The notes beneath the pieces were generated by a model that did not search any database, was not told the origin of the DNA, and saw only the letters and a list, made by a program, of their open reading frames with translations. Below are positions 1 through 64,000 of a stretch of DNA of 64,000 nucleotides, one piece after another. Origin of the DNA: Sarcomyxa edulis (Eukaryota; Basidiomycota; Agaricomycetes; Agaricales; Mycenaceae); NCBI GenBank assembly GCA_009761415.1, contig QUOL01000004.1, forward strand, positions 1-64,000, read 5' to 3'. How positions within the stretch are numbered: position 1 is the first letter of the stretch; every line of letters starts with the position of its first letter. The translations under genes were made by a program, and so were the position numbers.

Positions 1-963
1 GACAGAAGTCATGCGTCGCGCGTTCAGCGCTTACAGTCACTTCTTGCGAAAAACTCTTATCATGGCATTGACCGGTCTGATGTTGTTCGAACAGGCCGAA
101 ATCTCTTATTCGCGAGGCTTAATTGTGGAGGCCCTAGAATTCTATCGTCTGTCTATCAAGAAGATATTGAAAGATGAAGATGTCACTCGTTGCTTATCGG
201 TCAACGTTCCTAATCATGTTCCTCGAGAGACTCTTGGGTGTGTTTGGATGAATTTCATGGGTTTTCTCCGAGACGTTCAGATGTCGTTCTCTACTGGTTT
301 GTGTTTACATCGTTTCTTGCCTTGGGTTTTGTTTTGCTCATATCAGTCTCGACAGATACATCTCCGAAAGCGTTTAAACTCTTGAACTCGTTCAGGCCCT
401 CGCTATCGGATGAAGATCACTCTCGATTTACCACTTCTTCTTCCAAAATTCTACTAAAAGGCCTGCGAATCACAGCGGGGCTCACGTTGGGAATATTGGC
501 TTGGGATAAACATGATCGGTCCACGGCTGCCAAACGATACCACGAATCTCTGACCCTCGCTGCTTTGCATCCCCCCTTTTTACAAATTCCTGTCGATAAT
601 TCTGTCGAGTTCTTCGAAAGATGGGTTGCTTTAGATGTGCAAGTCATTCGCGAGAACTTCCGTGCGCTTGTTGTAAACGATGGCATGCATACTACTCCGA
701 GGAATCCATCTCTCCGTAAAGGAACGTTACTGCACATCAAGAATACGCGGATTGAAGGGACGGGCAGTGTCTTCACTTCAGACGAAATGCTCCTAGCGAC
801 GGACGCCTGCGAAAGGTGCACGGATAGGACTAAGAGGTTGAAGTGCTGCGCGAGGTGTAAAGTTGTGTTATGTGAGTTTATCTTCCGTCGTAATTGTCCA
901 ATAGCTCACCCATCTGCCAACTTAGACTGCGGTATCGAATGCCAACAGGCGGACTGGTCGTGA
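1..963 (+). CDS. MYND zinc finger protein, 3' part
   Basis: Three exons fit one frame: up to 296, 347-871 and 926-963, with GT-AG introns of 50 and 54 nt (297-346, 872-925). The frame is open to the left edge, so the gene may start outside the window; the first ATG inside is at 11. Splicing the last intron restores a C-terminal MYND finger: CERC, then CARC, then YCGIEC and a final QQADW, which is the usual CxxC-CxxC-YCxxxC-Q..DW order. MYND fingers bind proline-rich peptides in partner proteins. The rest of the protein is alpha-helical in character and not recognised; the segment near 90-150 (short repeats of EALEFY type) could be TPR-like. No catalytic domain is visible, so the cellular role is unknown. 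Confidence 0.7.
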
Positions 964-1530
964 GCTACAGTCATCTTGCTTCGTTTGGTTGCGCACTTCA
1001 TGACACATTTTTTTTTATTATCTCAGACTCCATAAGCTGGTATGCAGACACCTCAGACTTTGACACGCCTTTCGTTCCGTTCAATTTATATTTTGATCTA
1101 CATCTGTAGATTGTCCTGTTAGCTGTTGGCGGTGGACCCAGGGTGGGGATCTCCGATAGGTAATATCATACTCGAAGGACATGTATCAAAGGCACAAATC
1201 CGACACTGTATTCCATCGTCAGTTGTCTGATCATACGAGGAGGGCTGAGAGGTGACGTCTTGGCATTTGAAATAATATTCAGAATTTCATATTCTGTCTG
1301 TTGACAGCACATGGCTCCGTAGGTGACTAGGTTATAGGTTAGCTAGCCAGCGACCACAAGATACATAGACGTCTTGTCATGCGTCTGTCCTGCTTGCGGA
1401 TCTCGTCAGACCGCGTATACGTGATCTGTCGGGGAAGTATATAAGGGTGAGTCTTTTTCTCTCGATTTCTCGTCGAATCTTGACTGTTCTGCTGTTCACA
1501 CAATCAGAATACTTACTCAAGGAGAAGAAA
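964..1530. other. Intergenic region upstream of the Helitron gene
   Basis: No coding signal was recognised. It probably contains the 5' end of the Helitron, but I could not fix the terminal TC with confidence. The promoter of the helicase gene lies at its right end. Confidence 0.5.
1437..1445 (+). promoter_or_regulatory. Putative TATA box of the Helitron Rep-helicase gene
   Basis: GTATATAAG lies about 90 nt before the proposed ATG at 1531 and is the only strong TATA-like sequence in the upstream region. Confidence 0.45.
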
Positions 1531-4500
1531 ATGCATACAGCAATGACACCATGTAATTACCCTCCTATTCATATGATGATCCTATCGTGACTTACATGGC
1601 AAATAGCTGTTATCACTACAGGCGAACAGATCATACTGCGTGGACCGGATTTAAGTACGATTAGAGGGATTCCCAGTCCAGGTGTGTTTCATTGTTCTTT
1701 TTCGAGCGAGACAACACTGACGTTGTCTAGGTGCTTTACTATCGGACTCCGTCGTCGGTACAGCGGCAGCGAGGATCCTTTCGGAGGGTCAGTCCTTCAG
1801 ATTTATATCTCTTCTTACTGTACCATGTAGCTCACTAATTGTTCATTTAATAGATCTGGTGTACGACAAGTGGGGAATGGATCCAGATGGCAACATGTTT
1901 TCTATCCCGTCCACTATCCCTGTTCATCGACTGAATAGCAATTATAATTATATTTCTTGTACTCGAATCCCCGAAACTCTGCCCATTCTCAACGATGAAC
2001 GCAATCTCGTGGCCACCTTATCTCCTTCTCAACTAGTAAAATATTTTCGGTACGTTGCCGTCGATGAACTCAGAAGGATCTGTGTATATCATGGGCTTCG
2101 ATATACTGCCGCAGCCAAGTTGGTGGATTTGCGAGGCTCAGTGATGCTGCACGATTGTGTCGCCACATGTGGGCGCGTTTTTTACATTTTCAGAGGGCGT
2201 ATCAGGGCACGGACGAATGTGGAATGGAAATTCACAAGCAATGTTGTTGGATATCAAACTCCGAAACGAGAAGATCCTTGTCCCAGGATTACTGTGGAGC
2301 ATAACACGATGTTCCCCAACGAAGACGAGGCTGACTCTGATACTATCGAGAGTACCAGCCATCTCGAGATCGCGAGTGACGACCTCCGTCTATCCATTAT
2401 TGATGAATGGCAGAGTGCCTTCTCTACCGCAAGTATGCGTCGCAGAGGATGTGCGGTGTGCGCTAGGCTTTGTCCCGAGGCCAACATGGTTCACTTAGAT
2501 CCCTTCAAAGTGCCTCTGCATGTATTGCGCAACGATGAACTACCTGAACATCTTCTTCCCAAGGAGTATAACATGGTCGCCTACGACATGGCCATTCTAC
2601 ATCCTCCTGGGTTGACGAAGAAGAATGTTGTGGGCCCTATGATAGTCTGTCAGACATGCACAGACAGTCTACGCAGTCATGCCATGCCTAAATTTGCTCT
2701 CGCAAATTGGCTCTACTATGGGCATTCGTGTCTTCCTCCGAGAGTGAAAGCTGCGTTCGATCAAGCGTCAGCTTTTGATCTCATGCTCATAGCGAGAGCT
2801 CGAGCGAGCAATATTTGTTTCCGCTTTGGCTCCCATTCTGATGCAAATCCCGACGAAAATGATGACAACGGGGGGAGCAATGCTTCCCAGAGCAGGAAAG
2901 GGATTCGAGGAAATGTTATGGTTACACCGTTAGACGCGGCTAGATTGAATGAAGTACTTCCACCGGACGCGCAGACCATAGCAGACACTATCTGTGCTGT
3001 ATTTGTGGGGAAGACCGCACCCTCCCGCTCTACGATTGCAAAGCTCAGTCCTGTGTTAGTACGGAAAAGCAGGGTCAAGACGATGATAGAATTCTTACTG
3101 AAGCGGAATCCTCATTACAGCGTGGTCGGTGGTTTCAAGGGCTTCAGCGCTGCCAATTTGAACCGTTTGTTTGGCGCAGACGATTATGACAAGGATGAAG
3201 CGGTACCATGTTCAATGGACATAGGACACTTGCCTCTGAACGATGCAGTCGAGAGTGCCACGTCAGATTACACTCCTCGTAACGAATATGACGGAGGGTC
3301 AAACGGTATTCTCATGGAGAACGTTGGATTCACGACTGGGGATGATTCCCCAGTGAGCTATCGCGACATGAAGTTAAAGGCGCTAGCGCACTGTTTGAAT
3401 GGGGGGTCATTTATCTCATCACGGAGGGGTTTAAGAATGATTCCTGACTTTGATAATCCGTTCCTCATGTCCTGGTTGTTTCCTCATCTTGACCCATGGG
3501 GTATAGGAGGATTTTATCATCCGAAGCGTCGGGTTCCTCTGACTATGGACGAGCAGCTTTCGCATCTGTTACAAGTCGACGGAGGGCGCTTTGAAAAGGA
3601 TCCGGAATTTGCTTTCGTGTATTACAATATCAAGCAGAAGAAAATGATATCGCAGAACGTTCGCTTCAGAGTTCCTCAAAGTCGGTACAGCCAAATAATA
3701 CAAGACTTACTGAATGTCGATGTCGATCGAATATTCGGCCTACAAAGTCTGTTCAAGGCTGATCCCATGTATCGCCCTGTAGATGATCAGGAAACTGCAC
3801 TGATCAGACTTCTTGCCAACGTCAGCATGGTTGGGAACAACATACCTGGAAGTACCGCCTATAAAGTTTCTCTACGGAATGAGATACGTGCAGTCATAAA
3901 TTATAGGGGGACACCTACCCTGTTTGTGACTCTCAATCCGTCCGACGTGGACCATCCTCTCGTGCGACTAAATGCGGGACATGACATAGATCTTGACGAT
4001 ATCTCGCGCGGTGAGGACCTCGATAAGTGGGGAAGGATGATGTTGGCTGCAAAGAATCCGTCTGCGTGTGCTTTGTTTTTCCACAGCATGATATCTGGCT
4101 TTGTGAAGATCATTTTACGAGCTCGCAGTGGACGTCGGGGTCTACTCGGGACCTGCACATCGTATTATGGCTCCGTTGAAGCCAACGGTAGAGGGACACT
4201 TCATTGCCACATGCTGATTTGGTTAAAAGGTCACCCGTCTCCTCAGATCCTCAGGGACCGAATGATAGCGTCGTCAGATTATAAGGAGAAGACCTTCAAG
4301 TGGTTGGAATCGATCATTAAATGCGAGCTTCTCGGGACCGAGGACATTGTAGTTGAGACTTCAGGTGCACTTCCTCGGCCCAAAAGAGTTGCCGAAACTG
4401 GTGACCCTCATCCTGGAACTATTCCTGCGCCGCTAGTCAAGAACTTGACATCAATCGATGAATTCCAAAGAGATTTCGAGGGCTTTGTCAACTCCTTGGT

Positions 4501-7500
4501 GAAGGAATATAATTGGCACGTCCACACCGCTTCGTGCTGGAAGCACCTTGGGCGTCGTCAGCTTCGCGATGACCATAATTGTCGAATGGGTATGGATGGT
4601 CATACCTTGGCCGAGACGACACTTGATCCAGAAACAGCTTCTATCCTTTTGAGGAGACTTCATCCACGCATAGCATCATACAACGATGTGATGATGTTCC
4701 TTCTCAAATGCAACGTTGATGTCAAATTCATTGGTTCGGGGGAAGCTGCGCAAGCGTACCTCTACTATATCACGGATTACATCACTAAACCTTCTTTACC
4801 CGTCCACGTCGGTTTAGCGGCTCTGTCGTATGCTATCAAACAGACAAATTCGAGGTTTCCTGATACATTAGAAGGGGATTCCGAGATGCATCTGGAGAAA
4901 CAAAGAGGAGCCATGATTATAACGGTTAATAGCATGATGGGGCACCAGGAGATATCGCACCAGCAGGTCATGAGCTATTTGGTTGGAGGAGGAGACCATT
5001 ACACTCCAGATACCTTTCAGACATTGTATTGGAGCGCTTTCAAGACTATGGCACGGGAGTTCGACCTTTCTAGACACATCGAAGGTAGCAATGCTGGTGA
5101 GACTTCAGATATCCATGAGCCTTCGGTGGTACTGTTACTTGGGAAACGGTCCATAACGGCTTCTAATCAGGTCTTTGATTATATATATCGAAACAGGGAA
5201 TATCCATTCGATAGCATGTGTTTGTATGAGTTCATCGAGACGGTCAAGAAGATCGCGATGCCGGTTGCGTCTAGAGAGCTTATCCGTGCCGGTCGTAGGA
5301 ACGCCTTGGGTCTTATTGCAGGAGAGTTCTCGGATGTTCGACATCCTCAGAGCGGAACGCACGTTCTACGTCTGCGCAGGGACACAGTCATTCCCGTCAT
5401 TCTGGGTGATAAAATTCCTCGCTCTGACAGGGGAACAGATGAATATGAAATGTGGTCCAGAGATGTGATGACGCTGTTCCTGCCATGGAGAACTATAGGC
5501 GATCTGAAAAGTGGATATCAGGACTGGACGTCGGCCTACGATGAGAGACGCAAGGACATACCGTCCAGGTACCAGCGCATTATCAGGAACTTGAATGTTC
5601 TGTCTGAATGTAGAGATGCCCGCGGTGAGTTGGCTGAGAAGTGGCGAGAGGAACGAAAGAGAGATGTTAGACGATTTGAGGTTGATGAGGCCCTCGAAAG
5701 CATGTTTGGAGAGGATGAAGAGAACAGAGTCAACGTATTCGACACGTTCGAAGAATACGATGAGTTTCACGACGCAGTGGATTATCGGAATGACTCTGTC
5801 ATAGAGTCAGAGCTTGGCAAAAAAAACAGCACCCTTCTGAATTATTGTCTGTCTCTCGAAGACCACGACAATAATTGTATACCTGTTTCTTTAGGAGACG
5901 CGACAGAGCTGTTGCCAAATGAAAAGGATGATCTTGCTAATCAGGTGAATGCGATGTCGGCATTGAAACGAAAGCGGCGCCCTGAACATGATACAGGTAT
6001 AGAGGAAAGGGTATCTCAGAGACGGAGACTTTCTGATGGTGATCCTTCTACATACGTGGGTACGGTCGATGACGCGTCGGAAAAAAATGCGAGGAAAGGA
6101 GGAGTAACTATAGATCCAAGATGGTCGCTCGTTGAAGATGTTGTACGGGAGATGAACATGCTTGACAATGCGGAACAAACCAGGGCACTTCGTATCATGG
6201 CCAGACGCGTTATAGATGGAGGTCCTCAATTGCTGATGTACGTCGCAGGGGTGGGAGGAACAGGAAAATCCCACCTGGTGAAGGCGTTGGTCAAGTTTTT
6301 TGAGAGATTGGGACGCAGAGATGAGCTCTTACTTGGAGCCCCGACCGGTATAGCAGCGGTACTCATAGGGGGGTATACTATGCACGCACTCAGTATGACA
6401 AACCCTCATAGAAAGTCGAAGGACTTACGAGAACTTGTTGCTCTATGGAAAGGTGTCCGTTTTCTGGTGATAGATGAGATCTCCATGGTGGGGTCCCTCT
6501 TTTTGAGCCAGTTTTCTTCCCGGCTCAAACAGGCTATGTCCGACGATACCATTGCTTCGGGGAAGCCATTTGGTGGAGTTAATGTCATATTTATGGGGGA
6601 TTTTGCGCAGTTGAAACCTCCTAGACAGCATTCGTTGTTTGCGCACCAACTAGTGGATGATCCATCTTTCGAAGAAAGTAGACGTTGCGATGATATATGT
6701 GCTATGAACGGAGCTTTTCTGTGGAGGCAAGTTAATGTGGTCGTGAAGCTTGTGAAGAATCATCGTCACAGAGAAGACCCGGATTACGCCGGTTTTTTGG
6801 ACCGCATACGAACGGGCATGTCGCGACCCAAGTCCTCGCGTTTCGTGAATACAGACTGTATCGATGATTTGGAGTTTCTGAGATCCAGAGAGATATCTCG
6901 TATCGTAGAACAAGACCCGCAGTCTCTGTTGGAATTTCGGGATGCTCCAGTTATTGTCGGTAGTCGAGAAGTCAGGGACGCGGTTAACGCAAAGTATGTC
7001 GCTTTTCACGCTAGACGACTTATCCAGGCAGTTCATGTATACCATGCGTCGGATTCTATCAAGCGTACAGTGGTATCAGGGGCTGTAAGGGACAAGCTTT
7101 GGAAGCTAAATTCTCGGGAAACGCACGATTCTCTAGGAAGACTTCCTCTATTTCCGGGCATGAGAGTGATGGTGATCGAGAACTTGGCGTTCAGCAAAGG
7201 AATTGTTAACGGTGTGGAGGGGGTGATTCACAGCATCAAGTATACTCGGGACGGGGACGGTAACAGGTATGCATCCGTGGCATATCTGAACGTGGATGAT
7301 GCAAACCTGGATATTCCTGGACTGTCGACCGGACTAGTCCCCATATTCCCTGAAACGACTACGTTCGAATACAAATACAAATCAGGAGACGCAATCAAGA
7401 CACTCACTGTTTCTCGAAAGCAACTTCCTCTTCTTCCTGCGTATTCCTATACCGACTTCAAAAGCCAAGGAAGAACATTGGATAGGGCTATAGTCGATTT

Positions 7501-7693
7501 GAGTACTGCTCGGGGGCAAGGAGTGTATGTTATGCTGTCGAGGGTCAAGAGATTGAAGGGGATAGCTATCCTTCGCTGGTTTCCATCTACCAAGATTTAT
7601 CAGAGGCCATCGGAGGATATGAGAAATGAGTTGACTCGGGTGGACTTTTTGGATTGGGTAACGGCTGAAGCTTATAATGCTGGACGTCTGTGA
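1531..7693 (+). CDS. Helitron Rep-helicase (rolling-circle transposase), four exons
   Basis: Four exons give one frame of 1998 codons: 1531-1552, 1607-1681, 1731-1787 and 1854-7693, all introns phase 1 with GT-AG ends. The large exon alone has no upstream ATG near its start, which is why the 5' exons are needed. Domains in order: a DUF6570-like cysteine region near residues 245-360 (CAVC...CP, then VCQTC); the Helitron_like_N/Rep domain with the HUH motif (TLHCHMLIWL, about 833) and the two-tyrosine motif (YYITDYITK, about 1019); then a PIF1-family SF1 helicase with Walker A GVGGTGKS (about 1516), DEISM Walker B (about 1591) and the C-terminal SRVKR motif (about 1945). HUH and tyrosine residues nick and rejoin DNA; the helicase unwinds it. 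All key residues are present and no stop or frameshift interrupts the gene, so it may be autonomous. Element ends (5' TC, 3' hairpin plus CTRR) were not located. Confidence 0.9.
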
Positions 7694-8003
7694 AGTGATG
7701 TCGATTTTGGGATCATGTATTTAGGGCACAAATACCATTTTGTATAGGCATTGAACACCAAGTCTACAACGATCTGATAAGGAAGCACATATAAACTATA
7801 TGGGATTCGAGGTGTAAGCCTTAAATGCTTGTTCGTTAGCGACTTTTGCAGGTATGCGATATATTACTCACACATCACCAAGACATCGATTTGTACCTGA
7901 GGCGACATACGGCAACTTGCCTCTTCAGCCAGCTTGTTGGTGCAATTGAAGGAGAAGAGAGGTAGCGTCAGATTGTTGATTCCTTGAGGGGCGTATACAG
8001 TGT

Positions 8004-8546
8004 TCATACGTACAGTGCAACAATGACATCGACGAGTTGCTTGTCCCCCCAGTCCATCTGTATAATTTGCTTTGGGTCTCGTCTGGAACATTTAAGGACG
8101 ACGACGTTTCCTGCCCAGTTCACATCGTACAACTTGGCAAGGGTGTTGTTTGGAGGCGATGATACCGGGTCCGCAGAGTAGATTAATACCATCTGGTTCC
8201 TCAACGGCAGGTTGGTCCGGGGAAGCTTCATGATACGTACACGATGTGACCCGAGGGGAAATAGGTCCGACAGTTGTAAATCCTTTGCCCAGACGTACAT
8301 GTCGTCCAAGTCGTGATCGATGGATGCGATAATGGTTTTGATCTTGGTCCCGCCCGTAGGAAATATGTAACACTTGTAGGTTTTGAACTATCAAGTGCAG
8401 TCAGAGGTTATGGTGGGGATAACTTCGAAGGAACGCAGAACACAGCTTACGCCTCTGTTCTCTAAAGTTTCTGAGTGATTTCTTTCATTGACATCGGCAT
8501 TTGTGACATATTTATCTTCTGCCCCAGATTGTGAATCCTTGAGCAT
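8004..8546 (-). CDS. Uncharacterised basidiomycete protein, two exons
   Basis: Exon 1 is 8546-8451 (32 codons from ATG at 8546), exon 2 is 8387-8004; the phase-0 intron has a GTAAGC donor and a TAG acceptor and the lengths sum to 160 codons. No domain was recognised. The protein is about 159 aa, soluble, and has a basic mid-section followed by hydrophobic beta-like stretches (MVLIYSADP, NVVVLKC). It stands between the Helitron gene and the next (-) gene and could be part of the same decayed transposon neighbourhood, but nothing in the sequence shows a function. Confidence 0.5.
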
Positions 8547-9129
8547 ATAGATGTAAGTCATCGATAGAGGAAAAAAAGAGACGTGCTCGTACCATCATAC
8601 AGCGAGAAATGTCTACACGAGGTAACGACTTGTTCCCATTCGCTTATGTAGACGTCTCTTCGGATCAGAGAGCACTGAGAGGATACATGAGCAGTGTATC
8701 CATGTGGTGACGGTGTTTATGGGAATGGAGAACGATAGAGCATTGTGTTTCTTTCTATAGCTATGTTGTTATAAGCGCTGGCTGGTCCGAGTCTTCGGAA
8801 TCGTGTCTCGACCATGTGCTTTGGTGCCTGACTTGTTCTAAGACCAACGTCTTTGAAGTCTCAGGATTTGACGCTTGAACTGAGCGTATTGGGCGCTAAG
8901 ATCTTCAACAACAGGTAAATCAAACTTATTTTTCTCCGAATCACTAGTTAAGGAGGTTCAATTGGTCTGATTACATCCAATAATTCTACTGGTAGTAAGC
9001 ACGCTATCTAATCGTCTACCAACAGGTTGAGATAAGATGTTTATTCCATATGTGCAGGATCAGTAATGTCGAACTTTTGGTATTTACATGTTTAGCAACA
9101 ATCGACCGTGAACTTTCAGTCTCTCCTCT
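8547..9129. other. Intergenic region
   Basis: No ORF, RNA gene or repeat recognised. It would hold the promoter of the 8004-8546 gene and the 3' end of the next (-) gene. Confidence 0.4.
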
Positions 9130-10769
9130 TCATCGTCCTTTGATTCTGATCGCGCGCTTCTTTGTCGCCGGCTGGTTAGAGGGACAGTCTTCGAGATCAT
9201 CTGAATTTCGTTTCTTCCCCAGTGTCACAGAGGACTCGCCCACGCCTGTCGTCCTTGAGTCCTTCTCCGCCTGTGTTTCGTTATTGGACGTCTTTAGCGA
9301 GCCCGAATCCGGCGTCGTCTTCCTGCTCGGGAGCACTACATCGACATCTGTGGAGGACTCGACCGGATCCGGGATGCTTGTATCCTTCTCCACTTTGTTC
9401 TCAGGACCAGACACCTTTGGTGAGCCATTATCGGAGACATAATCTTGCTTCTTTTTCACAACCGTCGATTTGGACTCTGTTGATGTCGATGACTCGACGA
9501 TACTCGTAATGTTTGGGTCCTTCGCTGCCTGTGTCTCAGAACCAGACGCCTTTACCGAGTCGCTCTCAGAATCTGTATTGCCGTCTGCAGTAGAAGATTC
9601 ATCAGTCAAGCAGTAAAGATGACCTGAGTTCGGAACATTATACCTTCTGATGGCAATATCTCTGACCCAAGCTGAAGCGGGGCAGCCTTCAGACGTTTAA
9701 CGGACATGTTGGACGTCGATGTCGATGTCGCTGTCGATACAGATTTTGTCGGCATCTTGCCCACGCGGATTAAATCCACCAGCCTATATTCCGGTCCCCA
9801 CATAGCGCTTCCAACGATGAATGCAACAGTAAATGAAAAGCAGATGATGTCGTCGGATTCGAAGATGGAGGGGTTACTGTCTTTGAGGTCTTTCAATACC
9901 CCATCTTCGTAAACCAGTAGATTGGGCCTCTCCGGATTGGCAATAAATTTTGAGTTCTCCGACTGACTGAGTGTGGACTGGATCCATGGATGCAACTCGT
10001 AAGGAATCTTGACTGGCTGGCCACGGTTATATAGAGATTTCTGAAGGAAGATCGGGGACGTCATGATGAACCACTCCGAGTCTGCAGGAAACATCCCATT
10101 CTGCCAGGTTCTCCTGGGCTTCTTGCCTCGATTGAAATCAGGATTTTTCACGACATGGTTCTCTAAGCCCTAGTACACTCAGTAGGCTTAGATTACAAAG
10201 TATTGATCATGAAAACTTACTTTTTGCAAATTGTACAAGGAAGGGTCTTCTGATGCGTCGAACGCGTAGGTGATTTCGCACTTGAATGATGGTGCGGTTT
10301 GGCTACGAACGAGTTCGTTAGCTATAAACCAGTAATATATGACAAACCTCTCACAGCCTTGTTTCTGCTATGCCTGCAGCGTCCTGGTCAGGAGGAACAA
10401 AGTTACCTGTTTCCATGTTGGATCCCCAACGCCACAACGCGGCGTGAAAAAGTATAGCGGGTGTATCAGTACCCTTCTTAATCACCTATGATATAGTTCA
10501 GCAAACACTGGGGACTTTGGATATAGACGAATTCTTACCGTCCATCGAGTCAATCCACGTGTCGGTCTGACTTCTATCAAGGGTTTCTCCGTGGCCAACG
10601 AGTCCACTGCTCTGGTAAAAGAGATCCCCGTCGAGCGAAATTTCTTCTTGTTCCATTTCGCTAATTGGTCCAAGACTTGAGGGTTCGGCATTATTCCTGT
10701 GTTGGGTAAGTGGATGAAGACACGACTCCAGAAGTTCTTATATACCCGCAAACCATGAGCTTCCACCGC
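9130..10769 (-). CDS. Uncharacterised basidiomycete protein with Ser/Thr/Glu-rich, NLS-ending tail
   Basis: Five exons join in frame: 10769-10539, 10485-10407, 10321-10221, 10169-9644 and 9584-9130, all with GT-AG introns. The central exons encode a globular region with a strongly hydrophobic segment ending in SAMWGPEYRLVDLIRV, a pattern I have seen in uncharacterised mushroom proteins; no function is known to me. The last 150 residues are a low-complexity tail built of repeats of the type (V/I)ESSTS...ETQAEKD and end in a basic cluster (KKRAIRIKGR) that could be a nuclear localisation signal. The 5' end is uncertain: the first exon listed has no ATG, and a preceding exon in 10780-10920 would need a 27-nt intron, which is shorter than any other here. 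Confidence 0.55.
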
Positions 10770-11035
10770 TGACAGATGTGGTCAGTGACTGGTACCGTCA
10801 ATTGCGCTGCCTAATGGTACTGCTTCTGGCTCAGTGCTATAGCGTGTCCTAATGGCGTCCAGCCAGTGGTAAAAGCAGATGGGTGTACTGGTGAGTATTT
10901 GAAATCAAAGAGGAGCTCCACGTGCGTGGACCACTGGCTATGTGATCGACAAGTGATCGACATATCTAAATCTCCAGATCGTAGCCTCTATGTATACACC
11001 GCCTGAGGTTCACGACCGGTTTGTCCATTCACAAC

Positions 11036-12087
11036 ATGCTAACAGTTTTCGAGGCAATCTTCACCCGTTCCTCTACAGACTTCATTGAAGCTTTCTTCGC
11101 TGCGTGGCCTATAAGCGACATCCTGCGCGTCTCTATGACTTGTTATCGACTTCATCTTGCGTTTGAGAGCTACCGACACATCGTATGGAATCCCGAAAGA
11201 TTCTTCTCTCGATGGTTCTCCTCCCCAGTCGCATTTAGACGACTTCTCGGTCAATGCAATGCGATAGTCTCTGGATCACAAGCTCTTCAGTTTTTTGACA
11301 GAACAGAATACCATGACAGCGACTTGGACATATTCATGCGCCCTGCTGGTGTCATCCGAATGTCGTATTGGTTGATGGACGCGGGCTACGCCCTCAGCTT
11401 GGAAGCTGCAGGGTACACATTTTGGCATAAGGTTGTTGATGCAATAGCAGAAGATCGGGATAGCCCGACCTTTCTTCCCAATCATATGAGGGCGGTGTAC
11501 ACATTTTCTCGCCTTGTCACCTCTTCGACAGGAGTACAGTACTCCAAACGAGTGCAGTTGATTGTGGTGGATATCGATCCCGTGGAATTTATCACCTTCG
11601 ATTTTCATTCCAGTATGTCCCATATCTCATTTGTCGTGCTCTGAGACTAACACTTGCGTATGTTTAGCTGCCGTCATAAACTTTATCACGTTCGACCGAG
11701 CAGTATGTGGATTCCCGTATTCCACGTTATCGATGCGTGTGTCGTATCTGTGTAGGGAACAATACGAGGATCCTGCTAGAGCGGCAAAATGGTTCTCTAA
11801 GTATTCTTCTAGAGGTTTCCGTATGGTTTCGGGAAGATCGGACAGAGATTACTCGCGACTTTCATTTGGTAGACGAACTTTGAAAGATAAGAATGTCTGG
11901 GTCGTGAAATTCGATGGTGAGCTTCGGTTCGACTTTTGCTTTTACTATATTCTTACCATATTCAGATGTCGACCTTGGTAGGACCATCTATTCTCCCAGT
12001 ACTTTCGACTTTCCCTTCAAGATTGGACCCATCTACGACCAACAATTAAGCTACGGGGCATCTGTATATATCCGATCTGCTGTATAA
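11036..12087 (+). CDS. F-box-like / nucleotidyltransferase-fold uncharacterised protein
   Basis: Three exons (11036-11612, 11668-11916, 11966-12087) sum to 316 codons with two GT-AG introns. The N-terminal region (DILRVSMTCYRLHLAF) resembles an F-box-like helix pair. It is followed by GSQALQFF...DSDLDIF, which matches the G-S...DxDxD pattern of nucleotidyltransferase-fold proteins: a GS turn followed by paired acidic residues. This architecture is widespread in Agaricomycete genomes and uncharacterised. If the fold assignment is right it could transfer a nucleotide to protein or RNA, but activity is not shown by sequence alone. It is transcribed divergently from the 9130-10769 gene. Confidence 0.65.
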
Positions 12088-12259
12088 AATTGCTGCACGC
12101 GCCTGATCTTGGCGGGGCTTCGTATGTCTGTCATCGTTATCCTCAAAGCTGCCACTCCAAGAATTTATCTTTTTACAATATTCGAAGATCGAATTGGTAG
12201 AAATACATCCAGTAGTCAAGATCCGGTATCCACCCATGGCTGTAAGACTTTGCCTACGC

Positions 12260-12328
12260 CCATGGCTGTAGCTAGGGCATTCCGAAGCCAAAAGCCCTAA
12301 GGCTAGCTAGCCATGGCTACAGCCATGG
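12260..12328. repeat. Fold-back (imperfect palindrome) built on CCATGGCTGTAGC
   Basis: CCATGGCTGTAGCTAGGGC at 12260-12278 is followed, after a short spacer, by GCCCTAA...GCTAGC and GGCTACAGCCATGG (12294-12328). The arms can pair into a long stem. Related words (GGCTGTAGCC, CCATGGCTGGAG) recur near 51060-51120. It may be a transposon terminus or a MITE relic. Confidence 0.5.
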
Positions 12329-12482
12329 CTCTTGCCTCGCTCCTCCAGAAGACCGGACGGCTGACCGGAGAACCCTTATACATATTAGGGAAGTCTTACT
12401 GTATTGGGAACATCCTACGCTGCGCCATCCACGGCTCCCTCATATTGCATGTGCGGAGTCTGAATTTTCGACTACGCTACTC

Positions 12483-12566
12483 GGGGAACTCGGGCGATGG
12501 CTTGGGGAACTCGGGCAATGGCTCGGGGAACTCGGGCGATGGCTCGGGGAACTCGGGCAATGGCTC
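12483..12566. repeat. 21-bp tandem repeat, four copies
   Basis: GGGGAACTCGGGC(G/A)ATGGCTC repeats with a period of 21 bp starting at 12483, 12504, 12525 and 12546, with alternating GAT/AAT. It is open in one (+) frame as a Gly/Ser/Asn heptad, but I do not regard that as a gene. Confidence 0.75.
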
Positions 12567-12702
12567 GGACATCTCGGCGAGCAAAAGAAAATGATTTTAC
12601 CAAAAAACGAACCGCTACAAAAATCAGCACACTACACTAACGAGGATACGGACTAACGATGAAGAGAATATGCATAGATCAGGGCGGGAGATACGGTAGC
12701 TA

Positions 12703-15700
12703 TCAAGCGGCGTCGGCGTCAAGAATGAAGGTATCCGAGAGGTCGAGATTTTGGATGGGATTGCTGGGCGATAGCGGATTGGACCATCGTTGACGGAAGT
12801 TGACGCGGAGACTGTCCAGAAGTGCTGCTTGTCGTATGGCATACGCCGTGAGCCCTCCTCGGATTTCAAGAGGTTCGTCGTCACAGCTCGTACTTCTGGC
12901 CTCCCACCAGCGAATTTTCCAGTCCAGAAACCGTAGTACCCGCTTCATCTCCTCTCGTAGCAGCAGTACTTCCTCTTCCCAACGTGTCTTGCGTGCGCGT
13001 GCCTTGGCCCATTCGACTCGGACAGCTGTAGCGAGTAAAATCAATTATGGACGGTCATAGAAGATGAAAATTGTACTTACAATCATGCAGTAATTGTTCG
13101 TTGTCTTCAGGTCCCCCGTGGGCAGTCCATATCCAAGAAATTGTTGTCTTCTTCGAGCTTGAGGATGGATCATTTCGGGAACGATTTGTGCCGACCTTTC
13201 CGAGCTTTCGACGTGCCGCCGTGTCACTTTGTACCTCCTCTCCAAGGGTGATATCTGATTGCTGAAGCTCGCGATACCGCTCGCAATACGATGGCCCCTT
13301 CAACTTCAATAGCGCCACTCGGGCACGACGGTACTTCTCAGCAGCTTCGTTGATGCGATCCCCGACTCGCCCAATGAGAGTTCGAGACCTTGTTGACTGC
13401 TTTTGACCAATGTGGTTTGCATTGCGGAAAGTGATGAGATGTCGTTTGGTGTGCAGGTAGCTACGGACGAGAGTGAGAGCATCGACACAGTGGGCCTCCC
13501 TCAGCTTCGCTTCCATTGTTGGCAGCCGGCTGTCACAACCAGTTACAAGATCTGACGACGATAATTCTGACGGAAGCCATAACTTAGTATTCTCCGCTGT
13601 CGGTGGGGCCGCATCATGGTCCCGAGAGCTGTCTTCATCGGCGAGAGCGCGTACGGCGGCGGGCATGTACGTGTTTTGCAAGGTGCGGAAAGCTTTGAGC
13701 TTCTTGAAGAATGCGATCCTACGTTCCTCGATCTTGCTTGCACGATCGACGGTTAGAGTTTGCCCCTGAAGCTCGTAGCGTATCCTGCGTCTGAAGAAAA
13801 CAAAGGTCAGTTGAGCCTCAACGAGGGATGAAGATTGACTTACTGGACATCCTCAAGTTGAAGGCCGGCTACGAGGAAGGCAGTTAAGCTCGTCCCATGG
13901 ATGGGAGCATTGCCTTGAGCAGCCTCTCGTACTTCCTGATTCTTAAGTTCGAGGCGAACCTGGGCTTCACTGGGACCGTCTACGACTACTCAGTGCGCGC
14001 CCTTACGTTCTCTCGGGAAGGAAATACTTACTTTTGCTATCTAAATAGTACGGGTTAGGGCTACGATGGTCCTTCTCCCATGTATCCACCATGGTCTGCC
14101 ATTCTTTCTTGAGGGACGAGCGCAGAGTGCAGTCGACGTCGGTAAACGCTTCGACTTGCCGGTCGCGTTCCTCGGTAGCAATGGCGAGTTTGCGAAGCAG
14201 CGATTCACCTGCGCGCGGGGAAAACCTCGTTCTTTAGTTTCACTATCAAAGATATAGTCCATCAACTTACCTAGACCAAGATTCTTGCGATGATTGTGAT
14301 GATCGACCTTATCTTCAATGTTATCCTGCCTCGCCCCAGGGTTCATCTCCTTCGTTGCAAACCCCAGAGCATTGAGAATAGACCATATCCGTTCGATCGC
14401 CTCGCCATCTGCTGTCCCAACGCCGACTTGATAACTCAAGGAATTCTCCATCTGGCACGAACGTTCGTGAGCGGCGGCATGCCAAACAGGAAGTGCGTAT
14501 TGTAGGTTGAGATTGTCCGGCGTTATTCGGAGATGCTCCGGCATATTCTTCATTCGCTCCCAGAAATTGATTTTATATTGACAAGCGATGTCGTATGAGA
14601 GTGTGACCCATCGAAGTGTAGTGCCCATGAGGGCGGAGAGAAAAATATAGTCCATGTTCGAGTACCTAACAAGGTGACTGTTAATATTGAAGATGCAAGA
14701 TGATAGGGCAGCACGGTACCTTTCGCCCTTCTGGAGATCGCCTATGCCTTGGGGGCGAACCACCTCGTGTCTAGCACATGCACACCCACCGACTCCTGAG
14801 CAACGCAACCCTGTGGTGAGCTTCGAGTCTTTCTGCATGAGGGCCGCGAACGCGATGCAAGTGCTCACCTATAGCATGAGAAGTTAGTATTGGGTGCAAC
14901 AAAGAGCCTGAGATATCGATACTTACATCGACCTCCGACACGTAGTTCTTGAGGTGCTCTTGATAGGGTCCACTCCGAACGAAGTACGTTGATCCGAGAG
15001 GAGGATCCAACCTAGCATTGAGACGAAGGCGACTCTTCAGGCGAAAGTTGGCATCGAGGACGAGGATAAGCATGTATAAAAAACTAAAGACCATAAGTAA
15101 AGACATGGTACGATATAAGATTAAATGACTTACAAAAACCGAGGATCGACATTACGCCAATCTTCCGGCAGGTTGATACCATCGTGAGGGCACGCCCAAC
15201 AAAGAACGGCGAGCGCTCCAGGCGTGGTCAGAGTTGGCTGGTGAGCGAAACCGGCGTGCTCCAAGCGTTTGAGAAAGGCCCATTGACGGCTCATCCGACC
15301 GAAAGATTTGTAACGATCCTGCAGAGCGCTAGTCAGAGTGGTCAGAGGCAATACGCTGCCGAAGGAACTTACAGGGATCGAGAATTGTTTAGCACCATCA
15401 GACAATTGCTCCAGACTTGTGACAAAATCCGAGGTATTGATATTTCCGACCACATTGAGAAGGCGATATAGCTCAAGAACTTCATATGTCGCACATGTGT
15501 GAGGGTCGATGGTGGTGGCGGGATACCACGCATTTCGCAATAGTTGCACACCTTTATCCGCGTAATCAGAGCGATCGCATCCGCAAAATTGAACCCGAAT
15601 GGTGTGAATGCCATTGTGATGTAAGAGGACGAGATTACTGGGGTTCGGTGCCGGGTATCGACAACAGTTGCCGCCGTGACCAAGCTGATAAACAAGACCG

Positions 15701-18700
15701 AGTTCGCGAAGGGAGGTAGATGTCCAGTATGTACCAGTCCACTCCTGTATCGCGTTGTGATGAGGACTGCGGCGCTAGGAGTAGATGTGCTAGACTCCTA
15801 ACTATAGTTCGCCTCTAGGGGGTAAGGTGACGTTTTCTCGGAGGGGATTTTACGTAGCGAGAAATCCTAATGCCCAGTGACTTGTGTTTGGATAATGTGT
15901 TCGTAAAACGGTGGTGAGGTGGGTATGAGATGATGAGGTGTAAGGTAAGCTTCGGACTTGTAGGATCGTTCTCGGTAGGCCGTTTAGAGGCTTCGGACAG
16001 CTATAGGTTCGTTCTCGGAAAACCTACGAAGGCCTCGGACAGCTTTCGGAGAGCTGATCGATGCTTCGGACAGCTTATAATATGTCTTCGGAGAGCTATC
16101 GGGGGCTTCGGACAGCTATAAGTTCGATCTTGGAGAACCTACGAGGGCCTCGGACAGCTTTTGGTGAGCTGACCGATGCTTTGTATAGCTATAAAACGTC
16201 TTCGGAGAGCTATCGAAGGTTTCGGGCAGCTCTGAACTGATTTCGGAGAGCTTCGAGGGTTTCGGACAGCTCTGGACTGATTTCGGAGAGCTTCCTTTGT
16301 TCCGGGAGTGGTACTGCCGACTGAATCAAGTCCTTTTTCTCTTGTTTTGACCGACTCCTGTAATCGTTCCTTGTCTCGGTTTCAGAAGTATGAGAAAGAG
16401 ATAGAATTCCTATAGAGAGTAACTGGGTAGTTGGTCGATTCGGGTATGTTCCTCTGGTTCTCGTCCACACTGGGTCTATCTACCGTTCTCCATGTCCTAT
16501 CCTACTTTATATATGAATTCCTTCCCTGTCCTTGCCTGATTCTTCACCCCGTGTGCCATCCCAAGGTCCCCGAGATCTCCAATGATGAAACAGATCCGGT
16601 ATTGGTTTTGATGTGTCCGAACCTCGCTCAGTGTGAAAGGTTAGGGCCTGAGGTGTTTTCTGAAAGCGTTGCAAGGTGAATTTGTGAAGGGATGAAACAT
16701 GTCCGAGTGAGCAGGATGATGGGGAGCTTCCGATAGATTTTTCCAAGATGCGACGGCCAAAGTTGTCCGAGAAGAGTGAATTTGATGTGGGTTGCTAGGC
16801 GGAGACCTGTAGTGTCTTTGTTAGCGGGCGATACCTCGCTTACAAGTGCTGTGTCATGTGATAAACACAGAGGGAAGAATATTCCGTAGCACCACTTGGT
16901 CAGGGTGGACGGAGGTCTTAACGAGGCGTCCAGATGCATGGAAAGGTGTGAATTGAGATCACAATGTAAAGGGAATATGTCCGATTTGATAGGAAGAACA
17001 GCTCAGGGCAGTAAGCATCACGTTGGCGGTATGTCGACTGGTGGCAATGTTTTATCGGTGAAGTATCTCTCGATGAGGTCTTCTAGAGGTGAAAGGGAGC
17101 CTGCTGAAACGATTTGGGATCTGTCCGAAGGATCTAGGGGGCTACGGAGAGGTGATCGAGTACATTGGTCCTTTGGTCAGGTGAAACGACGATAGGGAAT
17201 TGGGTTCTGGCGGTAGATTTCCTTCGGAGAAGTTGTTCGTGTGTGATTTCAGGTATTCCAAAACGTTCTGAGACGTGACCGAAGGCGGGTTAGCGTTTCG
17301 TGAGTGGATGAAGAGGCCGCTTTCGGGGAGGAACCGTCAAGTAGCGGGTACTTGGTGTCTTTCAGTGTCCGGTCATTCGAAAAGTAAGTCGTTTGTGGTA
17401 ATACCACCAGTGTCTCTGTAGTTAGCTATGTCTGGGCAGTCGCATAAGAGTAGGTTGTTGTATAGTTGTCGATTCCTTGGCTGGGGATGCTGGCATCCTC
17501 ACACTTCCTCCTAACTTTTAAATATCGACCGTCCCCGGTCGATCATCCGGAGGGCAAACACAACAACGTGCCCGTGACCAAAACAGGGCAAGGACGACCG
17601 GCCAAGGACCTATAAATTCCAAGGTTAAGACAGCCAGAGCTTTCCTGAAAGCAACAAGCCAAATGGATCCCATAGCAAAAGAACTCTTCTTTACGCGCTG
17701 CCTCGATCTAGACGGGATAGATGGCGATATTACGATGGCAACTTTCCTCGGATACCTGCGTAACAATATCCGTCCCATGGTTCACCTAGTTGTTAGCTGC
17801 ATTTTTCAGGATGCAGTGGCGGACGTTCTCCTTCCGGAGTTCTCGAGTCACGGTGTATACACGTTGAGAAAGCACGTTAAAATCTTGTGCCAGCACATGG
17901 TGAGTGCGTGTGCGCCTTTCAGGGGGTCCGTGCTAATTGCGAAGGTCAAGGTATTCATGCTCAGACTTAGATGGGTACTGAAGGGGAGGTGCATGGACGA
18001 TACCACGGAGCCGTTTCCCAAGGAAGCAGTGACCGCCGTTTACCAGGTGCAGCGGTGCGTCCACGTCGTAGGGTTTTCCGGGGATCAGGACGAGGACGAG
18101 GCACATAAGATCGACGTTATCTTGTACTTCATAGAAGAATACGCCCGCCGATCGACATTCGGCGTCGCTCTCGATTACATCGAGGCGGACCCGCGTGGTC
18201 GGTTCCATGCGCATGCCGTGTTGAAGAAGCATCCATACAGCGGTCCCAGGGTACATCGAGATGGTACGATTAGTACGGACAGGGGCAACAGCCTCGAGGG
18301 GGAAGAAAATCCGGCTAACAACGAAGACGAAGGCATATCCGTCATAAGTATTGCAACGGACGACGGGGACGAAGAAATGGAGGTGGCCGAGGTAGAAAGG
18401 GCCTTGTCCGGTAAGAATTCTGACACTTTAGCGGTGCGGCAACGAGCTGATCGGAGAGGTACAGTCCAGCCACTCGCAAGCTTGGCAACACACGGGGCAT
18501 TTCGCCTGCTTTTGGAGACGTTATCCGAAGAGGAGAGGAACGGTTTGATTGGCGGGGCGGCGATTATCGAACAGGGACTAAACAATTTGTCGGGGGCATG
18601 AGGCGGCAAGAAGAGGGAAGGGTTCGGAGAGGTGATCGAGGGCATGCAGTCATCATGTACATATAAACGACGAGTCCTGTCGTGTTGAAAATCGAAATGC

Positions 18701-21700
18701 CTGCCCGCAGTATGCAAATGGCTCGCGAGAGACTCTGCGACTACTTCATGACGCTGAACGTCCCGTCCTTCATTCGACCCGTCTTCTATCCGCACGAGGG
18801 CTTCGATGGATTCTTCCGCAAACGCCTCCGTATGATGTTCGGTGTCATCCAGGCGACGCTTCCCCATAGGGTGACAGCATTTCCCGATGACACCGATAGC
18901 GTTATCGGGCAGTATACGCTGTCGAGGCGGCTTATGCGGTTTTTCGTCGAGAACGTTGTACGGGCTTCCACCGTTTTTCAGCGGGGCAACGCAGAGATAC
19001 TAAAAAAAATCCTTCTGCGCAGGAACTCATCGTTGCATACCGTCAGCGGGCCAGGACCGATGCCAACGCCGCCGAATTTAAAATTCCTTCAGAGGTATCC
19101 CGTATGATGGAGTTCAGTCTTATCGTTTATGACAAGGTCGGATTTCACGGGGACTGGGCCCTCAGCAGCGTCGGTCAGAGGAGGGAAATGCTTCAGTCAC
19201 TAAAAGATGAGGCCGACGTTAACGCTTCATTGACTGGCGGGGCAAAGGAGTATCCCGAATTTGAGGACCTGGTGTTCTGGTAAGCAGGCGCCGTCGGTCT
19301 CGTTCTTTGGGCCCCTCAGAGGGATACTAATAGTCGGAAATTCGCATTTCAGAACGCACGCGTAGCGGGGAAGCTTTCCTGGATGTGACCGAGGGGTTTT
19401 TTGTCATCGTTGGTACTTTAACGGATAAACACTCCTTTCGCGTGCCGCGTTTGAATATCTTGTAGTTTATGGAATGCCCTGTCGGTTCGGAGGGCAACGA
19501 CGGTCTCGGGCAGCCTCCCAACCTCCTTTATAAAGGGTACCGATGTCCGATGATTCCACCCGCTGTGCGCAGACATTTTGAATCGCGGACAGTTCGTAAC
19601 TCAGTCAGCGGCTCTTGATGAGAGGAAAGTTCAGAGGGAAGGCGAGTGAGATGAGAACGGAGAGAGGTTATTAATGCTTTCAGAGCTTTTCTCCTTTACA
19701 GTTTCGCTATATCGCTCAGTGGCCTGGTCATCATTTCGTTCTTCCGTAGCCTCGCCGATATGCGATGTCAGGATGATCTTCTCGTCCCGTTCAATAACTC
19801 GGCCGGCGCAAGATGCTGTTCTCTTCTTCAAGATGATGCAGTTGCATTTCTACAGCGCTCAAAGCCGACAGCCGTCAAGCGCCAGTGGCTTCATGAAGTC
19901 ATGGCCGTTTAGATCGAGGTGGCTTGCGTCCTGATCGTCGTTGTTCTTACGGCGCAGTTGAGACTGTGCGGGTTAATACGTGTGCGGGTGATGTGACCGC
20001 GATCTTGCGAAATCTTTGCGAAGGAACGAGACACGGCGAAGTGTATCAGGTGAGGCAAGGACCTGCGACAATAGTCGAAAAGATGGTCCCAGGGTAGCGG
20101 CGCGACGTGGCGGCCAGCTCGTGTTCTTTTGCATGTGGCATTCGCAATCGTTCCGTGAGCATCTATACCGAAGAACATGCGTCTTTACTGCTTCTGATAA
20201 GGCACGGTCCGGAAAATCCAACGGTTAACAGTGGCTGCACGGAGTCCGTTCGGACACCTCTTATCGGTCCGAGACGTCAGTCCTAAGTCCGATGAGGTAT
20301 AAAGAACGCCAGCTGGCGCAGGATAGCCATCGTTATTCCAGCCAAAATGTCGCATGTCGTTAGTTCATCGTTTACTCAAGCCCTCCGAGACGAGTTTTTG
20401 TCGTACGCTCATCCTCCTGAAGTTCTTGCCGGGGATTTCGCTCCTACCGAGGGCTTTACAAATTTCCTTCGGTTCCGCCTCCGCCCTATGATGGAGATTG
20501 TCGAGCGGGGGTACGCGGCTTATCTTATAACGAGTTCCCCGAGAGACACCGTTGAACCAATCATATGGAGCGAGACGAAAGGCTGGTTCCGCATCGTGTT
20601 GGATCATTTGGTAGGCGTCCGTGGTTCACTCGGTGAGCTTCGGAGTGTTAACCTTACGTCTTCTAGGATGCCATTCTACGGTTTAGGGATAGGGTGACGG
20701 CAATTGGCCGAGGAGACGAGGCCGTGGTTCCGTCAGAAGCGTTGCGCCTCGCAAGCATGGTGCAGCTATTCCTTATCCATCACGGAGTTGAGCTCGGGTA
20801 CGATGAGGATGTACTTGTGAAGAGGAAGGATTTAACGAAGGAGTTCCTTTGGTCTATCGTCCCTGTAATGCACCGAGAGGCAGTTGCCGTGGAATTTCCG
20901 GAGTTCGTGATACGGTTGGCAGGGGAGGGTACGGGCAAGTAGAAGGGGTGTCCGATAGCTGAATAGCGCGATATTTTTAGTATAAAGAGGGTGAATCAAT
21001 TCCTCCGTACGGGTCACCGCAGAGCCCATGAAAATTATGGAACCCCTACACCAAGTCCTTTTGAACACTCTTGCCCAAGAGGCAGCAACGTTCGATATCC
21101 TTGATCGTGACGGAATGATTCACTATCTCAGGTGCCTCCTGCGCCCCGCTGTCGGCCTCGTTGCCGATTTTATATTCCGTGAACTCGGGCCCGATGGCTA
21201 CTTCGTAGCTTTAACTGGTCGCGAGAGGGTTCCCTACTACTGCAATGCGCAAATCGTGTTGCTCCTCGCGGTACGTTGGTCTAAACTCGACCCTTAGCGA
21301 TCTCATTGTTTAACGGGTTTTCACTTGATCGGTAACAGGTCCATTTCCACAGCCAGTGGCAGGAGCTGAACAAGCAGGACAGGCGTTTATACATGATTCC
21401 GTCCGAGATGAATAGAACGATTAGCCATTTGCGCTTGATTTGTCGGGCTGTCCGAATTCAGCCAGCAAGCCCCATTCATTGGGAGGTCGAAGCCGTCCGA
21501 GCTCTTACCGAGCTTAGCATACGCGCCCTGGCGGCTTACGCGTCGGCTGAAGATGCCTTCGATTGGCCGGAGTACGAGAAGCCCGGGGATGCCGCGTTGG
21601 AAAGCGCGATGACCAGATCGATCCGTCTCGATCTCCTCGAAAGGGTCGTACCTAAGCGCGTTGTCGTAGTCGAGGGGGAGTCCGAAGGTGCAGGATATAG

Positions 21701-24700
21701 CGACGCGGAGGACTGGCCAGGGTCGGAGGAGGAAACGACGGAGTAAAGTAACGCTCCCAGAATCATATGCCGCTTATTGTAGTCTGCATATATAAACCTC
21801 CCCGAATTGTTTGCTCTGATCCTTAAGTCAGTAAAGTTCCATCAACGATGTCCTTTATTCTCCGTTTGTCTGCAAATCGCTTTCCCGAAAATCCCCAGGA
21901 TCCCGACCTCGAGAATGAGAGGTCTCCGACCACCATCTGGTCTCGGTCAATTCGTAGCCTCCTAGGCATCGTTCATCTCTCCGTTAATGGAAGGTGTCCG
22001 ACGGACGTTCCTCTCGAGGAAAGGCTCTGGGTCAGGACCCTCCTCACCCGGATCGTCAATTACGTAGTAAGCGGCTCGCTTGTTTTTCCTTCATCGTTCC
22101 TCTTTCAACATCGTCCGTCCAGCATCAAGCTATGAAGCTCCGAGCCTCCGAAGCCATTAAATCAGGTTCTTGGGATACCATTCCAATTCCCGCTCAAGCC
22201 ACCACTACCGTCGCCATGCTCGAGTTCTTTCTGAAGAACTTTGGTTTCGAGGGGGACTACGTTGCGGTCAACGTTAGGAACGTTGGGTATCTTTTGTCGT
22301 CGGTGAAGAGCGAGATGGTTGCCCAGGCACGTTTTACATATTTCTTGGTTCTCATTCTTCGTTGATTTATTTCTTTTCGTCTTTTTCTAGGTCGGATACG
22401 TCGGAACTGCCCTGGATTTCGATGGATTTGAGTCGTCCGATACGTACAACGTGTACGGCGTGCTCCCCGAAATGAAGCAGCAGCAAGTTAACGACCTGCT
22501 CAGATTGCGGGCGGCTTTCGTTCCCAATCCTGTTCTTCCCGCTCCTCAATATCCTCTTGTCCCCTTCGTCGCGAGGTTTCCCGTGAAAGAGGGCTTTGAA
22601 GAGGTCCGTCTTCACGGAGACGTTCCCGATCCTCGTCTCGGAGGTCTCCACCAAGTTCATTTCGGCCCTGGAGCTTTCGGACAGGTAGATCCTCGGAACG
22701 GTGCGACGCGTGGGAGAGGTCGCGGAGGGGCAAGGGCTAATCGTCGAGGAGCTGGAGCGGTACCTGATACTACCATTCTGTAGACCGTCCGATGAGTTTC
22801 CGATTCCTTGTCTCTTGTAAAATAAATGCCTGATACCAGGCGCATAATTCGTTCATAATTTTGCATAGTGTGAGACCCAGCGTCTCGGTCTCCTCGTAAA
22901 TCTGTAAAACGTCGTGAGTTGCATACTTTTATCATATCAGCGCATAATTGGGTTCGGTCTGCGTCAGTAGATCCGCTGGCCAGCCAGATCTACCGTCTCC
23001 GAACCCCGCATAGTCGTTTTCTTCCAATTTCTTTCGATCGTTTGTCGTCCGTGTCTTTTCGCAGTATTTCGTCACTGTGTACAGGAAAGCCGTCGCTCTC
23101 TATCCGTTCCGTTACGAGGTTATAAGCCCCATGCGCCAACCATACTATTCTTGCTTGTCTCGTATTTCGGTTCTTCGTATTTCTTCCTTTCGTGTTCTTC
23201 CAATTTAACGTTCGTATTTTGACTTCCAGGTTTTTATTGCTATTAGTGCGTAGCAGCATCCTTTTCCTCTTCTCCTCATAGACCGCCATCCTTCTTTTTG
23301 TGAGCGGTTGTTTACCAAAGACCTTATCGTTTCGGCAATCGATTCGGCTTCTTTTCCACGTGGCTGGAGATACCCGGGCTGAGATTCTTTTTAGGAGAGG
23401 TCTTTTATTCTCGAAACCTCTTTTATTGACGGTATCTTCTTCGTCCATCAGGGTTCTTAGATATGTCGTCCACCACTGGTGCTTTTTCAGGAAAGTTTAA
23501 TAGGTCGATCACGGGTTCGCGATATTCCTTCATCGTCCATAGTTGGTTTGATAACAAGCTTTTTGTTCAGATATTCTGGATGGCACCGTCGCACAGCCTC
23601 TCTTGTCCGCCCTTTCTGGTGATACTGATTTGCGAACCCTCTCCGCTGCTCAGCGAGGCGCCCTTATATCGACTAGACGAATTCCCGGTTCGCTTTTCGG
23701 TGTTTACAGGCAACTAATGCCTGATCGTATCACGAAGTCGTCGAAAGAATTGAGGTCCATGATGTTCACCCTTTTATCGATCGGTTATCCTAGGGCTCCG
23801 CCAGCCTATTTCCACAATTTTCCGGAATTGAATTCGTCCGTTATAAAGTTCATTAATAACTTTCCCTACGTTCCCGACTTTCTTCTCGAGGCCATTTCGT
23901 ATAATCTTCCGCGCACCGTGGCCGTTGCTAATTTCGATCCTGAGTTTTCGAGCGACGAGTTGGCCGATTCTTGTAAGTACTCTTCTCGCCCCCGTAAGCC
24001 GGTCATTTAAAGTTGCCCGCGTCCGAATGGTCGTAGCTGCTAGCGATGTCGAGCCCCAAAGTGACTCTCCGGGGAGGGAACGGACCAGCCAACCTACCCG
24101 TCGGTTGAGAAAAGTTACCGGCTTCCCCGTACCCAAAATCACCGTCCTCCCAGCAGTTGAAGCCTATCGAACACTTTCTTCAGCGAAACAGGATAGAGCA
24201 TCCAGAAAGAACCGCCTCTTTTTTATCCGAGCCAGAGTCAGTCTTTCCCCGTATTTCATCCTATGTTTTTCAAGTCATTGACCCCATCTTTTACCCTCTT
24301 CAAGGACTACCGATGTTCCGAATGTATTCGCAATGACGTTTCTTGCCCCGGTTTCAGGTCTCAAGCATGCGACTTCTGTGAAGGGAAGCAGTCCGCATGC
24401 AATCTCGTAGGTGGAGAGGATAACCTCAGTGAGCCTTCTCCCTGTAGTGACGGACACAACTGCAACCATAGAAATTCTTTCCCCTTTGTAGGCGAATTAA
24501 TGGCTCGCGCTACCGGCTGCATCAAGGTCCTAAAAAGGCCCGAAGTCGTTTCCAGCGAGGCGTCCGGTGAGATTAAGACATCGGCGAACCCGACCGCTAG
24601 TTCGTCAGCCCTTCCCCTCCTTCGTAACGTAGCTTCTGGCTCCCTTTCGCGTATCGACCCCAGACGTCCAGTCATTCGCCTGTCTCCGGAGCACCATCCT

Positions 24701-27700
24701 CGGCCACGATCTGATTCCAGTATCGCACGCAGCGAGAAAATGGATGCCATCGTTCGCAATTCTAGGTCCCGTCTTCTCGACGGTGCCAGTGATTCGTCCG
24801 CTTTTGGCGTGCTAAGCCCCGTTGTCGTTGATCATATGACCCCGATTATTGATCAAGTAATGAAGGAAATTGGTTTGGCGTATCGCGTCTTGATCGAGGA
24901 TGCTATCGATGAGGCGGACGAGGAGGAGATTGCTATGGCGTTCTTGTAGCACAAGTCCACCTTCTCGTATTTTCTTGTTTGTTTTTGATAACCCGTCGCA
25001 GATTTCCGACTTTGTACGCCCCCCCCCCTTTTCTCGGTGGACACCACCTTTAATGTAGAAATATGAATCGATTTCTTGTTAAATAAGCCAGATGAATATA
25101 AGGTGAAATTTAAGAAGTCTTTATCGTTGCCTCGCCGGCCCTACGTCCTCTTTTGCCCCGTTTGTTCTGGCGTTAACGTCGTCCCTTCGTGTTCCGGTTT
25201 CCTGGGGAACTGCCAAAGTCTCGTCCTGTATGTTCCTGGTAGCGAGTCGTCCCCTGGCTCCACCAAGCTGTATTCGTCTGGTGTATCGTCGTCCGCCATC
25301 TCGTTCAGCTGTTTCGTAGTTTTACCTACTAAAGTTGTGACTTGGATAGTGATTTCGTTCCTCCTGAAGTAGGGTACCAATCGGTGCGCCGCAAAGCGAT
25401 GTTCCGCGATCGCACCATTGACTTCGGAGAGTATATAACTCCCCGACTTCGTTTGTCGGACAACAACCATCGGACCTATATATCGGGGCTTCATCTTGTT
25501 ATTCAGCTCCTTCTCGATCCTTGTGTTTCTGATGAGTACAAGCCTGCCCGGGGCAAACTTGAAGTCGTAAATCTGTCCTTCATATTAAATTTAAGGTCCT
25601 CGATAAGCCCCGTAGTCGTGTCATGCTGGCTATTGGCCGATTCCATAGTGATTTTATGGTCCGGCCTCAAGTGTATTCCGAGTTTCTGCCAAAGTCCCTT
25701 GTTCATGGCAATTATTTCCGACCCTCCGTCCAACACACATTCGACCTTTTCATCCTCGATAGTCGGGTAGATTACTCTGAGTTTTTCAATGGATGAGCCC
25801 GTGAGGAGAATTTCTTCGTCCGGTCCGTTCGGATTTTCGTACCGAAGGATATAACTGGAGTCCGGTTCGTCGATGTTGTCCGGATTAATCGACTCGAGTC
25901 GTCCAACCGTCGGAATCCTTTTAGTAGACACCAGTTCCTTGTACTGTTTTCTGACGTCTAGGCTAAGCGAAAGTAATTCTCTTTGTGAGATGGATATCTG
26001 AGTATCAAGTGATCGGTTCAAGACCCTTTTTGCCAACTCCGGATCTTCTATCGGCGTTGAGAATTTATACTGCGGACCAGTTTGTACCTGCTTCCTTCCT
26101 TCGGTCGCATCCTTTTCGAATTCTACCGTTTTCCTTTTGGGAGGAACTTGGCTGACCGGATCGTCAGGGAGCGGCTGAGGTCGTCCGGGGGGTCCTTTCC
26201 TTCGCATAGCAGGTACAGGTTTCTCCGTAGGTTCCAGCGGTTTGCCATTACGGGTTTTTCTTGCTTGTTCGTTTGCTAGGACTTCTCCGATATCTTCTTC
26301 TTCTTCCTCGATCTCCTCGATCCTTGACTCTTTGTAGTATGAACTAGAAGTTTCTCCGGACGATGCGAACCACATGGTAGAGGCATGGGGAGGTGCATCG
26401 CGTACAAAGTTGACGCCATTTATAATCGACCCCGGATACATTTCATGGTACCTGTTGATTCTGGCAGCCAAGTTGATTCCTTCTATATTTGAAGGAACCC
26501 ATGCTCCGTTCGGAAGTACGACTTTTCCGTTCATGTTTCGCATGCATTTCCCGTCTCTGATAAATTCGGCGACCTTCGGACAATCTCGAATGAAGTGAGA
26601 CGTGTCCGAGCAGAACGCACAAACCGAGCCGTTCCCTGGACCGTTTTGAGTTCTTCGGACAGGGGATCGATCGAGGAATGGGTTAGGTGCCCTTCCCTGC
26701 GCCGGGACATAGCCTTGGTAACGGTTATTGTATGACATGGCCTGGTTTGCCCCCATGTTTGATAACGTGGCTGCCAACGTACTCATGCTCGCTGCCAACT
26801 CCCTATTAAGCGCCTTTATTTCCCTCGACATTTCGTCTATTTCTTGTTTAACTACCGGATCCATTCCAGTCGTCTGTGTTCCGCTGTAAAGAACCTGTCC
26901 TCCTAGGATATGTTGGCCTTCCTTGTAGAGGTCATCGATCATATATGGTTCGTCGAGTTCCTGGTCGGGCTTCTTGATTTTTAGTCGGGCCATTAGCTGG
27001 ACCAGAAACTGCGGGTGGAGTCCTTTTACGTAGAGGCGATTCTCTTCTTTAGCAGAGATCTTGTTTTGGTCTTTGAGATGATGCGATATCCTGGTGAAAG
27101 AACGATGGTATTTTCCAAAGTCCGATTTGGTGTTAATCGGTATTGCTGCTTCTTTTGCAAGCAAGACCTCTAGATCATTGAGCGTATATTTCTTTTTCTC
27201 GTCTGATCCGGGATAAAGCTTCCGGACTTCGGATTTGAAGGCATCCCAGTCTTTTGCGGTAACCACCTTCCAAAGCGATTCGTCTTCCGCCCCAAGGTAG
27301 TACCTAGCCATGTCGATTTTCTCTTTATCCGACGCTTTCCCAGCCGCCGTGCATACTTGGTCTATGTCTTCGAAATACCTTGTAACAGATTCGTCGAGAC
27401 CATCAAATTTTGGAGCATCCCTGCTGGTCCGGGTGGGCGGCGGTCTTGACGTCATTGTCGGAAGGTTTTTCTGTATTCGGGGTTGGGATATTCGAGGGTT
27501 TATGCGATTCGATGGTAACGGTATCTGAGACGGAGGAGGTGGCTGAGTCTGCGTTTGGTCTTGTGTTGAAGTTTGGCGGGAAGGGATGGATAGGATTCGA
27601 GACTCCAATTGGAGGTGAGATAAGTGTTCGGCTGGTAAACTGTTCGACGGTTCGTTTCCCTGGGCTAGGCTAACCGAGTCTTCCGAGGGCGTAAGGGAGG

Positions 27701-30401
27701 CTTCTGTTGAAATAGTGTCCGATTCAACGGAACGTGGGAGCAATTCTTCGTCTGAGGTATCTATGTTGGAAGGAGGTGTTTGGGATGGCAACCAATCAAG
27801 ATTTATTGATGGTACGTCCGATAGCGGTGACGATTCGGGCGGAGTCGTTTCTTCGGAAAGGTCGCTTTGTGGATATTCGACGGATAAATGTGGTATACGG
27901 GAAGTTTGAGAGAAGGCTTGAAGCTCTGCTTCAGCTAAACGAGTTTGGGCTCGGGTAACTCGTCTAGTAGACACCTTTTAAATCCCCTCGCGGTGGGCTC
28001 CAGTTGTGATGAGGACTGCGGCGCTAGGAGTAGATGTGCTAGACTCCTAACTATAGTTCGCCTCTAGGGGGTAAGGTGACGTTTTCTCGGAGGGGATTTT
28101 ACGTAGCGAGAAATCCTAATGCCCAGTGACTTGTGTTTGGATAATGTGTTCGTAAAACGGTGGTGAGGTGGGTATGAGATGATGAGGTGTAAGGTAAGCT
28201 TCGGACTTGTAGGATCGTTCTCGGTAGGCCGTTTAGAGGCTTCGGACAGCTATAGGTTCGTTCTCGGAAAACCTACGAAGGCCTCGGACAGCTTTCGGAG
28301 AGCTGATCGATGCTTCGGACAGCTTATAATATGTCTTCGGAGAGCTATCGGGGGCTTCGGACAGCTATAAGTTCGATCTTGGAGAACCTACGAGGGCCTC
28401 GGACAGCTTTTGGTGAGCTGACCGATGCTTTGTATAGCTATAAAACGTCTTCGGAGAGCTATCGAAGGTTTCGGGCAGCTCTGAACTGATTTCGGAGAGC
28501 TTCGAGGGTTTCGGACAGCTCTGGACTGATTTCGGAGAGCTTCCTTTGTTCCGGGAGTGGTACTGCCGACTGAATCAAGTCCTTTTTCTCTTGTTTTGAC
28601 CGACTCCTGTAATCGTTCCTTGTCTCGGTTTCAGAAGTATGAGAAAGAGATAGAATTCCTATAGAGAGTAACTGGGTAGTTGGTCGATTCGGGTATGTTC
28701 CTCTGGTTCTCGTCCACACTGGGTCTATCTACCGTTCTCCATGTCCTATCCTACTTTATATATGAATTCCTTCCCTGTCCTTGCCTGATTCTTCACCCCG
28801 TGTGCCATCCCAAGGTCCCCGAGATCTCCAATGATGAAACAGATCCGGTATTGGTTTTGATGTGTCCGAACCTCGCTCAGTGTGAAAGGTTAGGGCCTGA
28901 GGTGTTTTCTGAAAGCGTTGCAAGGTGAATTTGTGAAGGGATGAAACATGTCCGAGTGAGCAGGATGATGGGGAGCTTCCGATAGATTTTTCCAAGATGC
29001 GACGGCCAAAGTTGTCCGAGAAGAGTGAATTTGATGTGGGTTGCTAGGCGGAGACCTGTAGTGTCTTTGTTAGCGGGCGATACCTCGCTTACAAGTGCTG
29101 TGTCATGTGATAAACACAGAGGGAAGAATATTCCGTAGCACCACTTGGTCAGGGTGGACGGAGGTCTTAACGAGGCGTCCAGATGCATGGAAAGGTGTGA
29201 ATTGAGATCACAATGTAAAGGGAATATGTCCGATTTGATAGGAAGAACAGCTCAGGGCAGTAAGCATCACGTTGGCGGTATGTCGACTGGTGGCAATGTT
29301 TTATCGGTGAAGTATCTCTCGATGAGGTCTTCTAGAGGTGAAAGGGAGCCTGCTGAAACGATTTGGGATCTGTCCGAAGGATCTAGGGGGCTACGGAGAG
29401 GTGATCGAGTACATTGGTCCTTTGGTCAGGTGAAACGACGATAGGGAATTGGGTTCTGGCGGTAGATTTCCTTCGGAGAAGTTGTTCGTGTGTGATTTCA
29501 GGTATTCCAAAACGTTCTGAGACGTGACCGAAGGCGGGTTAGCGTTTCGTGAGTGGATGAAGAGGCCGCTTTCGGGGAGGAACCGTCAAGTAGCGGGTAC
29601 TTGGTGTCTTTCAGTGTCCGGTCATTCGAAAAGTAAGTCGTTTGTGGTAATACCACCAGTGTCTCTGTAGTTAGCTATGTCTGGGCAGTCGCATAAGAGT
29701 AGGTTGTTGTATAGTTGTCGATTCCTTGGCTGGGGATGCTGGCATCCTCACAGCGTGAGTGGATTAACTCGATATCAGGTAGATCGAGTCGTACCTGTAT
29801 ATTATGCAATGGCAGTCTACTGTGCCGACTCAGACAACACGCAACGCATTCTTGACTCTCACCGCACTCCTTACATCTGACGAGACGAATACCAGCTGAA
29901 GCTGAGGTCGAAGACGAAGGGCGATACGGAGTACCGCAGGTTGCGCAGCTGGGGTGAGTGGTGTTGTCCGCGAGACCTTCTCGCCGTAAGACTTCTTTGA
30001 GAAACGTGGGCACGCAAGCTCGCCAGAGCAGCATGGGGTCATCCTATAGTAGATTAGTTCAAGCATACCTTGATGGGAAGATGCACAACACGTACTGAAC
30101 TGATATATCGACGACGCTTTTCTTTTGGTCCCAATGGATCCTGCGGTTCTTCATCGTAGAATAGGTCTTCTTGGTCAACGTGGGCCTGTTCGGGAGGACC
30201 TTCTTGAGGAGCCCAGGTAGCGTACGCATCGTCCAGGTCAGAGGGGGCGACTCTTCGTTTTTTTTTACTGATGTTGACTTGTTGCCCGAAAAGTCGGCTG
30301 CCGTTTGTGTTGGGATAAAGGAGACGATCTGCAGAGAACAATTCGGCGGAAGGTTCATCGTATGAGATGTAGATTTCAGAGGCTGGTTTACTGCCACGCA
30401 T
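12703..30401 (-). CDS. KDZ (Kyakuja-Dileera-Zisupton) transposase, split by element 1
   Basis: ATG at 30401, stop at 12703. Traced exons: 30401-30096, 30043-29795, 15744-15373, 15318-15134, 15083-14927, 14868-14720, 14665-14271, then further exons to a last one ending at 12703. Every junction I traced keeps frame. The N-terminal half has the CxC2 cysteine cluster (CATC, RCKEC, CVACC, RHSRLPLH, later CGCDRSDY) and the segment RNAWYPATTIDPHTCATYE. The transposase core shows SYDIACQY, PVWHAAAHERSCQ, GVGTADGEAIERIW and TKEMNPGARQD, all family hallmarks. The C-terminal region has the conserved WIWT and REEMKRVL segments. The 14-kb element 1 sits in intron 2; removing it with one copy of the GCGT duplication gives a normal 49-nt intron (GTACGA...ATACAG). 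The coding sequence therefore looks undamaged, but splicing across 14 kb is doubtful. Confidence 0.85.
15991..16293. repeat. Array of TTCGGA(C/G)AGCT motifs in the LTR
   Basis: About twelve copies of TTCGGACAGCT or TTCGGAGAGCT, with variants, occur every 15-40 bp, for instance at 15991, 16065, 16085, 16107, 16200, 16242, 16261 and 16282. The same array is in the other three LTRs. Downstream of the (-) TATA box it would be transcribed in the leader of the element RNA. Confidence 0.8.
16506..16513 (-). promoter_or_regulatory. TATA box of the LTR promoter
   Basis: TATATAAA read on (-), about 990 nt inside the LTR in sense direction. Equivalent sites are at 28755-28762, 38740-38747 and 48691-48698. 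It would place most of the LTR upstream as U3. Confidence 0.55.
17504..17519 (-). other. Polypurine tract of element 1
   Basis: Read on (-), AAAAGTTAGGAGGAAG directly precedes the TGTGAGG start of the 3' LTR, the expected place for the plus-strand primer. Element 2 has the same tract at 39738-39753. Confidence 0.8.
17611..17616 (+). promoter_or_regulatory. TATA box of cargo gene a
   Basis: TATAAA 47 nt before the ATG at 17663. Counterpart in element 2 at 39845. Confidence 0.65.
17663..18601 (+). CDS. Cargo gene a (element 1), unknown paralogous family
   Basis: Antisense to the retrotransposon. Either a 312-aa single exon or, more likely, 297 aa after removal of a phase-0, 45-nt intron (17900-17944, GTGAGT...GAAG), because four neighbouring cargo genes have a phase-0 intron at the matching place. 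Exon 1 carries the family pattern FLGYLRNNIRPMVHLVV; exon 2 begins a helical region with PFPKE and GFSGDQD, the counterparts of the (I/P)PSE and GxxGD motifs in the others. The long C-terminal part is acidic (about residues 190-250) and without recognised domain. No signal peptide or membrane segment. No function is known to me. Confidence 0.6.
   Translation: MDPIAKELFFTRCLDLDGIDGDITMATFLGYLRNNIRPMVHLVVSCIFQDAVADVLLPEFSSHGVYTLRKHVKILCQHMVSACAPFRGSVLIAKVKVFMLRLRWVLKGRCMDDTTEPFPKEAVTAVYQVQRCVHVVGFSGDQDEDEAHKIDVILYFIEEYARRSTFGVALDYIEADPRGRFHAHAVLKKHPYSGPRVHRDGTISTDRGNSLEGEENPANNEDEGISVISIATDDGDEEMEVAEVERALSGKNSDTLAVRQRADRRGTVQPLASLATHGAFRLLLETLSEEERNGLIGGAAIIEQGLNNLSGA
18662..18667 (+). promoter_or_regulatory. 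TATA box of cargo gene b
   Basis: TATAAA 35 nt before the ATG at 18697. Just upstream (18625-18640) is CGGAGAGGTGATCGAG, an exact 16-nt copy of LTR sequence at 17145-17160. Confidence 0.65.
18697..19283 (+). CDS. Cargo gene b (element 1), unknown paralogous family
   Basis: Exons 18697-18957 and 19023-19283, 87 codons each including the stop; 173 aa. The 65-nt phase-0 intron has GTACGG donor, an ACTAA branch-point-like word before a poly-A run, and GCGCAG acceptor. Exon 1 has GFFRKRLRMMFGVIQ, exon 2 has KIPSEVSRMMEF and GFHGDW, matching the neighbours' motifs. The poly-A run is 8 A here and 7 A in element 2; because it lies in the intron neither copy is frameshifted. Function unknown. Confidence 0.65.
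19529..19534 (+). promoter_or_regulatory. TATA box of degenerate cargo cassette
   Basis: TATAAA in the same setting as the other cargo promoters, upstream of the reading frames at 19565-19912. Confidence 0.5.
19565..19912 (+). pseudogene. Degenerate sixth cargo cassette (element 1)
   Basis: Downstream of a TATA box, an open stretch to 19645 joins in frame to 19702-19912 through a 56-nt intron (GTGAGA...TTACAG), giving segments such as SFFRSLADMRCQDDLL and KRQWLHEVMAV before a TAG. No ATG opens this frame: upstream it meets TGA. It may be a pseudogene or may have an unrecognised first exon. It does not show the PSE motif of the other cassettes, so family membership is open. The region from 19913 to the next TATA has no recognised content. 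Counterpart in element 2: 41798-42145. Confidence 0.4.
20298..20303 (+). promoter_or_regulatory. TATA box of cargo gene c
   Basis: TATAAA 44 nt before the ATG at 20347, preceded by GTCCGATGAGG; a GTCCGAT word also precedes the TATA of gene d. Confidence 0.65.
20347..20942 (+). CDS. Cargo gene c (element 1), unknown paralogous family
   Basis: Exons 20347-20610 (88 codons) and 20667-20942 (92 codons with stop), phase-0 intron of 56 nt; 179 aa. Exon 1 has the clearest version of the family pattern, GFTNFLRFRLRPMMEIVE; exon 2 has VVPSEALRLASMVQLF and ELGYDED. Predicted soluble, mostly helical. Function unknown. Confidence 0.65.
20981..20986 (+). promoter_or_regulatory. TATA box of cargo gene d
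   Basis: TATAAA 42 nt before the ATG at 21028, with GTCCGAT about 30 nt upstream. Confidence 0.65.
21028..21746 (+). CDS. Cargo gene d (element 1), unknown paralogous family
   Basis: Exons 21028-21270 and 21339-21746 with a 68-nt phase-0 intron; 216 aa. Family pattern in exon 1: MIHYLRCLLRPAVGLVAD; in exon 2: MIPSEMNRTISHLRLI. The last 40 residues are acidic (EGESEGAGYSDAEDWPGSEE). Antisense to the retrotransposon. Function unknown. Confidence 0.65.
21791..21796 (+). promoter_or_regulatory. TATA box of cargo gene e
   Basis: TATAAA within CATATATAAACC, 52 nt before the ATG at 21848. Confidence 0.65.
21848..22783 (+). CDS. Cargo gene e (element 1), paralogous family with RG-rich tail
   Basis: Exons 21848-22066, 22123-22326 and 22391-22783; 271 aa. 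The first intron is phase 0 like those of the other cassettes. The second appears to be a GC-AG intron (CAG|GCACGT...TTCTAG, 22327-22390): reading through it meets a stop, while splicing continues the frame. Exon 1 has SRSIRSLLGIVHLS; exon 2 has IPIPAQATTTVAMLEFF and GFEGDY. The C-terminus is basic and rich in RG (RGRGRGGARANRRG), as in RNA-binding tails. Function unknown. Confidence 0.6.
23463..24949 (+). CDS. Zn2Cys6-like cargo protein (element 1)
   Basis: Exons ending at 23972, then 24013-24236 and 24305-24949, fit one frame. The 5' end is unresolved: an ATG at 23463 may belong to a first exon, with an acceptor near 23571, but the phase does not close. The third exon opens with a cysteine cluster C-x2-C-x6-C-x7-C-x2-C-x6-C (starting RCSEC), the spacing of a fungal Zn(II)2Cys6 DNA-binding domain, though here in the middle of the protein. 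A conserved N-terminal region (TRRIPG...PDFLLEAISYNLP) and C-terminal region (SRLLDGASDSSAFGVLSPVV) match the homologue in element 2 at 45833-47590. A DNA-binding role is inferred only. Confidence 0.6.
25141..25571 (-). pseudogene. Integrase C-terminus relic (pol 3' end)
   Basis: Read on (-), the frame DFKFAPGRLVLIRN...KPRYIGPMVVVRQT...HRLVPYF is the end of a Ty3/Gypsy integrase with a GPY/F-like module. It lies in a different frame from gag and begins abruptly at about 25570, where the protease region stops. Reverse transcriptase, RNase H and the integrase zinc and catalytic domains are missing. The tail after VPYF is acidic and ends at 25141. Confidence 0.8.
25503..27974 (-). CDS. gag: Gag-protease polyprotein of element 1, 3' truncated
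   Basis: 823 codons from ATG at 27974, 30 nt inside the 5' LTR border. Order: a Ser/Pro-rich N-terminus, a capsid-like region from DAPKFDGL (about 187) to about 360, a CCHC zinc knuckle CAFCSDTSHFIRDC (about 451), a basic and acidic linker, and an aspartic protease-like segment with LDGGSEIIAMN (about 748). After KFNMKD the frame runs into pol-tail DNA out of frame and stops, because an internal deletion joined protease to integrase end. Gag would form particles; with intact capsid and knuckle it could still package RNA, but all enzymes for copying would have to come from elsewhere. The protease is incomplete at its C-terminal side. Confidence 0.85.
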   Translation of the reverse strand: MSTRRVTRAQTRLAEAELQAFSQTSRIPHLSVEYPQSDLSEETTPPESSPLSDVPSINLDWLPSQTPPSNIDTSDEELLPRSVESDTISTEASLTPSEDSVSLAQGNEPSNSLPAEHLSHLQLESRILSIPSRQTSTQDQTQTQPPPPSQIPLPSNRINPRISQPRIQKNLPTMTSRPPPTRTSRDAPKFDGLDESVTRYFEDIDQVCTAAGKASDKEKIDMARYYLGAEDESLWKVVTAKDWDAFKSEVRKLYPGSDEKKKYTLNDLEVLLAKEAAIPINTKSDFGKYHRSFTRISHHLKDQNKISAKEENRLYVKGLHPQFLVQLMARLKIKKPDQELDEPYMIDDLYKEGQHILGGQVLYSGTQTTGMDPVVKQEIDEMSREIKALNRELAASMSTLAATLSNMGANQAMSYNNRYQGYVPAQGRAPNPFLDRSPVRRTQNGPGNGSVCAFCSDTSHFIRDCPKVAEFIRDGKCMRNMNGKVVLPNGAWVPSNIEGINLAARINRYHEMYPGSIINGVNFVRDAPPHASTMWFASSGETSSSYYKESRIEEIEEEEEDIGEVLANEQARKTRNGKPLEPTEKPVPAMRRKGPPGRPQPLPDDPVSQVPPKRKTVEFEKDATEGRKQVQTGPQYKFSTPIEDPELAKRVLNRSLDTQISISQRELLSLSLDVRKQYKELVSTKRIPTVGRLESINPDNIDEPDSSYILRYENPNGPDEEILLTGSSIEKLRVIYPTIEDEKVECVLDGGSEIIAMNKGLWQKLGIHLRPDHKITMESANSQHDTTTGLIEDLKFNMKDRFTTSSLPRAGLYSSETQGSRRS
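27984..28002 (-). other. Primer-binding site of element 1
   Basis: On (-), two bases (AC) after the LTR end TCACA, TGGAGCCCACCGCGAGGGG could pair with the 3' end of a tRNA ending GGTGGGC-T-CCA. tRNA identity not determined. Element 2 has the same sequence at 47920-47938. Confidence 0.8.
28005..29752 (-). repeat. Element 1, 5' LTR (copy B)
   Basis: 1748 bp, same sequence as copy A as far as I can compare; TATA at 28755-28762 on (-). Flanked on the right by the GCGT duplication and then the KDZ intron. Confidence 0.95.
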
Positions 30402-32625
30402 GATGCATGAGCGTTGTCGTCGCGTTGTCGTCGCAGGTGAGGAAGAGATCAATAAGCGATGAGTTGACGTGGCCAGATTGAGCACAGCCACCAGATAGAC
30501 GATCATAGACCTGCCGTCTCAGCAGTTAAACATGCGCGTTTAGGCGAATGGTTACGGTGCGGGATTTGGGTAGAACTTCTGTACTTATTGTGCGGTCTCG
30601 GTTTCGATTCCTTGAGAAGGTATTAAATTTTCTTCCGGTATGTTGTTTCACTTTGCCAAATGTTTATGTTTTATAAGTCGTCTTGGGACAGTTTATCATT
30701 CCCTAAGTCCTGCTTCACTCGCATTCTCTGCCAAAACATGCCAAAGATTATGATTTTCTAGTAGCTCTAGATAACTAGATCAAGACTCTAATGTCATCTC
30801 AGAGTATCCTCTACAAGACCTGCATGATCGTATAGCTCGAGCAAATGACCGCGCTGGCCAGCACATCACACCTACAAGACATTCGCGCACAACCTGCACT
30901 GTCCCAACCGTCCACTCCACGAGAGGCATACCAAGGACACTTAGTAAACACCGTACCCTGCGCACTACTTAGCAAATGACATGCAGTAGGCAACATCAAG
31001 ACGTGTATAACGATGATTTTTTTCCGAGTAAAACTGATTGACATGCATGGGTATACGGGTATATGAAATGCGCGTACAAAACGTCCATTTCCAGGAACGC
31101 GGGCCCGGGAATTCATCATTCCCGAGCCGAGACGTCCCTGCAGTGAGAGACAAGCACCGGACACAATCCCGACAGCTGAGGGCCCGGGGAATGGGGACAT
31201 TCCCCGGGCAACAACACCTGCCGTTCCAACACAAAAGAAAACAGACAAGCAACAAAGAGAAAAGAAAATTGTTCATATCTAAAAAAACATTAGCAACGAA
31301 CGCATAGGAACATGGATCAAGACTTACGGGGTATCAATCCTCCCGCTCACAGTAGATGGGGTGGCCCTGCCGCCCTGCACTGATATCCGCTACAGACGAG
31401 ACACTATACGAAAAACACCTTCAGCGATAGATGAGGAAACATAATACGGCACGCACAGATCATTCGAACCCGGCCAGGGACGATCCGAAAATGAATCTCT
31501 CAAGTCTTCGCTAGTGCGAATATCCACTACTGTGATTGGGATATGCCTACCCAACAACGGTCAATGCGAGCTCACGCCTGTGCGTGAATACATACCCGAC
31601 CCCACTCGGGGGGACATGCTTTCTATGCAAAACATTAGTTTACATCCTGGTACGGAGGAAAGAAAAGATATGCTTACTGAGAACTAAACACACTTTTAAA
31701 AGACATCCTGAGACGCTCAATGACCGAGGCTGTCACAGATGGAGAAAGGGAGAAACAAAAAACACAATCCTTCGTCAGAAACCTAGAGCTGCAAACGCAA
31801 CGACACAAAAGAAAGAAAGACGTACTCATGTTTACAGGCAGAACCCTCTGCGAACTTGAGTTGAGGGCGTGGCAAGATATGCACAGCCCTTATATATGGT
31901 CCTGATGGCGCACGGACCATTTGCTAATGTTTACACCCTGAAGCTCCTCGGCTCATCCGGCTCGATCACTCCTGATCGCCTCTATCAGCCCCTATCATAG
32001 CACCGTGTCCTTTCGAATACCGTATTTTTTGTAGCCACTCGTGCGACCTCCGTGAAATATTTTGTATCACATAGAATTCCACTTCATATACCTGTCCACC
32101 TATTCAGAGTCAGAGAAACACATAAGATAATGTCTAGGAGATTGATTTTCGCCTTACAGAAGTGCAGTACCTTAAGGCCCATGCAAGGACATCGCTGAGA
32201 CACATCCAGACATTGAGGAGGGACACTGATGATCATGTCGTAATCACACATAATCCAGATCCTCTTGGACGTTCAATTTGCTACCAGGGTATTCAATTGT
32301 GCATGCACCAAAGTCACGGATCGTTGTGTAGAGTACGACATGATGTGTTTCTGCTGTGCATGTACATATGAGAACGATGCTCCATGATAGCATAAAGCGA
32401 CACTACATACCTTCAAGAGTCTCGTTATATTCATGTGGACTCCCTGGCAAGACACTTCGACTCATAAGGATTTTGATCAGCCATGCGGAATGATCGATGT
32501 CACTCATCTGCAGTGTGCACTGTGCAGAACTTGTGCGTCTCGCCTCGTTTACTCAATTAGCACCTACGAAACTTCGTAATGCATGGATTTCCTGGATATA
32601 CAAAACAAATGAAATCATATATGAA
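30402..32625. other. Intergenic region upstream of the KDZ gene
   Basis: Over 2 kb without a recognisable gene. It should contain the KDZ promoter and possibly the transposon's right terminus, which I could not identify. Two hairpins near 31106-31208 are listed separately. Confidence 0.4.
31106..31208. repeat. Two adjacent GC-rich hairpins
   Basis: CGGGAAT-tcatc-ATTCCCG (31106-31124) and CCCGGGGAATG-ggga-CATTCCCCGGG (31183-31208). Both stems share the GGGAAT core. No protein-coding or terminator role can be assigned. Confidence 0.7.
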
Positions 32626-34186
32626 CTATTGTTTGAGAACCGCACATCGACCGGCTTGAATAGCCTCCGCAAACCTTTCTCGTGCCAGTGCTTCCGACTC
32701 GAAAGATTCGTGTACCGAACAAGATACTCCAACGACGCTTAGAGCAGATTCGATGCTAAGCAGCATCAACACAACATAGTGAAATCAAGAATTATGTTCA
32801 ACTTACTAGGTAGCGTAGACACCGGGTCTCAGTCCTCGGTACACAATGTACCAGCGATCGTCTTCGGGATCAGGATCCAATACGCAGCTGGCTGATCCAA
32901 GAGACGTACTGTCTTCTTCCTCGCTGCTGCTGTCGTCTTGGTGCTTCTGATCGCGCAGAACAGACAGCGAGACTGAAGACGATTCTGGAACAACCCACCC
33001 ACGACGAAGCACAAAATTCCATGCCTTCTGTGCCTTCGAAAGGGTAAGATATCCCTTGTACAAGGCGTTAGGGACTCTGTGCACAAGAGGCTGACACTCG
33101 GACCTTACACAATTAGTTTATCACAACTATACGAGACTACGACCTTGAGGAAACAGAAGACATACCAAGAAAGATATACACCTGATCGCAAACCATAAAA
33201 AACCACATATGCACCAAACTTGTGTCGTTTCTTTGTTCGTTTCGCGAGGGCCTTAGCCTTGGAGCCTGGAACACCTTGGGTTGCTGCGCCAGCAAGAGAC
33301 CTTCAAGTTTTATGATCTGGATATCAAGAAAACATATATTTAAGCACAGCAAGATCACGTACCACTCGAGCGTACTTCCTGAATATTGACTAGACTCAAC
33401 GGAGTAGAATGTGAGATCTCGCGAAGATTCAGGAAATGCGGCTGGAGCGATGGGGTCAACAGTGTAATGTTTGGAAGAGCGAGCTTTGGTAGGCGATGGA
33501 TCGATGGCGGGATTGATTTCAATAGGACGTTCGGGGTGATCGCTCGAAGATAGAGCCTTGGTAGACGTTGAAGGATTGACGACGGGCTGGACTTTGACGG
33601 GACGTCTAGTGGAATCTCTCGAATATTGAGGTTCAGTAGGTGAAGGATTGTCGATAGGATCATGCTTGATGTGACGTCCAGGGAGATCGAGCTTGATGGG
33701 ACGTTGGGTGGGATCGAGCTTGATGGGACGTTGGGTGGGATCGAGCTTGATGGGACGTTGGGTAGGATCGAGCTTGATAGGGCGTTCGCTAGGATCGAGC
33801 TTGATAGAACGTTCAATAGGATCGACGTCGATATGACGCTCGGTGGGATCTCTCGACGATCGAGCCTTGGGTGTAAATGGTTTATTGCGGGATTCAGTCT
33901 CGATCGGACGGCGATCTCTTGAGGACTGCGCCCTGGTAGGCGCAGACTTGGTAGGCGCAGATGGACTGATATGGGCGGGCGTAGATCGATCGCGGCGATC
34001 TTGACTGGAGAAACCGGGGATGTCATTGAGATCGATATTTGCGATGGCAGCGGTTATCTCTGGGTCAGAATATTCGTGATCACTATCTTCTGTGAGTGTG
34101 GCTGTCTGCGAAGATGAGATAGATAATGATGCTAGAGAGGAAGCTATTGACAAGACCGAAGTCTCTCTATCGCTGAGAGAGGCCAT
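32626..34186 (-). CDS. Protein with two RNase H1-N-like (viroplasmin) modules
   Basis: Four exons (34186-33363, 33300-33166, 33103-32807, 32737-32626) sum to 456 codons. The first 270 residues are disordered, with a 9-aa repeat (DPTQRPIKL type) in the middle. After splicing, module 1 reads YVVFYGLRSGVYLSW and continues to a segment with LYKGYLTLSKAQKAW. Module 2 reads WYIVYRGLRPGVYATY and ends VHESFESEALARERFAEAI. The aromatic-V-x-x-G-x-x-x-G-V-Y core followed by an F.S..EA.. helix is the pattern of the RNase H1 N-terminal/caulimovirus viroplasmin domain, which binds RNA-DNA hybrids or dsRNA in known proteins. No nuclease domain is present. The neighbouring gene at 34393 shares the module. 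Confidence 0.75.
33688..33850. repeat. 27-bp coding minisatellite
   Basis: ATCGAGCTTGATGGGACGTTGGGTGGG repeats about six times, decaying to the right. The 27-bp period keeps frame in the gene 32626-34186. Confidence 0.85.
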
Positions 34187-34392
34187 GAAAGTCTTGAGAG
34201 AGTCCTTTTCCGACGACCGCGAAGGTCGAGGAATTGATCAATAGACTTAAAAAGGGGATCAAAATGTATTCCCATTTGGGCTCAATACAAACAAAAAAAG
34301 TACTAGTCCGATGTCGCGGTGAGATTCTGGGCGGCCACACTGCTACAATTATCTCAGTTACATGGTACATATTATGTACATTTTGCTAACCT

Positions 34393-35331
34393 TCACACGA
34401 TGCGAACGAGGCCCCACTCGAGGGCTTCATTGAAGCTCAAGACGGCACTGGTTTGGACCTTGTATCCCTTCATAGTCGAGTTGCGAACTCCGTGTGTGGC
34501 GAATGTAGCGAGATGACTATTAGAATTCTCAGAAATCAATTTTTTTTGCGGTTTGGAAAACAACTTACACGGATGAAAAAACACCAACATACTGGCCTCG
34601 AGTGACTGTATACCACGTTCCATCGTGTGCAGAGTCAACGATTTGCAGGCCTGTCGAAGGAACGACTCCATATGCCACGTTGGCTTCAAAGGGGCCGGTC
34701 ATTTGGAGAAAAGGGAAGCCTTTGCCTACACGTACATGTCAAATTGAGTTTATGAGGATTATCAGGGTTGTACATACCGCGGTTCTCCTGGGAGCCCGCG
34801 AAACCTGATGAGTGAGTGTTTGAGGTGTCGTCGGGGTCGTCATCGGGAGCTTCTACGGTGATGTCTATGATAATACCGGTGGAGTCGTCATGCTCGTCGT
34901 CTTCGCTATCGGTGTGGATGTGGTCGTCTTCGCTATCGGTATGGATGTGGTCGTCTTCGCTATCGGTGTGAATGTGCTCGTCTGCAGTCATTGTATTGGT
35001 GAAATCCATACCGGAGTCTGTGGGTTCTAGGGTGTCGTCGCTATCAGTGTGAATATAGACTTCTACAGGCGTAGAATTGTCGACGTCGATAGCGGGGACC
35101 ACAGCGTTAGTAGACTTGGAGACGACCAGATCATTTTCGCAAGTTTTGCCGCCGCCAATCTTGTCTAGAGATGCAGACGGGGGGGCTGAAGAAAAAAATC
35201 GATTTGGGGTTATGTTCAGCTGAGAGGAACGCGGAAGACTTACAAGTGTCTTGAATCATGTACCACGACTCTCCTGGAGCCGGTGGATGACCTACGTTCT
35301 GGGGAAACTGAGAGGCAGTTGGAGAAGTCAT
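34393..35331 (-). CDS. Protein with RNase H1-N-like module and acidic repeat
   Basis: Exons 35331-35244, 35185-34778, 34725-34569 and 34516-34393 sum to 259 codons. The second exon encodes an acidic stretch with three HIHTDSEDD repeats. The third ends in WYTVTRGQYVGVFSSV and the fourth continues HGVRNSTMKGYKVQTS and SFNEALEWG, which matches the RNase H1-N/viroplasmin pattern seen twice in the gene next door. The short first exon (ESWYMIQDT) may be a remnant of another module start. Tandem paralogues by shape; sequence identity is low. RNA-hybrid binding is inferred from the family only. Confidence 0.65.
34895..34975. repeat. 27-bp coding minisatellite, three copies
   Basis: TCGTCTTCGCTATCGGTGTGGATGTGG and variants, three copies in a row, encoding HIHTDSEDD on (-). 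Confidence 0.8.
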
Positions 35332-37867
35332 CAGGGAAGAGGGGAGAAGGAAGAATATTTTTGGGGTGGAAACGAGATGCGACTTGAGAGTTTTTAAGCG
35401 AGACGGAACTAGGGTCATAGAAATATACAGTGGCCAAATATTTATGGCGCCCTCTAGCACCAGCCGTAGACCCCAACGTACGCCTTAGCTCTTGTTAGAC
35501 TGGGGTTCTGCATACGCCTTTACCTTGCGGGAGTTTCGTTCTCTATAATCGTCGAAAGTGAGTTCTTTCTTCTGGCCAAATTGGATATTAAAAACTTATT
35601 ACGACATCAGGTATGGGAAAAAGAAAGAGAGTTCCAAAGGCGGATCGGCGCAATAGCAAGCATTGGGCTGATGGAGTCCGGGAGACCATTCTATCGCCTC
35701 ACATACCTGGCTATACTGATGCTCTTGAACGCGGGTGGCGCGCCGAGGACGAATATCTGCAGGCTGTTTGTAACGAATTCAATGCCAAGATTCCTTGGAC
35801 TTTGGCCGACCACGAGGAGCCTGTCTTACCCCTTCCTGAATACGATCCCTTGAAACCTACGGCAGAGGAAGATTTGACGGACGAAGATTTGGTTAGGAAG
35901 CGTGAACGAGTGACCGAACTGAAAGTGGTATGTGACACATGTGATGTCACAGGGCTTCGGTCTGACCTCTACCCCAACTTCACCCAGCGCATTCGTCGTT
36001 GGCTCAAATATCGCGCTCAGAAGCTACGGAAGGGTGTCAAGATGCAAACGGACCCTTCCAAGAATCCATTCGCTCGTCTCTTAGCCCAACTCTCTGGCTT
36101 CAAACCTCCTCCAAAAGCTCGCCAGGCGTATCAACAATACATGCACGACCATTACGTTGAAGAGATTGCTCCCGTTGTCGAAAGAGAATGGCAGAAAAAG
36201 AAAGAATCGGGCGATGTCGACGCGAACAAGTCTCCAAAAGCTAATTTCATGGCTTCAGTCGCGAGAGATCTATTCCTCAAATTACCGAAAGAACGGCAAC
36301 AGGCTATCTCTGCAAAGGCAAAGAGAGAGGCGGCAGAGAAGAAGCTTGCATACGACACTGCTCTGAAGTCTGAGCCCTCGAAAAACCCTCAGGATCGACA
36401 AAAGTGAGTCTTTCCTGACAATTATAGTCTTCACTCGAAACTGACCTCTGAATTTAGGGCAATCGACAACATCGGCGCATTTCTCACTCCCATACTCGAA
36501 GGAATCTATAAAATCACAGGGCTTTATACCTTTGCTGTGTTAGGTGGATGTATGCCAAAATACGGTGGCGAGATACGAACCATACAGTGAGTAACCCGCG
36601 ATATACCTGATTTTCTTGTACTTATCAATTATTCTAGCATCGCCTATGGAAAAAATCGCAGTACTCCTCCTGTCCACTTCCCGCAGTGGCAACGCGAACG
36701 TTTCAAGAAAGATGTTATCGAGTTTATGAAAGAATACCTTGAAACAGCATTTAGTGAGTCATCGTGGTCTTGTCTCGCATTATATTGTACTTACTAGCTT
36801 TCTAGCGATTCAAGACCAGAAAGATGCAGCGATTCCTGAAGCCAGTATACTCAGCGCAGCAAAATATCGGATGACTTCCGAGCCAGAATCGTCCTCGAGC
36901 TCGGAGTCTTCAGATTCTGACTCCGAGGACGAGGACGATGCGAGACCCCCTCAAAAGAAGGCCAAGTCGTCAGCTGCGGCCACGAGTCGAGCAATAAGCC
37001 CGAAGCAAGCATCAGCACCCTCCCCATCGTCAGCACCCTCCCCGTCGTCAGCACCCTCCCCGTCAGCACCTCCACCCCCTGCCAAAGATCTTGCCGACAT
37101 GGACGAGACCGAGATCGACTTCACGGATTACGCGCTCGTCAAGGCATGGAACATTGCGAAGAATAAACGTTTGCTGGAGCCCCTTCGTCAAGAAATTACA
37201 GACATGTTTCGAGACCTGGGAGGAGGGGTCGATAGACCATTGCCGATCAATGTGGATCAATGGATGCAACCCCAACCCACTCCAAAGCCTCGTCCCAAAC
37301 GCAAACGCACTGAGAAGAAGGTTCCTAGCGAGCCTTTGAGACGTTCATCGCGATTTTCCGGGGCTCCCACCGCCGAGTCAGAAACTGCAACCAGACTTGC
37401 TGATCCAGGAACATCGTCGGGTGAAGATATGGATGTCGACAAGCCCGAAGAGGGTTCGGAGGAACGAGAAAGTCAAGATATGGATGTTGAAAGGGAGAAG
37501 ACAGTAGAGGAGGAACTGGAAGTTCGGGATATCGACGGCGGTCCAGAGAAGCCAGTAGAGGCTGGGGGGGATGGGCCGGATATCGACGGCGGTCCAGAGA
37601 AGCCAGTAGAGAACGAAGGGGAGGCGCCAGATACGGAGGTCGGACTAGAGAAGCCAGTAGAGGAGGAACGAGAAGGGCCACATGAGGATGTTGGATCAGA
37701 GAAGTCAGGGGAGAGGGGGGAAGAGGGTCAGGATGTGGATGTAGATGCCGATAGGCGGGGGGATGATCGTGACATCAACGGGGATCCTGACACTGATGGC
37801 AATCACGACGTTGGCAGACGCACTGACAATGATCCTAACAATGACGAGGAGGACAACGGGAACACCG

Positions 37868-37989
37868 ACAACGGCAATAACAACAACGTCGACACCCACA
37901 ACGGCGACATCGCTAACAGCAGGGACAACAACGTCGACACCCACAACGGCGACACGCGCAACGTCGACACCCACAACGGCGACACGCGC
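37868..37989. repeat. NVDTHNGDTR minisatellite, left part
   Basis: 30-bp units (AACGTCGACACCCACAACGG plus CGACACGCGC) in the coding frame, broken by element 2 and continued at 49689-49930. Confidence 0.85.
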
Positions 37990-39737
37990 TGTGATGAGGA
38001 CTGCGGCGCTAGGAGTAGATGTGCTAGACTCCTAACTATAGTTCGCCTCTAGGGGGTAAGGTGACGTTTTCTCGGAGGGGATTTTACGTAGCGAGAAATC
38101 CTAATGCCCAGTGACTTGTGTTTGGATAATGTGTTCGTAAAACGGTGGTGAGGTGGGTATGAGATGATGAGGTGTAAGGTAAGCTTCGGACTTGTAGGAT
38201 CGTTCTCGGTAGGCCGTTTAGAGGCTTCGGACAGCTATAGGTTCGTTCTCGGAAAACCTACGAAGGCCTCGGACAGCTTTCGGAGAGCTGATCGATGCTT
38301 CGGACAGCTTATAATATGTCTTCGGAGAGCTATCGGGGGCTTCGGACAGCTATAAGTTCGATCTTGGAGAACCTACGAGGGCCTCGGACAGCTTTTGGTG
38401 AGCTGACCGATGCTTTGTATAGCTATAAAACGTCTTCGGAGAGCTATCGAAGGTTTCGGGCAGCTCTGAACTGATTTCGGAGAGCTTCGAGGGTTTCGGA
38501 CAGCTCTGGACTGATTTCGGAGAGCTTCCTTTGTTCCGGGAGTGGTACTGCCGACTGAATCAAGTCCTTTTTCTCTTGTTTTGACCGACTCCTGTAATCG
38601 TTCCTTGTCTCGGTTTCAGAAGTATGAGAAAGAGATAGAATTCCTATAGAGAGTAACTGGGTAGTTGGTCGATTCGGGTATGTTCCTCTGGTTCTCGTCC
38701 ACACTGGGTCTATCTACCGTTCTCCATGTCCTATCCTACTTTATATATGAATTCCTTCCCTGTCCTTGCCTGATTCTTCACCCCGTGTGCCATCCCAAGG
38801 TCCCCGAGATCTCCAATGATGAAACAGATCCGGTATTGGTTTTGATGTGTCCGAACCTCGCTCAGTGTGAAAGGTTAGGGCCTGAGGTGTTTTCTGAAAG
38901 CGTTGCAAGGTGAATTTGTGAAGGGATGAAACATGTCCGAGTGAGCAGGATGATGGGGAGCTTCCGATAGATTTTTCCAAGATGCGACGGCCAAAGTTGT
39001 CCGAGAAGAGTGAATTTGATGTGGGTTGCTAGGCGGAGACCTGTAGTGTCTTTGTTAGCGGGCGATACCTCGCTTACAAGTGCTGTGTCATGTGATAAAC
39101 ACAGAGGGAAGAATATTCCGTAGCACCACTTGGTCAGGGTGGACGGAGGTCTTAACGAGGCGTCCAGATGCATGGAAAGGTGTGAATTGAGATCACAATG
39201 TAAAGGGAATATGTCCGATTTGATAGGAAGAACAGCTCAGGGCAGTAAGCATCACGTTGGCGGTATGTCGACTGGTGGCAATGTTTTATCGGTGAAGTAT
39301 CTCTCGATGAGGTCTTCTAGAGGTGAAAGGGAGCCTGCTGAAACGATTTGGGATCTGTCCGAAGGATCTAGGGGGCTACGGAGAGGTGATCGAGTACATT
39401 GGTCCTTTGGTCAGGTGAAACGACGATAGGGAATTGGGTTCTGGCGGTAGATTTCCTTCGGAGAAGTTGTTCGTGTGTGATTTCAGGTATTCCAAAACGT
39501 TCTGAGACGTGACCGAAGGCGGGTTAGCGTTTCGTGAGTGGATGAAGAGGCCGCTTTCGGGGAGGAACCGTCAAGTAGCGGGTACTTGGTGTCTTTCAGT
39601 GTCCGGTCATTCGAAAAGTAAGTCGTTTGTGGTAATACCACCAGTGTCTCTGTAGTTAGCTATGTCTGGGCAGTCGCATAAGAGTAGGTTGTTGTATAGT
39701 TGTCGATTCCTTGGCTGGGGATGCTGGCATCCTCACA
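37990..39737 (-). repeat. Element 2, 3' LTR (copy C)
   Basis: 1748 bp, same as copy A. Polypurine tract follows at 39738-39753 on (-). Confidence 0.95.
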
Positions 39738-39896
39738 CTTCCTCCTAACTTTTAAATATCGACCGTCCCCGGTCGATCATCCGGAGGGCAAACACAACAA
39801 CGTGCCCGTGACCAAAACAGGGCAAGGACGACCGGCCAAGGACCTATAAATTCCAAGGTTAAGACAGCCAGAGCTTTCCTGAAAGCAACAAGCCAA

Positions 39897-40835
39897 ATGG
39901 ATCCCATAGCAAAAGAACTCTTCTTTACGCGCTGCCTCGATCTAGACGGGATAGATGGCGATATTACGATGGCAACTTTCCTCGGATACCTGCGTAACAA
40001 TATCCGTCCCATGGTTCACCTAGTTGTTAGCTGCATTTTTCAGGATGCAGTGGCGGACGTTCTCCTTCCGGAGTTCTCGAGTCACGGTGTATACACGTTG
40101 AGAAAGCACGTTAAAATCTTGTGCCAGCACATGGTGAGTGCGTGTGCGCCTTTCAGGGGGTCCGTGCTAATTGCGAAGGTCAAGGTATTCATGCTCAGAC
40201 TTAGATGGGTACTGAAGGGGAGGTGCATGGACGATACCACGGAGCCGTTTCCCAAGGAAGCAGTGACCGCCGTTTACCAGGTGCAGCGGTGCGTCCACGT
40301 CGTAGGGTTTTCCGGGGATCAGGACGAGGACGAGGCACATAAGATCGACGTTATCTTGTACTTCATAGAAGAATACGCCCGCCGATCGACATTCGGCGTC
40401 GCTCTCGATTACATCGAGGCGGACCCGCGTGGTCGGTTCCATGCGCATGCCGTGTTGAAGAAGCATCCATACAGCGGTCCCAGGGTACATCGAGATGGTA
40501 CGATTAGTACGGACAGGGGCAACAGCCTCGAGGGGGAAGAAAATCCGGCTAACAACGAAGACGAAGGCATATCCGTCATAAGTATTGCAACGGACGACGG
40601 GGACGAAGAAATGGAGGTGGCCGAGGTAGAAAGGGCCTTGTCCGGTAAGAATTCTGACACTTTAGCGGTGCGGCAACGAGCTGATCGGAGAGGTACAGTC
40701 CAGCCACTCGCAAGCTTGGCAACACACGGGGCATTTCGCCTGCTTTTGGAGACGTTATCCGAAGAGGAGAGGAACGGTTTGATTGGCGGGGCGGCGATTA
40801 TCGAACAGGGACTAAACAATTTGTCGGGGGCATGA
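39897..40835 (+). CDS. Cargo gene a (element 2)
   Basis: Same protein as the gene at 17663-18601, with the same TATA (39845-39850) and candidate 45-nt intron. No difference seen. Confidence 0.6.
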   Translation: MDPIAKELFFTRCLDLDGIDGDITMATFLGYLRNNIRPMVHLVVSCIFQDAVADVLLPEFSSHGVYTLRKHVKILCQHMVSACAPFRGSVLIAKVKVFMLRLRWVLKGRCMDDTTEPFPKEAVTAVYQVQRCVHVVGFSGDQDEDEAHKIDVILYFIEEYARRSTFGVALDYIEADPRGRFHAHAVLKKHPYSGPRVHRDGTISTDRGNSLEGEENPANNEDEGISVISIATDDGDEEMEVAEVERALSGKNSDTLAVRQRADRRGTVQPLASLATHGAFRLLLETLSEEERNGLIGGAAIIEQGLNNLSGA

Positions 40836-40930
40836 GGCGGCAAGAAGAGGGAAGGGTTCGGAGAGGTGATCGAGGGCATGCAGTCATCATGTACATATAA
40901 ACGACGAGTCCTGTCGTGTTGAAAATCGAA

Positions 40931-41516
40931 ATGCCTGCCCGCAGTATGCAAATGGCTCGCGAGAGACTCTGCGACTACTTCATGACGCTGAACGTCCCGT
41001 CCTTCATTCGACCCGTCTTCTATCCGCACGAGGGCTTCGATGGATTCTTCCGCAAACGCCTCCGTATGATGTTCGGTGTCATCCAGGCGACGCTTCCCCA
41101 TAGGGTGACAGCATTTCCCGATGACACCGATAGCGTTATCGGGCAGTATACGCTGTCGAGGCGGCTTATGCGGTTTTTCGTCGAGAACGTTGTACGGGCT
41201 TCCACCGTTTTTCAGCGGGGCAACGCAGAGATACTAAAAAAATCCTTCTGCGCAGGAACTCATCGTTGCATACCGTCAGCGGGCCAGGACCGATGCCAAC
41301 GCCGCCGAATTTAAAATTCCTTCAGAGGTATCCCGTATGATGGAGTTCAGTCTTATCGTTTATGACAAGGTCGGATTTCACGGGGACTGGGCCCTCAGCA
41401 GCGTCGGTCAGAGGAGGGAAATGCTTCAGTCACTAAAAGATGAGGCCGACGTTAACGCTTCATTGACTGGCGGGGCAAAGGAGTATCCCGAATTTGAGGA
41501 CCTGGTGTTCTGGTAA
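40931..41516 (+). CDS. Cargo gene b (element 2)
   Basis: Exons 40931-41191 and 41256-41516; intron 64 nt, one A shorter than in element 1. Encoded protein is the same as that of 18697-19283. Confidence 0.65.
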
Positions 41517-41797
41517 GCAGGCGCCGTCGGTCTCGTTCTTTGGGCCCCTCAGAGGGATACTAATAGTCGGAAATTCGCATTTCAGAACGCACGCGTAGCG
41601 GGGAAGCTTTCCTGGATGTGACCGAGGGGTTTTTTGTCATCGTTGGTACTTTAACGGATAAACACTCCTTTCGCGTGCCGCGTTTGAATATCTTGTAGTT
41701 TATGGAATGCCCTGTCGGTTCGGAGGGCAACGACGGTCTCGGGCAGCCTCCCAACCTCCTTTATAAAGGGTACCGATGTCCGATGATTCCACCCGCT

Positions 41798-42145
41798 GTG
41801 CGCAGACATTTTGAATCGCGGACAGTTCGTAACTCAGTCAGCGGCTCTTGATGAGAGGAAAGTTCAGAGGGAAGGCGAGTGAGATGAGAACGGAGAGAGG
41901 TTATTAATGCTTTCAGAGCTTTTCTCCTTTACAGTTTCGCTATATCGCTCAGTGGCCTGGTCATCATTTCGTTCTTCCGTAGCCTCGCCGATATGCGATG
42001 TCAGGATGATCTTCTCGTCCCGTTCAATAACTCGGCCGGCGCAAGATGCTGTTCTCTTCTTCAAGATGATGCAGTTGCATTTCTACAGCGCTCAAAGCCG
42101 ACAGCCGTCAAGCGCCAGTGGCTTCATGAAGTCATGGCCGTTTAG
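41798..42145 (+). pseudogene. Degenerate cargo cassette (element 2)
   Basis: Copy of 19565-19912, with TATA at 41762-41767. The same absence of an ATG in frame argues that the state was inherited before both insertions, or that a first exon is missed. Confidence 0.4.
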
Positions 42146-42579
42146 ATCGAGGTGGCTTGCGTCCTGATCGTCGTTGTTCTTACGGCGCAGTTGAGACTGT
42201 GCGGGTTAATACGTGTGCGGGTGATGTGACCGCGATCTTGCGAAATCTTTGCGAAGGAACGAGACACGGCGAAGTGTATCAGGTGAGGCAAGGACCTGCG
42301 ACAATAGTCGAAAAGATGGTCCCAGGGTAGCGGCGCGACGTGGCGGCCAGCTCGTGTTCTTTTGCATGTGGCATTCGCAATCGTTCCGTGAGCATCTATA
42401 CCGAAGAACATGCGTCTTTACTGCTTCTGATAAGGCACGGTCCGGAAAATCCAACGGTTAACAGTGGCTGCACGGAGTCCGTTCGGACACCTCTTATCGG
42501 TCCGAGACGTCAGTCCTAAGTCCGATGAGGTATAAAGAACGCCAGCTGGCGCAGGATAGCCATCGTTATTCCAGCCAAA

Positions 42580-43175
42580 ATGTCGCATGTCGTTAGTTCA
42601 TCGTTTACTCAAGCCCTCCGAGACGAGTTTTTGTCGTACGCTCATCCTCCTGAAGTTCTTGCCGGGGATTTCGCTCCTACCGAGGGCTTTACAAATTTCC
42701 TTCGGTTCCGCCTCCGCCCTATGATGGAGATTGTCGAGCGGGGGTACGCGGCTTATCTTATAACGAGTTCCCCGAGAGACACCGTTGAACCAATCATATG
42801 GAGCGAGACGAAAGGCTGGTTCCGCATCGTGTTGGATCATTTGGTAGGCGTCCGTGGTTCACTCGGTGAGCTTCGGAGTGTTAACCTTACGTCTTCTAGG
42901 ATGCCATTCTACGGTTTAGGGATAGGGTGACGGCAATTGGCCGAGGAGACGAGGCCGTGGTTCCGTCAGAAGCGTTGCGCCTCGCAAGCATGGTGCAGCT
43001 ATTCCTTATCCATCACGGAGTTGAGCTCGGGTACGATGAGGATGTACTTGTGAAGAGGAAGGATTTAACGAAGGAGTTCCTTTGGTCTATCGTCCCTGTA
43101 ATGCACCGAGAGGCAGTTGCCGTGGAATTTCCGGAGTTCGTGATACGGTTGGCAGGGGAGGGTACGGGCAAGTAG
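42580..43175 (+). CDS. Cargo gene c (element 2)
   Basis: Exons 42580-42843 and 42900-43175; protein as for 20347-20942. Confidence 0.65.
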
Positions 43176-43260
43176 AAGGGGTGTCCGATAGCTGAATAGC
43201 GCGATATTTTTAGTATAAAGAGGGTGAATCAATTCCTCCGTACGGGTCACCGCAGAGCCC

Positions 43261-43979
43261 ATGAAAATTATGGAACCCCTACACCAAGTCCTTTTGAACA
43301 CTCTTGCCCAAGAGGCAGCAACGTTCGATATCCTTGATCGTGACGGAATGATTCACTATCTCAGGTGCCTCCTGCGCCCCGCTGTCGGCCTCGTTGCCGA
43401 TTTTATATTCCGTGAACTCGGGCCCGATGGCTACTTCGTAGCTTTAACTGGTCGCGAGAGGGTTCCCTACTACTGCAATGCGCAAATCGTGTTGCTCCTC
43501 GCGGTACGTTGGTCTAAACTCGACCCTTAGCGATCTCATTGTTTAACGGGTTTTCACTTGATCGGTAACAGGTCCATTTCCACAGCCAGTGGCAGGAGCT
43601 GAACAAGCAGGACAGGCGTTTATACATGATTCCGTCCGAGATGAATAGAACGATTAGCCATTTGCGCTTGATTTGTCGGGCTGTCCGAATTCAGCCAGCA
43701 AGCCCCATTCATTGGGAGGTCGAAGCCGTCCGAGCTCTTACCGAGCTTAGCATACGCGCCCTGGCGGCTTACGCGTCGGCTGAAGATGCCTTCGATTGGC
43801 CGGAGTACGAGAAGCCCGGGGATGCCGCGTTGGAAAGCGCGATGACCAGATCGATCCGTCTCGATCTCCTCGAAAGGGTCGTACCTAAGCGCGTTGTCGT
43901 AGTCGAGGGGGAGTCCGAAGGTGCAGGATATAGCGACGCGGAGGACTGGCCAGGGTCGGAGGAGGAAACGACGGAGTAA
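43261..43979 (+). CDS. Cargo gene d (element 2)
   Basis: Exons 43261-43503 and 43572-43979; protein as for 21028-21746. Confidence 0.65.
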
Positions 43980-44080
43980 AGTAACGCTCCCAGAATCATA
44001 TGCCGCTTATTGTAGTCTGCATATATAAACCTCCCCGAATTGTTTGCTCTGATCCTTAAGTCAGTAAAGTTCCATCAACG

Positions 44081-45016
44081 ATGTCCTTTATTCTCCGTTT
44101 GTCTGCAAATCGCTTTCCCGAAAATCCCCAGGATCCCGACCTCGAGAATGAGAGGTCTCCGACCACCATCTGGTCTCGGTCAATTCGTAGCCTCCTAGGC
44201 ATCGTTCATCTCTCCGTTAATGGAAGGTGTCCGACGGACGTTCCTCTCGAGGAAAGGCTCTGGGTCAGGACCCTCCTCACCCGGATCGTCAATTACGTAG
44301 TAAGCGGCTCGCTTGTTTTTCCTTCATCGTTCCTCTTTCAACATCGTCCGTCCAGCATCAAGCTATGAAGCTCCGAGCCTCCGAAGCCATTAAATCAGGT
44401 TCTTGGGATACCATTCCAATTCCCGCTCAAGCCACCACTACCGTCGCCATGCTCGAGTTCTTTCTGAAGAACTTTGGTTTCGAGGGGGACTACGTTGCGG
44501 TCAACGTTAGGAACGTTGGGTATCTTTTGTCGTCGGTGAAGAGCGAGATGGTTGCCCAGGCACGTTTTACATATTTCTTGGTTCTCATTCTTCGTTGATT
44601 TATTTCTTTTCGTCTTTTTCTAGGTCGGATACGTCGGAACTGCCCTGGATTTCGATGGATTTGAGTCGTCCGATACGTACAACGTGTACGGCGTGCTCCC
44701 CGAAATGAAGCAGCAGCAAGTTAACGACCTGCTCAGATTGCGGGCGGCTTTCGTTCCCAATCCTGTTCTTCCCGCTCCTCAATATCCTCTTGTCCCCTTC
44801 GTCGCGAGGTTTCCCGTGAAAGAGGGCTTTGAAGAGGTCCGTCTTCACGGAGACGTTCCCGATCCTCGTCTCGGAGGTCTCCACCAAGTTCATTTCGGCC
44901 CTGGAGCTTTCGGACAGGTAGATCCTCGGAACGGTGCGACGCGTGGGAGAGGTCGCGGAGGGGCAAGGGCTAATCGTCGAGGAGCTGGAGCGGTACCTGA
45001 TACTACCATTCTGTAG
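44081..45016 (+). CDS. Cargo gene e (element 2)
   Basis: Exons 44081-44299, 44356-44559 and 44624-45016, including the GC-AG intron; protein as for 21848-22783. Confidence 0.6.
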
Positions 45017-45832
45017 ACCGTCCGATGAGTTTCCGATTCCTTGTCTCTTGTAAAATAAATGCCTGATACCAGGCGCATAATTCGTTCATAATTTTGCATA
45101 GTGTGAGACCCAGCGTCTCGGTCTCCTCGTAAATCTGTAAAACGTCGTGAGTTGCATACTTTTATCATATCAGCGCATAATTGGGTTCGGTCTGCGTCAG
45201 TAGATCCGCTGGCCAGCCAGATCTACCGTCTCCGAACCCCGCATAGTCGTTTTCTTCCAATTTCTTTCGATCGTTTGTCGTCCGTGTCTTTTCGCAGTAT
45301 TTCGTCACTGTGTACAGGAGAGCCGTCGCTCTCTATCCGTTATGGGTTTATGACTCCCATGGCGCAAACTTGTCCGTTTCGTGCTTGCTTTAATCGTTCG
45401 TTCTTCTTATTGACTTCCTGGGTACCGTTTAACCCTTAACTTTTTATGTTCGATGACTTCCATTATTTCATTTCCAATCGTGCTTGTTCGCCTGGATATG
45501 CTTGCTCCGACGATTTTTATCTCCATGATTGTCGTTCTCCGGTCTCGACTTTCTTCGTTTTTCGATGTGATCGAGCCCGATCTCCTTTAGGCTGTCCGAT
45601 CCTTCGGTTACCAGTGGGTGTTTGGCATCGGCCTCTCCTTTGTTTGGTGCCGCCGCGAGATGCGAAGCGCGATTAGATCGACACGTGCCTGGAGATACCC
45701 GAAACGAGATCGCCGAGGTATGGAATCACTTTCGAACTTTATCGATCAAATCTCAGTCGCCCTCTGCCCACCATTTTTCCAGCACCAAACGCGTCTCGAT
45801 CACCTCTCCCATTACCTCCTAAGACTATTCCC

Positions 45833-47590
45833 ATGCCTCTATCGTCGTCCACGTCACAAGTCGCTCCCGATTTTACGTTCTCTGAGGCCTTCAACCTCGC
45901 GCTATCCGGTGGCCTTCCTACCACCAAGGTTCCAGCACAGGTTTCGGCCTCTATGAGGTCGACACGGAGGATTTCAGGCGCCGAGTATGGTCTGATCGAG
46001 GCGCTCCGTCCGGCTACCGCGAGAAGTCGCGAGGAGCTCCACTCAGCTTGTGTGGCTTTCCTACACATTGGGTGGACGCCTCCATTTCCTCCAGCTTTCG
46101 ACGAGTTCCCTACTTTGGACGACGATATTATCGGCTTCGTTCGTCAGCTCGTCATCATTCCCGACTTCTTTTTAGAGGCTCTCGAGTACAACCTGCCTCC
46201 TCGCCACACTCCCCTTTTCCTTCCCGCGAAGGAGGAAACTCCCGCTCCGTGGTACGGTAGCTTTGAAGAAATACTGGGAACGTCTCATTTCCCAAACTTG
46301 TCCGAGGATGAGATCGATGAGCTCGGTGAGTTCGTTCCTAATCCTTCCTTATTTTTTATTCACCGGTTCCAATTTGTTTTCTTCCAGCCGAGGACGCGGA
46401 CGTCAATCTCGGTAGCGCCGCCACCATTCACCCGGCAGACCTACCTCTCGTGACTACCGGTCCTTCGAGTCTTGTTAACCCTGAAGGTTCAGAGGGAAAT
46501 GTCCCGTCCCCCGAGGTAAGAATCAGGTATCCTCGGGGTGTTAAACGCGCAAGGGAAGAGTCCGACACAGACATCGTCCATCCTCGTATCAGGCCCGTAG
46601 TCCTTCCTCCTTCAGCGACTCGCGCGGTTCCTATCAAAAAACCCCCAGGTATTTCTTCGAAAAGAGCCGGTCGTATCCTCAAGGCCCAGCAGCCTTATCT
46701 CGTCCGCCACCTGGTACATTTTTTCTCTTCCATTCTTCTTTCTAGCTCTAAAATCCCCATTTTACAGGACTGGCGTTGTAGCAGGTGTATCAAGCACAAC
46801 GTTACTTGTAATGGGCATCGTAGTCACGCCTGCGACAGATGCTTTGCTCGGAGGACCGGCTGCGATATTCACGAGGACGAGGGTCTTCTCGATCTTACCC
46901 GCGCCATCGAACTGGGGGAAATCGTTATTGCCCCAAAGAAGGTTGCTCCCGTATCCGAAACCTCCGACAGTCTTCCTGGTCCTTCGATTATCAACAGGCG
47001 GCAGGAAATACCTCCGAGGGACAAAGGGAAGGGAAAAGCCCGTGAGGTTTCGCCGGTCGATGTCGAGAGATCCCGGTTGGCGCCTTTAAAAATTCGTGGT
47101 ATGTTTTCTTTTTTCCTCAAAAAACGTGTTTTTCTCGAATTTACCGCTGTCTTCCTTACTTGTAGTACCCAAACCCGTCGGTGATCGTTATGTTGTCGAG
47201 CCAGCGTCCAGCGGCGCCTTCTCCGATGCTCCAATCTCTTTCGGCGAGATGCATATGCCCGAAACCCGTAGGACCATCCTTCAGCAAGGAGCCACGGGTC
47301 GATCCGAAGATTTTGATGACACGGGTATTGTTGAGCCATTCGGTGCTCCTGAACCCTCTTCGATCAATCCCTCGTCCGTTCCTCAGGCCACAGGTCGTCG
47401 GGAAAAATGGAAGTCAGTGGTTGACGGGTTGAAGGTCAGGATACTCGATGGCGCCGCTGGTGTCGAGGTTTTTGGTAAGCTCGCTCCTGTCATCCGTGAT
47501 CAGCTGTCGGGTGTTATCGATGCCGCTATATCGCAAGTTGAGGACCAGTACGGGTTTATTTTTGAGGAGGAGCAGGCCGATTCCGTGTAA
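45833..47590 (+). CDS. Zn2Cys6-like cargo protein (element 2)
   Basis: Exons 45833-46325, 46388-46713, 46768-47098 and 47166-47590 sum to 525 codons. Exon 3 opens with C-x2-C-x6-C-x7-C-x2-C-x6-C (starting RCSRC, about residue 277), the same spacing and exon position as in element 1. Shared flanking motifs: TRRISG and PDFFLEALEYNLP in exon 1; RILDGAAGVEVFGKLAPVI near the end. Identity to the element 1 homologue is low outside these, although the neighbouring cargo is the same. Mid-protein is disordered and rich in Pro/Ser and basic residues. A role as DNA-binding regulator of the element or host is only an inference. Confidence 0.7.
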
Positions 47591-47919
47591 AATAGTAGAT
47601 CGGTTATTGAAAGTAATATTTTTGTTCCCTATGTAATTTATAAGAGAATAAACCACAATTCTGTTTCTTTAATTTCGGACACCGAGAGACGTATATCCGT
47701 TTTAATATAGTCGTTGGAAGTAGTGTCTGTGGATAGGGTAGAGAAGTAGTTCTTTATGCGTGATGTCTATGGTCGGAAGAAAGCGTCTGGGATGAGACCC
47801 ATCTGTGATATATCGATGGTAGTAGCGGTGAACGGAGCGGTTTCTTTGGAGGGGTTGTTTTATGGATATTTTAACGGATAATCGCGGTATTTGGAAGGCC
47901 TAAGAAGAGGCTTTCAATT
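47591..47919 (-). pseudogene. Gag 5' relic of element 2
   Basis: No ORF. Words such as TGGATATT.TAACGGATAA (47862-47880) align with the start of gag in element 1 (27872-27890, TGGATATTCGACGGATAA) at the same distance from the LTR, and the surrounding 100 bp are similar but indel-rich. All of capsid, knuckle, protease and pol are gone. Confidence 0.6.
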
Positions 47920-47938
47920 CCCCTCGCGGTGGGCTCCA
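47920..47938 (-). other. Primer-binding site of element 2
   Basis: TGGAGCCCACCGCGAGGGG on (-), two bases inside the 5' LTR, conserved from element 1 although the adjoining gag region has diverged. Confidence 0.8.
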
Positions 47939-47940
47939 GT

Positions 47941-49688
47941 TGTGATGAGGACTGCGGCGCTAGGAGTAGATGTGCTAGACTCCTAACTATAGTTCGCCTC
48001 TAGGGGGTAAGGTGACGTTTTCTCGGAGGGGATTTTACGTAGCGAGAAATCCTAATGCCCAGTGACTTGTGTTTGGATAATGTGTTCGTAAAACGGTGGT
48101 GAGGTGGGTATGAGATGATGAGGTGTAAGGTAAGCTTCGGACTTGTAGGATCGTTCTCGGTAGGCCGTTTAGAGGCTTCGGACAGCTATAGGTTCGTTCT
48201 CGGAAAACCTACGAAGGCCTCGGACAGCTTTCGGAGAGCTGATCGATGCTTCGGACAGCTTATAATATGTCTTCGGAGAGCTATCGGGGGCTTCGGACAG
48301 CTATAAGTTCGATCTTGGAGAACCTACGAGGGCCTCGGACAGCTTTTGGTGAGCTGACCGATGCTTTGTATAGCTATAAAACGTCTTCGGAGAGCTATCG
48401 AAGGTTTCGGGCAGCTCTGAACTGATTTCGGAGAGCTTCGAGGGTTTCGGACAGCTCTGGACTGATTTCGGAGAGCTTCCTTTGTTCCGGGAGTGGTACT
48501 GCCGACTGAATCAAGTCCTTTTTCTCTTGTTTTGACCGACTCCTGTAATCGTTCCTTGTCTCGGTTTCAGAAGTATGAGAAAGAGATAGAATTCCTATAG
48601 AGAGTAACTGGGTAGTTGGTCGATTCGGGTATGTTCCTCTGGTTCTCGTCCACACTGGGTCTATCTACCGTTCTCCATGTCCTATCCTACTTTATATATG
48701 AATTCCTTCCCTGTCCTTGCCTGATTCTTCACCCCGTGTGCCATCCCAAGGTCCCCGAGATCTCCAATGATGAAACAGATCCGGTATTGGTTTTGATGTG
48801 TCCGAACCTCGCTCAGTGTGAAAGGTTAGGGCCTGAGGTGTTTTCTGAAAGCGTTGCAAGGTGAATTTGTGAAGGGATGAAACATGTCCGAGTGAGCAGG
48901 ATGATGGGGAGCTTCCGATAGATTTTTCCAAGATGCGACGGCCAAAGTTGTCCGAGAAGAGTGAATTTGATGTGGGTTGCTAGGCGGAGACCTGTAGTGT
49001 CTTTGTTAGCGGGCGATACCTCGCTTACAAGTGCTGTGTCATGTGATAAACACAGAGGGAAGAATATTCCGTAGCACCACTTGGTCAGGGTGGACGGAGG
49101 TCTTAACGAGGCGTCCAGATGCATGGAAAGGTGTGAATTGAGATCACAATGTAAAGGGAATATGTCCGATTTGATAGGAAGAACAGCTCAGGGCAGTAAG
49201 CATCACGTTGGCGGTATGTCGACTGGTGGCAATGTTTTATCGGTGAAGTATCTCTCGATGAGGTCTTCTAGAGGTGAAAGGGAGCCTGCTGAAACGATTT
49301 GGGATCTGTCCGAAGGATCTAGGGGGCTACGGAGAGGTGATCGAGTACATTGGTCCTTTGGTCAGGTGAAACGACGATAGGGAATTGGGTTCTGGCGGTA
49401 GATTTCCTTCGGAGAAGTTGTTCGTGTGTGATTTCAGGTATTCCAAAACGTTCTGAGACGTGACCGAAGGCGGGTTAGCGTTTCGTGAGTGGATGAAGAG
49501 GCCGCTTTCGGGGAGGAACCGTCAAGTAGCGGGTACTTGGTGTCTTTCAGTGTCCGGTCATTCGAAAAGTAAGTCGTTTGTGGTAATACCACCAGTGTCT
49601 CTGTAGTTAGCTATGTCTGGGCAGTCGCATAAGAGTAGGTTGTTGTATAGTTGTCGATTCCTTGGCTGGGGATGCTGGCATCCTCACA
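47941..49688 (-). repeat. Element 2, 5' LTR (copy D)
   Basis: 1748 bp, same as copies A-C by eye. The GCGC duplication follows. Confidence 0.95.
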
Positions 49689-49930
49689 GCGCAACGTCGA
49701 CACCCACAACGGCGACACGAACAACGGCGACACCCGCAACGGCGACACGCGCAACGTCGACACCCACAACGGCGACACGCGCAACGTCGACACCCACAAC
49801 GGCGACACGAACAACGGCGACACCCACAACGGCGACACGCGCAACGTCGACACCCACAACGGCGACACCCACAACGGCGACACGAACAACGGCGACACGA
49901 ACAACGGCGACACCGACAACGGTCCTAACA
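49689..49930. repeat. NVDTHNGDTR / NNGDT minisatellite, right part
   Basis: Units of 30 and 15 bp (AACAACGGCGACACG) in the coding frame of the split gene. About 240 bp; no frame interruption. Confidence 0.9.
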
Positions 49931-50670
49931 ATCCTCCCGACGTCGACTCTTCCATTCTCAACTACACTGATGACAGCGTACGCGGCGCTGGGGGCCATAG
50001 CCACACCAACGACGGCCCTGACAACGACGCCAACAACGACCGTACCACCACCCCCGATGGCACTAATGGCCAGAAACCTACGCTCTCCGAAGCCAGCACC
50101 TCCATGTCGTCTACATCTTCACGCGTATTGAGCCGTCCCGTTCTTCCTGTCGGATTTGACACCAATACTTGGTTTGCCAAGGCCTTCGACTCTATCACAG
50201 CGGTAGATCTGGGAACCAAGTTCCACGAGATCTTGCGGCTCTTCATCTCTTTGGAGTCAGCATACGGGTTTCGAAAAGGCTCGAGGACCGATGCCGTCTC
50301 TCCCCACGGTAGACCCGCCTTACTTGACAAATGGATCGGAAATGGGCGCTGGCGAGTCAAGACACCAGTCGTAGATGACGTCGATAGATACGCGGCTTCA
50401 TGGCTTTCTTGGTGGTATTCCCTGCAGCCCGAATGGCGAGAGGTAGATCTCAAGGGTCATAGAACTGGCAGGGGAACTTATGGTACGAACTGGGGTACAT
50501 TGAGAGCTCCCGGACAGAACGGTATGCTCAGTATCATTGCCTCTTTGTATTGGTGGGGCTGTGCCATCCAGGATCTTCGTGAAGATAATTCGGGCTGGCG
50601 AGAGGCTGCATCGGATGTTATCTGGGTTCTTCAGGGTTTAGTCTTGACTTACGATAGTTCCGTTGAGTAG

Positions 50671-51278
50671 TCTCCCCTAGTTTCCGTTATATAGCAACGT
50701 GTTTCCGTGGTATATACAAGTGGGTGTTTGGCCCAGAGAGCGTAGCCAAACATCGCGTCCTGTATATCCCAGATATTGTGTGCAAGTAAGCGCGCATATA
50801 CGAGGGTATATATATAATAATGCCCCCTAACTATCTTGCAAGGGCTAAGCTGAAAGAATACTGCATAATGTGCAGAAAATCCTGCAGAGAAACCCGAACA
50901 CGCAAGGCTGTCCAGAGATGCCATATTAGGCAATCCCGATATGGGAAGTGCCGAACGATGATCCCTCGGCATGCAAGGACAATTTTAAACCCCGCAGGAA
51001 CCCACCAGAAGCGGTTCCGATCCCGGGAAAAGCACGGAAGGCGCAGAAGGCAAAGGTATGGCTGTAGCCAGGCGTTGGCTGGTACTGGTGCAATTGGCAC
51101 CTGCACCCCATGGCTGGAGTTAGAGGATTTAGGCTAAGGATTACCACTAGGGCTCGTCGGAGAGCATTCCTAAATTACACACCTTAACTATCGAGCAACC
51201 TTTACTCAATTCATTGGTGAGTCCGCGACACTCTGACCTAGAAACAGTCTAACTCGATGTTTACAGAAAGTACTCAAC
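50671..51278. other. Intergenic region
   Basis: No gene recognised. Around 51060-51120 it has GGCTGTAGCC and CCATGGCTGG words like the fold-back at 12260, possibly a MITE relic. Confidence 0.4.
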
Positions 51279-51641
51279 ATGGTGACCTCTTCGAAGGCGA
51301 TGTTTCCTCTTTTACGAAACCTTCTTCTCAATAGGTTCGCCGAATGCTCTCCCTGCGATGCTCTAAAAACATTGTCAGTGCAGGAGTTCCAACACATCGT
51401 GCTGTGTACTCTGAACGCTGTATCGGATACAAGCTTCTTATTATCGTTCGTTTGTTTTGGATGCATGTCCTGGACACGCTATTTGGATTCGCGGGTGTGG
51501 TCATCTGGTATGGACGGGGAAGCGACAGTTTGGTGGGACAACGGTCTAGGAAGAATCAACAGAAGAGATATGGAGAGGAATATCAGGTCGCTGAGATCTG
51601 GGGTCACAGTTCCTACACCCATGGAATGGAGCGCCATATAA
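51279..51641 (+). CDS. Hypothetical protein or gene fragment
   Basis: A 120-codon ORF with a plausible acceptor (GTTTACAG) just upstream at about 51266 and a donor GTGAGT near 51220, so it could be the last exon of a gene whose 5' part is not recognisable. The sequence (FPLLRNLLLNRFAEC... and EATVWWDNGLGRINRRDMER) looks protein-like but matches nothing I know. It may be a decayed copy. Confidence 0.35.
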   Translation: MVTSSKAMFPLLRNLLLNRFAECSPCDALKTLSVQEFQHIVLCTLNAVSDTSFLLSFVCFGCMSWTRYLDSRVWSSGMDGEATVWWDNGLGRINRRDMERNIRSLRSGVTVPTPMEWSAI

Positions 51642-51901
51642 ACATTGCGGTTCCTCGTCGATAAATATCATATACCCCTCCCTCCTCGCATGCAATGTGA
51701 CGAAAATTCGCCCTGTCATCGCTTTTACGAAATAAAATATATGATGCTCTCGAATAGAATGTCCGGGATAGATTTTGATATTCCAGATTCCATGTTTTAA
51801 GACTCTATTTTCCGTAAGTATGTAACTTTCGACTACAGCTTAGTGAAGTAGAGTCAGTAACACGTGCACAGTGTCCAGGCCCGCCCGTTAGGGCCATTCT
51901 A

Positions 51902-52408
51902 TTTGAATTCCCTTGATGCGCCGGTTACCATATAAGGCTATTCTCAAATCGTAATGGAAACAAGAATTTATTGATCGACTCGACTCGCGTCGTTTCTGCC
52001 TCGTCTTACTTTCTTCATTCGACATAGACCGAAGCTTGCTTATCTTCTTTATTCTAATCTATCTGATGTTACCCTCGACTTCCACCCCAAACTCGAATGA
52101 TGCCCCGAAAATTACTCGCCAACGCGCCCCGAAAACGAAAAAAGTCGCTGGATTTCACGGATAGCCTGAATTCTTTCCCGACGGGATTGCATGTCTGTTG
52201 CCAGAGGGTCCATAGTAAGGTCCAGTAGAAGTCATAACAAGGCTGCACGAGAGGAGACGGCGGACAGTGAGACGAGAAGGGCCTTCGAGTTCGACGTGTA
52301 CTTAATGTCAAATCGATCACTAATTTTTAAGTCGATCAATAAACCCGTATTTTCATTACGATTTGAGAATAGCCTTATATGGTAACCGGCGCATCAAGGG
52401 AATTCAAA
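51902..52408. mobile_element. MITE-like element with ~75-bp terminal inverted repeats
   Basis: TTTGAATTCCCTTGATGCGC at 51902 is mirrored by the reverse complement ending at 52408. The arms match almost perfectly for about 55 bp (through TTCTCAAATCGTAATG) and loosely for 20 more (TTTATTGATCGACT). The 507-bp element has no transposase. A clear target duplication was not seen. Confidence 0.8.
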
Positions 52409-52733
52409 CTCAGATCCACCAGTCTGTCTACGACAGATTGCTTGCCATTCTACATAGTCGTGTACAGGGTGGTTACGAGTCTATTCAAAAGCCTTTGTCT
52501 CGAAAAGGCAATTGATTACATGAACACGCGCCGCGATCTTAGAGCGCGCCATATTTTCTTCGCTTCGGTTAGGGCTACAAGTAATCCTACAGCTATGGTA
52601 CATATTCTGTGACTACATGGACGCTACAGATACTTGTAAAGCCGAGTCGTATCAAAGAGTGAATGGAAGCGCACGGCGCTGTACCCTAAGTAAACTCGCC
52701 AACGTTCAAACTCGAGTCCAAAGTCTTCATCAT

Positions 52734-54430
52734 CTATGGTCGATAAGCGCTGATATTCGACAAGTCAAGTGGTGGTGGTCTGATAGCTTCACCAGATGTA
52801 GACCGTTTCCGTGGGCCTCTAGGTCGCGGGGGAGATGGATCAAGGGAAGAGGCGTCAGTAGTAGTAGGGAATGTCTGCTGCCTGAGCGAGGGAGTGGCTT
52901 GCGGAATAGACGGCTGCTTTCGTCTCACTTTCCGTACAGGAGCATCTGTTCGTGGCCAGTCACCTAGAGGGGGAGGCGATGGTGGTGTAAATATTGGCTT
53001 AAGAGGAAGAGGTCGAGCGCTGGTAGGCTCAGAAAGGATAGCGGATTGTATATGTTGACCGTATAGTGAAGCGCTGGGTCGTATAACAAGACTTTCGACA
53101 GGAAGCGCAGCTGGAATAGGAGGAACGGGTAGATCTGGAGGTGGTTGGTAGTGTTCGATTTGATAATCCGAGCCAAGTCCATCACGATATGCATAGAGAG
53201 CTGGTGGGGGTGCACGGTGAGGTTGAGGAGCTTTGATGCTCACAGGCTTCTTGCGGAAGCGAGGCAGGTTGGGTGAAGAGGGAGGGCTCGATAGGGCTTG
53301 GCATAAGTCTGACCCAGGAAATTTCGAAACAGGGCAATGCCAGATTTTGCGCTCTGTGCGCTGATATAGCAGCGTTGATATTGTGATCAAGAAGATAAGA
53401 TAGCACCATACTGATGTAATGCCATGAATCAATGGGAAGATGAAAATGGGCGCGCGAATGTACTGACATATGACGGTAGAGATCCAGGCAAATGCCAACA
53501 AAACGTGTGTCGACGTGCAACCATCTTTGATGAGGGATCCCACTGCATAAACAACGCGATCAAGTCAGGATAGTATGAGCAGGACGACTGTCCACATACA
53601 TTTGACCGCACACATTAAACTTGGCAAGATAGCTGAGGATGCAGCAGCACCAGCTGCAAGTTCAAATACATTCAAATAAGCGATGACACATTACGGTGAA
53701 CTGCCCACATACCAAAATGGAGTGCTGATAGAAGACCAACCCACGAACATTCGAACCATACTTGTCCAACGACTGAAGGTTTCCCGGAGATCTCAACGAA
53801 CATTCTAGTCGGGATGAAACATTAAGTCAACCAATTTGAAAACGATTTGCAGGGCGAGCATGAGTCCTAACTGACATCCCAAGGGCAAACGCGAGACTGA
53901 GGGCAGAGATGACAGCAAGATATGTATCGATTTGAGCTACCACACCATTCATCAGCAGCGTTAACCGTATTAAGAGCGCAAAATGAGATAACTCACGATT
54001 CTTCCTCACAAGCTGAGCAAGACTAAGGTCCCAGATAGCGACGCTGCATAGAATAGCGTTCTGTGACGATGACCATTTATTAGCCGAAACGAAGCAGTAA
54101 GTAAATGACACATACAGATGCGATAAAAAGAGCTAGAGGAGATAAAGGTAAATAGAGCTTCAGATCTCACGCGAAATATGAACCGATAGTACTAGTATGC
54201 TCACCGAAAGACACATAGCGTAAGGGAGACAGGATATTTTTCATGGTTTTTCTGCATACAAGGTTGGGCCGACAAGAGAGTGTGAGGGGAAACCGCTCGG
54301 CGGTACACCGTGAGGTCAAAACGGCGAAATAAGAAGAAAAAAAGATGCCTGAGACCCAAACTAGCACTGCAAGAATAGAATCAACCCACCTAGTCCAAGA
54401 CTTGGGAACGCGCCTATTGGCACGCGCCAT
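52734..54430 (-). CDS. MARVEL-like four-helix membrane protein with proline-rich tail
   Basis: Several short exons on (-) between 54430 and 53600 encode hydrophobic segments (VDSILAVLVWVSGIFF, YLAVISALSLAFALG, VWFECSWVGLLSALHFG). They are followed by CTSTHVLLAFAWIST and YLIFLITISTLLYQ in the last exon, which ends at 52734. Acidic and Cys/Trp positions in the third and fourth helices resemble fungal MARVEL-domain proteins of the plasma membrane. The C-terminal 190 residues are cytosolic, with many PPxP and SPP words and a few basic clusters, likely docking sites for SH3 or WW proteins. The first exon boundaries are not certain; several alternatives fit. Confidence 0.6.
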
Positions 54431-54590
54431 CGGAGCTTATGCAAACAGATCCCGCGGGGGCGAAATAAATAGTTGCATTGCGAAAAAGAACAGATGAGCG
54501 CAATACAAATCTTAAAAAGTAAGTAGTAAGTATGTATAGTATAGATATATAACAGGCCAGCGGAAAACGAGGAATAAACTCAAGACAAAG

Positions 54591-57500
54591 TCACCCGGGG
54601 ACCGTGATATCACCCCGAACACCAAAATCTGACAAGAGCTTGTCCTCCGGTCTGGGGGCGACACTAGGCATGTCAGTCTCTGATATTGATGAAACCTCAA
54701 GAATTGCTTGAGCAAGCTCCGATTCGGGTCCTTCCATCGCCGCATCCTCTGTGCCGTTGTGTCCATCCGGGGAAACAGAGTACCCATTGGGCAACAATCT
54801 CGAATCGTTGTTAGAGTCATGGCTTCTTGGCCCGCTGATCAGCCGATCAATACCAGCAGGAACACCGGACTGGTCACTGACGGGAGACATCGATTCCACG
54901 GTCGTCTGAGGCAGTGATATGGGTGGGGGTCTTGAGAATGTCAGGTGTTTTGAAAGTTGTGTCCGTGATTGACCGGAAATCTTTGATGTTTGAGGTTGGG
55001 TCGGATCGGTGCTTTTCAAAGGTCCTGGAATATATGCCTGAACCTCTAGAGACGGGTCTTGAGAAAGTTGTCGAGCAACGTTCACTAAAACCCCGGAGAG
55101 ATACGAAGAATCTTGCATGAACGTATCTGAACGATATTGTTTGTGAGATTTGTAAGACGATACCGTATAATTGGATCCCGATGACGGACTTACTGTATAC
55201 AGTTCCAATCAGTCGAGCAAGACCGATACGAACACCAATGATTTCATCGGTTGCAAGACCAGCGAGCGTCTTCCAGAAGTCATCATCAGCCTGGAGGACA
55301 GCGCTGCCATCTGCTCTTGGAAGGACGAGTGCCTGCTCACATGCGACGAACCTATGTATAGACTCGCTTTAGGCGGAATTACTCGAGGACATAGAAGGAA
55401 ACACATACGTCATTCGTCTGCGATACATAGCAGATGAACCAAGACTCTCCATATCTCGACGAAGATCAAGGAGAACGTCTGGGCATTCGGCAAACAACGT
55501 CCAGATGAGAGGAAGCTGTGCATAGACCTGAATCCCAGAACATTTGACGAAATAATCACAATCACACTCACAGTGCTGATGGCCGCCTCTCTGACTGCAG
55601 CAACGCTGTCCACCAACGCGTTCATCAACAAACCCCTGATGGACGGGGGTCTGTGATGACCAACCTTGCTCGTGAGTCCTACCAAAGCTTTCGCGATGTC
55701 CTCTCTTTCTCTCCATGTTCCAAAAACACCTTCTTCCCACAAATTCAAAAGACCTTCCACAACCTCCTCCCGTGCTTCTTGCGTCAGCGCTTCCACGAAA
55801 GTCTCGACACACTCAACGGCCTTGACTCGCACGAGATCATCTTCCTCGCACCTGACAGAAGCCCACCATACCTTCAATAAGTCTGACCCGGCAGCCTCCT
55901 GTCCAACAATCTTGGCCAACTCCCCCAAACTCGCCGCAATAGTCCTCCTGACCTTCACTGTCGGATTAAGAGCCAGATCTAAATATACTTCTCTCAATTC
56001 GTCCCACCGCAACCTCCCTAGAGTCAGCGCCACCGCTGGATAATTGAAAGCACATATCAAAGGCCGAGAAGGATCAGTATAGAAGGATTGCAAGGCGTTC
56101 TCTTCGCTATGAGGCGGTGGCTCAGGTGGCGTCAAAGATGGTCTCGTGACACCAAATATGGAACTGAGAAGTGCTTCATGTCGTTTGGCCTCTAGCGCAG
56201 CCTCTTCTTCGATGAATATCTCTCCATTCCTCACGCGTTTGTCCTCCTTTCGTCCTAGGAAAAGCTGCATCAGCTCTTCCGGAGGTCCGTTCGTGTCTTG
56301 ATGAAATGTATAGATAACTTCGCCGAGGGCCTCCAATACTCCCAAGCGCACAGGCGGATACTCGTCCATCGTCAGTGGCAGGATGGTCTGTAAAGCTAGA
56401 TCACGTCGTTGGGATGGCGTCAGCCGAGGAAGTATGGCTGGAAGCGCCAAAAGTGCACCGTGTCGCACATGCCACGCCGAATCTTGGCGTAGAGAATCGA
56501 AGAGAGGGAGCTATAAAGTATATTATTAGTTTTAGCCGTCAGAACAACGGTGAAAAAGAGAATAATACGTACTAACGAACAAATCACTATTTCCTGCGGT
56601 ACAACCTTTGCTAACGCTCCGAGAGCGTAAGAGGCTTCCCGTCTTACCCAGTAGACTGGGTCGTGTCCTGATCGCTCGACCTCCTTGACAAATGCACGTT
56701 TAGTTTCGTCGTCCAAGGAAACTGTCGCGTCCAAAAATGGTGTTAATTGAAAAGATTGCAAAAATAAATCGAGGAAGCAAGTGAAAAACCCACCACTAGC
56801 TGTAACGGCAGCCATCAGGCTCATGCTCGACAACCTTCCTACAGCTGCCTGATCCCCATCCCATTCAACCTGCCCCTCTTGATAATCGTCTCCATAATCT
56901 TGAGTCTCCCCAAAGTAGCCCTCACCTCCGTCTCCTCTTTCTGTACCGTCGACCATTTCGGCGTCTGGCCCAATGGTGAAAATATTATTGTGCCGCTCGT
57001 TTCCGCTGACCGTTGGGCCGTTATCATGCGGGGAAGGGAGGGGAGAAACACGAGATGCCGGGTACGAATGAGGAGACTGAGGCGCACGATGTTCCAAATG
57101 GTCTTGAGAGGGGGCATGATCCGGTGGTGGATTAGGCTGGTCAGGAGAAATACAATGTGTATCGAAGAAAGGATAGTTCTCCCTTGAATTCTGATCAAAA
57201 CCTGGGGCCGTGGAGTTAGTGTTGGAAGAAGGGACGGACGTATGACTCGATGCCGGCAGTTGCTCGTTCCATGGCCGCTGTTGCTCGGGAATTGGCGGCG
57301 ACGACAGTGGAAAAGACGAATGACGCATAAGTGAGTGGATCTCCGTTGACGGTGGAGCAGAACCATTGATGCCATCATCGATAGATCCAGAAGAGGAGCT
57401 GGGAGTGGAGGCTGTCGTGTCGGTAGATGAGCTGGGTGTAGATGGTGTCGAACTTGAACTTGGAGATGATGGGTGGTGCGGAACAGGTGGAAAATACGGG

Positions 57501-58853
57501 TTATCTTGAGTGCTGGTATGGGCCGCCTCAGCGGGTGGACTGATCTTCGTTATGTGTTCGCCGTTTTCTGTATTCGTGATGTGGTCGTGGGGTTGCCCCG
57601 TGGGTCCGTCTAGTATTGCGTGGTCCGATGGATTTCTTCCTCTCTCGTTATGCTGCACCTGAGCCCCGTCTTCCCATTGCATCTCGTGGTCGTAATCATC
57701 GTGATTGACTCCGTCAAACTCCTCTGTCATGTCCAGCCTACCCATGCCAATGACGACTTGCTGTAAAACCTCCTGTTCGAACATTTCTCTCTCTTGTTTT
57801 CCAAACAGTCCAACGGCCAACCATTCTGGATTCTCCGGCTCTTCATCTAACACTTCTCCTTTCTTCATCGCATTTCCTGCGATATCCACCAAACTCGCAT
57901 TCTCCTCCCGGTCAGCCCTTCTTATTCGCTTGAGAATATCGACAACAGCATACCTCGCAGCCCCACCGATAGGTCCACTCGTATTCAATAACAAGGTCCC
58001 TAAGATAGGTGTGAAGGCCTGTACACTGATCGGCGTCGTTGTCGATGAAGAAGGGTAAGCCAAATCCTCGTGTTGAACGTCATCAGAAACGATTTGGCAG
58101 TGAGTGAAGAACCACCAGATGATAGGGACCAGTTCGAGTGCTAAGGCTTCTTTGACTGCGTCGTCTGTTATAACACGAGTTATGGTTATGCGGCAAAAAA
58201 AGGAAGAAATATATGATGAGGTGATGAAACTTGCCTTCGTCGGTAGCTAGCCCACTGAGAAGCGGCAATACGTACTCTTTTGCCTCAAGGGGTGAGACTT
58301 GATGAAGAAAACCAGGGAGGGCATGGACAATGAAAATCCTGTGAAAACGTGCTTTACTTCTCGAAAAAAGCCAGATCTTTTCTAAAGTACTGAGACCCTC
58401 TTCATCTAAGGAGACATCGACGGTGAAATCAGCGGTGGGGAAAGGATCTTCCGGAGGTAACTCGTGAGGGTTGGAGTTGGGTATTGTATCGAACTCGTTG
58501 GTTGGGTCTGTGCGAAGGGACTCTGCTTCTAGAGCCTGTGCTAGACCTGGGAGAGGATCGGATGAGGGAAGGGCTATGTGTAAGTCGGTTTGTGGTGGAT
58601 GGTCGGTATGCGAGTGTGAAGGTACTTCGACAGCGGGTGATGAAGGGGCTGTATAAAACTGGAGAGATGGCGAAGGCATGGGTAGATCGAAGGGATTATC
58701 CTTGTAGGAAGGGGAGGGTGAGAGCGACCATGTACCGAAAATAGCTGGAGGTGGAGGAATGGGGATATGAGAGGGAGGGCCAGCTTCGTCCTGTAATGTT
58801 GTAGTAGTTGTTGGAGGATGGTCAGCAAGTACGAAAGACACTAGAGAGCCCAT
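54591..58853 (-). CDS. PP4 regulatory subunit 1-like HEAT-repeat protein
   Basis: ATG at 58853, stop at 54591, at least seven exons with small introns. The N-terminus is a Pro/Ser-rich, acidic leader; the middle holds a long disordered acidic Ser/Asp/His-rich insert (about 57000-57650). HEAT-like helical repeats follow: SGHDPVYWVRREASYALGAL, YPPVRLGVLEALGEV, NPTVKVRRTIAASLGELA and PPSIRGLLMNALVDSVAA. The order of short conserved parts matches serine/threonine-protein phosphatase 4 regulatory subunit 1 (PP4R1), a scaffold that targets the phosphatase. The C-terminal 180 residues are Ser/Pro-rich and probably phosphorylated. It is a scaffold without a catalytic site. Other HEAT proteins (PP2A A-subunit-like) are an alternative, but the large insert fits PP4R1 better. 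Confidence 0.7.
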
Positions 58854-59195
58854 GTTGAATTTTGTTTAGTTGAAAAAGAAGGGAGAAGAGAAAAGAGAGA
58901 TGCATTACGGACTTTTGTTACGGAAGATGTGCCTGGAGGGGGCACGAGGAGAAGTACTGGTAATGACGCAAGGGGGTCGCAACAAGTACAAGTAGTGGCT
59001 GTATGAAGTGACAGACTCCCTGCAGCGGTGTTGACTTGCTGCTACTACGGACGGAAAGTTGAATCTGGTTTTGGATGTAACTTGCGGTGATGGAAGAGAG
59101 TGCAACAGGTGATGACATGGTCACCGGGATCTTTCAATCAAAGTACGTCATACACGTGATAAACGTCATTATATCTGCCAAATGTCTACCCCTAT
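58854..59195. other. Intergenic region
   Basis: Short pyrimidine-rich spacer between two (-) genes; likely promoter of the PP4R1-like gene. No separate gene supported. Confidence 0.4.
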
Positions 59196-60880
<1,685 letters not shown>

Positions 60881-61872
60881 GTTGGATCTAGTTGTCAAAT
60901 GGTTCAAGACCTGCTTAATCCTGCTTGTCATTTAAAGCGTAAGGAGGTGGGGGTAATGCGGGGGACGAATTTGAGATGTGGGATTGTGTGAAGCGGCGGG
61001 GTACGGGGTTAAGTGTTTGGATGTTTATAAAATTCACTCAAGCCAAAGCATATGGAATGTCGAGACGGAGACTGAGGAGAGGCATAACGAACTCACTCGG
61101 CGTGATATCGAAGCAAATGCTGTTTTCACGTGAATCTCGATCTAATCCGGAACGGGAGAAACTACGGAGACAGATGGAGGAATGGGTATGAGAAGTCAGT
61201 TGTGGGCGCTTGTAGATCTTGCACGCACTTGGTGGATCAGTGCACTGCGACGGGGGAAGACAAGAAGGAAAGAGAGGTGAACGTTTGCAATTGACTCGCG
61301 CTGGGGATTTAGCTTGACAATCGATCGATCACAGTCACATGGGGGTCACGGGCCGTCCTTCTGGCACGTGTCTTTCCTTCGAGGCCATTCCTCAAGTTTA
61401 TGATCGGTCTAGAGCAACAGGAGAGAGTTCACTATCTTCTTGTTCCCCTGCCAGTGAGGAAGCTTTCATAAGAACAAGAACAAGGACGTGTGCATGAGAT
61501 AAAGTTCGGGCTATAATATTATTATAATGTGACAGCTTCTATACAGCCTAACGATGAGGACGAGAGCGGAAGTGAGGTAGGGGTTGAGAAGAAAAAGAGA
61601 AATGGTTGGGATATGATGGATTGACGACAAGCGCATGCAATGCGTGGGTTGTCCGAGCACGGGATATCGTGTCCGAGCCACAGGAGGAATGGTAATAGTA
61701 GTAGATGAGGGGTAGTAGTATGGGATATGCACAGAGTAAGAGTAAAAGAACAAGGAGATGGGGGCGATGATGGTGGGAGGCAGTGCAGCCTCAAGAGAAA
61801 AGTGATGGATGATAAGCGCCGACGGGGTATGAAGAGACATGGAAAGGGAAGAAGCGAGGACTGGTCCGACTA
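60881..61872. other. Intergenic region
   Basis: About 1 kb; holds the aminotransferase promoter and the 3' end of the AN1 gene. Nothing else recognised. Confidence 0.5.
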
Positions 61873-62179
61873 TTATGCCATAGCCATCTTGGGTGCCACT
61901 GTCCGCTCGCTCTCTAGCTTCGCCTTGTTCCGGTCAAATGCCTGTTGCCGACAATCCTCCAGGTTGTTGCAGTTATGATGTTCAGGCAGGCGATGCTAGA
62001 TGGTGATAAGATCACAATATGACGATGAGCAAAGTGGTCTCGTGAACATGAACAAACGCAGGGGCACTCACTGTGCCGCAAAATTGATTTCGACAGTGTG
62101 GGCATTGTCCAACGATACGTAGGGCAGCAGAATTGCATTGATTCTCTGCTGTGAACTGGCAACGTTTCTTGGCAGGCAT
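61873..62179 (-). CDS. Small AN1-type zinc finger protein
   Basis: Two exons, 62179-62072 and 61995-61873, make a 76-aa protein. The intron falls inside the finger: CPHCRNQFCGT joins HRLPEHHNC, giving C-x2-C-x4-FC-x2-H-x5-HNC, the AN1 core, preceded by a Cys pair (RC...QC) and followed by LEDC. AN1 fingers occur in ubiquitin- and stress-linked proteins. This is a single-finger, short, basic form as found in many fungi. The start is the first ATG in frame; the same frame is open further upstream but without another ATG. Confidence 0.8.
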
Positions 62180-63636
62180 TATGAAGTGTGCGGGGTAAGG
62201 ATGATAAGGGTTCGGAGAGGGGTCGTTGGACAAGATACTGAAAGAGGAATTGGTAAGGAATTAGTGAAGAAGACGAAGACTGAGAAATGAAGAAAGACTC
62301 ACACCGGAGGATAGATGAGAGCAGAGGAGGAAAGACGGAAATGAGACGAGATGGTTTTATAGGGAAGAGGAAAGGACGCGTCAGCCTCGAAACAGTCAGC
62401 GCTACCCCACGTGGCTAATCCGTTGCCGGCCGTAAAGCCGACTTCCGACACATCCGGTGTGCTTCCGCCTCCGAGCCTCACTCTTCTCCAGCAGCTTCGG
62501 CTCGACCCAAATCAGCAACTTCATACCCACTGAACCTGGAACTTGTACTGGAACTTGCACGGCACGATCAAGCTAAACTTGGATTGGTCTCCTCGTCAAC
62601 TTGTCGACCCCGGATTTGCTCTCGGAGACAGCTTTGACGTGTTCTCATCCGATTATACTTGGAAAGTTCTGCTAGTATCATGCATCATGCACTGCCAACG
62701 TTGTAACAGACTTGGAGCTTCATTCCAGCCGCTGACGTTGCCTTGAGGAAACCCCCTGGCATCGAACGAGTTGTCGCACCTTAGACTAGCCCACGCCTTT
62801 CCGGGCACCTTACTCTTTTCTCAATGCAACCCACGCACTTCTTCACTCAACTGTCGTCCAACATGGCCCTGTGACCGTTGAGCAGGCCCCTAAACTCCCG
62901 GTTTATCTACGGAGATCTGTTCCTTTGTGCTTCTTGATCTGTCGTCTCGTCAGGTATCCCACAGAAAGGACGGATGACCCGTGCAGGTCGCCGATTCCTA
63001 TCTCCCGGGCCTGCGTACGCTGCTATCCAGATACATCAGCTGGAAGCAGAGAATGGACACGAATGATGTCGCCCATGGCTTGTGCTTCAATATTTTGTAG
63101 AGGCCGACATCTATCATAGGTCCATCCTCCTGGTCTCCATGTTTATTTTTTTAGTACTCTAGCTCTCTCTCTCGATCTCCACTCCGATGCATAGGCGCGT
63201 TAAGCCTAAAGCTTAAGGAAGCAATTCAAACATGCGGCCCTCATATCCGTTGTAGCTCCTTCCTCGAGCCTTCAGTGCCTCACACCTGGTGGAGCGGAAC
63301 GGAGGCATGGATCTCAAGGTTCTGGAACAACTCTGGGGGTATAGAATAGATTGATATCGTGCCGACCGTCCTATTCATGTATTACGAAGGAAAACTAGGC
63401 AAGAACGATTAAATAGATAAGGAAGAGCTAATCGAAGAATCGGGAATAGTATGGACAACGAGAACTACAGGGCTCGTACGTTAGAGGTGTGGGCCGAGGG
63501 ATTGAATAAACGACTGTGCATGAGGAGATCTGTGGGCATGTAAATGAATATAAAAAAGAGAACGAAATAGAATCGTGATGTCCAAAACGTGATGCAGATA
63601 AGAAGGGAAATCGCGAGGGTAGGTCAACAAAGATAA
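62180..63636. other. Intergenic region
   Basis: No gene can be supported. Short ORFs on (+) between 62540 and 63120 lack splice or domain support. CT-rich tracts near 63150-63180. Confidence 0.4.
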
Positions 63637-64000
63637 TCATGAAGTTTTCGAACTCTTGATATTCTTGCTAACCAACACACCGACGACCACACCGATAATG
63701 ATCAGTACAATCAAAGTGATGACGAAGCAGATCCATCGCTTCTTGCGCGCAGCGCGAGCGGATTCTACGGCCTTTTCTGTGTATCCAAGACTATGATACA
63801 GATTCACTTGAGTTGGAACTTCATCGATGATTAGAGAACACATACCCGACTTCCGTGTCCTTTTCAACGCCTGCTGCTTGAGTCTCGATGACATTAATAG
63901 TTTCGTCTTGCTGTTCAACAAGAACGCTCATCTATGGGTATTGTGAGTCATATGAACATTGTATTCGGATGATGTGGGCATACGTCATTGAACAATTGGG
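63637..64000 (-). CDS. Syntaxin (SSO1-like t-SNARE), C-terminal part
   Basis: Exons from the edge to 63984, 63931-63846 and 63790-63637 join in frame; the gene continues beyond the right edge. The sequence LFNDMSVLVEQQDETINVIE, then GYTEKAVESARAARKKRW, is the end of a Qa-SNARE helix, including the Q in the central layer region. It is followed by a single membrane anchor (ICFVITLIVLIIIGVVVGVLV) and a short KSSKTS tail. Such proteins sit in the plasma membrane and pair with SNAP-25 and synaptobrevin types in exocytosis. SSO1/SSO2 is the closest fit by the KARKK-anchor junction. Confidence 0.88.

Follow-up and report, generated by a model that had tools for sequence, protein, structure and literature searches.

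Our analysis suggests that a Ty3/Gypsy lineage in the genome of Sarcomyxa edulis carries an old, selected module of antisense accessory genes, probably regulatory, a reading that we hold with moderate confidence and that, as regards transcription and function, is drawn from sequence. The window, the whole stretch of DNA analysed here, comprises positions 1 to 64,000 of contig QUOL01000004.1 (assembly GCA_009761415.1) and contains LTR elements at 15756-29752 (element 1) and 37990-49688 (element 2), whose features are collected in Table 1. The module comprises six to seven accessory genes, which lie antisense to gag-pol in the region separating pol from the 3' LTR.

Table 1. Features of elements 1 and 2 (positions in the window).
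Element	Feature	Positions	Strand	Details
1	3' LTR in gag sense	15756-17503	-	1748 bp, TG..CA ends
1	Array of 11 TCGGA[C/G]AGCT motifs in LTR	15993-16292	+	Recurs in all four window LTRs
1	5' LTR in gag sense	28005-29752	-	100% identity to 15756-17503
1	Target-site duplication GCGT	left 15752-15755, right 29753-29756	.	
1	PPT-like purine-rich stretch adjoining 3' LTR	17504-17520	-	By eye
1	Primer-binding-site-like sequence	27985-28002	-	TGGAGCCCACCG.. in gag sense; by eye
1	gag-protease ORF	25503-27977	-	DUF4100 and gag-asp_proteas in Pfam, neither reaching curated cut-off
1	pol C-terminus remnant (integrase end)	25144-25584	-	Weak SH3_Tf2-1 match, below cut-off
1	g1	17663-18601	+	Exons 17663-17899, 17951-18601; intron 51 nt
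1	g2	18718-19283	+	Exons 18718-18957, 19023-19283
1	g3	20347-20942	+	Exons 20347-20610, 20667-20942
1	g4	21028-21746	+	Exons 21028-21270, 21339-21746
1	g5	21848-22783	+	Exons 21848-22066, 22123-22326, 22391-22783; second intron GC-AG
1	g6A, Zn2Cys6-like, A version	~23464-24949	+	Exons incl. 23570-23972, Zn from 24305, last ~24500-24949; first exon and part of the boundaries tentative
2	LTR	37990-39737	-	1748 bp, 100% identity to 47941-49688
2	LTR	47941-49688	-	1748 bp, 100% identity to 37990-39737
2	Target-site duplication GCGC	left 37986-37989, right 49689-49692	.	
2	Primer-binding-site-like sequence	~47921-47938	-	Same as element 1's; by eye
2	g1-g5, whole block	39897-45016	+	
2	g1	39897-40835	+	
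2	g2	40952-41516	+	
2	g3	42580-43175	+	
2	g4	43261-43979	+	
2	g5	44081-45016	+	
2	g6B, Zn2Cys6-like, B version	45833-47590	+	524 aa; exons 45833-46325, 46388-46713, 46768-47098, 47166-47590

The initial annotation of this DNA had placed at least six plus-strand genes opposite gag in element 1, in agreement with our models, in which g1 to g6A lie on the plus strand and the gag-protease ORF on the minus strand. The pol relic it reported is an integrase C-terminus; the core of pol has been deleted by a loss of about 3.5 kb that joins the integrase end to gag-PR, and only part of the Ty3/Gypsy gag-PR-RT-RH-INT set is present. Element 2 had been described as having the same arrangement, which holds for the antisense genes but not for gag and pol: a search for either in its interior (39738-47940) gave no match better than E 1, and its genes are thus antisense only relative to the polarity of its LTRs and primer site. 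In keeping its LTRs and primer site while lacking gag-pol, element 2 corresponds to a LARD or non-autonomous derivative. The LTR and 5.6 kb are common to both elements at 99.96% identity, the shared internal stretch of 5,605 bp differing by a single mismatch and a single gap, and their target duplications differ, as had been noted.

The proposal that the block moves as part of the element is upheld by its copies across the genome. All 29 full copies of g1 directly adjoin an LTR, and 31 of the 40 matches listed span the other block-LTR junction, so that bracketing by both LTRs is established for part of the copies. Matching 4-bp target duplications, with six sequences all of the form NCGN, were present in 13 of the 14 elements for which both ends were read, the exception being C25. 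Every sequence listed by protein searches with g3, g4 and g5 could be assigned to one of two element families, and a DNA search with g1 had the same outcome, with none of the copies outside these families that a host gene cluster would give. The initial annotation had named a free chromosomal cluster or a segmental duplication as outcomes that would count against it; neither was seen, the matches listed belonging to the two families and most insertions having their own flanks.

Longer copies of 17.5 kb possess gag and pol. Those on C1 and C40 have a gag-PR ORF of 878 aa followed by a pol frame that stays open as far as the slice ends allowed it to be followed (1,123 and 1,149 codons), and in the C40 copy RT_RNaseH precedes Integrase_H2C2 in Pfam, consistent with the Ty3/Gypsy order PR-RT-RH-INT; the RT core gave no separate Pfam match in the 17.5-kb copies. 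Paired LTRs, TG..CA ends and target-site duplications are likewise as expected of Ty3/Gypsy elements. Among six fetched B-type copies (those without gag-pol), three have all six genes open together with LTRs and primer site. One gene is cut by a large insertion in 4 of the 11 fetched copies (g5 in C2; g6 in C12, C13 and C40b), a sample enriched in such cases because several copies were chosen for length, and copy C38b is without g1 and g2.

Of the five intron-bearing paralogues originally proposed, g1, g2, g3 and g5 are supported as such by BLASTP, whereas g4, like an extra gene of the second family, is linked to them through intron position and motifs only. The g1 intron is less certain than the others since the frame is open through it, a read-through also seen in the relative P0001 (77% identity); its acceptor at 17944 was replaced by 17950 on comparison with family 2. 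TATAAA occurs 47-57 bp upstream of the ATG in each of g1-g5, and TATA boxes were found at two of the seven family-2 starts tested and upstream of neither g6 version. Another TATAAA, without a gene, stands at 19529, within the 1 kb that separates g2 from g3 in element 1; a search of this interval for traces of the extra paralogue of family 2 gave a best E of 0.40, on the wrong strand. Pfam searches with the single proteins and with 11 domain sequences assigned no family to g1-g5, a profile search against solved structures returned one match (E 1.1), and the AlphaFold2 model of g1 was mostly helical with a mean pLDDT of 51.5. The products of g1-g5 are probably small, helical and mostly interrelated proteins.

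A second element family has g1-g5 in identical order. These genes and those of family 1 are reciprocal best matches, at 31-56% over the common domain (30-59% amino-acid identity in tblastn pieces), and the position of intron 1 is conserved between g1-g5 of both families. At the place of g6, family 2 has a gene with the pattern CX2CX8CX7CX2CX6C (by eye), only weakly similar to family-1 g6 (E 0.002), and then pol on the opposite strand. Around the C12 copy, two stretches of family-2 LTR sequence lie 18.5 kb from each other.

The coding sequences of the block are constrained. With the g1 acceptor at 17944 (two extra codons), which underlies the stop, pN/pS, dN/dS and singleton figures given here for these genes, g1-g5 have no internal stops or small indels in 10-11 fetched copies, with pN/pS values of 0.10, 0.01, 0.07, 0.17 and 0.11, respectively. 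An alignment of seven copies has nine indel starts, all of them in the 1,984 non-coding columns and none in the 3,396 coding ones. The dN/dS of the antisense genes in five A copies is 0.10, compared to 0.057 for gag and 0.04 for pol (three copies). For g1-g5 it is 0.094 in six copies without gag-pol and 0.112 in five with gag-pol, and the private singletons of the gag-less copies are 33 synonymous to 14 non-synonymous (ratio 0.13); among the private changes of C12 in g1-g5, 12 are non-synonymous and 6 synonymous. Recombination with A copies may explain part of the constraint on B copies. The block has the appearance of a long-established accessory module under selection, not of a recent capture, and the term 'cargo' may therefore mislead.

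Zn2Cys6 transcription factors have the pattern CX2CX6CX5-12CX2CX6-8C. Both g6A and g6B carry CX2CX6CX7CX2CX6C, in agreement with the Zn2Cys6-like gene of the initial annotation; as PF00172 scores 16.8 bits for g6B, under the curated cut-off of 21, and gave no match for g6A, we name the gene Zn2Cys6-like only. Of the 7,997 candidates scored in a protein-database search with g6B, none reached E <= 0.01, and AlphaFold2 on its first exon reached a mean pLDDT of 41.5. The g6B of element 2 is 35% identical to the g6A of element 1 over the first shared exon, and synonymous divergence in g6 is about tenfold that of g1-g5. Nine B versions have open frames and keep their splice sites (dS 0.61, dN/dS 0.15, zinc window 0.01), and groups I and II of g6A differ by a dS of 0.66-0.72 with a ratio of 0.10-0.14 (wrong-frame control above 1.4). 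The zinc cluster is the most constrained window of g6.

The LTRs of both families hold motif arrays, with a motif that differs between families. The 11 occurrences of TCGGA[C/G]AGCT are all on one strand, compared to a mean of 0.01 in 100 dinucleotide shuffles, and 9-11 were counted in 14 of 15 LTR slices and 6 in the C13 slice. The arrays are much alike among copies with very different g6 versions, which argues against allele-specific binding of the array by g6; the lowest counts of exact motifs (9 and 6) nevertheless belong to the two fetched elements with group II g6A.

In the model we propose, the module genes would be transcribed separately from the opposite strand, and a transcript in the sense of the genomic RNA would not be spliced at their introns, which, the genes being antisense to that RNA, would survive reverse transcription. 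The g6 product is a putative zinc-cluster-like DNA-binding regulator of the element, acting perhaps via the LTR motif arrays, and its divergent versions may be swapped between copies through recombination. A-type gag-pol presumably supplies the machinery that copies B-type elements in trans.

Could the block instead serve the host, consisting of fungal genes, for instance of recognition or competition, that an LTR element picked up and that persist for their benefit to the host, as with the cargo that other giant mobile elements of fungi carry? Constraint in copies lacking gag-pol and a variety of g6 resembling that of recognition genes would fit this, but the g3, g4 and g5 searches listed no copy outside the two families, a gene order shared by two diverged families indicates that the block has long resided in the element, and some 30 near-identical copies would be odd for a host-benefit gene set; we consider it unlikely. 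Among the Pfam matches obtained, no tyrosine-recombinase captain, as expected of a Starship-type cargo element, stood out. That the block derives from a virus or a second mobile element that once landed in an ancestral LTR element and is now a passive passenger seems more improbable still: purifying selection and conservation in two families oppose passive carriage today, even though the lack of likeness to known families, the compact block with its own TATA boxes and the cut or lost genes of some copies are in its favour, and the ultimate origin of the block is a separate matter. That an ordinary gene cluster came to lie between LTRs by chance and was multiplied by segmental duplication is refuted for the family as a whole, and we give it almost no credence. 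Although the one flank common to C25 and C7 indicates that some end duplication occurred, flanks otherwise differ, the 13 matching target duplications lie at separate sites, and LTR pairs are 99.9-100% identical within eight elements (100% in elements 1 and 2) while copies differ from each other by about 1-3%.

A further possibility is a particular form of the accessory-module reading, in which the g6 region is of immunity type, each version repressing elements with its own version and letting others through, so that rare versions are favoured. It would account for the concentration of old divergence in g6, in A as well as B copies (dS 0.6-0.7), in contrast to a pS of 0.04-0.06 in g1-g5 and 0.04 in gag and to differences of 2-4% in the DNA just upstream of g6 in copies covering that stretch, and for constraint being strongest in the zinc cluster. 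However, the LTR arrays lack a matching divergence, save the lower exact-motif counts of the group II elements, and recombination might also have let old versions survive by chance; we regard this form as possible but doubtful. The wider picture of a phage-like modular retroelement, combining the antisense block, an old and interchangeable immunity-type g6 and gag-pol-free satellites spreading in trans, is in our view rather doubtful.

No multi-gene, intron-bearing antisense block in LTR elements was found in the literature searched, and to such a block the claim that the arrangement is not known from fungi must be limited: Boty-like elements of Botrytis and Sclerotinia have a single antisense gene, brtn, likewise between pol and the 3' LTR (Zhao et al., 2011, as described in PMC7264820), whereas six to seven, most of them intron-bearing and interrelated, are present here, along with gag-pol-free copies possessing the block, a difference from Boty as outlined there. 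Retand and Grande, from plants, are further examples with one antisense gene. As in our elements, antisense ORFs occupy a long region between pol and the 3' LTR in most copies or clusters of the plant elements Retand, Grande, RIRE2 and PvRetro13; a nuclear or DNA-binding function has been proposed for these ORFs, some Retand clusters are non-autonomous, and the TRP28/SMC-type domains they are reported to contain were not found here (available parts of PMC11963269 and PMC7264820). The word 'intron' is absent from the main text of both papers. Ogre and Burro are also large Ty3/Gypsy elements with extra coding capacity, which, unlike here, is not described as antisense in the available part of PMC6431247.

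Retrotransposons are usually pictured as gag-pol machines that shed or passively bear additional sequence. In this family the additional part approximately equals gag-pol in size, bears introns and is constrained almost like gag and pol, even where gag-pol is missing, which makes the role of antisense genes in LTR elements, left as a question by the plant elements, directly testable. LARD interiors are usually regarded as non-coding, whereas the interior here consists of six constrained genes; the B-type elements are otherwise like LARDs, with LTRs and primer site and without gag-pol, as these are characterised in the available part of PMC3411680. The family also offers a system for separating element-level selection, trans-mobilisation and regulator diversity, and it suggests a route by which retroelements can retain intron-bearing genes, through placement on the antisense strand. 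HTLV-1 HBZ is a single antisense gene transcribed from the 3' LTR. By its description, as mentioned in PMC11963269, it too is an antisense regulatory gene in a retroelement.

Our analysis gives strong grounds for regarding the antisense cargo of these LTR retrotransposons as a module under selection. The cargo consists of five plus-strand genes (g1 to g5) within the block common to elements 1 and 2, followed by a sixth, Zn2Cys6-like gene (g6). The two elements (family 1) lie in the window, C34:1-64000 of a 35.6-Mb assembly in 40 contigs, and share 5,605 bp of internal sequence with one mismatch and one gap before diverging abruptly. Element 1 retains a minus-strand gag-protease and the remnant of an integrase; relative to the 17.5-kb copies on C1 and C40, it has lost about 3.5 kb of pol at a 10-bp junction. 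In these long copies the gag-PR frame is 878 aa, and pol is open across the 1,123 and 1,149 codons examined, counts that are bounded by the ends of the extracted slices and not by frame ends; in the C12 copy, gag is interrupted by a stop. Comparison detected neither gag nor pol in element 2, which has both LTRs and a primer-site sequence identical to that of element 1. Element 2 seems to have inserted into a repeat-bearing host gene, since a similar minisatellite lies on its two sides; the right-hand flank encodes a GETHR pentapeptide repeat.

Coordinates of features in the window and of one LTR-like sequence on C38
Feature	Coordinates	Strand	Description
ORF	1859-7693	+	1,944 aa; domains Helitron_like_N, DUF6570, PIF1 helicase
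Element 1	15756-29752		1748-bp LTRs, pair 100% identical
g2-g3 gap	19284-20346		1 kb
Orphan TATAAA	19529		within the g2-g3 gap
pol junction	25575-25584		10 bp, element 1
Left minisatellite	37792-37989		15-bp unit, flanks element 2
Element 2	37990-49688		1748-bp LTRs, pair 100% identical
Right minisatellite	49660-49958		15-bp unit, flanks element 2
ORF	55410-56468	-	HEAT repeats
LTR-like sequence	G000:C38:1065983-1066590		76% identical to family-2 LTR

The block travels with its LTRs throughout the genome. Its first 1.1 kb has 30 matches, one truncated at a contig end, and all 29 full-length copies adjoin an LTR end directly; a 220-bp query across this junction gave 86 candidates, of which 40 were listed, and 29 of the listed matches span the junction, their positions being those of the 29 full-length copies. 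The primer-site/LTR junction at the other end was spanned by 31 of the 40 matches listed (103 candidates). Target duplications match over 4 bp in 13 of the 14 elements with both ends read, and all 13 are NCGN (CCGT four times, ACGC three, GCGT and GCGC twice each, ACGG and CCGC once each; on C38 two copies are joined, and the duplication counted is their outer pair). The remaining element, on C25 (LTR ends near 95784 and 113285), has mismatched duplications (ACGC and CCGT) and one flank identical to that of the C7 copy near 15948, a pattern that we read from these sequences as recombination or duplication close to contig ends. CG is also found at further single ends, including two of family 2, a second, diverged element family, and the site sequences point to a preference for integration centred on CpG, with duplications of 4 bp. 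LTR pairs are 99.9-100% identical in the eight elements compared, whose insertions are thus young.

Eleven of the approximately 30 copies were fetched, five with gag-pol or part of it (A type) and six without (B type); long copies were chosen first, so that the sample favours those with large insertions. As far as read, all six genes are uninterrupted in six copies (A-type element 1, C1 and C40a; B-type element 2, C38a and C11), one gene is cut by a large insertion in four (g5 in C2; g6 in C12, C13 and C40b), and C38b is without g1 and g2, which were therefore obtained from ten copies. The extracted g1-g5 exons of the eleven copies contain no internal stop and no small indel, a few exon matches ending early at locus borders or mismatches and that of C2 g5 at its insertion. 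The pN/pS ratios are low (g1 0.10, g2 0.01, g3 0.07, g4 0.17, g5 0.11), and across the block in seven aligned copies indels start in 0 of 3,396 coding versus 9 of 1,984 non-coding columns. Cargo dN/dS in the five A copies is 0.10 versus 0.057 for gag; that of pol is 0.04 (three copies). By type, the cargo ratio is 0.112 in A and 0.094 in B. Among the changes that occur in one B copy only, 33 are synonymous and 14 are non-synonymous (ratio 0.13); the corresponding numbers for A copies are 14 and 14 (0.31), C12 accounting for 12 of these 14 non-synonymous changes. The constraint may be common to both types through A-B recombination.

The sixth gene exists in two main versions, g6A (element 1) and g6B (element 2), which are 35% identical across the first shared exon and both carry a CX2CX6CX7CX2CX6C cluster scoring under the Pfam Zn_clus cut-off. 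Nine of the 11 B-type g6 fetched were modelled (C2 and C40b were excluded, one spanning two loci and one being interrupted). In these nine, the four exons have open frames, the splice sites are conserved, and the lengths of exon indels are divisible by three. In their alignment, where the C34b row is short of its final two bases, dS is 0.61 and dN/dS 0.15, with a ratio of 0.01 in the zinc window, and the DNA immediately upstream differs by 2-4% among the copies covering it. A-type g6 (eight copies) falls into two groups, with dS of 0.66-0.72 and ratios of 0.10-0.14; as a control that the frame is coding, the ratio exceeds 1.4 when the frame is shifted. Divergence in g1-g5 (pS 0.04-0.06) and gag (0.04) is about tenfold below that of g6. 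Old g6 versions on a young common backbone therefore need recombination between copies, and selection for variety is perhaps also behind them.

Each of g1-g5 has a phase-0 intron at the equivalent point of a common domain about 160 residues long. BLASTP similarity (best E about 1e-10 to 1e-4) connects g1, g2, g3 and g5; for g4, the only links to the others are intron position and motifs. The g1 intron is 51 nt, its frame staying open in element 1, but it is 52 nt in one copy, and that of family-2 g1 is 51 nt and contains a stop. An in-frame read-through in the database relative P0001 counts against this intron. TATAAA lies 47-57 bp upstream of the ATG in each of g1-g5, on a cargo strand with only 8 TATAWA start positions in 7.5 kb, and these boxes are retained across seven aligned copies except at g5 of C12; neither g6 version has one upstream, and only 2 of 7 family-2 starts tested do. 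The orphan TATAAA in the g2-g3 gap is at the site of an extra paralogue of family 2, of which no relic was detected in this gap of element 1.

That antisense introns survive retrotransposition is an established principle, the basis of antisense-intron reporters. Here, the sense genomic RNA would not be spliced at the antisense cargo introns, so that they would pass through reverse transcription. The element 1 LTR holds 11 TCGGA[C/G]AGCT motifs within about 300 bp (0.01 expected from shuffles), and a 2,042-bp slice from the family-2 LTR start a different array, CGATCGGC, 10 times on both strands (0.15 expected). CGG triplets are the typical target of Zn2Cys6 proteins, which makes g6 the first candidate for binding these arrays. 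Allele-specific binding is disfavoured by a motif count of 9-11 in 14 of 15 LTR slices whatever the g6 version; exact motifs are fewest in g6A group II copies (9 in C1 and 6 in C13, 10-11 elsewhere). We hold a regulatory role of the cargo with moderate confidence. The literature searched, which holds only a minority of subscription papers and includes PMC6431247, PMC7264820, PMC11963269, PMC8365987 and PMC3411680, described neither an antisense block of several genes with introns nor gag-pol-free copies keeping one.

Weak additional g3 matches at 8 places led to family-2 loci on C23 and C34, of which the C23 copy leaves the contig end and the C34 copy is interrupted by another repeat. Family-2 ends open with 24 bases identical to the family-1 LTR start, and on either side of the C12 copy stand the first 882 bp of the family-2 LTR, in the same orientation and 18.5 kb from each other. 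The plus-strand order is g1, g2, the extra paralogue, g3, g4, g5 and a zinc-motif gene (CX2CX8CX7CX2CX6C by eye; similarity to g6B only at E 0.002), after which pol follows on the minus strand. Cargo identity between the families is about 30-59%, and the integrase C-termini are nearly identical by eye. The g5 matches in the genome belong to these two families: the third exon is matched 31 times in family 1, family 2 accounts for 8 places, and a further, fragmented place on C5 is family-2-like. A profile of the common domain found four proteins, all nameless, among 5.8 billion: one 77% identical to g1, two nearest family-2 g4 and one nearest the extra paralogue. An integrase query found 131, so that mushroom elements are represented in the database. 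The homologues with a name belong to mushrooms and their allies (Leucocoprinus, Mycena, Armillaria, Pleurotus, Hypsizygus, Pisolithus and Heterobasidion), which suggests an agaricomycete host. Compared with the integrase, the cargo would thus be rarer there, more diverged or intron-hidden, the comparison of a fast-evolving with a conserved query being a weak control. The LTR-like sequence on C38 is perhaps a third LTR family. By its domains, the long plus-strand ORF at the left of the window is a Helitron.
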